A DNA stretch of 64,000 nt from Lineus longissimus (taxonomy: Eukaryota; Nemertea; Pilidiophora; Heteronemertea; Lineidae): assembly GCF_910592395.1 (NCBI RefSeq), contig NC_088322.1, positions 15,123,431-15,187,430 of the forward strand, read 5' to 3'. The position numbers and the translations under genes were made by a program. Shown here piece after piece: positions 1-64,000 of this stretch. Below the pieces are notes generated by a model. The model was not told where the DNA came from. It worked only from the letters and a program-made list of their open reading frames with translations, and did not search any database. Numbering within the stretch: the stretch's first letter is position 1; every line of letters starts with the position of its first letter.

Positions 1-314
1 CTTTTTTGAAAACATATTGGAAAGTTCACATTCGATTTAGCTCAAGATTTTATCACTTTCCTCTTTAGAGATTCATTTCTGAAGATTTTACTAAGTAATC
101 GGTCGCTTCCTCATTCTCTGATCATTAGTTTGCTTTTAATACCCAATCACTCTGTGACTATGCTTGCCCGTAACCTCATAAAATGTGTCCTAGTCATCCT
201 CAGATTCACCACAAGCTTTTATGATGACATCCATTGACATTCGCGGTTAGCAATACATATTTACATGCATGGATGCCTTTCTTAACTATATAGTACCCTG
301 CTCCTTTATCTTAC
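1..314. other. no gene assigned; possible downstream intron of the death-domain gene
   Basis: No convincing exon was found here on either strand. The death-domain gene to the right runs leftwards and ends its third exon at a good donor at 314/315, so this stretch is probably intron or contains an unrecognised last exon. If that donor is not used, the reading frame runs on to a TAG at 286-288. Confidence 0.4.
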
Positions 315-1930
315 CTGCGGCCTTATGCAGCCTCATCCTCCTCAAAGCTATCACCAACTTCTCTGCAGATGCCCCCTTCTCATCTCGGTCATGCCAAGCC
401 CACAGGGTCTTCTCGACCAGGACTGTCATCTTCTGGCCAATACAAGACACTCTAAGGACTTCCTGGTCGTCCGGTGTCAGGCCAAGTTCCTTGGAGAGGC
501 TTTCCACTATGAGATGGTGATCAATGTACGTCGCGACAAGTTGGAAGATCTTCCGGAAAACTAAAAAAGCCGAGAAACTGCTCTGCATGACAGGGAATTT
601 CTCTCGGCGATTTCATTTTATGATTTATGGTCAAATTGGTTTAAACATAGAAAGCCTGGTTCCATCAGCAGTTTTCATTAGTGGTCATTTGTAACTACCG
701 AATTACTACCGGGACTAAGATAATAAAGTCGTGGCCGCAGCAGCAACCCAAAGTTAGCGGAAACTGCTCTTTTAGTGGATTAGGGCTTCCTCCCTCTTAT
801 CCTCGGCTTCATTCTTCGGAGCGGCTCCGCTCAACCCAACACCCGTTTCAACCCCAGAGCGTCTCAATGCCTATAAGCTGACCTACCTTCTTCCTTGTCT
901 CTGGCTTCATCTTTCATGACTGCCACATCCTCGGCCTGCTCCTCTTGTTCCCCGTCCTTCTTACCCTCTTCGCTCCCCCTCTGCTGGTCATCGGGCTCTT
1001 GTTCTCCATCGGGACTGAAATTGCAGCATGCTATCATTTCAGGAAATTAGTGTCGGGAATGTTACCCATTCTTTCATTTGAACTCTGTTACATGTAATTT
1101 CAAGTAAAATATTGAAAATCATGTAAGATGACATCTTACACCAAAAAGAAATATTTTCCAACCTCATTGGTTATTTGAAGTTTACTAAATGCTTACGACA
1201 ACTAATCGACCAATTAGGGAGGACAAATATTGAGTGAAAACTGTTCATTATTGTAATAATTCAATCGAAAGTGATTTGTTTTCGTTTTTGTTTAGGTTGG
1301 ATTAAATCACAAGTTTGCTTTGTCGAGTTTTGTGATCGTTGGTTTTGATCAAACACTGCAGTGGTGTGATGTTTTAAAATCTGTTCAGTACACAACTTGA
1401 ATATACACGATATTTGGGATTTAGTATATTCTTTGCCGCAAAATTTCGTTTTGCACTGACTTCGAATTGGATTACAAGGTTATGAATCGATTGGTCCGTT
1501 ATTTTAGCACCCGCTCTTGATTTATTTCAACAAATCTTACGAAAAGCAATTGGTTGGTAACGGTTATTAAAAAAAACAACATCGATGACTTGATGATGGA
1601 ATGTGCCCTATGATATTTTCATGATGTTCGTTTTCTATCCAATGAAATTGTCTCCCGGAATGGGTTACCTTTCATATTGCCAGACAGATTTCCCCCAAAT
1701 GAAATTGATTTTAGGTAGGGACAGCAGTACATGAGATACCGTGACCATCAGAGATCGTTATGGAAATCTGAAAGAACCTGATCGAGGGCGACCTCAGACA
1801 CTGCTAGATCGAAATATTCCCTACCAGAGAACAGCAACCCCTGGACGATTATAGTGAGAGAGACAGAGAGATCTGAAAAAGTACACAATATGAAAAACAA
1901 AACTTACCGATGCTCACTCGTCGCAGACAT
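315..1930 (-). CDS. death-domain adaptor-like protein, three exons, 3' end not found
   Basis: Three exons on the minus strand join with matching phases: 1908-1930 (ATG plus 7 codons and 2 nt, donor GTAAGT), 887-1014 (acceptor TTTCAG, donor GTAGGT) and 315-560 (acceptor TTTTTTAG, donor GTAAGA). They give 132 residues. Residues 9-50 are a Glu/Asp/Lys/Gln-rich, probably disordered linker. Residues 55-132 look like a death domain: helical heptads, an LGL turn at 76-78, the LWxW at 103-106, a Gly-Ala-Ser turn at 113-115 and a final helix LVIALRRM at 119-126. Death domains form homotypic complexes in apoptosis and innate immune signalling. No caspase, kinase or receptor domain is seen, so the rest of the protein or its partner lies outside. 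The exon phases are the strongest support; the domain call is from pattern only, and a DED or CARD relative is possible. Confidence 0.6.
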
Positions 1931-3359
1931 GCTGGCGTATCTATAATCCTTGCGTAAACCGACACACTGTAGTCCATGGAGATCGGGCCTAACTAAGTAT
2001 AGAACTCGAGTTGAGATTTGCTATTCATCGCGAGATTATACCCAAAGAAAACAAACCATTTGCCCAACGATCCGAGGAAACTAGACCAAGTTGTTTTCGT
2101 GTCCTTTGACCTATATGTTCATAATCCATTAAGAGAATTCCATATTGTTCAAGCTGATCTCCCGTTCCTTGAACAGTTAAAAAACCGTAGCATTAGTCTA
2201 CTTGTCGTCGTGATACACCGCCACGGTTACCATCATAATAGACTCCATGACGAACGATAATCAGAATAGAATCTTATCAGATAAAGTGGCCGTATCTACC
2301 ATTGGTGCAACTTAGTTTCTGTAAGTTACTGCACCTCTCCATGTTGATACCCGAGGCACTGCTGCACCAAACACTTGTTCAATCTATCAATAATAATTAA
2401 AGGAATTAGCAAAGAAACCCATCCAAGGGAATTTGTCCACATGACAAAACTATGATGGGGAGAAGCTTTGTTTTCTCGCAGGCCTAATGATTGCTCATTA
2501 TTGAGTACTAAAATATCCACTGTTCGATTGAATTTCGATAGAACATCTGTTGAAACCGACATGAATTGAACTCGTGATGAATGTTTCGATCATTAGTTTT
2601 GGGAGGGACTCAGGGCGTCGTTTATTTCTTTTAATTAGTTAAGACAATTGTCAATAAATCGGTCCGTCTTGTCATTCATGTAACTACCCTCGGTATTTCT
2701 TGATATCATAAGGAAGGAGGGACTCAATAGTTCAACATCCTCGATATCCTGATTAAGACAAAACGACAGCAAAACTTGAACAAGTCCCGGGCAAATTAAT
2801 TAGGCACACAGAACCAACATTCGATATTTATGACTCTTGAAAATGGCGAAGTTAGGTGCACTCTGAAAAAATAGTGCGGCTTGTCTCATTGGTTCATTGA
2901 TATCGCATGGTTTGTAACAGGTTATTCTTATTGGTTGTATGTGATTTCTTGATGATGACGTAGTATCCGTGGTACATATAAAAAAACTGAGCTGAAAAGA
3001 GGCCGTCGTAGATGAGTCTTGATATACGTTGAGCTAGGAAAGAAGCTGATGCCATTTTGGCGGATGACCGACGCCTCTCTGATGTCATTCTGGTTTAGAA
3101 TGAAAGGTCTCCGAATCTTGGAACAAGAAAGCGCCGCGCTGTTATGCCATTATTCTCACTGAGCAATAAGCAAGAAACTTTCAAAAGGAAGTGTGATATG
3201 ATGTGGGACTTTCAACAGCAACTCAGAATGCCACGATGTACCGCATTGACACCGATTTATGCATGAAGATCAGACTGCAAAATGAACGCGAACTAGTGGA
3301 AATTCTTGTCTGGCTTAACCGCTGGTATTCTATCTAGTGTGCCATAAACAAAATTCAAA
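1931..3359. other. intergenic region between two divergent genes
   Basis: This region separates the start of the minus-strand death-domain gene from the plus-strand GPCR and should hold both promoters. Only short ORFs occur, none with splice-site or motif support. A 64-codon minus-strand ORF at 2894-3088 begins with a basic stretch but ends in low-complexity sequence and is not called. The sequence is AT-rich, without a clear TATA box at a sensible distance. Confidence 0.4.
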
Positions 3360-4520
3360 ATGGTCGCGAGCGGAGTGTATCTACAGAATTGGTCACAGGA
3401 CGCGACGACTTACCTACCCGAGTTAGACACGGATGTAGCACTTCCTCACCCGAGTCCCACGGACCCGCAGTGGGTAAAGGACACGCTTTGGACGATCAGA
3501 TTTATCGGGGGGATCTTTAACTCTTACATCGAACTCGTTTTTCTCATTATGGGAATATTCGGCAACGTAATGAGCATGATTATCTTCACCAAGAAGCGCA
3601 GTAAAGACAACGCAAGTGCCACCTATCTGTTTTGCTTGGCTATATCCGATTGCACGTCGTTGATTTTCAACGCTCTGCCGATCTGGATCGAGAGGGGAAT
3701 TAAGAACATGTCTGGGGACCGAATCGTCATCAGGATGCAGACCTATAACGACATCAGCTGTAAGTTCTGCAGATATTTCTGGTTCATAAGTATCTGCATG
3801 TCATCTTGGATTATCATCACGTTCTCCTTGGAGAGGGTTATTGCAATTTGGATGCCCTTGAAACGAGTGTCGCTGATCACAGAATCGCGGAGAAGAAAAG
3901 CTATTGGCATTCTGTTGTGCATCGCTTTGATTGTATCCATCGATTCCGCTCTGATTAATGAAATCAAGATGACACCTATCGGAAAAGTGTGTAACATCGG
4001 GCGGAATGTTCACGTGGTGTTGATATTCATCTATCATATCTCGCTGATGGGTCTAACAATCGCGCTACCGCTGACCATGATCGTCTTTCTCAACATAGCT
4101 TTGATCTATGGCATTGTGAAATCTCGTGCCATGATCGCGACGAGTGGAAATAAGACGGACAGCGCAGAACGGAAGTGCGTCATCAATCTCGTTTGCTTAT
4201 CCACCTTGTTTTTGATCACGATGTCGCCATTTTTGACATTGTGGAGTTATTATTTGACGTGGAATACGCGAGGATTTCCCGGCTGGACCAGAGGAGAAAT
4301 CACCATTCTTTACCAATTGGCAATTTTGTCAGTTCACCCTACAACTATAAATTATTCGATGAATTTCGTCATTTATACGTGCAGTTTGAGTTTCTATCGG
4401 AAGGAGCTTGTGCGCATGATCACTTGTGGGAGGCTGATGAAGAAAAAGAAAAAGGCCGCGAATTCAATGGTTACTGGTGTGACAAGTGCTGGAATGAGCC
4501 AATCAGAAGCGACTATTTAA
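3360..4520 (+). CDS. single-exon class A (rhodopsin-like) GPCR, divergent member
   Basis: This 386-residue protein has seven hydrophobic segments (TM1 about 53-76, TM2 88-108, TM3 138-157, TM4 171-190, TM5 209-232, TM6 263-285, TM7 308-330). Class A marks are the GN pair in TM1, the SD in TM2, Cys134 at the top of TM3 with Cys201 in the second extracellular loop, ERV at 158-160 in place of DRY, and NFVIY at 325-329 in place of NPxxY. N10 in NWS is a possible glycosylation site. The C-tail has a five-lysine run near 371-375. It shares the ERV and NFVIY variants with the four downstream receptors but is far more diverged, so it is probably an older relative. The ligand is unknown; the family resembles invertebrate peptide receptors. 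The duplication breakpoint falls in its C-tail. Confidence 0.85.
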   Translation: MVASGVYLQNWSQDATTYLPELDTDVALPHPSPTDPQWVKDTLWTIRFIGGIFNSYIELVFLIMGIFGNVMSMIIFTKKRSKDNASATYLFCLAISDCTSLIFNALPIWIERGIKNMSGDRIVIRMQTYNDISCKFCRYFWFISICMSSWIIITFSLERVIAIWMPLKRVSLITESRRRKAIGILLCIALIVSIDSALINEIKMTPIGKVCNIGRNVHVVLIFIYHISLMGLTIALPLTMIVFLNIALIYGIVKSRAMIATSGNKTDSAERKCVINLVCLSTLFLITMSPFLTLWSYYLTWNTRGFPGWTRGEITILYQLAILSVHPTTINYSMNFVIYTCSLSFYRKELVRMITCGRLMKKKKKAANSMVTGVTSAGMSQSEATI

Positions 4521-5114
4521 CCACGTGACTTGTCTAACTTTGGCATGTCGAGATAGGTGTGTGCTTAACTTAGCGACAGCCACATCGAGATTCAAATATG
4601 AATGGACGATATAACCTGATACATTAACTGAAAATACCTCTTATGTTTTTCTGATGTAACTACAGGTGTTCTGTCCTACGTCGCGTCTTATAAAATCTAA
4701 AGGAAGATTAGTTCATAATTCATGATCAAACATCGAAATTTATTTTACCATTTTATTGCTATATTATCTTAAAGTCAATAAGCTTTGTTTTCGGTTGAGG
4801 CGAAAACCTTAAGGAAGGTCCTACAGGTCGGGCACAATTTCGTTTTGTGCTTGCGCTATCGATGTCCAAGACATCAGGCTATCTACGAAAGAGATGGTCT
4901 CTGACTATGCGTTGTATTCGCTTACCTCTAAATGTAGCTTAGGTTTTGATTCATAAAATTTTAATTCAAATTTATAAATTGCGAAGGTAGTTTGGATCAC
5001 GTGCCTACTACCATCTCTAAAGTATAGTTTAGCCTACTCAGATACTTTTAGCTTAGCTTTCGACAAAATAACTTTACAATACATCGCCAAGCTTTAAACG
5101 TATCTTAGAAAACT
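4521..5114. other. 3' flank of the divergent GPCR gene
   Basis: AT-rich non-coding sequence, presumably the 3' untranslated region and downstream flank of the GPCR ending at 4520. It is kept almost unchanged in copy B (29953-30546). No ORF or repeat of note. Confidence 0.5.
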
Positions 5115-5375
5115 CTACGGAATCGTCAATCGAATACCTAAAATTTTTGAAATAGTATTTGAATAAAGTGCTGTTTTTGGCAATACGACACTCATTTGTT
5201 CATTGGTCATCTTAAAGTATTGTAGGGGTGTCGGAGCCCCTCTTGTTTCTTTTCCTATGTCTGTATACAGTTTCTGGAAAGCTGGAGAGTCACGGAAAGC
5301 TGGAGAGTCACGGAAAGCTGGAGAGTCACGGAAAGCATGGGAATTTGAAATTTTTGACTGACTAAAGGATGCCAT
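5115..5375 (-). CDS. 86-codon ORF with a six-residue repeat, coding status uncertain
   Basis: This minus-strand ORF begins MASFSQSKIS and contains three copies of a Phe-Arg-Asp-Ser-Pro-Ala unit made by an 18 bp tandem repeat. The ORF is intact in both copies and the encoded proteins are identical; the only base difference seen (near 5360) is a silent Gln change. One silent change is too little to prove selection. No domain, signal peptide or membrane segment is visible. It could be an exon, a very short gene or chance. Confidence 0.25.
   Translation of the reverse strand: MASFSQSKISNSHAFRDSPAFRDSPAFRDSPAFQKLYTDIGKETRGAPTPLQYFKMTNEQMSVVLPKTALYSNTISKILGIRLTIP
5276..5329. repeat. 18 bp x 3 tandem repeat
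   Basis: Three perfect copies of GGAAAGCTGGAGAGTCAC are followed by a partial fourth. They keep the reading frame of the minus-strand ORF around them. The same three copies occur in copy B at 30708-30761. Confidence 0.9.
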
Positions 5376-5991
5376 CGCTCTTTTTGATGGTTTTTTTACT
5401 GTAGTTTTTGTCTACGTGTAAGGAATAAGGCTTCATTCCATGAATTCACAATGCACTCATCAAATTAAAGAGGATGCAATGTCAATGAGTACATACACAT
5501 AACATTTAAAAGAATAATCAGTCTCGAACTCCACAACCAAGTGCGAAAGAGCAAATAGTTCACAGGGTTGTATTTGTGGCAGTTAACGCCCCCTCGGTGT
5601 CGTCGAGAAAATTTGTTTATGACCAAAAAGCGTTAATACGATCCTGGTGGTGATTTACATTTCCGAAATTTCTGTCCGTCCGGCTTTTTGCGGTTAGATT
5701 AGACTATACCGCCTTTGAAGCTCTGTACTCGACTGTTTCCTTGAATTATGTCCGCAAATATTGTTCAAGTGCCACCTTCAGATTGGCACGTCGTGCAATC
5801 TGTTTTCGCAGATGTGATGCTAATGAAGTGGCCGACGTATACACACGCGATTGTCAGCTTTGCAATTCATTCATGGCCACGTCATCTTAAACCAGACATA
5901 GTCCTGCTTACTCTTATGATGTAAATTTATGAGCCAAATTTTAAACTTCCCTTTCTTCCCTGGCTTTACTTGAGCATGTAGTCCCGGGCCA

Positions 5992-6321
5992 TCAGATGCT
6001 CGGCTCCGGCAACTTCCGGTACGAAATAGCGTCACTTCCTTTCCCACCTCCACCTCCGCCCACGTGGTGCTCGGGAGGATTTGCGCAGTGAGTAACGGAA
6101 ACAGAGACGTTCATACACTCCATCGCCGCGCTCGAATCCGATTCGAACTTCATTTCCACCTTCGATATCTGCGAGTGGAAACTTGATCTCAACTCCGAAG
6201 GATCTCTGATGGAAGACATAGCTGTGTCGTGTATGAATGTTGTTTTTGTTGATACGAGGTGCTCCCTGCTGTCGCCGAAGGGGGAATTGGTCACGTCGAT
6301 GAAGGAACAAATTGCACCCAT
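5992..6321 (-). CDS. small protein with N-myristoylation-type start (copy A)
   Basis: The last exon of an apparent two-exon minus-strand gene. A non-coding first exon ends at a strong donor (GTAAGT) at 6477/6476. The acceptor, after a pyrimidine-rich TTCTTTCTCTATTCAG, lies at 6327/6326, and the ATG at 6321 follows at once. The 109-residue product begins MGAICS: Gly2 and Ser6 fit the N-myristoyltransferase pattern, and Cys5 could be palmitoylated, suggesting a membrane-attached cytosolic protein. It has no membrane segment, and a run of six glycines lies near the C-terminus. Against copy B there are three base changes in this ORF and all three are silent, which supports real coding. I do not recognise the family. 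The ORF continues upstream of the ATG only because the acceptor region happens to be open. Confidence 0.55.
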   Translation of the reverse strand: MGAICSFIDVTNSPFGDSREHLVSTKTTFIHDTAMSSIRDPSELRSSFHSQISKVEMKFESDSSAAMECMNVSVSVTHCANPPEHHVGGGGGGKGSDAISYRKLPEPSI

Positions 6322-6924
6322 TGAGTCTGAATAGAGAAAGAACATATCTAAAATTCCCTATGAATAACTTAAGTCTGGCATGTGGTGGTCAGTGTTAGCC
6401 CTCGACCCCCTTATAACAAAAAGAACACAACAGAAAAAACTGTGTTTGTTTCACCCAAGGTGCAAATGCAACTTACCTGTTGCTAAAGACACTCGTTTTC
6501 AAAGCAGAAAACTTGAATTAAGAGCCCTTTCTAGCCTGTGTCCTATCACGCAATGAGAGAAAATATCGTCGCAGAGGTGGTGGCGTAGTTGGTGCGGTAA
6601 CCTTGGTAACAAACGAACTGGGAAAAAAATCCGTTCCGTCACCTTCGCAGGAGGTGTTGATCTTCGTATGCTAATAACCTAGATACCTGCTGCGCGTGTA
6701 TATCAGTGATTGTCGATACAAAATGTTCGAAAGCTCATATGGACGAAATCGTGCCCCAGATGGCGGTAAATATCAAAATACTTATATCGAACTCGGTCTA
6801 CCTTACCACATTTGCGCGATACGCTACGGGAAAAATTAATATTTGTAGGCGTGGTCTTTTTTTCAGGATCCTTATATTCCCCCTTCCTTTGTGACAGTCA
6901 ATTTTGAATGCTTAGCGCTAGTCC

Positions 6925-7165
6925 TATTGTAAAGTGTCAGTTTTGCATGCTGACCTGAAATCTTATTCTAAGGTGCAGTCACTTATCATGCTGATCGCAT
7001 ATCTTATTCTAAGGTGCAGTAAATTTTACATGCTGACCCCAAATTCTATTCTAAGAGATGATTTGTACGCTGACCTCAAGTTATGCAAAATGTGCATACT
7101 TATCACTTATGCTATCACAAAGCAGCCAAATCTGAATGCTGATCACAAATCGTTTAAAAAAGTTG
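6925..7165. repeat. degenerate ~45-50 bp tandem array (copy A)
   Basis: Repeats of the type GCATGCTGACC...AAATCTTATTCTAAGGTGCAGT follow each other about four to five times with many differences. Copy B (32345-32625) has a similar array with an additional unit. A 91-codon ORF across the array (6934-7209) is a product of the repeat and is not called. The array lies upstream of the GPCR cluster; no function is evident. Confidence 0.6.
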
Positions 7166-7352
7166 TCGATGTCATAACAGGTTGTTTTCAACTTATCATT
7201 CTATTTTGAAACTGATGTTGAGCCGCTATATTTAGAGTTAATCCTTATATAGTGGTCCTAAAGCAGAGAAAACACACTTTAAACCACATTACGGGTTGGT
7301 TCAGTTATTCCGTTGATGCCATACTGGAACAGCTATACCTGGATTTGTGAAA

Positions 7353-7354
7353 AT
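7353..7354. other. empty target site of the Helitron
   Basis: Here copy A reads GTGAAAA|TTACAAT without interruption. In copy B the same A|T dinucleotide is split by the 6.9 kb Helitron at 32816-39690. Helitrons insert between A and T without target duplication, and this site shows exactly that. Confidence 0.85.
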
Positions 7355-7559
7355 TACAATACGAGCAGAGAGAATGAGACGACATCACGTTGACAGCGCA
7401 GAATATTCAGGTCCTGAAGTTAATAGTATTTATTGTACGACTTGCATCAATTCGATCGCAGGTGAAAAGTGACAGTCGACTAGTTTAACGCGAAACATAC
7501 CCTTTTACAAAAGTGAGAAGTTCTCTGCATTGAGCAAATGAAAAAACAAAGGAGCCGTC

Positions 7560-8690
7560 ATGACGACTTCGGTACTAAGACAATACGTAAGTGATTCAAG
7601 TCGTCACGAGTCAACACCACTCGCTGTGGAAATCTACAGTTTCATTCAAGGATACGTCATCCCTGTGATTCTTCTTATTGGTATCATGGGAAACGGCCTC
7701 TCCCTGTTAGTCTTCATCAGGACCAGGAAACGCGCCGATGCAGCAGTCCAGTACCTCAGCACCCTCGCAATCTCCGACACAGGGTTTATCATTTTCCTTG
7801 GATTGACGTACTGGATGACATATGGCCTTTCCTACGTGACTGGTGGTGCCCATTCGTATCAGCTGGTCACTCACTCGAATGCATCGTGTAAAATCATGGG
7901 GTTTCTAAGACACGTGTGGGAAATTGCTTCAGCGTGGGCTATAGTTGCTTTCACTTTAGAACGAGTTTACATCGTGTGGTTCCCTTTAAAACGGGCAGAC
8001 ATAACTACAAGAAAACGAACGGTTATAATAATGGCAATTTGGTCATTGTCTGCCTGTCTGAGTATCCATCGATTGGTTCTAAATCAAGTGTTCAGAGAAT
8101 CCTCTTCGGCGTCTTGCTCATACAATACCCCGCTGACAGTCACGTTTTCGATGCTTATGTACGACATTACCGTTTATAACTATCTTCCGTGCTTCCTCAT
8201 ATTTGTTGCGAATATTCTGATCCTCTGTGGGATACGACGGGCAACTGTATCGATGGATTCTAAAATTGTGAATTCGAGAAAACAAACAAATGATAGTCGT
8301 TTGATTGTGTCTCTGCTGTTTATCTCAACTCTGTATGTCGTGTTCATGACACCAGTGTCCGTGTCGGTCACGCACTATCTCCACTATTTAAAATCTACAG
8401 AAATCGTAGACCCGAAATATCTAAAACTTCTGTTCTACGTCTTAACGTATCTTGATCAGTTCAATTTGCTGAATTATTGCTTCAATTTCGTCATATATGG
8501 GTGTACCTTACCATTTTACCGGAAAGAAGTGTATAAAATGATGTCACTGCGCATGTGCACAGCTGTTGATAAAGTAAGAGGAGCAGCTACAAGGTCAACA
8601 ACAGTGGGGTCATTCGAAATTAGACGCAGGGACAAATTCCAACAATTTAACGACCAAGGTGACTCAACTTTGATGAATCAGTCAAAGTGA
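7560..8690 (+). CDS. single-exon class A GPCR 2 (copy A)
   Basis: A 376-residue seven-helix receptor. TM1 is at about 31-54 with the GN pair at 44-45, D73 lies in TM2, Cys110 at the start of TM3 can pair with Cys186 in the second extracellular loop, ERV is at 134-136, and NFVIY at 319-323 replaces NPxxY. The tail of about 45 residues is rich in Ser, Thr and Arg and could be a kinase and arrestin target. The start ATG is the first one; the N-terminus is short and has no signal peptide, as usual for class A. It is the first of three plus-strand paralogues spaced 0.8-1.1 kb apart. The type is close to invertebrate neuropeptide receptors, but ligand and G protein cannot be told. The copy B protein differs at about eleven residues and has one more. 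Confidence 0.9.
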   Translation: MTTSVLRQYVSDSSRHESTPLAVEIYSFIQGYVIPVILLIGIMGNGLSLLVFIRTRKRADAAVQYLSTLAISDTGFIIFLGLTYWMTYGLSYVTGGAHSYQLVTHSNASCKIMGFLRHVWEIASAWAIVAFTLERVYIVWFPLKRADITTRKRTVIIMAIWSLSACLSIHRLVLNQVFRESSSASCSYNTPLTVTFSMLMYDITVYNYLPCFLIFVANILILCGIRRATVSMDSKIVNSRKQTNDSRLIVSLLFISTLYVVFMTPVSVSVTHYLHYLKSTEIVDPKYLKLLFYVLTYLDQFNLLNYCFNFVIYGCTLPFYRKEVYKMMSLRMCTAVDKVRGAATRSTTVGSFEIRRRDKFQQFNDQGDSTLMNQSK

Positions 8691-9782
8691 CAGCGGATAA
8701 AATGTGTGAAACCATGTATTTTCTCACCTATCTCCCGCCCGTCCCCTACACACACACGGGAACGCCCGCTTTTGCAAACGGGCCTCCAATTTACCCTTCG
8801 TTGGTTACGTAAGGGTAAATGCCAGTCGATTTACGCTTCTCGGGGGCACAAGGTGTTATTAAGTAAGACTGGGCAGACCAAGACTATGCTGGTTGGTTAG
8901 CACGTGACACTAGTGAGATTCGGGCGAGTAGGAACTACGTAACTGTATGCATTACTTAGGCGCAACACCTATTTCTTTCACCTTTTCTATCCTGTTGATT
9001 TCAGAGGTGTTTTCCCCAATCTCTACACTACCATTATTTTGCAAGAATGTCATAATGGCAAGGAAGGGACGGGAAAGGTGCATTGACTGCGCTGCAGTCT
9101 TTTTAAGCTGACCTCCGCTGTGTAATGCTCCATTCATTATATGTAATTCATTGCTCCATTCGACTTCGTGTGAAAGTAGTACAAAACATCAGTCTATTTT
9201 AGAGCAGATGGAAAAAAGTGTCTCCCTGTAGTCGTATATAGTTTTGATAAATAAAGCAGGCGGTAATACAGCACACCATAACAAGTTGGTTCTATTTATT
9301 GGTTCTATGTATATGTTGGCAGAGGATGCCTAACTGAATGTCTAATGCTGACAAGAGTGAAGGTTAACAGATTAAGGGAACAAGCGCAGACCAAAAGATC
9401 TTCCATGTTGCGAGGCAGGATAGTCTTATTGAGAAGGCACCATTTTCAGTCCCTGTTCTTCAACACAGTTATCTATGATTTTTACTTAAATACGATTTCA
9501 CTTAAAATATGCCCGATGGAGATTGAAATATACAGTAGGTATGCTTAGTACTTGGGCAAATCAAATCACTCTCACATAATGTCGAACCTTGGTTCTCCCA
9601 TAACTATGGATATGGTATTCGGGACTAATAAGAGCACTAAATTTTACGCAGGAGTGCATCTAAATGTGTCTGTCATCAAAACATGTTGTGACGTCTGTTG
9701 TTGATACTCTGTTTCTCAATATCATAAAGCTACAGGCTTGTATCGTTTCTATGTAACCAAAGCAACGAAGGAACAAGTCAAC
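8691..9782. other. intergenic spacer between GPCR 2 and GPCR 3
   Basis: Non-coding, with the presumed 3' end of GPCR 2 and the promoter of GPCR 3. At 8799-8802 the sequence CCAATTTACCC is the empty target site for the 189 bp MITE found in copy B. No ORF is supported; the short ORFs here do not keep frame in copy B. Confidence 0.5.
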
Positions 9783-10844
9783 ATGGTGTACAGCAATGGC
9801 ACGTCCATAGCATTCACTGTGTCTGCACCTTTTCAGGGGACACTTTCTGAGACTCACGTCCCATCTTCAGCTTTGGTGTTGGAGATCTATAATCTGATTC
9901 TAGGATACGTTATACCAAGCATTTTGCTTATTGGGATAATGGGCAACAGCCTCTCTCTTGTTATCTTCATCAGGACGAGGAAACGCGCCGATGCAGCAGT
10001 CCAGTACCTCAGCACCCTTGCAATCTCTGACACGGGGTTTATTGTGACCCTTGGAGTGGCGTTTTGGATGGCAGATGGGCTGGCTTACGTCACTAACGGT
10101 GCCGTATCGTATAACTTATTAACATATTCAAATGCAACATGCAAGCTGATTGGCTTTGCAAGACACGTGTTAGAAACTGCATCTGCATGGGCTATTGTTG
10201 CTTTCACCCTTGAAAGGGTTTACATCGTGTGGTTCCCTTTAAGGCGGGCAGACATAACTGCAAGAAAGCGAACATTTATGATAATCGCAATTTGGGTCAC
10301 GTCTATTTGTCTGAGTGTCCATCGTTTGTTTCTAAATCACGTCTTCAAGGAGTCAGCCTTGACAACATGCTACTACAACACGCCTTTCAGCATCACCTTT
10401 TGGATCGGTGTTTTCGACGTGACCGTACATAATTATATGCCATGCTGCTTCATTGTCATTGCCAATATTCTCATTCTCTTTGGAATTCGACGAGCGAAGA
10501 TGTCTTTAGGTTTGAAATCTTCGAGAAAGGAAAATATTAATGGTCGTTTGGTTGTGTCATTGCTGTTAGTCTCAACCCTTTACGTCATGTTCATGACTCC
10601 CGTCAGCGTGTCTGGCACGAACTATCTCTACTACCTTAAAACAGCAAATGTTGTTGATCCAAAATATCGTGAAACCCTTTACTTCATCCTCATTTTCCTT
10701 GATCAGTACAGTTTGTTGAATTATTGCACTAATTTCATCGTTTATGGTTGCACATTACCTTTTTACCGGAAGGAAGTGTACGATTTGCTCTCCCTGCGCA
10801 TGCATTCGCAGTCGCCCGGTTTCTTAGGGAGTCCCGATGCGTGA
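9783..10844 (+). CDS. single-exon class A GPCR 3 (copy A)
   Basis: The first ATG of the open frame is at 9783; the frame extends upstream only from a TTG, and a 6 bp length difference in copy B lies before this ATG, which supports the choice. The 353-residue protein has an N-glycosylation site at NGT (residues 5-7), seven helices, the TM1 GN, TM2 SD, TM3 Cys and loop-2 Cys, ERV, and NFIVY in TM7. The tail is short (about 25 residues) compared with GPCR 2. It is nearest to GPCR 4 and GPCR 2. From this ATG the copy B protein differs at only two positions (Thr to Met and Met to Ile). Confidence 0.9.
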   Translation: MVYSNGTSIAFTVSAPFQGTLSETHVPSSALVLEIYNLILGYVIPSILLIGIMGNSLSLVIFIRTRKRADAAVQYLSTLAISDTGFIVTLGVAFWMADGLAYVTNGAVSYNLLTYSNATCKLIGFARHVLETASAWAIVAFTLERVYIVWFPLRRADITARKRTFMIIAIWVTSICLSVHRLFLNHVFKESALTTCYYNTPFSITFWIGVFDVTVHNYMPCCFIVIANILILFGIRRAKMSLGLKSSRKENINGRLVVSLLLVSTLYVMFMTPVSVSGTNYLYYLKTANVVDPKYRETLYFILIFLDQYSLLNYCTNFIVYGCTLPFYRKEVYDLLSLRMHSQSPGFLGSPDA

Positions 10845-11633
10845 GAGACCCCTTCTCGTAAGGACAGTAATGCAGTTGTGCAGTAGAGAAGAAAGTCCAC
10901 CCCCATTAAAAACATTTTAAGCAATAACATCATGCTGCAGACTGTAAATCTTGGAGTTATGAACCTAGTGATTTTAATGCTAACTACAATGCCTGTTCCT
11001 CGAGAGGTGGCTCAAAATAACTTAGGGCTGCAATCATGGTAGTGGATGTCAAAGAAACATTTTGTTTTCTCGATTTATCAGGATCTATTTTAGAACAAAT
11101 CATTCAACTTTGAGCAAAAATAGCATATATACCATAAATAGAGACCGTCGTATAGCGTGCTGCAGAAGGCAATGTCAAGGTGTATTCGATATGCAAAGCA
11201 TCGGTCATGTAGGTCTTGAAGTTTCGCTGAAGAGCGAAGGATTTTTGTCAAAATTATCAGTCATTTTCAGTACATCTGCATCTTGACTTAGTTAATAAGG
11301 AGTCCGTGTTCATTCTGATTACGAGACATATGTGCGAGGCTGGCACATGTTCAAATCACGTCCAATTCTCCTGCTGATGGTAACTAAACCTCAATGGCTA
11401 CGATTTGATTCTGCAACCTGGCTTAGATTTCTCGAATTTCGGAAAGGCCTCGGCAGATTTGATGATCGAATCAACGAGAATGTTATAAATTGCTTAACAT
11501 TCGAATCACACTATGGATAAAGGTGCAAGACTATCTTAAATGTCTGAACATATCAAGCCCGCGACTAATGTCCTGCGGAAAAACATGTAGTATTTAGTAT
11601 TTAACGCGGCTTTAATTGCGAACATCAGCAGAA
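10845..11633. other. intergenic spacer between GPCR 3 and GPCR 4
   Basis: Non-coding AT-rich sequence well kept between the two copies. Short ORFs (for example 11062-11286 and 11332-11520) are also open in copy B, but the high identity makes that uninformative. No repeats or elements seen. Confidence 0.45.
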
Positions 11634-12698
11634 ATGATGACGACAATTGGCCTATTTAACCTTGGCACGGAAGTTGGAAGTAGTTCTGTCTCGTCGTTCT
11701 ATCTCGTCGGGGCCATCTACAATTCTATTGTGGGCTACATCATCCCTGTGATTCTTCTTATTGGTATCATGGGGAATACCCTCTCCCTTGTAATCTTCAT
11801 CAGGACCAGGAAACGCGCCGATGCAGCAGTCCAGTACCTCAGCACCCTTGCAATCTCCGACACAGGGTTTATCACTACACTTGGAGCTGCATATTGGTTG
11901 AAAGACGGTCTTGCGTACGTCACAGATGGCGCCATTTCCTTCGATTTGTTAACATACTCAACTGCAACATGCAAACTGATAGGCTTTGCACGGCACGCGT
12001 TGGAATTTGCGTCCGCATGGGCCATTGTTGCTTTCACCCTGGAAAGGGTTTACATCGTGTGGTACCCTTTAAGGCGGGCAGACATTACAGCAAGAAAGCG
12101 AACTGTTATAATAATCGCAATTTGGGTCATGTCTGCCTGTCTGAGTATCCATCGATTGGTTCTAAATCACATTGAGACAAATCTCTCGGCATCAAGCTGC
12201 TATTACAACACACCAACGGCTGTGACTTTTATAATCCTTATTTTTGACATAATTGTTTTTAGCTATCTTCCTTGTTTATTCATACTCATTGCCAACATTC
12301 TTATTCTCTTTGGGATTCGAAAAGCGAAGGCAAAGATGATGTCACAAGTCCTAACCTCGAAAAACGAACACCAGGATGGGCGTTTGGTTATATCTTTGTT
12401 GTTAGTCTCGACGCTTTACATAGTGTTTATGACGCCCGTCAACGTGTGCGCTACGCACTACTTTTACTACCTTAAGTCAACAAGAATTTTAGATGCAAGC
12501 TATCGTGAAATGCTCTTCTACATTCTAACCTTTCTTGATCAGTACAGTTTGCTTAATTATTGTTCCAATTTTATTATTTACGGCTGCACTTTACCATTCT
12601 ACCGGAAGGAAGTATACAGTATTTTGTCACTTGGCATGCGTGCTGTTGGTTATCATGGTAGCGATGTGTCGATGCAACGGGGTACCCGTCATGCGTAA
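11634..12698 (+). CDS. single-exon class A GPCR 4 (copy A)
   Basis: The first ATG is at 11634, directly followed by a second ATG; the frame before it starts with TTG. The product has 354 residues with the family pattern: GN in TM1, SD in TM2, conserved Cys before TM3 and in loop 2 (SSCYYNT), ERV, and NFIIYG in TM7. The tail is short and ends in a Gly/Arg/His-rich stretch. TM1 to TM2 is almost the same at the DNA level as in GPCR 2 and 3, silent positions included. Compared with copy B I count about nine amino-acid changes and four silent ones. Confidence 0.9.
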   Translation: MMTTIGLFNLGTEVGSSSVSSFYLVGAIYNSIVGYIIPVILLIGIMGNTLSLVIFIRTRKRADAAVQYLSTLAISDTGFITTLGAAYWLKDGLAYVTDGAISFDLLTYSTATCKLIGFARHALEFASAWAIVAFTLERVYIVWYPLRRADITARKRTVIIIAIWVMSACLSIHRLVLNHIETNLSASSCYYNTPTAVTFIILIFDIIVFSYLPCLFILIANILILFGIRKAKAKMMSQVLTSKNEHQDGRLVISLLLVSTLYIVFMTPVNVCATHYFYYLKSTRILDASYREMLFYILTFLDQYSLLNYCSNFIIYGCTLPFYRKEVYSILSLGMRAVGYHGSDVSMQRGTRHA

Positions 12699-15024
12699 TG
12701 GGGTCGTACTGTATATAAAGCTTGGCTAGTAGGCGAACTATCCTGCGGTTCAGAGGCAGAATCGATTCATTGATATTCAGAGTCATTGACGTTATTCTGA
12801 AATTGGTCGGTATACAAATTGGGTTACTTGAGCATGGTTTAGCATGAGTTTATTTACAGTCGGCTTCCATATTAGACTAGGCTATGGGGCCTGGTTATCT
12901 TTCATGTCAGTATGCAGATTACAAGAATTGTTGGCCCAGTGATTAATCCACATTAACAGTACCGGTTGGCGATTAAAGGCTCCAACAAATCGAACCAACA
13001 GTCGATCACAACGCCAGTACAATCCGATACATTTTCATCATACCTCCCCACTGCATGGACCTGTGCACGATACTAGCTAGCACCTGCGTAGAAGTAAAGA
13101 TAAAACCGGCAGCTTCAAACATGCACATCTTACGCCATGTCTTATTCAGGTGTCAAGGCACTACATACCCATGGCAGCTCACAGTATGTAAGTTGGAGGA
13201 AACAAAGATTATTAACTGTACACCAGTAAACATCATTGAAATAGCGATGTGCCAGTGCTCAAGATCGGTATAATCAACGTTGTCGCTTGAGGAAATCCGA
13301 ATGGCTCCAACAAACCACTCGTCACGGACACAATCTCAATTGACGTATTGTGCAATTAATGCACACTTCTTGAAATTCGGTGGGAAAGCTGTCGCGGTCA
13401 TACGATGATGTTGTTCAAAGGATGACCATGTCTCTGCCATGTTGTTTCGGGAAATCTTTTGCCTCATTTATTGCGAATGTTTTTATGAACATTTTATTTT
13501 TGTTTACATTGCAAGTAGGTGTTAACATCCACTTGCACCAGTGACTGAGCCGTAGATATCGTCTTTGTAAGGCAGTGGGAGCCTTCCCGTTAGTCGAACT
13601 GCACAAAAGAATAACACCGCATCATCGCCAGGTTTAGCAGGCTGATTTTGTCTTGCGCAGTTTCTCCGGGGCGAAATGGGAGATGAAAACTGTACAGTTA
13701 CTCTGAAGTTACGTCTCTGAGGCCTGAGTGTACACAGCAGAACCCGGAGCCAAACCGTGACAGCTTTGTTAGGTTTACCAAGATCGTTTCCACTGATTTG
13801 GAGAATGATCGAATACTGAAAAAAGAACGACTTGAGCTCGTGAAACATCTAGGAAGAGCAACCATGCTATGCTGAGGAAGTTACTGTCAAGCTTCGATGC
13901 ATCTGACTGTTTCGCTGGTCTTCTCTGATTTTTTACTCTGCAAGAGTAAACAACACCACCAGTGTACAGTGGCCTGGGTTTCGCGTAACGAAGATGAAAT
14001 ACGACCGTACTGTCCAAGCATGCATGTTCGCCTCCCCCAGTCACTTTCAGTTGTTTCGTAATAAGAAAATGAGAAAGAACAAAAAAACTGAAATTTTGTT
14101 CTGAAAAAGTAGCGACAAAACTCGCCATCAATGCATGGGAACCATCGATATGGGAGAGTTTTCGCTTTGCGGGTATCCAAATACGATGGCTCAGGCGTCA
14201 CGGCAGTTGGCCCTTGGTGAATAAACGATTGCCAGCAGAGCCAAACGTTTACAGACTGTCAGTATACTTTCGACATGATGTAGGCCTGTGACTCTTACGT
14301 TCTACCATCACGGATGCACGACAGTAAACTTTCCTGGGACGAACTATCAAATTCACTCTCGGCTAGACTGTGAATAAATTTATTACACATAAAGCATGTG
14401 GGAACGATGGTGATCTATAATGACATTATAGAAAGTTCCTGAGAAGAGGGAATGCATTTCCAGGTCGAAATCCAGACAAGATTCACGTACTTGTTGAGTC
14501 TTTCCTAGAATCTTGTAAGATTCGTAGTTAATCTTTATATAACCTGACTTTATTATCGACGATTTAGGCCTTCGGCACCTAAAAACAATACAAACTGATA
14601 CAGCATATGTGCAATATAAGAATCCTACAAGTACCTTGTTACAAATGTACGTGCACATGTTCACGAAACTGAATTATATCTTAACTAAGACTCTTACCAC
14701 GTAACAATCTGAAAGGGATTTTCAAACTAAGTGGTAAGCTTCTTGGTCAGCGACAGGTAGGGCTGCGTCATATAATGTATTGCTCAATGCATACCAGACC
14801 TGAGAAAACTGGCCGCTCACGGGTCTTGAACTCCGGACGAGAGGGGTACGGATAAAGATAGAAAAAGGTCACGATAACAATCGCCATATATATTCATTCG
14901 CAACGTTTGCAACAGCCTCATATGACTATCCAAGTATTGGTCGGCAATATTGGTTACCAGATTTACCGACTCATTACTCTGAGGTCATAACAAAAACATG
15001 GCTGAGTCCTCCTACGGCAACCAT
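12699..15024. other. 2.3 kb intergenic region between convergent GPCR 4 and GPCR 5
   Basis: Holds the 3' ends of two converging genes. Overlapping minus-strand ORFs at 13522-14201 look long but are broken by small indels in copy B, so they are not called. Copy A has about 370 bp (roughly 13234-13600) that copy B lacks; its ends show no inverted repeats or target duplication, so it is probably a deletion in B rather than an insertion in A. Confidence 0.5.
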
Positions 15025-16065
15025 TCAACGCAAGCGCAATGACAGCATACTATAAACTTCCTTCCGGTAGAAAGGTAAAGTGCAGCCATAAACGATGAAA
15101 TTAGTGCAATAGTTCAATAAACTGAACTGATCGAAAAATATCAGGACGTAATAGAGAAGTTCATAATGGTTGGCATCTATGATTTCGGTAGTTTTTAAAT
15201 AGTAGAAGTAGTAAGTGCCGGACACGGAGACGGGGGTCATGAAGACTATGTAGAGTGTGGAGACCAATAGCAAAGATATAATCAAGCGTCTGTCTTGGTT
15301 GTTCTTCCTCGAACTCACAACTTTTGAACGCATCGTTGCCATCTTTGCCCGTCGTATTCCGAAGAGGATGAGAATATTTGCAATAAATAAACAGCAACAC
15401 GGGACATAGTTATAGACGGTGATGTCGTACATGAGTATTGAAAACGTGATCGCAATCGGAGTTATGTATGAACAATGCGAGATCGAAGCCTCTGTGTAAA
15501 CACTATAAAAATACACTCGATGGATACTAAAACAAACAGACAAGATCCAAATAGCGATTATGGTAACTGCTCGCTTTCTTGCGGTTATATCCGCTCGTTT
15601 TAAAGGACACCACACAATGTAAAGTCGTTCCAGAGTGAAAGCAACTATTGCCCACGCTGATGAAATTTCCCAAATATGTCTCAAACATCCCAATATTTTG
15701 CACGAACCAGTCGAATATGTAAGTATATTGAATGAGTAGGCACCATTTGTGACGTAGGCAAGGCCATATGAGACCCAGTAAGATATTGCTATGGCGATAA
15801 CATTCCCTGTGTCGGAGATTGCAAGGGTACAGAGGTACTGGACTGCTGCATCGGCGCGTTTTCTGGTCCTGATGAAGATTACCAGGGAGAGAGTGTTCCC
15901 CATGATCCCTATGAGCAGAACCCCGGGGAAGACGTAGCCCTGAATAAACTGGTAGATCTCCACCACGAGAGCTGACGACGTGAGGTCACTTCCCGAAACA
16001 CTCATGTCAAGTTTAGCTACTGACGTCGTCATTGCTTTAGTGGCATTTCCAATGTAGACTATCAT
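15025..16065 (-). CDS. single-exon class A GPCR 5 (copy A, opposite strand)
   Basis: The minus-strand frame is open from 16122, but the first ATG is at 16065; another ATG at 16032 begins MTTSV, like GPCR 2, and may be the true start. From 16065 the product has 346 residues with an NAT glycosylation site at 7-9, seven helices, the TM3 and loop-2 cysteines, ERL in place of DRY and NFIVY in TM7. The tail ends right after helix 8 (SLRLR). It lies tail-to-tail with GPCR 4, so one inversion is needed to derive it from the plus-strand cluster. Copy B differs at only two residues (Val to Ile and Val to Phe), the least of the four receptors. Confidence 0.9.
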   Translation of the reverse strand: MIVYIGNATKAMTTSVAKLDMSVSGSDLTSSALVVEIYQFIQGYVFPGVLLIGIMGNTLSLVIFIRTRKRADAAVQYLCTLAISDTGNVIAIAISYWVSYGLAYVTNGAYSFNILTYSTGSCKILGCLRHIWEISSAWAIVAFTLERLYIVWCPLKRADITARKRAVTIIAIWILSVCFSIHRVYFYSVYTEASISHCSYITPIAITFSILMYDITVYNYVPCCCLFIANILILFGIRRAKMATMRSKVVSSRKNNQDRRLIISLLLVSTLYIVFMTPVSVSGTYYFYYLKTTEIIDANHYELLYYVLIFFDQFSLLNYCTNFIVYGCTLPFYRKEVYSMLSLRLR

Positions 16066-17286
16066 GACTACTGATGTGCCTGTCCGGACTGTTGGCAGGG
16101 TAGAATTCCTCCAAGACGACACTTTGTTTATTGGAAGCCCACAGCCCGATTCGTGACATCCAATGACTGATAAAATGACTATTCTGTCGTTGAGCGCAGT
16201 TTCGGAGCAGTTTCGTCTGGTTCCAGAGTCACTAAGTGCTGGTGATCGTTACTTTGATTGCGAAGATCGAGCACCTGCACCCAAATAATATAGAGCCTAC
16301 TTTCCGACCATTCTCCGACCGTGCTTGCTTCAGCTCTCCATACTCACTATATCTTGTAGCACGGCCAATGGTGATGGCATATTATCTATCCCAGCTTAGG
16401 CGTGATGATCAACTCACTCTATTCGTTTTCCTCATTCGCTGGCCAAAGAATCCTCTTCCATATGAACAGCTTCCGATTTGTCATCGATACAGTACTGGAG
16501 ATATACAAATATAGAGTCGGGGTGCGTTGATTGGTTTGAAACACAGGAATAATCTCTACGAATAATTTTGATGCTTGCCCCCGAGGGTTGGCCTGATCGT
16601 GTACCTACTACCTTGTTGTACTTCATGTTGTGAGTGATGTCTGGACCGTCCCTCAAGGTTTATTTTCAGTGCATTCCAATAAATCAGGGTCGTGTTCAAG
16701 ACAAATTTTGTCATTAACACCGAGCTAATTTAAACTGGCGTCATTCCTTTCAGATAACTCCTTAGACTCAACGCCTCGTTAAGTTAACGCCAGCGTAAGT
16801 GACAACAATTGGGCGTGATTGCAGAATCGAAGACAAATGCTTCAACGAGAGGTTTTGGTAAGGGTTCCATACAATCGTTTGGTAGTGATGGCCTTTGGGA
16901 CATTTGTCAGGGATTCTGCAATTGAGCCAAAACTTGTCTAACCCCTGGTACCATTCGATTCCGCAGCTGAACGTCGGTGTTCGAAAATTCGAATATCTTT
17001 GCATTGGTTTTGAAAAACAACGAATAATTTGTAAGATCACAAAACAGTACCTTCCACAGAATGTTGTTTCGTGTCCTCTGCTCCGTCTTTATCAATCTTC
17101 TTCTGGTGACCCTCGGCGACTGATCCAATCAGAGAGCATGTTTCTCATCTGAATATTTTCATCAATTGAGATAAAGCAACCAGGCTGCATCGGGAAAAAT
17201 GAACTTTTGACTGTAGCTAGCAAATCTGACTCTATTGATAGGGTAACCTTGTAGCAAATTTATATATAAAGCAAACTCTCTTTATG
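16066..17286. other. 5' flank of GPCR 5 and left flank of the retroelement
   Basis: Presumed promoter side of the minus-strand GPCR 5. It is kept closely in copy B (48269-49480). No ORF is supported. The last seven bases, CTTTATG at 17280-17286, recur at the far side of the retroelement. Confidence 0.45.
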
Positions 17287-17311
17287 ACATCATAAGAATG
17301 ACCAAGACAAC

Positions 17312-17675
17312 ACAGATATAGTATATCAATTTGGCCAAATTTTTATTTGACAGATACCGGAAAGAAAAGGGGGGCGTAACCCCAAAATACATACATTTAA
17401 TTAATTCAGCAGGGAAACCAGAAAATAAACAGTCACGTGACCCCATCTAGTCTGCATGACGCAATTCAGGTGGAGAAAAGGTCACGTGACCTAAGTGGTG
17501 TGTGACCTGCTGAGCCGCGAGAAAAGAGTGACGTAACGTCACCTGACCAGCGAGGGGTGCCCCAAACAAGTGGCAAAGCCACACCCCGGAGTTGGGAAGG
17601 AAGACTTTGGATGTGAACAAGGAATCTGTCAAATAAGCCCAAATACAAAAATTTTGACCAAATTGGATTGAGTAT
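17312..17675. repeat. imperfect inverted repeat near the 3' end of the retroelement
   Basis: The stretch at 17318-17355 (TATATCAATTTGGCC...TTTGACAGATACC) is found again in reverse complement at about 17622-17672, with a few insertions. Between the arms lie several GTCACGTGACC-like palindromes. In YR retroelements complementary segments near the ends are used for making a circular form; whether this pair has that role is only a guess. Confidence 0.55.
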
Positions 17676-18371
17676 AGCTTACATGTAGCAGTACATGGTG
17701 TTGATGGCAAATTGCCAATTTACTACATACGTAATTGTATCTAGTGTACATGAATTCTTACTTGAGCAAGGTTTTAGTTGACTGACTATAAGGGAATAAA
17801 AATACATGTAAAAGAATTTGATATGAAACGTTGACTGGAAGTTACCTAAGTAACTGACTGGAAGATACCAACAAGGCCCTGAAAAGGCTTAGGTAAGGTG
17901 GGCCAGAATGGTCCTCCTGCAAGTGGTACTGCCTGAGACAGATACCCCTTGTTAGAAGACCATACTGCCCCTATAAAAATAAGTATGTAAAATATAATAT
18001 GGAATTGATAGATTTGGGATTTAAATAGATCAAATTGCATGGACCCGTTTGGGACCACGTTAAAATGGATACGAGACCCTGTGGTCCCTGATAAAAGTGG
18101 TGTAAGTTTAAGTTACATACATATGTGCAGGTGTGGTGTATCCTCTCCCACTCCTAGTCCCGCGTGAGATGGAGACAAAGGATACGAAAGGAAGAACATC
18201 ACTTACATAGAGAAAATTGCAATTTAAAGAGATGGATGTACCAATTAGGAGTACAACTTTGAACAGAAAAAACCCAGATTACATTGGCTGGCTGCCTGAT
18301 ACACACACATAAGTGGTAGTGTCGCGAGCCCCTGCATGAGACAGAGGGCCCGACACAAAAGTTGTGGTATA
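17676..18371. other. non-coding 3' region of the retroelement
   Basis: Between the recombinase stop and the terminal inverted repeat nothing codes. It should contain the 3' untranslated part and the transcription end of the element. A copy of the element's 5' terminal sequence, as split direct repeats would require, was looked for here and not seen. Confidence 0.45.
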
Positions 18372-19319
18372 TCAATTAATACGAATGTATTTACGAAAGG
18401 CGTCAGAAGACCATCGACCTAGCAGACGTATTTGAGTGTCTGACTTGCCTTGCCGTGCTGCTTCGCTACTCGCACCGATCCTAAATGAATGGCCTTTAAA
18501 CCTACTCGAGTCCAGGCCGCAGAAAGCCAATACAAGTTTCAACATGCGGTCAAAGTCCCTCCTGAGGAGGGGTGCACCGGACGGAGCCAAAAAGAGAGGC
18601 CCTGGAGTAGTCCCCCTAAGTGACAAATAATCTGTTAATGCTGCAATAGGGCAGGGTGCTGAACCTGAAGCGAGGTGTATAAACTGCGGTCCTTGAGTCC
18701 TGCTGGACTTGAACCTCAAAACGGAAATGGTGGCCTAGCCCCGTGCAACGGTGACATCGCCCAGCTGAATACAAGTGGAACTATATAACGGGTTACAGGT
18801 TTTAGGTACCATTTCCCCGATCCTAAGGCATGCATGGAAAGCGGTAGAAAACATGGCGCGCACTAAAAGTTGTTGGTACCTAAGGGGGAATACCCGAGGA
18901 ACTGCAGCGAGCAACCTGACCAGAATAGGTTTTGTTATAGGGAGACGAATGTCGGAACTCCCCTTCAAATTCTGGGCAGCGCCCAGCAGTTTCTTGACTA
19001 GAAAGGATGAAGAAGGGTCTGGATACCCATGCCACTTCATAGTGAAGCAGACGGCCGACAGGTAGCTCGCTATAGTTGCTGGCGCATAATTCTTAGAATA
19101 CAGATAAGCTACAAACAAGGTACAATCAGAGACCGATAATGGCAAAGAACAATCACAGTGTAACACGTATGTACAAAAATTTAGATATATTGTCCAGGCT
19201 CTATTGTAACTTTGCTTTGCTGACTCGCTCAGCACCCCTCCTACCAACACGTTCAAGGAATCAGCAACCCCCTGGGGGATATATCTTCCGGAAGCAGTGA
19301 CGGGTCTTGGTCCAACCAT
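18372..19319 (-). pseudogene. tyrosine recombinase of the retroelement, interrupted by one TAG
   Basis: Two ORFs, 18735-19319 (194 codons) and 18372-18719 (115 codons), lie in the same frame and are separated only by an in-frame TAG at 18735-18737. Together they cover the lambda-integrase fold: the N-terminal SAM-like helical part, the first catalytic Arg in CLRIGE (about 18809-18831), the H-x-x-R pair in HSFRIG (about 18474-18495), the GRW turn and the nucleophile Tyr in RKYIR (about 18382-18399). The stop lies between Arg I and the H-x-x-R box, so the first fragment alone cannot be active. The start overlaps the end of the RT frame by 67 bp in another frame. The enzyme would insert the circular DNA form of the element. 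Confidence 0.8.
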
Positions 19320-21172
19320 GGGGCCAACTGGCGTGCCGCATTGACCTGAAACCGGGAAATCATATCCGGTAAGGTGTTAAGCTTCCCAGGGACGTGCTCG
19401 GCCCTGAAGCGGATATTAAGTTGTAAACAACGCAAAACAAGCTTACGAACCAAACACATAACCCGTTTATCCTTGGACGATTGCTTATTGATAATGTGGA
19501 CAACGGCTTGGTTATCCGAGAGAAACACAATGCATTGGTTCTTCCAAAGGTGGCCCCATACAAACAGAGCGGCTACAATAGGGTAGAATTCTAGAAAGGT
19601 GATGTGAAATGATTTCCACCGTGAGGGCCAAGCTCCAAATAACCAGTGGGAGCCAAAAATCGCCCCAAAACCCAGACTCCCAGCAGAGTCGGTATGTAGT
19701 TTGAGCTTAGTGCTAGAAACCCAGATATCACCATGAAAAAAGGAAACACCGTTGAAATTAGCAAGAAATGCGTTCCAAACAGACAAGTCGGCTTTCGCTT
19801 CAGAATTCAAGCGGATATGATGAAATGGGCGGGAAAACCCGATGGTGAGGTCGATAAGGCGCCGGAGGAAGGCGCGACCAGGCAGGACGACGGAGCAGGC
19901 AAAGTTGAGAAGCCCAATGACCGACTGTAATTCCCGCAGGGTAACCGACGACCTGTTGAGAAGAAATGAGATTTGGGACCGACATTTTGCCAACTTGTCA
20001 GCGGGGAGGCGGGCTTGAAAAATAATTGTATCGAGTTCGATGCCCACAAACGGCATGACCTGCTCTGGGCCGAAAGTTTTGTTAAGAACAAGTGGAATGC
20101 CCACTACCATACATAACTTTTTGAACAGATCTAACTTCTGAGCACATCGAACTCGTCCATGAATAATGAGTAAAAAGTCATCTAAAATATGTACCATAGC
20201 AGAAATACCTAGTTTGTTTACTGCTATCCATTGAACAGCAGTACTCAGGGCTTCAAAGATGGAGCAACTGCTGCCACACCCCATGGGCAACACCTTGTCA
20301 TAATAATATTTGCCCTCCCAGGTAAAACCGAGCAAGTGATAATCGGAAGGGTGAATAGGTATGATACGAAAAGCCGACTTGATGTCGGTTTTTGCAAGGA
20401 AAACTGGATTTGTAAGTGATTTAATTTTGTTAATGGCCTCCCAAATAGAGGCATAATTTACATGTTTGGATTCAAAGGGGATGCCATCATTGACGGAAGA
20501 TCCTTCAGGAAATGAGAGATGGTGAATCATCCTGAACTCCCCCGGAGTCTTTTTAGGGACTACCCCTAAAGGGGAAACATGAAAATTGGGAAAAGGAGGG
20601 TTAGTGAAAGGACCAGCTATTCTCCCTGCCGCTAGCTCTTTTTGAATTTTGGAGGATACAATATCATGATGAATTTTTGAGGAGGTCAAATTATCACAAA
20701 CTAATGAGCCAGGACTACCCTGGTAATTTAACCTAAAACCAACAGAGAAACCGTTCTTAAGATAATTAGTCTTAACAGGGTCATAGCCGTTAAGATAGGA
20801 GCACAGGATCTCACCTTTGACTGGGGAGGGGAGAGGCGTTTTCAAGGAGGGTAGGTGATTATTTTTGGGACTGTTGTTTGGAATCTGAAGGCTTGGCGCT
20901 GTCCTTTTTGAAAGTGGGGGTGTGTCTACACTGGAAGCTGGGGTGAGAACCCTGGCACTTGGTGCAAGTGTGGGGGAAGGCGCATTTGTCGCCTTTGACA
21001 CACTTCCCGTGTTTCTGGAAGCGCCAGCATGACCCTCTGGGGAAGGAGGCAGAGGACTGGCCGGGACGAAAGGACTGAGCATGTGACTTTTTGACGGAAG
21101 ATCCCTTCCTGTCAGAATCTTTATACTCCGGCCGTCCCCGAGAATGTGCCTTGTACAAAAGTACATGGGCAA
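19253..21172 (-). CDS. reverse transcriptase / RNase H of the YR retroelement
   Basis: Open frame of 639 codons. Its first part overlaps gag (20859-21172) in another frame and has no strong start, so translation probably comes from a frameshift or re-initiation. RT motifs are clear: LAKTDIKSAFR with the first catalytic Asp, LPMGCGSSCSIF, and HILDDFLLI in place of YxDD (about 20170-20195), a form usual in DIRS-group enzymes. RNase H follows with HTDSAG, the acidic FLEFYPI, the SDNQAVV box and a final AEHVPG...D. There is no protease or DDE integrase. The frame is intact. It copies the element's RNA into DNA in the host nucleus or cytoplasm. Confidence 0.85.
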   Translation of the reverse strand: MPMYFCTRHILGDGRSIKILTGRDLPSKSHMLSPFVPASPLPPSPEGHAGASRNTGSVSKATNAPSPTLAPSARVLTPASSVDTPPLSKRTAPSLQIPNNSPKNNHLPSLKTPLPSPVKGEILCSYLNGYDPVKTNYLKNGFSVGFRLNYQGSPGSLVCDNLTSSKIHHDIVSSKIQKELAAGRIAGPFTNPPFPNFHVSPLGVVPKKTPGEFRMIHHLSFPEGSSVNDGIPFESKHVNYASIWEAINKIKSLTNPVFLAKTDIKSAFRIIPIHPSDYHLLGFTWEGKYYYDKVLPMGCGSSCSIFEALSTAVQWIAVNKLGISAMVHILDDFLLIIHGRVRCAQKLDLFKKLCMVVGIPLVLNKTFGPEQVMPFVGIELDTIIFQARLPADKLAKCRSQISFLLNRSSVTLRELQSVIGLLNFACSVVLPGRAFLRRLIDLTIGFSRPFHHIRLNSEAKADLSVWNAFLANFNGVSFFHGDIWVSSTKLKLHTDSAGSLGFGAIFGSHWLFGAWPSRWKSFHITFLEFYPIVAALFVWGHLWKNQCIVFLSDNQAVVHIINKQSSKDKRVMCLVRKLVLRCLQLNIRFRAEHVPGKLNTLPDMISRFQVNAARQLAPWLDQDPSLLPEDISPRGLLIP

Positions 21173-22208
21173 TTTCGGACCACTCTAGGGGTTCCTCCTC
21201 CCGCCATCGCCTAAAACTTTCATCGTAAAAACGCCAATCCCCTCCGTCGTCGCAAATTTCTTTAATAAGGGCGGAGTAGCGCATAAGCCTCTGTGCATCT
21301 CCCGGCGTCTTCATACAGTGTACCGACGCGAATATGTCAAAACATGACAACCACTGGAAGATGGACAGAGGCCTATCCTTCCTCTCCCTTCCAATAGATA
21401 GAGTAATAGGCTCCCCGTCGCCATCTGTTGATATAATGGTGGACCTGGGCCTCTGAGGCTTGTCGTATGATGGGGTTTGGAAGTCGTGGAAATCCACATA
21501 CTTCCCCGCCCAAACCCTCTCCTTTACCTTGTCGGGCACACCATAATAGAGAGGCCTAGCAGCCGATATCATAGACCCATTTCGGTCTCTGGCAGAATAC
21601 GACGGCGAGCCTACGGGGTAAACTGCATTAGCCACAGCTGTACCTGTTACCTGCCCCAGAAGGGGCCCGTTAAGGTGAATTGCAGTAGCGTTACAATGTT
21701 CCATGTTTCCAGGTTGTTGCACATGTAGATTCATCGACGGGCTGGCTGCTGTGGGGTCGCCCAAATTGGAAGCCGGCTGTACCGAATGTGACGACTGTAT
21801 TGGGTTGTACGGATGGATAGTTGAGCTGAGTCCATGACCTGGCTGCATCGTAACAACACTCCCGTGGGGTTGCGCCACTGCATTAATGCCCCCTCCAACG
21901 CCGACGTTTGGGCCGTCATTGCGGACGTTATGCTGTCCTGCTATAAGGGTAACCATGGTTGACATCATGGTTTTCATTTCAGCAAACATGTCCGCTACTG
22001 ATGGTACGCTTTGGGTACTGCTAGCATTGTCCGCCAACGAGGGGCCGTCTTGGCTACCAGATGACATGGCGAGGGCATCGCTGGAGCCAGCGGCTGCTGG
22101 TATGTTTCTTCTCCTCCTAGCAGGCCTGGGCGCCTGGTTTCCTGTTGCAGGCATAGGGGCCGCCCGTTTCTTGCCCTTGGCTCTGGTGCCTTGCGGTTGC
22201 GCCGCCAT
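20859..22208 (-). CDS. gag-like nucleic-acid-binding protein of the YR retroelement
   Basis: The frame is open from 22304, but the ATG at 22208 (MAAQPQG) is preferred, since a pyrimidine-rich stretch ending in CAG lies just upstream and looks like a splice acceptor. The product has 449 residues with a basic, Pro/Ala-rich N-terminus, a long Ser/His/Gln-rich middle, a compact helical part and two zinc motifs near the end: a CCCH finger (C-x7-C-x5-C-x3-H) and a knuckle-like C-x2-C-x3-H-x4-C. It should coat the element's RNA. The last 314 bp overlap the RT frame. No break was found. Confidence 0.7.
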   Translation of the reverse strand: MAAQPQGTRAKGKKRAAPMPATGNQAPRPARRRRNIPAAAGSSDALAMSSGSQDGPSLADNASSTQSVPSVADMFAEMKTMMSTMVTLIAGQHNVRNDGPNVGVGGGINAVAQPHGSVVTMQPGHGLSSTIHPYNPIQSSHSVQPASNLGDPTAASPSMNLHVQQPGNMEHCNATAIHLNGPLLGQVTGTAVANAVYPVGSPSYSARDRNGSMISAARPLYYGVPDKVKERVWAGKYVDFHDFQTPSYDKPQRPRSTIISTDGDGEPITLSIGRERKDRPLSIFQWLSCFDIFASVHCMKTPGDAQRLMRYSALIKEICDDGGDWRFYDESFRRWREEEPLEWSEIAHVLLYKAHSRGRPEYKDSDRKGSSVKKSHAQSFRPGQSSASFPRGSCWRFQKHGKCVKGDKCAFPHTCTKCQGSHPSFQCRHTPTFKKDSAKPSDSKQQSQK

Positions 22209-22813
22209 ACCTGAAACGAGGGAGCGGAATCCAGAACCTTGCATAAAATAGAGGTGAAAACTCTTTGATGTGACATACATGTAGGTATGCAAAACAAAGA
22301 GCATAAATGCCTGAGAAGGCCAATAGGACCCAGGCTAAAGTATAATGTAAGATGTCCATGGTGACAAAGAGCCACAAGAACGAAAAACACCGCATGTTAC
22401 AGCCGTGCAACAGAAAGTTAGCTCAGGGTGTTCAGGGGCAGGATATGCCAAGAACACAAGAGCGCAATAAAAGATTATTGCTCCGGGTGTCCAGGGGCAA
22501 AATATGCCAAGAACACAAGAGCGCAAAATTTGTATTGATTAATCCGACAGTGCATCCAAGGACCGAAGAAGCCAAGGATGTTACCATAAAAGGGATTAAT
22601 AAATTGTTGGCTCAGGGTGTCCAGGGGCTCCAAAGAACTAAGGTAAGGAACTAAGGTAATTTGAGACGAGGCAAGGGAAAATTAAACCATGCCAAGTGAG
22701 GGGGGGTGCCTGAGGCGCCCTCTAATGTACAATAGATTGAGCAAAACCAGAGTAGCTCATGAGACGCATACCCCAAAAGGCTACGCAGCTGTAACTGGCC
22801 TACATGTATATTC
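22209..22813. other. non-coding stretch between the SGNH and gag genes
   Basis: About 600 bp between the two element genes. It contains the 59 bp tandem repeats and, at the left edge, the acceptor-like sequence before the gag ATG. The ORFs that run through it on both strands are short and repeat-derived. Confidence 0.5.
22421..22632. repeat. 59 bp tandem repeat inside the retroelement
   Basis: Two close copies start at 22421 and 22480 (GCTCAGGGTGTTCAGGGGCA type, each followed by ATATGCCAAGAACACAAGAGCGCAA). A partial third copy starts at 22610. They lie between the SGNH and gag frames; the role is unknown. Confidence 0.75.
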
Positions 22814-23509
22814 CTAGCCGCGGGCTCCTACGGCACAAGATCTGACAGCACCGCGAATGCTCCTGTAGAGTTTAAGATGACCCAGGTCATTGAGGTGGGT
22901 CCCGTCATGATGATGGACATGCTGTGTCGACCGTGATAGACCCTTGTGGCGCCAGAAGATGACCGGCACTGTACCATTGGGGTTACAGAAATTACGGACG
23001 TATCCATTGGTCTGATGTATCCTGGCGTTGTAATCAGACACTGAAAGATGTCTGGTACGGGTCCTTAGTCGTTGGATGAGTTGGCCGACAAAAACCTTAG
23101 ATAAGCCAGGTAATTCCCTGACATATTCATCAACCAACTCGGACACAGCATATGCCACATGCATGGGCTGAGCACCCCAACCCATCTCATCCAAGTCATT
23201 AGATCCAATCTGTAGGAACAGAATGTTAGGCTGGAAAGCTCGTAAATTGCGCCATACAGCCTGATTCTTGGACAGAGATGAGACGGTGCCCCCACTGATG
23301 TGATGCCAACGGATGGCACAGTCATCCAGATCAAACAAGTTGGGCCGAGGTTGGGCTGGGTGCACATCAACAAAAGCCTCTTTTGACGCGAAATCGCGTG
23401 AAAATTCCATCAAACGCCTCACGTAGCTATGTCCCACTACAGATACGCGAGTCTGAGGTCTTCGTTGGTAGTTACCAACGCCGGCAGCATGCACAAGATG
23501 GGCCGCCAT
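22814..23509 (-). CDS. SGNH/GDSL-type hydrolase carried by the YR retroelement
   Basis: The frame is open from 23677, but only from a TTG; the first good ATG is at 23509 (MAAHLV), giving 231 residues. Block I is VVGHSYVRR with the nucleophile Ser (about 23421-23437), block III is LQIGSNDL with the oxyanion Asn (about 23195-23211), and block V is DGTHLNDLGH with the Asp-x-x-His pair (about 22892-22910). All catalytic residues are present. Similar hydrolases are known from some Ngaro-type YR elements and from ORF1 of CR1-type LINEs; substrate and role in the element's life are unknown. It lies upstream of gag, and a CAG acceptor-like stretch precedes the ATG. The frame is intact while the recombinase is broken. 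Confidence 0.8.
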   Translation of the reverse strand: MAAHLVHAAGVGNYQRRPQTRVSVVGHSYVRRLMEFSRDFASKEAFVDVHPAQPRPNLFDLDDCAIRWHHISGGTVSSLSKNQAVWRNLRAFQPNILFLQIGSNDLDEMGWGAQPMHVAYAVSELVDEYVRELPGLSKVFVGQLIQRLRTRTRHLSVSDYNARIHQTNGYVRNFCNPNGTVPVIFWRHKGLSRSTQHVHHHDGTHLNDLGHLKLYRSIRGAVRSCAVGARG

Positions 23510-25288
23510 AGCGCCAACTGAAGACAAAGGAAAAGTATGTGAGGGGATGGAATGCACTGCAAATGTACACGGAATACCGAGCAGTGGAAAAAGTCGGTAG
23601 AAAAAAGTCGATAATAGGCACTTAAGCAGGTGACACGTCCACCCTAAGTGGCTGTACCTGAAATGTACCCCTAACAAGATCGACAGAATATATAAATATT
23701 ATACTACCGAGTGAAACGATTCCAGAAATTAGCGAAAAATCACAGAAGTTGTCTTGCTAATCTGAAGCAAGTTCCTGGAATGGCGGGTTCGCGCGAGATT
23801 CATCCGCGTGGGTAAATAGGCCGGGGAAAGACGGCCCCCTGATTGGCTGAAAGATCCCGCCGATTCCCAGAATCTGCACCGCTGCCCCTGATGATAACAT
23901 GCAGAGTCAGCACAGTTATAAATAGAAATTAGTCACTCTTGCTTCAATCATAAAATCAATTATGCCTGGACTGGTTCGTCCGCATAATGGGCCTTTATGG
24001 AGTCGGCCGTTTATACTTTCGGTTCTGAAATAGAACTTGGTGTAAAAAAGTTCGTAATCCATTAAAGCTGTGGGGAGAAATGTACACTCATGTTGTTGTG
24101 GTTAGCACTGTCTAGTTGAAGCCTTTATTTTCAGCACTTCCTCTCAGCTGAAAACTAGACTTTGGATGCCTTCACTTGCGAGTAACACACGAGAGTGTTT
24201 CGTGGGGACTTTTCAGAAACTCCAGAAACGACTTTTACATGTATATGGCATCAAATGACGATTTAGCAGCATAAAAAGTATCTTGTGCTAGCGCTGTATA
24301 TAGCTAGAAGGGACAGGTAAATTAGTATGGGCCAAGGCATGGTCATCTTTTCTGTTGTCGTTCTATGGCGTACTTGGTGAAGTCAACAAGCATGCTGCTT
24401 TGCCACGAGCGCCGAAGTTATGCAGTGCAGTGCATGGTTGTCTATGTATCCAGGTTATGGTCAGCATTCGAATTCGGCCAGACGTAATCATGCATGTTCG
24501 GATTCAAGCATAATAACTGGATCAACGAAAACCTTTGATTTAGGGAACTGCAGTATCTTTATTGTGGATTCCTTTCACTTCTCTATGACGATATTCCCAT
24601 CATGAAATTTATCACGGGCTATCATAGAATCGATGATGGGAGATCCGATGGACAACATGGTTTGTTTTAATCATCATAGATTTTTCTTACGCAATCATAA
24701 AGTTTTGGACGGATACTCTCCCTGTGGAATAGTGCAGACCCGTTTTAAATTTCCCGGCAGCAGTGATAGAGGTACGTCACGTCACATTCGTCGCCATTTT
24801 GTATGAGCACGAAGAAGGTTGGGTGCCAACATTTTCTACTTCCTTAAGCGCTGTTAACTGCTGGTAAGTGAATTTGATTAGTTTGATTGGGGAGGGCATA
24901 GGTTATCAAAGGGTGGAGAGCAAAGAGAGTCAGTTTCGGGTACCGCGAGCTTTTTAGCCGAGGGCGGTCTCTTCATACAGAAGAGCTTTATAAATCGCAT
25001 TCTATTCCAACAGTCCGATTTTCGTCATTGCCTTTTTGTTGTACTTTTTTGTGATGGATGTGAGGGGTTTACAGGTTTATGACCATCCATTAAATATCTG
25101 ATTTGTGTTTTGAACCATTGCACCACATCGTTTCGCCACTTTTGACGGTCTCTTGCACACTTTGTATCAAAAAAATAAATATACCACTTTCATTTACATG
25201 TATATTCAAAACCTATGTATGCATGCTGTACATACTTACAATTTTTCAAAACCAGGTCATGCCATCCTGTGTGTAGAAAAGCTTCTAT

Positions 25289-25724
25289 GAGACAAGACCA
25301 CTGATGAATATTCATTAGGTTGGAGGGTCGAGGCCTATCAATTAGACGAGTGCATGTTTTTAACTCTCAAGTGCATATATGGAGAGGTATTGAAAAAATA
25401 TTTGTTGTGCCAAGTCCACAGATATAAAGAAATTATTTGATGAAAAAATTAATTTCGAATTTTGCTTATTGGGTAATAGGGGGCGTGTTTTGAGGTTTTT
25501 CTGCCAGTTGGCTGAAAAGAGTGGAAATATCAAAGTCTGTCTAATTTGTCGATTATCAAAAAATTTCCGTGGTCAACTACCAGTTTATTTTTCACCATTT
25601 ACTGTCCGGAATAACATAATCTAAATTTCAGATTCACAACCCCACGCAGTATTTGATGCGTCGCGGTCAAACACTGACAATTTAACTGCTAAAAGGCTTT
25701 ACAAATCAATTGTGGTCTTGTCTC
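25289..25724. mobile_element. 436 bp MITE with 13 bp terminal inverted repeats
   Basis: The ends are GAGACAAGACCAC and its exact reverse complement GTGGTCTTGTCTC, flanked on both sides by CTAT (25285-25288 and 25725-25728). Copy B has a single CTAT and no insert at the equal place (about 50790). This shows a DNA transposon insertion in copy A. There is no transposase ORF. It sits in the first intron of the PB1-like gene. The superfamily is not determined. Confidence 0.8.
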
Positions 25725-25999
25725 CTATTCATCATTTCTACTCACGATCGTGTTGATAAGCTTGCGTGAACAGTCAAATCACACAAAAGCTGCTGTTAGC
25801 ATTCTCTCAAACGGGTCATATCGCATTTTAAAACCCTTTTTTTATTGAAAACGTCTATTTTTAGTGTCTTGTCACGTGACTGCATTTTCAGCTCGATTTC
25901 GATGTAAATTCAAATGACGCTGCCATTATCTGTAAATGCGCATGTGCGGTGGACACATCAAAGAGAAGTCGTGGTGGCCAGCTGGCAGTATCGATGTAG

Positions 26000-26040
26000 T
26001 GTGCGTGTGTGTGTGTGGGGGGGGGGGGGGGGGGGAGGGG
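26000..26040. repeat. GT run followed by a long G run
   Basis: About ten GT dinucleotides, with one GC variant, are followed by an unbroken G run of about 21 bases. Copy B has only a short GT run and no long G run here. Such runs are error-prone in sequencing, so the length may be inexact. Confidence 0.85.
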
Positions 26041-26137
26041 GTCGTCAGGACGACCAAACAGAATGGATTGTTGACAATAGCATTTTCATAATGGTCGCTT
26101 ACTGTGCACAATGTTTTCTACTACAGGCGATAATTTA

Positions 26138-28458
26138 ATGGCGTCGCTTAACCCCACACTTGATGTTGTCTACGAAGGACGCAGAAAGAAACAGTTATTG
26201 AAGAGCAAGAGATTTGTAGCCTTCAAAGATGATATCAAGAGGAGTTTCGGAATCATAGGACAATTTCATTTAGTTGCCTACGAGAAAAATGGCGGAGAAT
26301 ATGACATCCAAGACGACGATGATGTTGCAACATTGCTGACAGGTGCCTTCAGCCTGCTGAGGATAGAAGCTTATCCAGGGGTGAGTAAAGGGTATACTGT
26401 AAACCGCCAAATTTGCGGTTTACAGGGATGATAAGTAACATTTAGTCAGTAATTGAGGACAAATAGATCTGAATTGTTTAGAAAGACATGTCGTACAACC
26501 TGGAAACGTTCTTAAGTTTCCCAATCCAGGATGCAGAAGTTAAGTAGGCGTGGTTTTGAAACAAAGTTGAAATAGTGCAGGTTGGAATCGGTGGATTGGT
26601 TGGGCCACGCGTTCTCGTGGCGTATAATTTGGATGTCCGTTGATGTTTGTGAGAAATTGACAGTGCTCTTTTCGCATAACAAATGTGGCTAATGGACATA
26701 AGTTGGGACTGCATTGGCGTGATTGTTGGACTGTCCTACATGTAATGCATGTAATTAAGTCCGGTATGTAATTAAGTTTTGAACAATTATTCATTGTTCG
26801 ATCGCTTTTGCAGGGACCCTGCACCATTTGGCTTGGAAGAGAGGAGCACTCCATCACTCGGGTTCCTGCAGCCAACACCCACCTAATGCGTCTAGCAAGG
26901 GAAGTAGTTTTACCAGACTTCAAAAAGACCGAGTTTGTTGAGAATCTCCGCAAACTTTTAAATTCCATCAAGTTGGCGAAGTACCGGCTATATGTTACTA
27001 ATACCGGACTTTCGACTGATCTAAGCAACATGGTAAGTGATGACTTGAAACCAGCATTAGGCCGTTGTAGAGAAACATTCCGAACTGTGGTTGAAAAGAA
27101 CAGAATCGTATTGGATAAGATTACTGTAGTGATCACCCACCTGCGTGATGGGCTTGAAGAGTTTGTGGAACCCCATCTGAGGGAGATCGCCACCCATGCT
27201 GCTATGATGGAAGAGGAGTCTGGAGAAAGGGTGAAAGAACTGGAAAATGTGGAGGGAAAGGTGCGTGAGATACTGAGAAGGGTCCAGGAAGTAATCGGTG
27301 ATGGCGAGGAGATTGTCCGCTATCTCGAAGAGACCGTATGCGCCATCAGGAAGGTGCAGTCTGTCATGTCTGACATGAAAAGCTTCTGGTCAAATGTCAA
27401 GGCAGCCATCGGCAGTCTCAGCAGCAGCACGTTTTTGGCTGATATAAAGGAATCGGTAGGACCTGCAGAAGGACAAACTGATGAGGAAACCCACAAGAGG
27501 TCTGCTCGCCACATGTGGAGAACGAAGGCCTTTAAGCTCACTGGGATAGCCTTCATTTCGAAGTAGGTACATGTTATAGCATTGGCGCGGTACGTGTTAG
27601 CATAAGCGCGAACATTGGCCTCTATAACCAGGAATCGATCCCGGGAAGCGATTTGCAGAATTGGGTAGCATGCAGTGGTCGTTTTGACTAACATTGCGAC
27701 GAAAGTGCTCGTTATTCTAGTATAAGCTACCTTCGTAGATGCATACCACTTGTAACATCACATGTAATAGCATCGTGAAATCTGCTAATACCCTGTCCGG
27801 GTGTTCATTTAAGAGTCTTTTCAGCGTCGTATTTATGAGCCAACTGTTGAGAATCGTACACGAAATTGGTAATTAAGTGATTCCTGTTGAGATTCTTATA
27901 AGAGTATCTCGCTTGGATTTCCGTTAAAATTATTTTAAGATAACAGGTTTTATGCCTGTTAAGATTCTTAACTGACTGTTATTCCTTTATGATTCCTGTG
28001 CCTGCGATTTTTGCTTGGATTTTCATTGAGATTCTAGTTTGGTTTCCCGTTATGATTTTTCTGCAATTTTTTTCAGGCATGCAGCGATCCGCGACATATG
28101 CTTTGACTGCCAAGAACCCATGAGAACATTTCAAGGATACCTGGCGGAGTTTCTGGAAGAGTTTATTTCAGATAGGGGAGTCGCTCAGCAGAAATACCAA
28201 GATACGATAAGGGAAGTGGAAAATCCGGCGAGGGAGGAACATGTCGACATAGAGCAAGAACCGGGTGATGATATAGATGATGAAACAATTGCTGAAGTTC
28301 GGGAGGTATTGGGCCTGCCTTATGACAACACGGTGATGCGAATGACCCGAGCCAGGCATGAAAGCGGTTATGCTGACCTCCGCTTCTCAAGCGAAGCAGA
28401 GCCTGAAGAAAATAAGAATGCACTCGACGAAAGTTTTGCCTCTTGGACACTACAATAA
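26138..28458 (+). CDS. fast-evolving PB1-like / helical protein, copy A
   Basis: Three coding exons join in phase: 26138-26380 (donor GTGAGT, phase 0), 26814-27562 (acceptor TTTTGCAG, donor GTAGGT, phase 2) and 28077-28458 (acceptor TTTTTTTCAG). The product has 457 residues. Residues 8-79 look like a PB1/ubiquitin-like fold: a first strand LDVVYEG, a basic helix near FKDDIKRSFG, and the acidic EYDIQDDDD at 54-62 like an OPCA motif. Residues 82-330 are mostly helical with coiled-coil stretches (about 185-265). Residues 332-457 are acidic and probably flexible. An ATG at 26111 is also in frame but would lie before the likely acceptor. There are no signal peptide or membrane segments, so it is likely cytosolic. 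Exons 1 and 3 of the coding part differ strongly from copy B. Family and function are unknown. Confidence 0.7.
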
Positions 28459-29868
28459 ATCGAGTAATTCTATGCGTTATTGACACTCAATTCACTCCAT
28501 TTGATATTCGATTTTTACACTGGCAGGTGTTTCTCCATCCAATGGGGTACTTTTGTCTCACTTGTTGAATTGTGGGAAGATGCGTGGTGATATGGATGTG
28601 TGTTAATCCTTATATATCCAAGTTATTTTTATGTAATCTACTTTATACGTGTGTGCGTGATACGATAATACATTGTTACACTAGATATACCTATTGTCTT
28701 TGTGTCCTTTGTTTTATATTAATCCAATCGTCCATCGATTATGCAGCATGTGTCTCTAAGGTACACCACAGAAGTGTGGTCTCGGGGAAGTCACTTATCT
28801 TCCCTTGATTGTTCAGGGAGCGGCGGGGGGTCCATTGGGACACATTCTAATGCAGTTCTGGTTCCAGCGTGACGTCCTCTCCATTTTAACGGCCCGAGAT
28901 ACGTTGAACCGGCAACTAGCCGATCAACACCCCGATAGACTCGGTTGCCCCCCTCCCCCCGTAGTGTAAACCTAGAGACATATTGTGGTCCTTCCTGGGA
29001 CATCATGTCTAAGTCTAGGTTGCCACAATAACATTATCATCGCTAATTCACAACCAGAAGGCAGTTTGACCATTTCCACGAAGAAATACCCCTATTGAAA
29101 TATACCCCTCCCCCGATTGATCTATCAGTGGCCATTGCCAACTGAAGGGGACAATACGAGGGCACAATCAGCGCGTTACGACGGAGACTCATTTTGTCGC
29201 AGCCATCCCCGTCTTAGTTCAATTGACTTAGCATAGATGGCTTCACAATCGTTTTCCCGCCGCCCTGCTTTCGGTGTGACGATTTATGTTTATCCCAATA
29301 TTTCAGTGTGTCCACAATAGTCAGCTGGAGAGACCATGGCGTTTTGAGGGGAAAACATAGCAAAATGGGCCAGTTGGTCTTTCAGCTTTCCAAGACAAAG
29401 AATGAGGGGATCTTTCAGAAGCGGGAAACACTCTGAAACGTTCCACCCGTGTTGCAGGAGAATCTGTCCCAGGATGGAGAGTCCCTGTGACACCTTTGTA
29501 CAAACACAAGGATCTGTATCTTTGTCGTGTTTGTTTGGCTTTGCTAGGAGCCCATCCTGGTACCATGGGGACATCTTAGAAGACTGAACGCCAAGATACA
29601 CTTATAAACGCCAAGTAAGCGTCCCTTCACTAAATTGTGTTAAACTAGCCGAACTCGGCTATACTTCATGTCAGGATTAGAATCGGAGAAGTACAAATGA
29701 ATGAGGGGAGATAGGCTCGTATTTTGGGGTACTTCAGGCCAACCCTGGCCTCTGTTACTCGCCCATTTCTCGCACCCGAAGTGTTAACATTCTCTGATCA
29801 GCCAAGATTCCTGTCGAACTCCCGGGGTGGGTCTAAAACACGGCATACACCATCCAGGTTATAGCTGA
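28459..29868. other. 3' flank of the PB1-like gene up to the duplication junction
   Basis: Mostly non-coding. A minus-strand ORF at 29290-29601 (103 codons) looks protein-like in composition, but in copy B one G-to-A change makes an in-frame stop, and no splice sites were seen, so it is not called. The last 900 bp differ from copy B at only about three positions, far fewer than elsewhere. Confidence 0.5.
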
Positions 29869-29952
29869 ACGAAGAAAAAGAAAAAGGCAGCGAATTCAAT
29901 GGTTACTGGTGTGACAAGTGCTGGAATGAGCCAATCAGAAGCGACTATTTAA
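29869..29952 (+). pseudogene. 3' fragment of the divergent GPCR at the start of copy B
   Basis: This piece repeats the last 27 or so codons and the stop of the GPCR at 3360-4520 (Lys-rich tail onwards) but has no receptor body upstream. The sequence before it belongs to the end of copy A. It is a truncated relic made by the duplication (or by an assembly join) and cannot encode a receptor. Confidence 0.85.
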
Positions 29953-30546
29953 CCACGTGACTTGTCTAACATTGGCACGTCGAGATAGGTGTGTGCTGAA
30001 CTTAGCGACAGCCACATCGAGATTCAAATATGAATTGACGATATAACCTGATACATTAACTGAAAATACCTCTTATGTTTTTCTGATGTAACTACAGGTG
30101 TTCTGTCCAACGTCGCGTCTTATAAAATCTAAAGGCAGATTAGTTCATAATTCATGATCAAACATCGAAATTTATTTTACCATTTTATTGCTATATTATC
30201 TTAAAGTCAATAAGCTATGTTTTCGGTTGGGGCGAAAACCTTAAGGAAGGTCCTACAGATCGGGCACAATTTCGTTTTGTGCTTGCGCTATCGATGTCCA
30301 AGACATCAGGCTATCTACGAAAGAGATGGTCTCTGACTATGCGTTGTATTCGCTTACCTCTAAATGTAGCTTAGGTTTTGATTCATAAAATATTAATTCA
30401 AATTTATAAATTGCGAAGGTAGTTTGGATCACGTGCCTACTACCATCTCTAAAGTATAGTTTAGCCTACTCAGATACTTTTAGCTTAGCTTTTGACAAAA
30501 TAACTTTACAATACATCGCCAAGCTTTAAACGTATCTTAGAAAACT
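29953..30546. other. 3' flank of the GPCR fragment, copy B
   Basis: Close copy of 4521-5114. Non-coding, nothing further seen. Confidence 0.5.
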
Positions 30547-30807
30547 CTACGGAATCGTCAATCGAATACCTAAAATTTTTGAAATAGTATTTGAATAAAG
30601 TGCTGTTTTTGGCAATACGACACTCATTTGTTCATTGGTCATCTTAAAGTATTGTAGGGGTGTCGGAGCCCCTCTTGTTTCTTTTCCTATGTCTGTATAC
30701 AGTTTCTGGAAAGCTGGAGAGTCACGGAAAGCTGGAGAGTCACGGAAAGCTGGAGAGTCACGGAAAGCATGGGAATTTGAAATTTTTGATTGACTAAAGG
30801 ATGCCAT
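30547..30807 (-). CDS. 86-codon ORF with a six-residue repeat (copy B)
   Basis: Same predicted protein as at 5115-5375, including the three Phe-Arg-Asp-Ser-Pro-Ala units from the 18 bp repeat at 30708-30761. The only difference inside the ORF is one silent base. Coding status is equally uncertain. Confidence 0.25.
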   Translation of the reverse strand: MASFSQSKISNSHAFRDSPAFRDSPAFRDSPAFQKLYTDIGKETRGAPTPLQYFKMTNEQMSVVLPKTALYSNTISKILGIRLTIP

Positions 30808-31423
30808 CGCTCTTTTTGATTGTTTTTTTACTGTAGTTTTTGTCTACGTGTAAGGAATAAGGCTTCATTCCATGAATTCACAATGCACTCATCAAATTAA
30901 AGAGGATGCAATGTCAATGAGTACATACACATAACATTTAAAAGTATAATCAGTCTCGAACTCCACAACCAAGTGCGAAAGAGCAAATAGTTCACAGGGT
31001 TGTATTTGTGGCAGTTAACGCCCCCTCGGTGTCGTCGAGAAAATTTGTTTATGACCAAAAAGCGTTAATACGATCCTGGTGGTGATTTACATTTCCGAAA
31101 TTTCTGTCCGTCCGGCTTTTTGCGGTTAGATTAGACTATACCGCCTTTGAAGCTCTGTACGCGACTGTTTCCTTGAATTATGTCCGCAAATATTGTTCAA
31201 GTGCCACCTTCAGATTGGCACGTCGTGCAATCTGTTTTCGCAGATGTGATGCTAATGAAGTGGCCGACGTATACACACGCGATTGTCAGCTTTGCAATTC
31301 ATTCATGGCCACGTCATCTTAAACCAGACATAGTCCTGCTTACCCTTATGAGGTAAATTTATGAGCAAAATTTTAAACTTTCCTTTCTTCCCTGGCTTTA
31401 CTTGAGCATGTAGTCCCGAGCCA

Positions 31424-31753
31424 TCAGATGCTCGGCTCCGGCAACTTTCGGTACGAAATAGCGTCACTTCCTTTCCCACCTCCACCTCCGCCCACGTGGT
31501 GCTCGGGAGGATTTGCGCAGTGAGTAACGGAAACAGAGACGTTCATACACTCCATCGCCGCGCTCGAATCCGATTCGAACTTCATTTCCACCTTCGAAAT
31601 CTGCGAGTGGAAACTTGATCTCAACTCCGAAGGATCTCTGATGGAAGACATAGCTGTGTCGTGTATGAATGTTGTTTTTGTTGATACGAGGTGCTCCCTG
31701 CTGTCGCCGAAGGGGGAATTGGTTACGTCGATGAAGGAACAAATTGCACCCAT
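31424..31753 (-). CDS. small protein with N-myristoylation-type start (copy B)
   Basis: Same 109-residue protein as at 5992-6321, without a single amino-acid change. The donor of the untranslated first exon (31909/31908) and the acceptor at 31759/31758 are also kept. The three base differences (the codons of Val in VTNSP, Ile in SQISK and Arg in YRKLP) are all silent, whereas the overlapping antisense and other-frame ORFs do change. This pattern is expected under purifying selection. Two alternative frames here are shadows. Confidence 0.55.
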   Translation of the reverse strand: MGAICSFIDVTNSPFGDSREHLVSTKTTFIHDTAMSSIRDPSELRSSFHSQISKVEMKFESDSSAAMECMNVSVSVTHCANPPEHHVGGGGGGKGSDAISYRKLPEPSI

Positions 31754-32344
31754 TGAGTCTGAATAGAGAAAGAACATATCTAAAATTCCCTATGAATAAC
31801 TTAAGTCTGGCATGTGGTGGTCAGTGCTAGCCCTCGACCCCCTTATAACAAAAAGAACACAACAGAAAAAACTGTGTTTGTTTCACCCAAGGTGCAAATG
31901 CAACTTACCTGTTGCTAAAGACACTCGTTTTCAAAGCAGAAAACTTGAATTAAGAGCCCTTTCTAGCCTGTGTCCTATCACGCAATGAGAGAAAATATCG
32001 TCGCAGAGGTGGTGGCGTAGTTGGTGCGGTAACCTTGGTAACAAACGAACTGGGAAAAAAATCCGTTCCGTCACTTTCGCAGGAGGTGTTGATCTTCGTA
32101 TGCTAATAACCTAGATACCTGCTGCGCGTGTATATCAGTGATTGTCGAAACAAAATGTTCGAAAGCTCATATGGACGAAATCGTGCTCCAGATGGCGGTA
32201 AATATCAAAATACTTATATCGAACTCGGTCTACGTTACCACACTTGCGCGACGCGCTGCGGGAAAATATTTGTAGGCGTCGTCTTCTTTGTCAGGATCCT
32301 TATATTCCCCCATCCTTTGTAACAGTCAATTTTGAATGCTTAGC

Positions 32345-32625
32345 GCTAGTCCTATTGTAAAGTGTCAGTTTGCATGCTGACATGAAATCTTATTCTAAGG
32401 TGTAGTCAATTTTGCTTGCTGACCACAAATCTTATATTAAGGTGCAGTCACTTTGCATGCTGATCGCATATCTTATTCTAAAGTGCAGTAACATTTGCAT
32501 GCTGACCCCAAATTCTATTCTCAGAGATAATTTGTATGCTGACCTCAAGTTATTTGCATCCTTATCACTTATGCTATCATGAAGCAGCCAAATCTGAATG
32601 CTGATCACAAATCGTTTAAGAAAGT
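32345..32625. repeat. degenerate ~45-50 bp tandem array (copy B)
   Basis: Counterpart of 6925-7165 with one additional unit (around 32397-32440). The extra unit either arose in B or was lost in A by slippage or unequal pairing. Confidence 0.6.
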
Positions 32626-32815
32626 TGTCGATGTCATAACAGGTTGTTTTCAACTTATCGTTCTATTTTGAAACTGATGTTGAGCCGCTATATTTAGAGT
32701 TAATCCTTATATAGTGTTCCTAAAGCAGAGAAAACACACTTTAAACCACATTACGGGTTGGTTCAGCTATTCCGTTGATGCCATACTGGAACAGCTATAC
32801 CTAGATTTGTGAAAA

Positions 32816-32842
32816 CTAGACCTGAAGCCTCGCTGCGCGAGG
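32816..32842 (-). terminator. Helitron 3' end: hairpin plus CTAG
   Basis: The palindrome CCTCGC-TGC-GCGAGG (32828-32842) forms a 6 bp stem with a 3 base loop, and its inner edge is 12 bases from the CTAG end. This is the usual 3' stop signal of rolling-circle transposition. The next host base is T on the minus strand, as expected. Confidence 0.85.
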
Positions 32843-32906
32843 TATTTTGAGGATGGTACACGCTATGATGTAATGATTCTCATGTGTATTTACGGGTTTG
32901 GGGTAG

Positions 32907-35900
32907 TTATAATAGTTCATGGTAAACAATGTTTTTTGTGTAAGGAGCGTCGTCTGCTTCGATGAGCACTTTGACATCAGCTGCTCTCTTTCCTCTGGAG
33001 AAGGCTGTGTAGAGTTGACCATGTGCAAAGACAGGGTTGGGAAGGTAGATTCCTACGCGGTCATTTTCCTGGCCTTGGCCCTTGTTGATTGTCACTGCCC
33101 ATGATAGTCTAATGGGGAACTGTCGTCTGACGATAGTGAAAGGGAAGTCATCGCCTGATCTGTCATGGTGTGGAATTCTTGGTAAGAAAACTCTGAGGCC
33201 GTTATTAATGCCAGTTGACACTTGACACTCGATGGTTCTTTGCATCATCTTGATGACAGTCATCCTGGTTCCATTCCTGAGACTGCAGCTTGGTCCACCT
33301 TGTAGATTTCTGAGCAGCATGACAGGGCAGCCAACTTTGAGTTTGAGTTCATGGTCAGGTAGTCCTGAGGGTGTCAAGCTGTTGAGGTATTCGGTAGGAA
33401 TGGCTTCTTTATGCTGATCTTCGTGAATGGAGTCAGCCGAGAGGTATGTAGTTGTTACTCCTGGGAACTTTGCAAGACATTGGTCATTGAGGTGATGTAC
33501 ATTTTTGTTCAGTGGAGTGTAGATTGTACCTGCTGTAAGGTTTTGAGCATTGCCACATCCATGGTCGAGGTCAGGGAAGATTGCATCAATGAGTTCTTGT
33601 GTTGTGTCAAGTAGATGTTTTTCTGGTATTTGTATCATGTTGTCTCCAATGCTTTCGTGTAATTCCTCTTGTCCGTCTCCGAGTCGGAGTAGGTATTCGG
33701 AGAAGTCCACTTCTTGAGCATCTGTTCTCATGTTGACCGTTAACTTGTGCTTTGTCATGATGTGATACAGGGGACTAAACTGGATGCACGCGCGAACAAT
33801 CTGTGGTCTTCCGGCTTTCTTTACGACAGGAGGGGTTTGTCGGGGGTCACCACCTAATAGTACAACGATGCCTCCCCATGGATCCTGACATTGCATTATG
33901 TCCCTTAGTGTCCTTTCAACGCACTCGATGTTGTATCTGTGAACACTGAAGATTTCATCCCAAATTATCAAGCTGGTGTTCTTGATGAGGCTGGCTAGAG
34001 CTGATTGTGCTTTGATATTACAGGTGGAATCCTCCATTATAGGTATTGGTATTTTGAACCTGCTGTGTGCAGTTCTTCCTCCAATGAGGTTTTGGGCAGC
34101 AAGGCCAGTGCTGGCAACGTTGAGGACAATGAGCCCCTCAGGTCTTATTTTGGCAGCGATGAGTTTCATGGTGAAAGTTTTGCCGTATCCTCCTGGTGAA
34201 TTCAGGACAAATTGTTTTGTTATGTTGTCTTCGGGTTGAGAATGGACTGCGAGTTGTATTAGGTTGAAAAGTTCTGCCTGTTTCTCATTTATGGAGGGGT
34301 AATCCTTGTGGAATATGCTTGCCTGTTCATATTTGTCGTAGATTTCGTCTTTAAGGAGCATTGCAACTTTCTCTTCCTCTGTCAAGGGATTGGGTTGGGG
34401 CATTCCGTCGATATTAGCGAGGCTTCCGCCCATCAGAGACAATTCTTCATTCAAGGACGTTAGTAACCTGTCGTGTATAGTTTGGGCGTTGACTTTATCA
34501 CGCGTACAGTTACGAAGTTGCATCTCTTGATATACGATATCTTCCGACATGTCTGTGAAGAACTTGTCATACAGTGTCTTGGGTACTGTGGGACTGCAGT
34601 ATTGAAGAATGACAGCAAAGGTGGCACGGATTTGTTTCCCTGTTCCGTATTGCGATACTTCCATCAAGGCAACAGTCCACTCACTGTCATCCTCAAGAAG
34701 GCCCATGGCTAAGGCTGTTTCCTTGAAGGTGTTGTATTCGTGTTCTTGGTAATTGCGAAGGTCATCATACGAAGTGGGGCCTTTGATGTGGCCGAGGAGT
34801 AACTTCAGATAGAATCGTTCACCTTGGATAGGACATACATTATTGATTCTTCCGATTGACCTTGGAACTTCTCCGGATGCCAATGGAGTGGCTCTCTTCT
34901 TCCAGGTATGGTTAGGTTGCCACGTGTAATGCTCAGGAATGTCTGCGTATAGATATTCTCTGGCATCCGGATCATTCTGGTTCAATTTGAAGAAGGCCAT
35001 GAGTGTAGTGTCTTTCATGGTGTCCAATGCTTCTTCAGCCATGTCTTCTTTGAAGATGACGTTTTGCTGATCTTGCAAGTGTATGGCGAGGGACTGAACT
35101 GCTGGATACCTGTCTTGGATACTGTATTCCATGGTCCTCCAGTGGGCATCATATGCATCAATACTTCTGGCATTGATGAATTGAGCTATCTCATCTTTGT
35201 CTTGTACTTGTTGTCCTTGGATGCCGACAGTGGCAACATCTGAACCCTTGTGAACATACTTGTAGATGTACTTGATTGTGTGGAATGAGCCGACGTATTC
35301 AACGTTAATGTGAGCCACCATCTTTAGGAGTAAGTACTTATTGTGGGGAACAACCCAGCGGTTGTCGTATGTGAAGTTGTTCTTTTGAATAGTTCGGCCA
35401 TTATCTGGTCTTTTGTAGATAGGATATCCGTGACCGTCAGCAGGAAGCGTTGTTTCATCATTGAAGTTCTTTGGGTATCCAAATCTACATTTGCCATCGA
35501 TCATACAGGGGGCATTTGGAAAGGCGGGACCACATGGTCCATGAAGCATGAAGTTGGTGACGATTTCATACAGCTTAGGTTCGTTGTGTAGGTCCGGGAT
35601 TTGGGCCTGGATGATGTTGTCGATGTCATCTACTGTGATTGTCTCTTGCAGGAGCAGAAGGATATGGGCATGCTTCATTCCTCTGAATTGTCCTTCGATA
35701 ACATGGAGTCTCGCTTTGACAGTACCAAGGACACCGTGTTTGAAATCAGCAATGAGCTCGTTGAGACTGTGCTGAAAGATTCGGTTGACGATATCTGGTC
35801 TGTCGGAAGGTTGCTGCCCAGGGAAGAGATTGTTTGTGACAGCAGTCCATCGGGGGTTGGCGGTGAAAGTGATGAACAGGTCAAACTTCCGGAATTTTCT

Positions 35901-38900
35901 GGCTATGGCGAGGGCATCTAGATAGTGTTTGTACATGTACCGTGGACTTCCCGTGAAGGATGATGGAAGGACTGTGAGCTGTCCCAGTCTTTGCAGTTCA
36001 GTTTGCTCAGTGTTGTTTCTGGCTTGGCTGAGAGCATCAGCTAGACCTCTGTACTGTTCCACTCGGAGGCTGTCCTGGTTATACTTGATGTACTGTAAAC
36101 GTTCTTTTTCTATTTTCTGCCACTGGTCACAAAGGTACTCCTGTGCAAGTCTCTTGGCTTTGTGGAGAGTATTGAAGCTGCCGTCCCTGACCTGGAGATG
36201 GAAACGGAAGAACTGAAGGGCTGTTAGCTTCTTGCCATTGGATTTTGTGAGGTTGCATTCGAAGCTGAAGCCACTTTCACCATGAGGCATTATGAGAGGG
36301 TAGGAGGTTGGGTCGTACATAGGATGTTGTTCATTAATGTGGATGGTGTCATTCTGTTTTGGATGGCAGCTGCTGTCTCGGTAAATGACGACATCTCTTG
36401 GTTCAGTGTGCTCGCCTGGTGCCAGGAAGACGATATCTGGTACATCAGGGTTGTGGTGCTTTCTAGTGGCTCCGATAGATCCTTTAGCTTTGAAAACCAT
36501 CCTAAGGTCTTTGTGTGGGTTTTCTTGAAAGACTTTGGCAGCATTCTTGTAAATGTGGACATAAGGATTGACAGAGGAGAGTTCTGATTGGATGACAGTT
36601 AGAATTGTCTTATCAATGGACCCAGCACCCTTGGAAATGTTCATTCGGGTGTTAGTTTCATGTTCCTGGTCATACACGAATATTTGTGAGAACTTTGGGG
36701 TTTGTCCGGACAAAGGGAAGAGATTGGGTGTGAGATGGTACATCTGGCCACTGATTTTAAAGGTTTGGGGGCCACGGCCACGTCCGTGGTAGTCCTCAAC
36801 TTTTCCTGTGAAGTTTTTTGATGACATGGAGACCAAGTTATTATACTGTCGTATGTTCTGCAGGAAATTTGGGGAATTAAACAATGTCTGAAGAGCAGGT
36901 GTTGGATTTGCGAAGGGTTTGAGTTTTATTGTTCCATAGTCACAACACTTTGAAAACACTTTCATTGGTCTGTTATCGAGGATTATGATTTTGCTAGATT
37001 CCCAGGGGAACATGAGAGCCTTGCAGTTGGCACATTGCTCAGTCATGTTGGGAATACTATCAATGAAAGATGTGGCAGTAGTTTTCTCTTCTGGCGGAGT
37101 CCAGGCCATCTTGTATTTTGGAGCGAGTTGTCTCTTTCTTGTTGATTGCTGGTACTTCTTTCGTTGGACAGCATAATCTGGTGTGAGTTTTTTTAGTTTT
37201 GCTGCAGCTAATGCTTTTGGCGTTCTGATTCTTTCTGCATCCCTCTCCTTCCTAATGGTCAACGCTTGCTGACGATGGTGTTGTAGTAACCGGAGTTCGT
37301 CAGGATCAGGCTCCAGAGTGCACATGACACCTATGGGTTGACTGTGACCCATGTATGGACGGCCACACTTGGAGCATCGCAATATCCTGTAAATGGAAGA
37401 GGGGTAAGTTGAGATGATTGCCAGAAGTTTGTCCGAAATCTCTTGGAAAAGATAGTGGTGACACACAGCATAATGGGTCCACGTCCAAAATAACTGGACG
37501 TCCTGAAATTTAAACTGGACGTTTCAACCTAATGACTGTCTTACCTTTTGGCATCTTGTTGTTGGTGTTTGATCGTTTCAGCTGTTGCCTCTGAATCGTG
37601 GTCAAGTGTGGACAGTGTGGCCTTAGGAGGAGGGCACTGTTCTGAAAATATGAAGAGGCATTGATATGCAGATGACTATTTATAGAAAATTCCGATGATT
37701 CAGCATTTGATTGAAAATTTACATGATTCAGCATATTCAGGATGCTTACCGATGTGATTAATTGCAAGTTTGTTGCGTTTGGCTGTGGTTAGTGCATCAG
37801 GAAGTCTGTTTCGTTTTCGTCTATGGGCTTCTGGCGTTCTCTGTCTTTCTGCATCCCTCTTCTTCCTGAGCTCCTTCCTAACAGCCAATGCTTGCTGACG
37901 ATGGTGTTGTAGCAAGTGGAGTTGTTCAGGATCAGGCTCCAGAGTACACATAACACCTCTGGGTAGACTGTGACCCATGTATGGACGGCCGCACTTGGAG
38001 CATCGCAATATCCTGTAAATGGAAAAGGTTATAAAGAAAAGGTTATAAAGATTAGTGAAGATAAAAGTTTGAGAGTGCGCACCCGGACCTTCGGACTTGG
38101 ATAACTTTCTAAATCGAATGACCTTTACTAAATTACCTTTTGGGATGTTCCTGGGGTTGGTGTTTGATCATTTCAGCTGGAGCCTCTGCGACTGTGGTGG
38201 ACAGTGTGGCCTTAGTAGTAGTAGTAGTAATAGGCGGCGGCGGCGGCGACGGGCTAAGGGACTGTTCTGAAAATGAGGCAATAGATATGCATTTATATGA
38301 TCTGAAAATGACACTACTGATATGCACGTCGGAAAAAATTGGAACGTCCATTAAAATGGGGACCATCTACAAATTTAGGAACCATCTACAAACTTTAGAG
38401 ACCATCTACAAATTTAGGGACCGTCTACAAATTTAGGGACCGTCTACAAATTTAGAGATCGTCTACAAATTTAGGGACCGTCTACAAATTTAGGGACCGT
38501 CTACAAATTTAGGGACCGTCTACAAATTTAGGGACCGTCTACAAATTTAGGGACAGTCTACAAATTTAGGGACCGTCTTCAAATTTAGGGACCGTCTACA
38601 AATTTAGGGACCGTCTACAAATTTAGGGACCGTCTACAAATTTAGGGACCGTCTACAAATTTAGGGACCGTCTACAAATTTGGGGACCGTCTACAAATTT
38701 AGGGACCGTCTACAAATTTAGGGACCGTCTTCAAATTTAGGGACCGTCTACAAATTTAGGGACCGTCTACAAATTTAGGGACCGTCTACAAATTTAAGGG
38801 ACCATCTACAATTTAGAGACCATCTGCAAATTTAGGGACCATCTACAAATTGGAACATCCATTAAAATATAGACTATCCGCAAATTTAGGGACATATCAA

Positions 38901-39288
38901 TAAAGACACAAAAATTGGCACGTCCATTAGGCCTCTATTGGAATGTCTATTAAAATAGGGATTCATCTAGAAATTTAGGAACAGACCAATCTTTGTGACG
39001 CCTATTTACATAGGAACCCATCCCATAATAATAGCGAGGGACCCATCCTGAAATGACGTACCGATTCGACATCGAGAAAATGACACTTTCCCCAAGTTTA
39101 GTGCATAGGAACGTTCCAAAAAATAACATACTCCCCAACTGCATAGGAACGTTCCAAAAATATAACACATCCCCTACTGTCTGAGTGCTGAGCCATCCAT
39201 TGGATAGAAATTCACATTTACATGAGCAGAGCATCTTATTCTTACCTTTGTTGTTATTCATGTGTGTGTCTAGTACTGTCAGGTCCAT
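32907..39288 (-). CDS. Helitron RepHel protein, five exons
   Basis: Proposed exons, all in matching phase: 39246-39288 (ATG, donor GTAAGA), 38137-38266, 37750-38012, 37545-37641 and 32907-37386, giving about 1,670 residues. The N-terminal exons form a duplicated module, each with a linker and a C-x2-C-x6-H-x7-C motif. The large exon has the Rep HUH region: FITFTANPRW, the H-A-H of RGMKHAHI (about 35663-35675) and the tyrosine box YIYKYVHKG (about 35246-35275). The Pif1-type helicase follows: Walker A PGGYGKT (about 34178-34195), IIWDE (about 33955-33970), GGDPRQTPPV, LLRNL...RNGTRM and INKGQGQ near the C-terminus. Rep nicks and joins DNA; the helicase unwinds it. All key residues are present and no stop or frameshift was found. 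The start of the large exon frame at 37466 is GTG, so splicing is needed. Confidence 0.85.
37211..38266 (-). repeat. duplicated two-exon module in the Helitron gene
   Basis: Unit 2 (37750-38012 plus 38137-38266) and unit 1 (about 37211-37386 plus 37545-37641) match at the DNA level in exons, introns and splice sites. Each has an exon rich in Pro/Thr ending AAAAG|GTAA and an exon starting GATATTGCG that encodes RCSKCGRPYMGH. Because both introns have the same phase, the duplication keeps the reading frame. Confidence 0.8.
38361..38851. repeat. 19 bp minisatellite in the Helitron, about 26 copies
   Basis: The unit CCGTCTACAAATTTAGGGA repeats without spacers, with a few variants (CCATCTAC, CCGTCTTC, CAGTCTAC) that are most common at the two ends. 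It lies in the first intron of the Helitron gene (38267-39245). Degenerate pieces continue to about 38960. Confidence 0.95.
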
Positions 39289-39401
39289 AGTCTTGCATAA
39301 ATGTCCATTGTCTTCAGAAAATCATCATCAGGAAATTCAGAAATCAATTAAAATAGGTGCTACATTGTGCAAGTACCATAGCAGTTTGGGTTTAGTTCCA
39401 A

Positions 39402-39663
39402 ATGGAGGAGGATGTTTAGAGTTTTTAGTTTTTAGTTCCTCTTAATGTAAGCAGATGGCAGCAGTATTTGGGTGAGCATTTGGTGAGGTATGGAGGAGGA
39501 TGTTTAGAGTTTTTAGTTTTTAGTTCCTCTTAATGTAAGCAGATGGCAGCAGTATTTGGGTGAGCATTTGGTGAGGTATGGAGGAGGATGTTTGAGTTTT
39601 TAGTTTTTAGTTCCTCTTAATGTAAGCAGATGGCAGCAGTATGGGTGAGCATTTGGTGAGGTA
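39402..39663. repeat. 88 bp x 3 tandem repeat at the Helitron 5' end
   Basis: Copies start at 39402, 39490 and 39578; the third has small deletions. They lie between the element's 5' end and the ATG of its gene, so they may carry promoter or Rep-binding sites, but nothing shows that directly. Confidence 0.9.
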
Positions 39664-39906
39664 TCATGTCTACTTTATAGAATGGGGGGATTAGGCTACA
39701 ATACGAGCAGAGAGAATGAGACGACATCACGTTAATTGACAGCGCAGAATATTCAGGTCCTGAAGTTGATAGTATTTATTGTACGACTTGCATCAATTCG
39801 ATCGCAGGTGAAAAGTGACAGTCGACTAGTTTAAAGCGAAACATGCCCTTTTAAAAAAGTGAGAAGTTCTCTGCATTGAGCAAATGAAAAAAACAAAGGA
39901 GCCGTC

Positions 39907-41040
39907 ATGACGACTTCGGTACTAAGACAATACGTAAGTGATTCAGGTCGTCACGAGACGTCAACACCACTCGCTGTGGAAATCTACAGTTTCATTCAAG
40001 GATACGTCATCCCTGTGATTCTTCTTATTGGTATCATGGGAAACACTCTCTCCCTGTTAGTCTTCATCAGGACCAGGAAACGCGCCGATGCAGCAGTCCA
40101 GTACCTCAGCACCATCGCAATCTCCGACACAGGGTTTATCATTTTCCTTGGATTGACGTACTGGATGACATATGGCCTTTCCTACGTGACTGGTGGTGCC
40201 CATTCATATAAGCTGGTCACTCACTCGAATGCATCGTGTAAAATCATGGGGTTTCTAAGACACGTGTGGGAAATTGTTTCAGCGTGGGCTATAGTTGCTT
40301 TCACTTTAGAACGAGTTTACATCGTGTGGTTCCCTTTAAAACGGGCAGACATAACTACAAGAAAACGAACGGTTATAATAATGACAATTTGGTCATTGTC
40401 TGCCTGTCTGAGTATCCATCGATTGGTTCTAAATCAAGTGTTCAGAGAATCCTCTTCGGCGTCTTGCTCGTACAATACTCCACTGACAGTCACGTTTTCG
40501 ATCCTTATGTACGACATTACCGTTTATAACTATCTTCCGTGCTTCCTCATATTTGTTGCGAATATTCTGATCCTCTGTGGGATACGACGGGCAACTGTAT
40601 CGATGGATTCTAAAATTGTGAATTCGAGAAAACAAACAAATGATAGTCGTTTGATTGTGTCTCTGCTGTTTATCTCAACTCTGTATGTCGTGTTCATGAC
40701 ACCAGTGTCCGTGTCGGTCAAGCACTATCTCCGCTATTTAAAATCTACAGAAATCGTAGACCCGGAATATCTTAAACTTCTGTTCTACGTCTTAACGTAT
40801 CTTGATCAGTTCAATTTGCTGAATTATTGCTTCAATTTCGTCATATACGGGTGTACCTTACCATTTTACCGGAAAGAAGTGTATAAAATGATGTCACTGC
40901 GCATGTGCACAGCTGTTGATAAAGTAAGAGGAGCAGCTACAAGGTCAACAACAGTGGGGTCATTCGAAATTAGACGTAGGGACAAATTCCAACAATTTAA
41001 CGACCAAGGTGACTCAACTTTGATGAATCAGTCAAAGTGA
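39907..41040 (+). CDS. single-exon class A GPCR 2 (copy B)
   Basis: Full-length counterpart of 7560-8690, 377 residues. Differences lie in the N-terminus (one added residue), TM1 (Gly to Thr after GN), the first extracellular side (Gln to Lys), TM3 (Ala to Val), TM4 (Ala to Thr), TM5 (Met to Ile) and the third extracellular loop (Thr to Lys, His to Arg, Lys to Glu). About seven further changes are silent. Charge changes on the outer side could alter ligand preference, which is inference. The Helitron ends only about 215 bp upstream of the start, so the promoter of this copy may be changed. Confidence 0.9.
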   Translation: MTTSVLRQYVSDSGRHETSTPLAVEIYSFIQGYVIPVILLIGIMGNTLSLLVFIRTRKRADAAVQYLSTIAISDTGFIIFLGLTYWMTYGLSYVTGGAHSYKLVTHSNASCKIMGFLRHVWEIVSAWAIVAFTLERVYIVWFPLKRADITTRKRTVIIMTIWSLSACLSIHRLVLNQVFRESSSASCSYNTPLTVTFSILMYDITVYNYLPCFLIFVANILILCGIRRATVSMDSKIVNSRKQTNDSRLIVSLLFISTLYVVFMTPVSVSVKHYLRYLKSTEIVDPEYLKLLFYVLTYLDQFNLLNYCFNFVIYGCTLPFYRKEVYKMMSLRMCTAVDKVRGAATRSTTVGSFEIRRRDKFQQFNDQGDSTLMNQSK

Positions 41041-41142
41041 CAGCGGATAAAATGTGTGAAACCATGTATTTTCTCACCTATCTCCACCCCGTCCCCTACA
41101 CACACACGGGAACGCACGCTTTTGCAAACGGGCCTCCAATTT

Positions 41143-41331
41143 GTTACCCGTTCCAGCAAAACCAGTCGCATGTCCCTCTGAGCTTGGCAGGTTGAGACGG
41201 ACTGTTTGTTCATTTCACTATTGTCTGCCTTCTGTGAAGTCTGACGACATCAATTTCTTCTATTATCTCCAGGTGTCATCCTAGGCTCATCTTATTAGCG
41301 ACATGCGACTGGTTTTGCTAGAACGGGTCAC
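41143..41331. mobile_element. 189 bp MITE with ~32 bp terminal inverted repeats
   Basis: The ends GTTACCCGTTCCAGCAAAAC... and its reverse complement match at about 30 of 32 positions. ATTT flanks both sides (41139-41142 and 41332-41335) and is single in copy A (CCAATTTACCC near 8800). This is a clear non-autonomous DNA transposon insertion in copy B, downstream of GPCR 2. No ORF. Superfamily not determined. Confidence 0.85.
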
Positions 41332-41335
41332 ATTT

Positions 41336-42313
41336 ACCCTTCGTTGGTTACGTAAGAGTAAATGCCAGTCGATTTACGCTTCTCGGGGGCACAAGGTGTT
41401 AAGTAAGACTGGGAAGACCAAGACTATGCTGGTTGGTTTGCACGTGACACTAGTGAGATTCGGGCGAGTAGGAACTACGTAACTGTATGCATTACTTGGG
41501 CGCAACACCAATTTCTTTCACCTTTTCTATCCTGTTGATTTCAGAGGTGTTTTCCCCAATCTCTACACTACCAATTTTTTGCAAGAATGTCATGACGGGA
41601 AAGGTGCATTGACTGCGCTGCAGTCTTTTTAAGCTGACCACCGCTGTGTAATGCTCCAAATATTAATGTAATTCATTGCTCCATTCGACTTCGTGTGAAA
41701 GAAGTACAAAACATCAGTCAATTTTAGAACAGATGGAAAAAAGTGTCTCCCTGTAGTCGTATATAGTTTTGATAAATATAGCAGGCGGTAATACTACACA
41801 CCATAACAAGTTGGTTCTATTTATTGGTTCTATGTATATGTTGGCAGAGGATGTCTAACTGAATGTCTAATGCTGGCAAGAGTGAAGGTTAACAGATTGA
41901 GGGAAAAAGCGCAGAACAAAAGATCTTCCATGTTGCGAGGCAGGATAGTCTTATTGAGAAGGCACCATTTTCAGTCCCTGTTTTTCAACACAGTTATCTA
42001 TGATTTTTACTTAAATACGATTTCACTTAAGATATGCCCGATGGAGATTGAAATATTCAGTAGGTATGCTTAGTACTTGGGCAAATCAAATCACTTTCAC
42101 ATAATGTCGAACCTTGGTTCTCCCATAACTATGGATATGGTATTCGGGACTAATAAGAGCACTAAATTTTACGCAGGAGTGCATCTAAATGTGTCTGTCA
42201 TCAAAACATGTTGTGACTTCTGTTGTTGATACTCTGTTTCTCAATATTATAAAGCTACAGGCTTGTATCGTTTCTATGTAACTGGTACCAAAGCAAGGAA
42301 GGAACAAGTCAAC
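41336..42313. other. spacer between GPCR 2 and GPCR 3, copy B
   Basis: Counterpart of the rest of 8803-9782 with small indels. Non-coding. Confidence 0.45.
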
Positions 42314-43375
42314 ATGGTGTACAGCAATGGCACGTCCATAGCATTCACTGTGTCTGCACCTTTTCAGGGGACACTTTCTGAGACTCACGTCCCATCTTCA
42401 GCTTTGGTGTTGGAGATCTATAATCTTATTCTAGGGTACGTTATACCAAGCATTTTGCTTATTGGGATAATGGGCAACAGCCTCTCTCTTGTTATCTTCA
42501 TCAGGACGAGGAAACGCGCCGATGCAGCAGTCCAGTACCTCAGCACCCTTGCAATCTCTGACACGGGGTTTATTGTGACCCTTGGAGTGGCGTTTTGGAT
42601 GGCAGATGGGCTGGCTTACGTCACTAACGGTGCCGTATCGTATAACTTATTAACATATTCAAATGCAACATGCAAGCTGATTGGCTTTGCAAGACACGTG
42701 TTAGAAACTGCATCTGCATGGGCTATTGTTGCTTTCACCCTTGAAAGGGTTTACATCGTGTGGTTCCCTTTGAGGCGGGCAGACATAACTGCAAGAAAGC
42801 GAACATTTATGATAATCGCAATTTGGGTCATGTCTATTTGTCTGAGTGTCCATCGTTTGTTTCTAAATCACGTCTTCAAGGAGTCAGCCTTGACAACATG
42901 CTACTACAACACGCCTTTCAGCATCACGTTTTGGATCGGTGTTTTCGACGTGACCGTACATAATTATATGCCATGCTGCTTCATTGTCATTGCCAATATT
43001 CTCATTCTCTTTGGAATTCGACGAGCGAAGATGTCTTTAGGTTTGAAATCTTCGAGAAAGGAAAATATTAATGGTCGTTTGGTTGTGTCATTGCTGTTAG
43101 TCTCAACCCTTTACGTCATATTCATGACTCCCGTCAGCGTGTCTGGCACGAACTATCTCTACTACCTTAAAACAGCAAATGTTGTTGATCCAAAATATCG
43201 TGAAACCCTTTACTTCATCCTCATTTTCCTTGATCAGTACAGTTTGTTGAATTATTGCACTAATTTCATCGTTTATGGTTGCACATTACCTTTTTACCGG
43301 AAGGAAGTGTACGATTTGCTCTCACTGCGCATGCATTCGCAGTCGCCCGGTTTCTTAGGGAGTCCCGATGCGTGA
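42314..43375 (+). CDS. single-exon class A GPCR 3 (copy B)
   Basis: Counterpart of 9783-10844, also 353 residues. Two residues differ: Thr to Met in TM4 (IWVxSICLS) and Met to Ile in TM6 (LYVxFMTP). All class A key positions, the NGT glycosylation site and the short tail are kept. A 6 bp difference just upstream of the ATG shows that the TTG-started extension is probably not translated. Confidence 0.9.
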   Translation: MVYSNGTSIAFTVSAPFQGTLSETHVPSSALVLEIYNLILGYVIPSILLIGIMGNSLSLVIFIRTRKRADAAVQYLSTLAISDTGFIVTLGVAFWMADGLAYVTNGAVSYNLLTYSNATCKLIGFARHVLETASAWAIVAFTLERVYIVWFPLRRADITARKRTFMIIAIWVMSICLSVHRLFLNHVFKESALTTCYYNTPFSITFWIGVFDVTVHNYMPCCFIVIANILILFGIRRAKMSLGLKSSRKENINGRLVVSLLLVSTLYVIFMTPVSVSGTNYLYYLKTANVVDPKYRETLYFILIFLDQYSLLNYCTNFIVYGCTLPFYRKEVYDLLSLRMHSQSPGFLGSPDA

Positions 43376-44164
43376 GAGACCCCTTCTCGTAAGGACAGTA
43401 ATGCAGTTGTGCAGTAGAGAAGAAAGTTCACCCCCATTAAAAACATTTTAAGCAATAACATCATGCTGCAGACTGTAAATCTTGGATGAATGAACCTCGT
43501 GATTTTAATGCTAACTACAATGCCTGTTCCTCCAGAGGTGGCTCAAAATAACTTAGGGCTGCAATCATGGTAGTGGATGTCAAAGAAACATTTTGTTTTC
43601 TCGATTTATCAGGATCTATTTTAGAACAAATCATTCAACTTTGAGCAAAAATAGCATATATACCATAAATAGAGACCGTCGTATAGCGTGCTGCAGAAGG
43701 CAATGTCAAGGTGTATTCGATATACAAAGCATCGGTCATGTAGGTCTTGAAGTTTCGCTGAAGAGCGAAGGATTTTTGTCAAAATTATCAGTCATTTTCA
43801 GTACATCTGCCTCTTGACTTACTTAATGAGGAGTCCGTGTTCATTCTGATTGCGAGACATATGTGCGAGGCTGGCACATGTTCAAATCACGTCCAATTCT
43901 CCTGCTGATGGTAACTAAACCTCAATGGCTACGAGTTGATTCTGCAACCTGGCTTAGATTTCTCGAATTTCGGAAAGGCCTCCGCAGATTTGATGATGGA
44001 ATCAACGAGAATGTTATAAATTGCTTAACATTCGAATCACACTATGGATAAAGGTGCAAGAATATCTTAAATGTCTGAACATATCAAGCCCGCGACTAAT
44101 GTCCTGCGGAAAAACATGTAGTATTTAGTATTTAACGCGGCTTTAATTGCGAACATCAGCAGAA
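43376..44164. other. spacer between GPCR 3 and GPCR 4, copy B
   Basis: Counterpart of 10845-11633, non-coding, no additional element. Confidence 0.45.
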
Positions 44165-45229
44165 ATGATGACGACAATTGGCCTATTTAACCTTGGCACG
44201 GAAGTTGGAAGTAGTTCTGTCTCGTCGTTCTATCTCGTCGGGGCCATCTACAATTCTATTGTGGGCTACATCATCCCTGTGATTCTTCTTATTGGTATCA
44301 TGGGGAATACCCTCTCCCTTGTAATCTTCATCAGGACCAGGAAACGCGCCGATGCAGCAGTCCAGTACCTCAGCACCCTTGCAGTCTCCGACACAGGGTT
44401 TATCATTACACTTGGAGCTGCATATTGGTTGAAAGACGGTCTTGCGTACGTCACAGATGGCGCCATTTCCTTCGATTTGTTAACATACTCAACTGCAATA
44501 TGCAAACTGATAGGCTTCGCACGGCACGCGTTGGAATTTGCGTCCGCATGGGTCATTGTTGCTTTCACCATGGAAAGGGTTTACATCGTGTGGTACCCTT
44601 TAAGGCGGGCAGACATAACAACAAGAAAGCGAACTTTTATAATAATCGCAATTTGGGTCATGTCTGCCTGTCTGAGTATCCATCGATTGGTTCTAAATCA
44701 CATTGAGACAAATCGCTCGGCATCCAGCTGCTATTACAACACACCAACGGCTGTGACTTTTATAATCCTTATTTTTGACATAATTGTTTTTAGCTATCTT
44801 CCTTGTTTATTCATACTCATTGCCAACATTCTTATTCTCTTTGGGATTCGAAAAGCGAAGGCAAAGATGATGTCACAAGTCCTAACCTCGAAAAACGAAC
44901 ACCAGGATGGGCGTTTGGTTATATCTTTGTTGTTAGTCTCGACGCTTTACATAGTGTTTATGACGCCCGTCAACGTGTGCGCTACGCACTACTTTTACTA
45001 CCTTAAGTCAACAAGAATTTTAGATGCAAGCTATCGTGAAATGCTCTTCTACATTCTAACCTTTCTTGATCAGTACAGTTTGCTTAATTATTGTTCCAAT
45101 TTTATTATTTACGGCTGCACTTTACCATTCTACCGGAAGGAAGTATATAGTATTTTGTCACTTGGCATGCGTGCTGTTGGTTATCATGGTAGCGATGTGT
45201 CGATGCCACGGGGTACCCGTCATGCGTAA
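44165..45229 (+). CDS. single-exon class A GPCR 4 (copy B)
   Basis: Counterpart of 11634-12698, 354 residues, open throughout. Amino-acid changes are Ile to Val and Thr to Ile in TM2, Thr to Ile before the TM3 Cys, Ala to Val and Leu to Met in TM3, Ala to Thr and Val to Phe at the start of TM4, Leu to Arg in loop 2 and Gln to Pro in the tail. The Leu to Met change lies directly before ERV. About four changes are silent. Function unknown, presumably as for copy A. Confidence 0.9.
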   Translation: MMTTIGLFNLGTEVGSSSVSSFYLVGAIYNSIVGYIIPVILLIGIMGNTLSLVIFIRTRKRADAAVQYLSTLAVSDTGFIITLGAAYWLKDGLAYVTDGAISFDLLTYSTAICKLIGFARHALEFASAWVIVAFTMERVYIVWYPLRRADITTRKRTFIIIAIWVMSACLSIHRLVLNHIETNRSASSCYYNTPTAVTFIILIFDIIVFSYLPCLFILIANILILFGIRKAKAKMMSQVLTSKNEHQDGRLVISLLLVSTLYIVFMTPVNVCATHYFYYLKSTRILDASYREMLFYILTFLDQYSLLNYCSNFIIYGCTLPFYRKEVYSILSLGMRAVGYHGSDVSMPRGTRHA

Positions 45230-47227
45230 TGGGGTCGTACTGTATATAAAGCTTGGCTAGTAGGCGAACTATCCTGCGGTTCAGAGGCAGAATCGATTCA
45301 TTGATATTCAGAGTCATTGACGTTATTCTGAAATTGGTCGGTATACAAATTGGGTTACTTGAGCATGGTTTAGCATGAGGTTATTTACAGTCAGCTTCCA
45401 AATTAGACTAGGCTATGGGGCCTGGCTATCTTTCTTGTCAGTATGCAGATTACAAGAATTTAGGACCCAGTGATTAATCCACATTAACAGTACCGGTTGG
45501 CGATTAAAGGCTCCAACAAATCGAACCCACAGTCGATCACTACGCCAGTACTATCCGATACATTTTCATCATACCTCCACACTGCATGGACCTGTGCACG
45601 ATACTAGCTAGCGTCTGCGTAGAAGTAAAGATAAAACCGGCAACTTCAAATATGCACATCTTACGCCATGTCTTATTCAGGTGTCAAGGCACTACGCACC
45701 CATGGCAGCTCACAGTATGTAAGTTAGAGAAAACAAAGATTATTAACTGAATACCAGTAAACATCATTGCACTATAGAATAACACCGCATCACCGCCAGG
45801 TTTAGCAGGGCGATATTGTCTCGCATAGAATATTATTCTCCGGGGTGAAATGGGTGATGAAAACTGTACAGTTACTCTGAAGTTATGTCTCTGAGGCCTG
45901 AGTGTACACAGCAGCACTCTGAGCCAAACCGTGGTGGCTTTGTTAGGTTTACCAAGATCGTTACCACCAAAGTATCAGCAAGATCGTTTCCACTGATTTG
46001 GAGAATGATCGAATACTGAAAAAAGAACGACTTGAGCTCGTGAAACATCTAGGAAGAGCAACCATGCTATGCTGAGGAAGTTACTGTCAAGCTTCAATGC
46101 ATGTGACTGTTTCGCTGGTCTTCTCTGATTTTTTGCTCGGCAAGAGTAAAAAACACCACCAGTTTACAGTGGCCTGGGATTCGCGTAACCAAGATGAAAC
46201 ACGACCATACTGTCCAAGCATGCATGTTCGCCTCGCCCAGTCACTTTCAGTTGTTTCGTAATAAGAAGATGAGAAACAACAAAACTGAAATTTTGTTCGG
46301 AAAAAGTAGCGACAAAACTCGCCATCCATGCATGGGAACCATCGATATGGGAGAGTTTTCGCCTGTATTGGCGGGTATTCAAATACGATGGCTCAGGCGT
46401 CACGGCAATTGGCCCTTGGTGAAGAAACGATTGCCAGCAGAGCCAAACGTTAACAGACTGTCAGTATATGTACTTTCGACATGATGTAGGCCCGTGACTC
46501 TTACGTTCTACCATCACGGATGCGCGACAGTAAACTTTCCTGGGACGAACTATCAAATTCACTACCGGCTAGACTGTGAATAAGTGTATTACAGATAAAG
46601 CATGTGGGAATGATGGTGATCTATAATGACATGATAGAAAGTTCCTGAGAAAAGGGAATTCATTTCCAGGTCGAAATCCAGACAAGATTCACGTACTTGT
46701 TGAGTCTTTCCTAGAATCTTGTAAGATTCGTAGTTAATCTTTATATAACCTGACTTTATTATCGACGATTAAGGCCATCGGCACCTAAAAACAATACAAA
46801 CTGATACAGCATATGTGCATTATAAGAATCCTACAAGAACCTTGTTACGAATGTACGTGCACATGTTCACGAAACTGAATTATATCTTAACTAAGACTCT
46901 TACCACGTAACATCTGAAAGGGATTTTCAAACTAAGTGGTAAGCTTCTTGGTCAGCGACAGGTTGGGCTGCCTCATATAATGTAGTGCTCAATGCATACC
47001 AGACCTGAGAAAACTGGCCGCTCACCGGTCTTGAACTCTGGACGAGAGGGGTACGGATAAGGATAAAAAAGTCACGATAACAACCGCCATATATATTCAT
47101 TCGCAACGTTTGCAACAGCCTCATATGACTATCCAAGTATTGGTCGGCAATATTGGTTACCAGATTTACCGACTCATTACTCTGAGGTCATAACAAAAAC
47201 ATGGCTGAGTCCTCCTACGGCAACCAT
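45230..47227. other. intergenic region between GPCR 4 and GPCR 5, copy B
   Basis: Counterpart of 12699-15024, shorter by about 370 bp near 45775 and longer by a small imperfect repeat near 45955-45985. Non-coding. The ORFs seen in copy A do not keep their frames here. Confidence 0.5.
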
Positions 47228-48268
47228 TCAACGCAAGCGCAATGACAGCATACTATAAACTTCCTTCCGGTAGAAAGGTAAAGTGCAGCCATAAACGATG
47301 AAATTAGTGCAATAGTTCAATAAACTGAACTGATCGAAAAATATCAGGACGTAATAGAGAAGTTCGTAATGGTTGGCATCTATGATTTCGGTAGTTTTTA
47401 AATAGTAGAAGTAGTAAGTGCCGGACACGGAGACGGGGGTCATGAAGACTATGTAGAGTGTGGAGACCAATAGCAAAGATATAATCAAGCGTCTGTCTTG
47501 GTTGTTCTTCCTCGAACTCACAACTTTTGAACGCATCGTTGCCATCTTTGCCCGTCGTATTCCGAAGAGGATGAGAATATTTGCAATAAATAAACAGCAA
47601 CACGGGACATAGTTATAGACGGTGATGTCGTACATGAGTATTGAAAACGTGATCGCAATCGGAGTTATGTATGAACAATGCGAGATCGAAGCCTCTGTGT
47701 AAACACTATAGAAATACACTCGATGGATACTAAAACAAACAGACAAGATCCAAATAGCGATTATGGTAAATGCTCGCTTTCTTGCGGTTATATCCGCTCG
47801 TTTTAAAGGACACCACACAATGTAAAGTCGTTCCAGAGTGAAAGCAACTATTGCCCACGCTGATGAAATTTCCCAAATATGTCTCAAACATCCCAATATT
47901 TTGCACGAACCAGTCGAATATGTAAGTATATTGAATGAGTAGGCACCATTTGTGACGTAGGCAAGGCCATATGAGACCCAGTAAGATATTGCTATGGCGA
48001 TAACATTCCCTGTGTCGGAGATTGCAAGGGTACAGAGGTACTGGACTGCTGCATCGGCGCGTTTTCTGGTCCTGATGAAGATTACCAGGGAGAGAGTGTT
48101 CCCCATGATCCCTATGAGCAGAACCCCGGGGAAGACGTAGCCCTGAATAAACTGGTAGATCTCCACCACGAGAGCTGACGACGTGAGGTCACTTCCCGAA
48201 ACACTCATGTCAAGTTTAGCTACTGACGTCGTCATTGCTTTAGTGGCATTTCCAATGTATATTATCAT
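47228..48268 (-). CDS. single-exon class A GPCR 5 (copy B)
   Basis: Counterpart of 15025-16065, 346 residues from the first ATG. Only two amino-acid changes (Val to Ile near the start and Val to Phe in TM4) and very few base changes in over a kilobase. The flanks are also very similar, so this segment was either copied recently between the two units or is under strong constraint. Motifs as in copy A. Confidence 0.9.
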   Translation of the reverse strand: MIIYIGNATKAMTTSVAKLDMSVSGSDLTSSALVVEIYQFIQGYVFPGVLLIGIMGNTLSLVIFIRTRKRADAAVQYLCTLAISDTGNVIAIAISYWVSYGLAYVTNGAYSFNILTYSTGSCKILGCLRHIWEISSAWAIVAFTLERLYIVWCPLKRADITARKRAFTIIAIWILSVCFSIHRVYFYSVYTEASISHCSYITPIAITFSILMYDITVYNYVPCCCLFIANILILFGIRRAKMATMRSKVVSSRKNNQDRRLIISLLLVSTLYIVFMTPVSVSGTYYFYYLKTTEIIDANHYELLYYVLIFFDQFSLLNYCTNFIVYGCTLPFYRKEVYSMLSLRLR

Positions 48269-51153
48269 GACTACTGATGTGCCTGTCCGGACTGTTGGCA
48301 GGGTAGAATTCCTCCAAGACGACACTTTGTTTATTGGAAGCCCACAGCCCGATTCGTGGCATCCAATGACTGATAAAATGACTATTCTGTCGTTGAGCGC
48401 AGTTTCGAAGCAGTTTCGTCTGGTTCCAGAGTCACTAAGTGCTGGTGATCGTTACTTTGATTGCGAAGAGCGAGCACCTGCACCCAAATAATATAGAGCC
48501 TACTTTCCGACCATTCTCCGACCGTGCTTGCTTCAGCTCTCCATACTCACTATATCTTGTAGCACGGCCAATGGCGATGGCATATTATCCATCCCAGCTT
48601 TGGCGTGATGATCAACTCACTCTATTCCTTATCCTCATTGGCTGGCCAAAGAATCCTCTTCCATATGAACAGCTTCCGATTTGTCATCGATACAGTACTG
48701 GAGATATACAAATATAGAGTCGGGGTGCGTTGATTGGTTTGAAAAACAGGAATAATCTCTACGAATAATTTTGATGCTTGCCCCCGAGGGTTGGCCTGAT
48801 CGTGTACCTACTACCTTGTTGTACTTCATGTTGTGAGTGATGTCTGGACCGTCCCTCAAGGTTTATTTTCAGTGCATTCCAATAAATCAGGGTCGTGTTC
48901 AAGACAAATTTTGTCATTAACACCGAGCTAATTTAAACTGGCGTCATTCCTTTCAGATAACTCCTTAGACTCAACGCCTCGTTAAGTTAACGCCAGCGTA
49001 AGTGACAACAATTGGGCGTGATTGCAGAATCCCTGACAAATGCTTCAACGAGAGGTTTTGGTTAGGATTCCATACAATCGTTTGGTAGTGATGGCGTTTG
49101 TCAGGGATTCTGCAATTGAGCCAAAACTTGTCTAACCCCTGGTACCATTCGATTCCGCAGCTGAACGTCGGTGTTCGAAAATTCGAATATCTTTGCATTG
49201 GCTTTGAAAAACAACGAATTATTTGTAAGATCACAGAACAGTACCTTCCACAGTATGTTGTTTCGTGTCCACTGCTCCGTCTTTATCAATCTTCTTCTGG
49301 TGACCCTCGGCGACTGATCCAATCAGAGTGCATGTTTCTCGTCTGAATATTATCATCAATTGAGATAAAGCAACCAGGCTGCATCGGGAAAAATGAACTT
49401 TTGGCTGTAGCTAGCAAATCTGACTCTATTGATAGAGTAACCTTTGTAGCAAATTTATATATAAAGCAAACTCTCTTTATGGAGTCGGCCGTTTATATTA
49501 TCGGTTCTGAAATAGAACTTGGTGAAAAAGTTCGTAATCCATTAAAGCTGTGGGGAGAAATGTACACTCATGTTGTCGTGGTTAGCACTGTCTAGTTGAA
49601 CCCTTTAATTTCAGCACTTCCTCTCAGCTGAAAACTAGACTTTGGATGCCTTCACTTGCGAGTAACACACGAGAGTGTTTCGTGGGGACTTTTCAGAAAC
49701 TCCATAAACAACTTTTACATGTATATGGCATCAAATGACGATTTAGCAGCATAAAAAGTATCTTGTGCTAGCGCTGTATATAGCTAGAAGGGACAGGTAA
49801 ATTAGTATGGGCCAAGGCATGGTCATCTTTTTTGTTGTCGTTCTATGGCGTACTTGGTGAAGTCAACAAGCATGCTGCTTTGCCACGAGCGCCGAAGTTA
49901 TGCAGTGCAGTGCATGGTTGTCTATGTATCCAGGTTATGGTCAGCATTCGAATTCGGCCAGACGTAATCATGCATGTTCGATTCAGGCATAAAAAGTGGA
50001 TTAACGAAAACCTTTGATTTAGGAAACTGCAGTATCTTTATTGTGGATTCCTTTCACTTCTCCGTGACGATATTCCCGTCATGAAATTTATCACGGGCTA
50101 TCATAGAATCGATGATAGGAGATCCGATGGACAACATGGTTTGTTTTAATCATCATAGATATTTTCTTACGCAGTCATAGAGTTTTGGACGGATACTCTC
50201 CCTGTTGAATAGTGCAGACCCGTTTTAAATTTCCCGGCAGCAGTGATAGAGGTACGTCTTGTCACATTCGTCGTTTGTATTGATTTACCGAGGAGCACAA
50301 AGAAGGTTGGGTGCCAACATTTTCTACTTCCTTAAGTGCTGTTAACTGCTGGTAAGTGAATTTGATTAGTTTGATTGGGGAAGACATAGGTCATCAAAGG
50401 GTGGAGAGCAAAGAGAGTCAGTTTCGGGTACCGCGAGCTTTTTAGCCGAGGGCGGTCTCTTCATACAGAAGAGCTTTATAAATCGCATTCCATTCCAACA
50501 GTGACAGTCCGGTTTTCGTCATTGCCTTTTTGTTGTACATGTTTGTGATGGATGTGAGGATTTACATTTTTTATAACCATCCATTAATCATCTGATTAGT
50601 TTTGTGTTTTGAACCATTGCACCACATCGTTTCGCCACTTTTGACCATCTCTTGCACACTTTGTATCAAAAAAATAAATATACCACTTTCATTTCAAAAC
50701 CTATGTATGCATGCTGTACATAGTTTTAAAAACATATAGTTATAATCTTTCAAAACCATGTCATGCCATCCCGTGTGTAGAAAAGCTTCTATTCGTTTCT
50801 ACGCATGATATTCGTGAACAGTCAAATCACACAAAACCTGCTGTTATCATTCTCTCAAGTGGGTTATCTTGCATTTGAAAACCTTTTTTGATTGAAAACG
50901 TCTATTTTTAGTGTCTTGTCAAGTGACTGCATTTCCAGCTCGCTCGATTTCGATGTAAATGCAAATGCCATTATATGTAAATGCGCATGTGCGGTGGACA
51001 CATTAAAGAGAAGTCTTACTGGCAATATCGATGTAGTGTGTGTGTGTGGAGAGGGGGCTGTCGGGACGACCAAACAGAATGTTTTTTTAACAATAGCATT
51101 TTCATAATGGTCGCTTACTGTACACAATGTTTTCTACTACAGGCGATAATTTA
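48269..51153. other. region between GPCR 5 and the PB1-like gene, copy B
   Basis: Contains the intact target site CTCTTTATGGAGTCGG at 49473-49489, where copy A has the retroelement, and the single CTAT near 50790, where copy A has the MITE. The donor CTG|GTAAGT of the presumed untranslated exon lies near 50350. No ORF is supported. Confidence 0.5.
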
Positions 51154-53433
51154 ATGGCGTCGCTTAACTCCACACTTGATGTTGTCTACGAAGGACGCAG
51201 AAAGAAACAGTTATTGAAGAGCGAGAGATTTGTAGCCTTCAAAGATGATATCAGGAGGAGTTTCGGAATCATAGGACAATTTCATTTAGTTGCCTACAAG
51301 AACAATGGCCTAGATTATGACATCCAAGACGACAATGATGTTGCAACATTGCTGACAGGTGACTCCCGCCTGCTGGGGATAGTAGCTTATCAAGGGGTGA
51401 GTAAAGGGTATACTGTAAACCGCCAAATTTGCGGTTTACAGGGATGATAAGTAACATTTAGTCAGTAATTGAGGACAAATAGATCTGAATTGTTTAGAAA
51501 GACATATTTTACAACCTGGAAACGTTCTTAAGTTTCCCAATCCAGGATACAGAAGTTAAGTAGGCGTGGTTTTGAAACAAAGTTGAAATAGTGCAGGTTG
51601 GAATCGGTGGATTGGTTGGGCCACGCGTTCTCGTGGCGTATAATTTGGATGTCCGTTGATGTTTGTGAGAAATTGACAGTGCTCTTTTCGCATAACAAAT
51701 GTGGCTAATGGACATAAGTTGGGACTGCATTGGCATGATTGTTGGACTGTCCTACATGTGATGCATGTAATTAAGTCCGGTATGTAATTAAGTTTTGAAC
51801 AATTATTTATTGTTCGATCGCTTTTGCAGGGACCCTGCACCATTTGGCTTGGAAGAGAGGAGCACTCCATCACTCGGGTTCCTGCAGCCAACACCCACCT
51901 AATGCGTCTAGCAAGGGAAGTAGTTTTACCAGACTTCAAAAAGACCGAGTTTGTTGAGAATCTCCGCAAACTTTTAAATTCCATCAAGTTGGCGAAGTAC
52001 CGGCTATATGTTACTAATACCGGACTTTCGACTGATCTAAGCAACATGGTAAGTGATGACTTGAAACCAGCATTAGGCCGTTGTAGAGAAACATTCCAAA
52101 CTGTGGTTGAAAAGAACAGAATCGTATTGGATAAGATTACTGTAGTGATCACCCACCTGCGTGATGGGCTTGAAGAGTTTGTGGAACCCCATCTGAGGGA
52201 TATCGCCACCCATGCTGCTATGATGGAAGAGGAGTCTGGAGAAAGGGTGAAAGAACTGGAAAATGTGGAGGGAAAGGTGCGTGAGATACTGAGAAGGGTC
52301 CAGGAAGTAATCGGTGGTGGCGAGGAGATTGTCCGCTATCTCGAAGAGACCGTATGCGCCATCAGGAAGGTGCAGTCTGTCATGTCTGACATGAAAAGCT
52401 TCTGGTCAAATGTCAAGGCAGCCATCTGCAGTCTCAGCAGCAGCACGTTTTTGGCTGATATAAAGGAATCGGTAGGAACTGCAGAAGGACAAACTGATGA
52501 GGAAACCCACAAGAGGTCTGCTCGCCACATGTGGAGAACGAAGGCCTTTAAGCTCACTGGGATAGCCTTCATTTCGAAGTAGGTACCTGTTAGCATAAGC
52601 GCGAACATTGGCCTCTATAACCAGGAATCGATCCGGGAAGCGATCTGCAGAATTGGGTAGCATGCAGTGGTCGTTTTGACTAACATTGCGACGAAAGTGC
52701 TCGTTATTCTAGTATAAGCTACCTTCGTAGATGCATACCACTTGTAACATCACATGTAATAGCATCGTGAAATCTGCTAATACCCTGTCCGGGTGTTCAT
52801 TTAAGAGTCTTTTCAGAGTCGCATTTATGAGCCAACTGTTGAGAATCGTACACGAAATTGGTAATTAAGTGATTCCTGTTGAGATTCTTATAAGAGAATC
52901 TCGCTTGGATTTCCGTTAAAATTATTTTAAGATAACAGGTTTTATGCCTGTTAAGATTCTTAACTGACTGTTATTCCTTTATGATTCCTGTGCCTGCGAT
53001 TTTTGCTTGGATTTTCATTGAGATTATAGTTTGGTTTCCCGTTATGATTTTTCTGCAATTTTTTTTCAGGCATGCAGCGATCCGCGACATATGCTTGGAC
53101 TGCCAAGACCCCATGAGAACATTTCAAAGAGACCTGGTGGAGTTTCTGGAAGAGAATATTCCAGATAGTGGAGCCGCTCAGCAGAAATACCAAGATATGA
53201 TAAGGGTAGTGGAAAATCCGGCGAGGGAGGAAAATGTCGACAATGATGAAACAATTGCTGAAGTTCGGGAGGTATTGGGCCTGCCTTATGACAACACGGT
53301 GATGCGAATGACCCAAGCCAGGCATGAAAGCGGTTATGCTGACCTCCGCTTCTCAAGCGAAGCAGACCTTGAAGAAAATGAGAATGCACTCGACGAAATT
53401 TTTCCCTTTTTGACACTACAACAAATCGAGTAA
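51154..53433 (+). CDS. fast-evolving PB1-like / helical protein, copy B
   Basis: Coding exons 51154-51396, 51830-52578 and 53070-53433, with the same splice sites and phases as copy A, give 451 residues. The first coding exon has 15 base changes in 14 codons (for example K24E, E49K, G53L, D61N, R75G), the middle exon 5, and the last about 22, plus an exact in-frame 27 bp deletion in the acidic stretch and loss of the old stop, which adds three residues. Every one of these changes alters the protein. The introns between them are much more alike. Many changes add or remove charge on the presumed PB1 surface, where such domains bind partners. It is not a decaying pseudogene, since frame, splice sites and the middle exon are preserved. 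Confidence 0.7.
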
Positions 53434-55011
53434 TTCTATGCGTTATTGACACTCAATTCACTCCATTTGATATTCGATTTTTACACTGGCAGGTGTTTCT
53501 CCGTCCAATGGGGTACTTTTGTCTCACTTGTTGAATTGTGGGAAGATGCGTGGTGATATGGATATGTGTTAATCCTTATATATCCAAGTTATTTTTATGT
53601 TTTCTACTTTATACGTGTGTGCCTGATACGATAATACATTGTCACACTATAAATAATATAAAAATAAAATACCATATATTAAAGTGGTCTGTACATGCCA
53701 TGCATGCTCCAGAGCACTGTACATAAAAACGACCAAGAAGAAAAGTTCTAAAAACATTATAAAAGTCCAGAAAATTCGATAATACTAATATGGATTAAAA
53801 CATTTGAATTGCACGATAATTACACTAGATATACCTATTGTCTTTGTGTCCTTTGTTTTATATTAATCCAATCGTCCATCGATTATGCAGCATGTGTCTT
53901 TAAGGTACACCACAGAAGTGTGGTCTCGGGGAAGTCACTTATCCTCCCTTGATTGTTCAGGGAGCGGCGGGAGTCCATTGGGACACATTTTAATGCAGTT
54001 CTGGTTCCAGCGTGGCGTCCCCTCCATTTTAACGGCCCGAGATACGTTGAACCGGCAACTGGCCGACCAACACCCCAATAGACTCGGTTGCCCCCCTCCC
54101 CCCGTAGTGTAAACCTAGAGACATATTGTGGTCCTTCCTGGGACATCATGTCTAAGTCTAGGTTGCCACAATAACATTATCATCGCTAATTCACAACCAG
54201 AAGACAGTTTGACCATTTCCACGAAGAAATACCCCTATTGAAATATACCCCTCCCCCGATTGATCTATCAGTGGCCATTGCCAACTGAAGGGGACAATAC
54301 GAGGGCACAATCAGCGCGTTACGACGGAGACTCATTTTGTCGCAGCCATCCCCGTCTTAGTTCAATTGACTTAGCATAGATGGCTTCACAATCGTTTTCC
54401 CGCCGCCCTGCTTTCAGTGTGACGATTTATGTTTATCCCAATATTTCAGTGTGTCCACAATAGTCAGCTGGAGAGACCATGGCGTTTTGAGGGGAAAACA
54501 TAGCAAAATGGGCCAGTTGGTCTTTCAGCTTTCCAAGACAAAGAATGAGGGGATCTTTCAGAAGCGGGAAACACTCTGAAACGTTCCACCCGTGTTGCAG
54601 GAGAATCTGTCCCAGGATGGAGAGTCCCTGTGACACCTTTGTACAAACACAAGGATCTGTATCTTTGTCGTGTTTGTTTGGCTTTGCTAGGAGCCCATCC
54701 TAGTACCATGGGGACATCTTAGAAGACTGAACGCCAAGATACACTTATAAACGCCAAGTAAGCGTCCCTTCACTAAATTGTGTTAAACTAGCCGAACTCG
54801 GCTATACTTCATGTCAGGATTAGAATCGGAGAAGTACAAATGAATGAGGGGAGATAGGCTCGTATTTTGGGGTACTTCAGGCCAACCCTGGCCTCTGTTA
54901 CTCGCCCATTTCTCGCACCCGAAGTGTTAACATTCTCTGATCAGCCAAGATTCCTGTCGAACTCCCGGGGTGGGTCTAAAACACGGCATACACCATCCAG
55001 GTTATAGCTGA
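53434..55011. other. 3' flank of the PB1-like gene, copy B
   Basis: Counterpart of 28459-29868 plus a 172 bp insertion. The ORF of copy A at 29290-29601 has an in-frame TAG here near 54702. The match to copy A stops at GCTGA, 55007-55011. Confidence 0.5.
53650..53821. mobile_element. 172 bp insertion flanked by ACACTA
   Basis: ACACTA occurs at 53644-53649 and again at 53822-53827, but once in copy A (near 28680). The insert is AT-rich and contains CTGTACATG...CACTGTACAT as a small inverted repeat. There are no terminal inverted repeats or poly-A tail, so the element type is unknown. Confidence 0.55.
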
Positions 55012-56153
55012 TCATTCCTCGCGACTACCCGGGTTGATTTGGCCGAACACGAGATGGTGTCTAACTGTTAGACCAAACAACCTGAACCATTTCACATTTT
55101 CTCCATGTTTTCCCGGTCTTACGGATTAGTTGAATGTCTTTCACCTGTTTGCCAGGAGGATGTGGAAGAAGTCAATTATTTACCAGGCCTATTTCTTCAG
55201 CGAGGATCCATCATTTGTGCCTGCGATTTCGCGCTCGTGATTTTTTGTTGCTGCTTGTCTATAGCGATATATTTTGTTGGCTGCATATCTACAGATCAGC
55301 TATTTGATACCATAAATCGGACGGCCCACCACAATCGAAAGCCCCTTGTAGGAAAATGTTAGTGCCAGTGGTGGATTTCCCGCTAAGGAATGTCTTTGAA
55401 ATTTACCAAGAACCCAAGATAGGGAATAATATTTTAACCTTTTGCGCCACGTTATGTTTTTTTTACATCATTTACGTTATTTTCCCCCTTACCGTCGAAG
55501 TTAGAAGAATTTAGACCTAGCCCAATATACACGGTCTATTGTTTTTGAACAAAGCCCGCTCGCACCCTCCATTGTACTACAGTCTCAGGGTTATCAGGGC
55601 AAATCTTGATAACACCTACCCCCACGAAACACCTCTCAGGGTGGTTGACAAGCCTAAACTGGCTAGGGCAAGTGAACGTGTCCAATGAGCCTGCCGGTTA
55701 ATTACCAACTTTTCAGGACACAGTAGTCAGGACAAAGTAGTTTTCTACAATTGAGTTTTCTTACATATACCGTTATGTGCTGCCCTCTATCGAAGCAATG
55801 GCATCTATACATGATAAGTCAATATGATTACTATCGACACACAATCATTAATAACCCTTTCCGTCGAAACTCTGTGACTCAGGCCAGAAACCAGATGTTG
55901 GGTGTTAGGTGAGCTGAGCAAACCTCAGCTGCTATATTTAGAATAATCCCTTAATCATCGGACTAACATATTTATTGGCAGATTGCGATAAGTAACTACC
56001 AATGTTGGCAAAATAAACGTATTTAGCTCATCTTTTGAAAGTAGTATTGAAAATATCATTGATTGTGTGTCTAGCATTGAGTCTGTTTCGGCACAGAATA
56101 ACAGAATAACAGATACTGTAGCTGTTTATATGGAGGTTGATCTAAAACCAAAA

Positions 56154-56368
56154 ACAAAAGTCCGACATTGGATTTCTAAAAAACCTGTAAAAATCCCAGG
56201 GCAGTAAAGATGAAAGGGCTACGTTGAATAGGGTTAATTCAACATTGGCCTTTGATCTTTAATTCCCTATTTTTGGAAGCCGTAGTATTTTTCACAGGTT
56301 TTCTAGAAATCCGACCTTTCAGGAAAAAGTCGGACAGTGTTGGAAGTCGAACAGTGTCGGACTTTTGT
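56154..56368. repeat. long imperfect palindrome (fold-back element)
   Basis: The left arm starts ACAAAAGTCCGAC and the right arm ends GTCGGACTTTTGT. Inner parts also pair (GGATTTCTAAAAAACCTGT with its reverse complement near 56297-56316, and AGATGAAAGGGCTACGTTGAA with 56239-56260). The right arm has about 37 additional bases. It resembles a non-autonomous fold-back MITE; the target duplication could not be read. Confidence 0.6.
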
Positions 56369-57361
56369 CGGATAAATCAGGAAAAAGTTTGAGAAACTGT
56401 TAAGAAGTTGGAAAAAGGCCTCCTACTAGTGACACTATTAACCTCGCTTCTCAAGAAGTCCACGTCGCACACCATTATATTCACCTCTGCGTTCGGCTCT
56501 CCCGACAGACGACCAACTTAGCAGGAGACTGATATCGTTGAGAAACCCATCTTATGATGAAGTCTTACCCATCGACGGTGTCTCCATAGTGAGTCGATCT
56601 GGAATCAATCTGGCATTTCCATTCCTCGCTTCTCACGACATTCTCTTCACCTCTGCAGCCGCCTCACTCCACGGTACGAACGTAACTTGGCAGGAGTCTC
56701 ATATCCACGGAAAAAACTGGTTTTCTGGATTTCGTGGTATAAGGGGCGTCTGGTCTGCGTTCCGGTTGGATCAAGGGATTTATGCTTTTGGAAAAGGAAA
56801 GAACGATACTAGAATATGTACATTCATTGGTAGTCTGTATTTGCTTTGGTTGTAAGAGTTTAGGAAATGCTTGTCACATTTAATAAAGGTTGTTTAATAA
56901 AGGTTGTTGACATGTGAAAGCAATTACTGGGAGTTATTCGAATCTTGACCACCAAGTAGACCTATACCACGACTTATTCGATCAGCTATCCTGCCACTTG
57001 TTGGGTCACTAATTAGCAAAATCGTACAGATTTACCCAATTGATATCACACTTGTCAACCCCTTACCTCACTAATTGGACACTTGGCAACCAGTTGTTGT
57101 TAATGATGGCTCGTCTGCTGATCGTCAGTATATTTTCGTCAAGTTTATTGCCAGAGAACTTGGAAAAGTCAACTTAAAGCTGACATGTATGCATAAAAAT
57201 AACGGCCAAGTTAGAAAACACAAACGCCCGACCACCAAACGACCAACTGCACTTGCAATATGATAAACACCCAGCGACTGGTCTCGCATGACTGCACAAA
57301 CAACAAGTCCATTGATGAGACAGGTCACAGAGACGGTCTCGTGTAAAGAAAAAAAGAAAAT

Positions 57362-57435
57362 AATCCTCCAGCGGGTTCGAACACGGAACCCTCGCCACTT
57401 GATCCTTGCTGTCTGACCCACTATGCCATGAAGCC
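57362..57435 (-). other. tRNA-like remnant, possible SINE head
   Basis: On the minus strand TGGCATAGTGGG resembles a pol III A box and GTGTTCGAACCCG a B box, about 35 bases apart. The acceptor, D and T stems do not pair well, so it is not a working tRNA. It may be a tRNA pseudogene or the 5' part of an old SINE. Confidence 0.3.
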
Positions 57436-58952
57436 GTTGTTGACAATATACTTATTTTTCAGTCTTACATTTCACGTACAAGCTTGACAAAATGGCGTCT
57501 TCTGTGCCATCTGACCATTTTCAGTTTAAAAGTTGCCATTTTACAATATCGGAAAAGTGAATTCATAAACTATCTAATCAGGAGATGAACATGGCACCCT
57601 ATGATGATTATAGGAGCACGCAGCCATTTTTCGAGTTTTAAAGATGCAAAACAATTTCCCGCTTCGCTAGTATTAAAACCATGCGTGTATTGAGGAACTG
57701 TCTGATGAGCTGGCATTCGATTTCAAAGAATGGTCAATAGTAAGATTATGAACCGATGCTCATATCTGTGCTACACATCAAGTGCTCTGTTGGTGAATAC
57801 CGTAGCGCCACTCCGGCCTGCTGGTAGTCTATCATATCTGAGAGCGTTTGAAATATGGCTGACCGGTCGTTCAAAACATGGTTGACGGGCGTTAGTGTTT
57901 TCTAACTCGGCCGTTAGGGTTTTTATGCTTGCGTGTCAGCTTCAACTAATGCATAAACCCTGCCGAATATTTCAGTCTTTTTGGCGTTTGGTGATGGCAC
58001 TAGAAGTTTAAAAGGAAGTACCCCTTAGTATAACACTGCTTGAAGGCAAACTTCGAGAAGTTGTGTGAGCCCTCAGTTAAATATCATCTGTGGTATCAGA
58101 TGCTCCTCCGTAACCCCAACGAATTTGGACTATAAGTTCCAACAGCTAACATGAACGGAATAAACCACAACTTTAGACTTGGTCAAGAGTCTCTGCTTCC
58201 TATCGCCAACATTTGGGGCCATTGTCTTCAAGTCAAGGACTTTTTACTGAGTCTAGTTGACCACCCGTGGCAATCTTTTGACTTGATGCAGGAAGGCACA
58301 TTTTGATTGATTTAGAGGAAATGAAGTGACATCTCTGTTGGTGGTTGATCGGTTAGGTTCAGACAGAGTATAGTGTTTCGGGTTCTTTAAGCCTAAACTA
58401 GTGAAATAAACTACTCAAATAAACACAACTTCGGTGCATCTTTATTCTGCGTTGAACGTCTTATCACACGCTTGCTATAACACTTTCCGTCCAAACCATT
58501 CCTGGTGTCATACAAATAGATACAAAGATGTTAAACAGAGTTTGTTGAAAAGTCATCTTGACCGACTTATCTTTCGAAGAAAAAGGCTAAAAACCTTTTG
58601 TACGTTTGCAAAGAAGTTAGGACGAGAAGAAGTACTTCATCGGCTGTTGCTCATAACACTGCACAAGGAATATAGTTGGAGGAAATATTTTAGCCATCGT
58701 TGCGACAGTACGTAGTCATACTCAATGATTGGTAATTATCAGCTGCATTTCGCTCAGGAATGTAGGCTAGCAAGCAACTCTGTCGATTAACTACCAGTTG
58801 GTAAATTGAGCCAATTTTCGGAGAATTCCGGTAGAAAAACACCCATTTCCTGGCCACACATCTGCGCATCAAGTATTCTATAAACACCGTCAAGGACGCC
58901 ACGACTACTTGTAGGAACTCTCCAATTTTGGAGGAGAAAATCAAGTACCACA

Positions 58953-59048
58953 ATGGCGGTTTTGAGAGGCATCGTTTGCGTTCTAACTGCCAGTTGCTGG
59001 TACTTCTCCTTGTTCCTGTTGGAACACCCATTCGACTACCCTAATTAG
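58953..59048 (+). CDS. 31-codon ORF with a signal-peptide-like sequence
   Basis: ATG in a fair context (ACCACAATGGCG) opens a short frame: a basic start (MAVLRG), then a hydrophobic stretch with small residues and a short polar end before TAG. It could be a secreted peptide, the first exon of a secreted protein read through its donor, or chance. No support from a second copy. Confidence 0.15.
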   Translation: MAVLRGIVCVLTASCWYFSLFLLEHPFDYPN

Positions 59049-60040
59049 GAAATCGTAATCAGTAGAGGTCGTGATTTCTAGAATACCATTGAATATACAG
59101 TTGAAAATGATGCGTTGCAAAGCTGATGGATAACTACATTCCGGGTCTTTCTTCTAAAATTTGAACGAAACTGAGTCTATACGATCCTACACGTGATCAG
59201 ATATTGGTCAATATAGCATTGTCATCTTTATCCAAAGTGCATTTTGATTGAAGGTCCCTGCATGGTTTCTATGGCGAACTGTAATTATTCATCGAATACT
59301 AATATATAAGCCCAAGGAGTTTCCCAGGGGTAATAGAAGATAGTAGGAACTGTTCCAGGCTACATAGCAGTAACGTACTCCTCATCATTAAAGTACAATG
59401 GACCCGGGTCCCGTTGTCGCCGTGGACCCAGTCAAGTCCCAGGGATCATCAAGTGCAGTAACCTGATCTGCGAGTCATGCCAGTCCAGTCATCACGCCAG
59501 TCCAAGCAGTCATCATGACTAATACAACACGCGCACCACATTAAAAAAAATACATCACATTGTTTTCCTAATACAATGATAGTGTTGCTAATAGTATGAG
59601 TGTCAATCACGGACGGGCAATCTTTTTTTAATTTCACCTGTGGGGGCTGATTCATCGTGTTTTGACTGGGTCGCAGCAGCTGGTCTGAGATTGAGATGAT
59701 TCCATCAATGGGCCGGGGCTGATATAGCTATTGAACTATCTAGTGGCGAACACTGTCGTATAACACAAGTCGTGGTCTTGCGCAGTATCAAATTCTCTGA
59801 TTTGTTTCTGTGTCCCTACTCTTGGACCCCTGCCGATGCATTGTTTTATGTTTAGCGTGGAAAAGACTTGAACGTCTGTTTGAGTGCAGTATGACAATAT
59901 AACAGCAAATTTTGTAATCAGATGTTTTAACCAGGGTGGACTTAGTTTAAAAAGAAGTCTCCTCATTGCTAACTGTGACATCTTGGTCGCCGTGCAGGCT
60001 TAGATTACTGGTAGTAGTCTGCATATAAAATCAAGCGTAA

Positions 60041-60213
60041 GGCCGAAGTTACATAGACTTCATTCGTTCATTTACCACGAGTCACTTTCCAGGTTTTTCT
60101 TTCATTCCTCGGTGAATGCACGCCACAAGGCCGTGCTTTTTACAGGGGAACGAAAGCAAAAGGGGAAAATGAGTCCTGGGAAATGAACGAATGAGGTCTA
60201 TGTAACTTCGGCC
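60041..60213. mobile_element. 173 bp MITE with TAA target duplication
   Basis: Terminal inverted repeats of about 33 bp (GGCCGAAGTTACATAGACTT... and its reverse complement, one mismatch) are flanked on both sides by TAA (60038-60040 and 60214-60216). The three-base TAA target and GGCC-type ends suit the PIF/Harbinger group. No coding capacity. Confidence 0.8.
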
Positions 60214-63200
60214 TAAGAGAAGATTTATCCACCCGTCATGTTTATTTCTGAATCGCGGCTGTAGTTATACTGAAAAAACCCATAGAAAGCTACGTGACTT
60301 TACAATGGAGATAAGGCACATATCCAATGCTTCTGATGCAAGGGTCAGACCTCGAAAGATAGTACAAAGTCACTGCATCATTACGATCGATGCTGCATCT
60401 TAACAACCATTAAAATGAAAACCAGTTGGAAAAACACTCTTATTACTATCATTAGAATATTTTCGTATGAATTGAATACATGTTTGATTGAGGAGGCTAA
60501 TTGTCAATGAAATTGCTTGAACTATAGACCACACACACACAGTGTTCGAGTCAAGTGTTTGTACGAAAAACGTGGGGTCATTCAACTTTCCCACTGCAAT
60601 TCTCAATGAAATGATTTGTGTGTCGGCATAATATGCAACTGGTTTGTGTTTTCGATAACTTATTTCAATAACATAGCTGAAAAGAAACGATTTTATGTTT
60701 ATTCAACTATTTAACGAAGTTGGTTTATTGTTGAAATCGTGAAGTCGGCCTCCACTACTTTTGAATGAAGGGCGGGGTCATGCAAGTATTGAGGTTCAGT
60801 TAAACGATGTAAGTGAGTGAATGGCTCATTTCTAAATGTACATTTGGTCTTATGGCCAGTAGAAGACCATGATATTAAACATATCGCTCGCCTTTTATTT
60901 CTTTGGATTCGGCTTTCGGTATCTTTGATTCGGTTATTTCATCTGGTTATGATGAACAAAAAACATAATAGCCCCGCCTATGCCGAGAGCCGGATTCTCT
61001 CCCTAGGCGACGCTAGCTGTGAATTTCGTAAGTTTGAAAATAGCACATTCCTCAAGGTTACCACTTCTCGCCCGCTGCCAGAATAAACAACATTATTTCT
61101 GCTAAACTGCTTCAAACATGCTTGTTTTCCACGGACCAAGACCTGTTACTTGTTACAGCGTAGTCAGATTTGCCAAGTATCAACAAAACAAATAGGAAGC
61201 ACGATTCAGCCAATGGAAACGATCGTTATCATAATTGATATCATTATTAACCAATCAATAACGTTGTAGTAAATCATCATGGCGAACTGCAAAGAAACAT
61301 GGCGGATTTGGTACAAATTTTCAGGGTTTCGTCTCTGGCTGTGTTGTCGCCCTTGGCGGGCCATTACTTCTTAAGTTCTCAGTACAAACCATTGGGTCGA
61401 TCTGCAAACTACACAGACTTATCTCATTGGATGCCTTGCTAATGATTTGTTTACCTAGAAGTTGTACCTGCCGGAAAGTTAGCCCGAGAACGATTAGGTG
61501 TTGATAAACAAGTTGAGCAGACGAAGCCCCGCCGTTGGGTGTTGCTAATTTGAGGACTGACCATTTTCATGATGGGAGTTTCGATTGCTAAAGTTCACTT
61601 CAACTCTAAGTTAGCATAGAATGAGTTCAAACGTATTTGCTAGCTCCTTTACGGCAGACATTTGGTCAGATATTCAGTAAAGTGTTAACCAAAAGTATGT
61701 AGATACAACTATCGAAATGTGTTTGAATGACCTGTTGAACTCCATCATTCATGTCATTAGTTGCGGTGTTTTTGTATAAAGTTAAGTAAGTATCTGTTCG
61801 TGTTATGAAAACAAGGAGACTTTGTTTTTAATACCGGGAGCCCCATTTGGCATGTGACTAACTCTGGAGTGTCTACAATAGCTAATTGATAAAGAGCTAT
61901 AAATAGTGGTATACTGCATCGTGCAGCTCTCCAGTCCAAAACCTGTTTTATTCTTGTGATATGTCTGTTATATAGAAACAACCAAGACAAGACAAGATGA
62001 TGAAATCCGAGTATCGATAATTTCTGAAAACGTTTCTTGCTGGCATAAATACGCTATATTACATCGAGTCTTTGAGATGAAAAAAGAATATCAACTTGGA
62101 ATGTTCAGGTTTCAAAGATCCTCTCCTGCCAGTCTATGCGGCAGCCTTCGCCAATGGAATGAGATATAAAATCAACCTCCTCTCATTCTCTGGGGCCACC
62201 GATGGGTTATTTCTTAGGCTCGAGGATCCGCTGCCGTCACAAAGGCCTGTCGGGCCTTTGAAGGCTGATTCGGTTCCTTTCGCCTAAGCTTCCTGTGTGT
62301 TAGAAAATACAAGAGCAGAATTTGATACGCCCGGCGCAGTACTTGCTTTCTTTTTCTCCACATTTTACAAGTTGTTATTGGCCCATCGAAGCTGAGGAAT
62401 TTAAATTCTTCACCAGTTATACATGTTTGGTAGCGAGGGGTTGGCTTGCCTTTGACCTCGCTTAATGCCAGTGAGAATAGGCTTTCCATAGAATGTACTT
62501 TAAACGTGACGGTTTTCTAATTTTTTCCTCAACTGAGTAGAATACATAGTGAATAAAATGCTAATGGTCGATTTGTCACGTACTTTAACCAGTCTCGGAA
62601 CTCAAAAAACACGTAGAAATTAACCTCAATGGTCTATCTGCAAGTTAAAATATAGGCGATTTTTGACATTTTTAAGATGGATCAACCCTTCTTAGTAACG
62701 ATGAATGAGAATTGTTCGGTTTCTAAATGCATCAGCATATTTATCGTACAACACGGCAATATTCCGACGAATCGGTTTCTTTCACCATTCGATTCCAGAC
62801 TGACTCTTCGCTCCCATGGTTCTCTATTTTTGCCATTTATAGCCATTTTTGCCTATTTGTTAATTTGGAGCAGAAATCTAATATCATTGACCACATTCAT
62901 TCCAGCTGAATAAACCATGGCGACAATTGCTTCACTTTACAGACCAAATCATTTGCGAAACTAATAATGCTGGCCTTTTGACTGCGAAATGAACGTGAAC
63001 GAAATATCCGACGAGTTCCAAATCGTACAGCTGTTTTCCCCCCTGGTTGGACATAATAAACCTGTATATTTGATATAGCTATACTGGCCAGATATGTACG
63101 ACTTATCGTCATGATTAGGGTGAATTCGTTTACTGAAACTAACTGTGACAGATATTGTGAATATTAATTTGAATGAATAGAATATGGAACCTTCAAATTA

Positions 63201-64000
63201 CCAATTATCAGAATACATCACCGCCATTTTGAATACAATGACGCGGCACTTTCGATATGTTCCCAGAATGTTGAAAACTGAAATGTGTATTCATCATTTA
63301 GTGACACCAACAAAGCTAGGATATAGCCTCTAACATGACATGGAATGGTAATTTCCGGTTAGGAGTGAAGTGGCACTTTCGGTTCGAGGGTATAATTGCA
63401 ACGTGTGTTGAAAGTACCTCTGTGGAGTGGCGAGATCCTGTGTGGCAGGGAGATAACCTCGAACTGAGGAAATTTGCTAAATTTATTTGGCTTTGTCGCT
63501 GACACCGAGTTTGGCATATCTGGTACACTGATGATCATAACACATTGGATGTCTGCCTGAAAGCCGCTAGCGTAAAGCGACATTTGAAGAGTCAATGGAC
63601 TTGTTGTTTCAAGCCCACGAATCAGTAACCTTCACCCAAAACATAGGCTGTTCACTTCCAAATATGATATATCTATGTGATTATCTACAGCTAAGAGATA
63701 TTTGCTCGACCCCAGTCAGGATGACCCCGAACAAAATATTGAGGTCTAAACCTTGGGATTTATCAGGCCGGGGCAAGTTTTGATGCCTTGAGCCTATCCC
63801 CTGATGATCAAACACTCGATGATAAAACAGCTACTGTATTCAAATGAACATCACAACGAATCAGCCAATGGTGATGTACGGAACACACATCTTGGCAAAT
63901 ATCGACCAATCAAATAGTTTGTCTCAATTTTTTGTGGCGATCTTGGCACCTTTACGAACATCATGATAAACGTCACTGCGAAAGTAATTGAAAAGTTGAA

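What the first reader, a model, noticed from the sequence alone, without database searches (positions are those of the whole stretch)
26138..28458. A gene whose two copies differ only by protein-changing substitutions
Base-by-base reading of 26138-28458 against 51154-53433 finds about 42 substitutions in coding exons: 15 in the first coding exon (243 bp), 5 in the middle one (749 bp) and about 22 in the last (381 bp). Every one changes an amino acid or the stop codon; none is silent. There is also an exact in-frame 27 bp deletion. The introns differ at only roughly 1.5-2 per cent, against about 6 per cent in the first and last coding exons. GPCRs in the same duplication show a normal mixture (for example about nine changing and four silent in GPCR 4). 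With about a quarter of random changes expected to be silent, zero of 42 is very unlikely by chance. The first exon looks like a PB1-type interaction domain and many changes swap charge there. This fits strong diversifying selection, as in immune, allorecognition or reproductive conflict genes. It may be a rapidly evolving recognition system not yet described.
Basis: partly seen in the sequence, partly recalled or inferred. Interest (0 to 1): 0.92.

Follow-up and report, generated by a model that had tools for sequence, protein, structure and literature searches.

The report
Twin ribbon-worm genes diverging under selection
A bootlace worm carries two side-by-side copies of an unknown gene whose single-letter coding differences all change the protein and none is silent, the mark of strong natural selection for difference, most likely at the ends of the protein that touch other molecules.

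Summary
Confirmed, with corrections. The window is from the bootlace worm Lineus longissimus; the second copy equals the public protein LOC135499693, "uncharacterized". It lies in a real tandem duplication (about 25 kb, 5-bp microhomology, no Ns). The copies differ by 41 amino-acid-changing substitutions, 1 stop-codon change, a 27-bp frame-keeping deletion and 0 silent changes. With the local mutation spectrum 10.5 silent changes were expected; P(0 of 41)=5.6e-6. Four duplicated GPCR pairs show 24 changing, 20 silent. Three segments (codons 49-81, 340-388, 439-456) hold 32 of the 41; the 258-codon core holds 5. Diversifying selection is well supported. Not supported: a PB1 domain (no significant Pfam or PDB sequence match; fold prediction unavailable) and an excess of charge changes (16 of 39; 39% expected). 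Upstream DNA is itself 10.6% diverged, so exon 1 alone is weaker than exon 3. No relative was found in three word-based protein searches. Best reading: an intracellular, probably self-assembling coiled-coil protein with a conserved core and fast-evolving ends, in molecular conflict; escape from cross-assembly is the main rival. The selection pattern is a known kind; I found no described family.

The parts
4433..29868 (.). tandem duplication, copy A
   Evidence: BLASTN self-comparison; GCTGA at its start, at the A/B junction and at the end of copy B
29864..55011 (.). tandem duplication, copy B
   Evidence: no Ns in the window
26138..26380 (+). copy A coding exon 1 (residues 1-81): 15 changing, 0 silent; 12 of 15 in codons 49-81
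26814..27562 (+). copy A coding exon 2: mostly helical-looking core, 5 changing, 0 silent
28077..28458 (+). copy A coding exon 3: 21 changing, 0 silent, plus stop-codon change; holds the 27 bp missing from copy B
51154..51396 (+). copy B coding exon 1
   Evidence: spliced product identical to public protein P0001
51830..52578 (+). copy B coding exon 2
53070..53433 (+). copy B coding exon 3 (ends 3 residues later than A in aligned terms)
26381..26813 (+). copy A intron 1 (7 of 433 sites differ; first substitution 110 bp after exon 1)
27563..28076 (+). copy A intron 2 (6 of 490 aligned sites differ, 3 gaps)
25765..26137 (+). upstream region of copy A, unusually diverged from copy B (36 of 341 sites, 4 gaps)
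7560..16065 (.). control genes: four intronless rhodopsin-type GPCR frames of copy A (partners at 39907-48268)

Best explanation
A real tandem duplication (25 kb) in the bootlace worm produced two copies of an undescribed gene, and since the split (or since the two founding alleles split) natural selection has repeatedly fixed amino-acid changes towards both ends of the protein while leaving the core alone. Shown by sequence: two intact copies, zero silent changes, three hot segments, a cold core. Inferred: the protein stays inside the cell, its middle (about residues 82-339, with a heptad-like period near 201-280) builds an assembly, and the variable ends are contact surfaces for a fast-changing partner, most likely a component of a parasite, virus or selfish element, so that the pair widens recognition as duplicated host restriction and recognition genes do. 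The selection part I hold at about 0.85; the conflict mechanism, given selection, at about 0.5.
For: 0 silent of 41 with 10.5 expected; omega=1 rejected, p=1.3e-6 overall and p=6e-6 for exons 1+3; with the neutral rate fixed to the introns, omega is 6.1 for exons 1+3 and 0.6 for exon 2. GPCR pairs in the same duplication 24:20, p=1.4e-7. Exon 3 is a sharp peak: last intron-2 substitution 43 bp before it, first 3' substitution 79 bp after A's stop codon. Hot segments 12.1, 8.8 and 13.0% of sites against 0.6% in codons 82-339; 5 of 41 changes fall in 58% of the codons, P=2e-9, a split chosen after looking. Both copies keep open frames and the deletion keeps the frame. Ends change, core does not: the pattern of a conserved scaffold with variable contact surfaces (inference). 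No membrane-grade or signal-like hydrophobic stretch (max 19-residue hydropathy 0.96). No relatives in three protein searches, as fast-evolving conflict genes often show (recalled), though those searches see only relatives that share exact words and the phylum is thinly sampled.
Against: One gene pair from one assembly; no outgroup, no alleles, no expression data. Silent changes fall short of the intron rate only moderately (4.1 expected, P=0.016; Fisher p=0.047). The excess of changing differences depends on the yardstick: against the 10.6% upstream stretch there is none (36 seen, 49 expected), though silent changes are then missing far more strongly (P=1.7e-6). Exon 1 alone is weak (Fisher p=0.046) and lies beside that diverged stretch. 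The densest 40-codon stretch is only mildly unusual (P=0.011). Nothing links the gene to immunity or any pathogen. Charge changes are not enriched.
Confidence: 0.45

Rival explanations
1. Escape from paralogue interference: the ancestral protein assembled with itself, the duplicates first formed mixed complexes, and selection changed the contact ends so that each copy assembles or signals only with itself. Function may be ordinary; the burst of changes is insulation.
For: Changes are concentrated towards the ends, core kept; heptad-like period suggests self-assembly; net charge of each third is nearly unchanged between copies (0/0, +1/+1, -19/-18), as if the function was kept and only matching changed. 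Escape of duplicated complex members is in print (PMC12626893, passages seen; PMC6711710, start of abstract in listing).
Against: 36 changes in exons 1 and 3 is many for insulation alone (judgement); balanced charge can also arise by chance (not tested); no assembly was shown.
Confidence: 0.25
2. Captured alleles: unequal exchange between two haplotypes locked two old, balanced alleles in tandem. The differences then are allelic and predate the duplication, as expected of a recognition or incompatibility locus.
For: Divergence is patchy: upstream 10.6%, exon 1 6.2%, exon 3 6.2%, rest of the duplication 2.2%, as an old allelic core would leave.
Against: Exon 3 is isolated between introns and 3' DNA of 1-3%; the microhomology junction also fits a within-chromosome event. 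Not separable here.
Confidence: 0.15
3. Mutation hot spot or conversion from an outside paralogue, without selection.
For: The upstream neighbour of exon 1 is diverged; other 250-bp patches reach 4-8%.
Against: Such processes do not read codons: 0 of 41 silent, 6-15 silent in wrong frames. No third copy in the window by tblastn; the rest of the genome could not be searched.
Confidence: 0.05
4. Assembly or sequencing artefact, or a false duplication of two haplotypes.
For: Similar neighbouring blocks (97% in the GPCR part) are a common artefact (recalled); the genome report says 5 haplotypic duplications were removed in curation (PMC8593623, part 1 of 2 of the text read).
Against: Each copy has its own transposon insertion, copy B starts inside the tail of a GPCR frame whose body is not repeated, the junctions share GCTGA and there are no Ns; HiFi long reads, contig N50 10 Mb. 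Errors would not avoid silent sites.
Confidence: 0.04

Closest known systems
NPIP (morpheus) genes of the ape LCR16a duplicon
   Same: Gene of unknown function in recent segmental duplications of about 20 kb with a large excess of amino-acid changes (PMC11838601, passages). That its exons are more diverged than its introns is recalled.
   Different: Many copies in primates; here two tandem copies in a ribbon worm; no sequence relation found, none tested directly.
Snake venom gene families (phospholipase A2 and others)
   Same: Duplicated genes with changing substitutions above silent ones and above introns; in some, change confined to exon segments (PMC2711939, passages). Ka/Ks above 1 among venom gene copies of the habu (PMC6062510, passages).
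   Different: Those are secreted (recalled); this protein shows no signal-peptide-like stretch and no Pfam family at its cut-off.
Nemertean toxin families under positive selection
   Same: Same phylum; duplicated toxin families with positively selected sites (PMC10674772, passages).
   Different: No Pfam family match at the curated cut-off; not compared sequence by sequence with those toxins.
PB1-domain scaffold proteins
   Same: Residues 1-88 read like the strand-helix-strand order and acidic hairpin of PB1 domains (recalled pattern).
   Different: No Pfam PB1 hit and no significant PDB sequence match; fold not tested.

Membership tests
Duplicated genes under diversifying selection (dN above dS, introns conserved) | Changing rate above silent rate in coding sequence | tested here: met
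   41 changing, 0 silent; LRT p=1.3e-6
Duplicated genes under diversifying selection (dN above dS, introns conserved) | Coding exons more diverged than introns | tested here: met
   Exons 1 and 3 6.2% each, introns 1.4%; exon 2 at 0.7% does not share this
Duplicated genes under diversifying selection (dN above dS, introns conserved) | Recurrent change at the same sites across several lineages | not testable with these tools
   Only two copies at hand; own-genome search not answered in 16 tries
PB1 domain (PF00564) | Match to the family profile | tested here: not met
   No PB1 hit for copy A whole at E up to 1 or residues 1-98 of both copies at E up to 10 (one weak hit there, NucS_N, E 0.16)
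PB1 domain (PF00564) | Ubiquitin-like beta-grasp fold | not testable with these tools
   Structure prediction busy in 10 tries, then switched off
Secreted venom toxin | N-terminal signal peptide | tested here: not met
   Best 9-residue mean hydropathy near the N-terminus 0.66 (A) and 0.74 (B); hydropathy only, no trained predictor
Transmembrane allorecognition receptor (such as Hydractinia Alr, recalled) | Membrane span | tested here: not met
   Best 19-residue mean hydropathy 0.96 in A, 0.88 in B; hydropathy only
Diversity-generating retroelement or adenine-directed mutation (recalled) | Changes limited to one base type | tested here: not met
   11 of 12 substitution directions seen, 19 transitions and 23 transversions (incl. 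one artefact)

The most novel reading that the evidence does not exclude
The gene founds an undescribed class of intracellular recognition proteins in ribbon worms: a conserved coiled-coil scaffold whose two ends form one composite, hypervariable recognition surface, kept diverse by conflict and multiplied by tandem duplication or by locking balanced alleles together.
Probability: 0.2. Interest if true: 0.85.

Novelty: new member of a known kind. Interest (0 to 1): 0.6.

Why it matters
This pair carries its own controls (introns and four GPCR pairs in the same duplication), so the selection signal does not depend on a distant outgroup. It names exact residues to test and an orphan protein whose partner, once found, would show what a ribbon worm cell is racing against. 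If the rival is right, it is a clean natural case of two fresh paralogues becoming insulated from each other. That sequence-only entry points to conflict genes are scarce in ribbon worms is my judgement, not a search result.

Tried and rejected
PB1 membership: Pfam and PDB sequence searches gave nothing significant (weak hits only, such as NucS_N E 0.16, Cas11c E 0.37, a myosin-A fragment E 0.75); kept as a lead only. Charge-swap enrichment: rejected, 16 of 39 against 0.39 expected, p=0.87. Third copy at 63536-63613: weak tblastn hit, read in three forward frames and found spurious. Viral or prokaryotic origin: 49 and 165 stretches matched a pattern but none encoded a relative (two short peptide patterns each, so only close relatives would show); PHROGs gave two weak hits, best E 0.026. 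Overlapping frame as a reason for silent-site constraint: all five other frames of the aligned coding sequence hold 9 to 32 stops. Lower gap penalties do not lower the upstream divergence (36 of 341 at three settings). Weak Pfam hits to the helical middle (UTP20_C, Med8 and others, all below cut-off) read as coiled-coil noise.

Papers: ten searches on the species genome, nemertean positive selection, the morpheus family, PB1 with positive selection, venom introns (one search found 0, one search found 7), nemertean allorecognition, tandem copies without silent changes, paralogue interference, and the locus name LOC135499693 (0 papers). No title or abstract start that I saw in the listings mentions this gene; apart from the passages and sections cited, the listed papers were not opened.

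Full report
What it is. The window comes from the bootlace worm Lineus longissimus, or a genome identical to it here: the second gene copy, spliced from the window, equals the public protein P0001, "uncharacterized protein LOC135499693 [Lineus longissimus]", over all 451 residues. Whether copy A is annotated I cannot tell: the P0001 cluster has 2 member sequences on 1 contig.

The duplication is real. Copy A of the block runs 4433-29868 and copy B 29864-55011. The start of A, the A/B junction and the end of B share GCTGA, and the left end lies inside the tail of a GPCR frame (3360-4520) whose body is not repeated. Copy A alone carries a 6.7 kb insertion with reverse transcriptase and GDSL hydrolase frames, copy B alone a 6.9 kb insertion with a Helitron-like frame. 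There are no Ns. The genome report describes HiFi long reads, Hifiasm assembly and a contig N50 of 10 Mb (PMC8593623, part 1 of 2 of the text). A false duplication of haplotypes is therefore unlikely.

The count. Point differences in coding sequence: 41 change an amino acid (15, 5 and 21 in exons 1, 2 and 3), one changes A's stop codon, none is silent; a 27-bp deletion in B relative to A keeps the frame and itself makes one new codon. I first counted 42 changing because the aligner set that gap so that codon 398 looked substituted. Rows dropped before the final count: gapped codons, the stop codon and codon 398. Nei-Gojobori sites: 294 silent, 1047 changing. Using the spectrum of the 326 substitutions in the rest of the duplication, a quarter of random changes would be silent: 10.5 expected, P(0 of 41)=5.6e-6; exon 1 P=0.012, exon 2 P=0.22, exon 3 P=0.0025. 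Fisher tests of silent against changing rates: all 6e-5, exon 1 0.046, exon 2 0.59, exon 3 0.010. A codon model rejects omega=1 with p=1.3e-6 overall; exon 2 alone p=0.097. The wrong five frames give 6 to 15 silent (computed with the artefact codon). Four GPCR pairs in the same block: 8, 5, 4 and 3 silent, 11, 2, 9 and 2 changing; total 20 and 24, omega 0.37; difference from this gene p=1.4e-7. The finding was picked as an oddity by a reader, so these probabilities flatter it; a factor of five for the gene pairs here does not change the verdict.

Yardsticks that help and that hurt. Introns differ at 13 of 923 sites, 1.4%; GPCR silent sites 2.0%; the rest of the block 326 of 14765, 2.2%. Against these, 36 changing differences in exons 1+3 are far too many (6.5 to 10.3 expected). 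But the block is patchy: some 250-bp stretches elsewhere reach 4-8%, and the 373 bp before exon 1 differ at 36 of 341 sites, 10.6%. Against a 4.4% rate the excess shrinks to 36 seen for 20.3 expected (P=0.001), and against the upstream stretch there is none, while the lack of silent changes becomes extreme (13.3 expected in exons 1+3). So the contrast changing/silent stands on any yardstick tried; the claim that exon 1 is faster than neutral DNA does not. Exon 3 is the firmer case: no substitution in the 42 bp before it and one in the 100 bp after A's stop.

Where the changes lie. Codons 1-48: 3; 49-81: 12; 82-339: 5; 340-388: 13; 399-438: 1; 439-456: 7. Within exon 1 the bias to the second part has Fisher p=0.002 (the split was chosen after looking). 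A 40-codon scan gives only P=0.011 for the densest stretch, and 5 of 41 in the 258-codon core has P=2e-9, again chosen after looking.

The protein. Copy A matches no Pfam family at its cut-off; no significant PDB relative by sequence; no relative but P0001 in three searches of a 5.8-billion-protein set, the first capped at 8000 scored candidates, the others scoring 94 and 121, all limited to proteins sharing exact words; none in viral contigs, prokaryote genomes or PHROGs at the sensitivity used. Nemertea are thinly sampled, so orphan here means not found in these searches. No stretch hydrophobic enough for a membrane span or signal peptide; a strong 3.5-residue period in residues 201-280 suggests a coiled coil.

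How it most likely works. Shown: two intact copies, selection for protein change towards the ends, constraint or neutrality in the core. Inferred: intracellular assembly through the core, contact with a changing partner through the ends. I favour an arms-race partner over insulation of the two paralogues because 36 changes are many for insulation alone, but the balanced charges and likely self-assembly keep the second reading alive. Alleles captured by unequal exchange would explain the patchy divergence and are compatible with either.

Compared with the known. Recent duplicates with a large excess of amino-acid changes are known from ape NPIP genes and snake venom genes, in the latter with introns more alike than exons (PMC11838601, PMC2711939, PMC6062510; passages), and nemertean toxins show positive selection (PMC10674772; passages). 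This is a new member of that kind of evolution, in a gene for which I found no described family, and probably not a secreted toxin.

Noticed in passing
32816-39696: Copy-B-only insertion with an open 1481-aa Helitron-like frame (Helitron_like_N, PIF1) at 32907-37352 on the minus strand; empty site in copy A at 7353-7355.
   Followed up: partly
17287-23992: Copy-A-only insertion with reverse transcriptase and GDSL hydrolase frames and a frame with a sub-threshold CCCH finger, resembling Ngaro/DIRS-type elements (name recalled); 7-bp overlap at the empty site in copy B 49475-49481.
   Followed up: partly
38277-38941: 19-bp tandem repeat array inside the Helitron-bearing insertion.
   Followed up: no
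3360-4520 and 7560-16065: Cluster of intronless rhodopsin-type GPCR frames; GPCR1 and GPCR3 pairs show 11:8 and 9:4 changing to silent, GPCR2 and GPCR4 2:5 and 2:3.
   Followed up: partly
25289-25764 and 24743-26137: About 475 bp upstream of copy A has no counterpart in copy B (about 20 bp there), and the neighbouring stretches are unusually diverged: possible promoter divergence between the copies.
   Followed up: no
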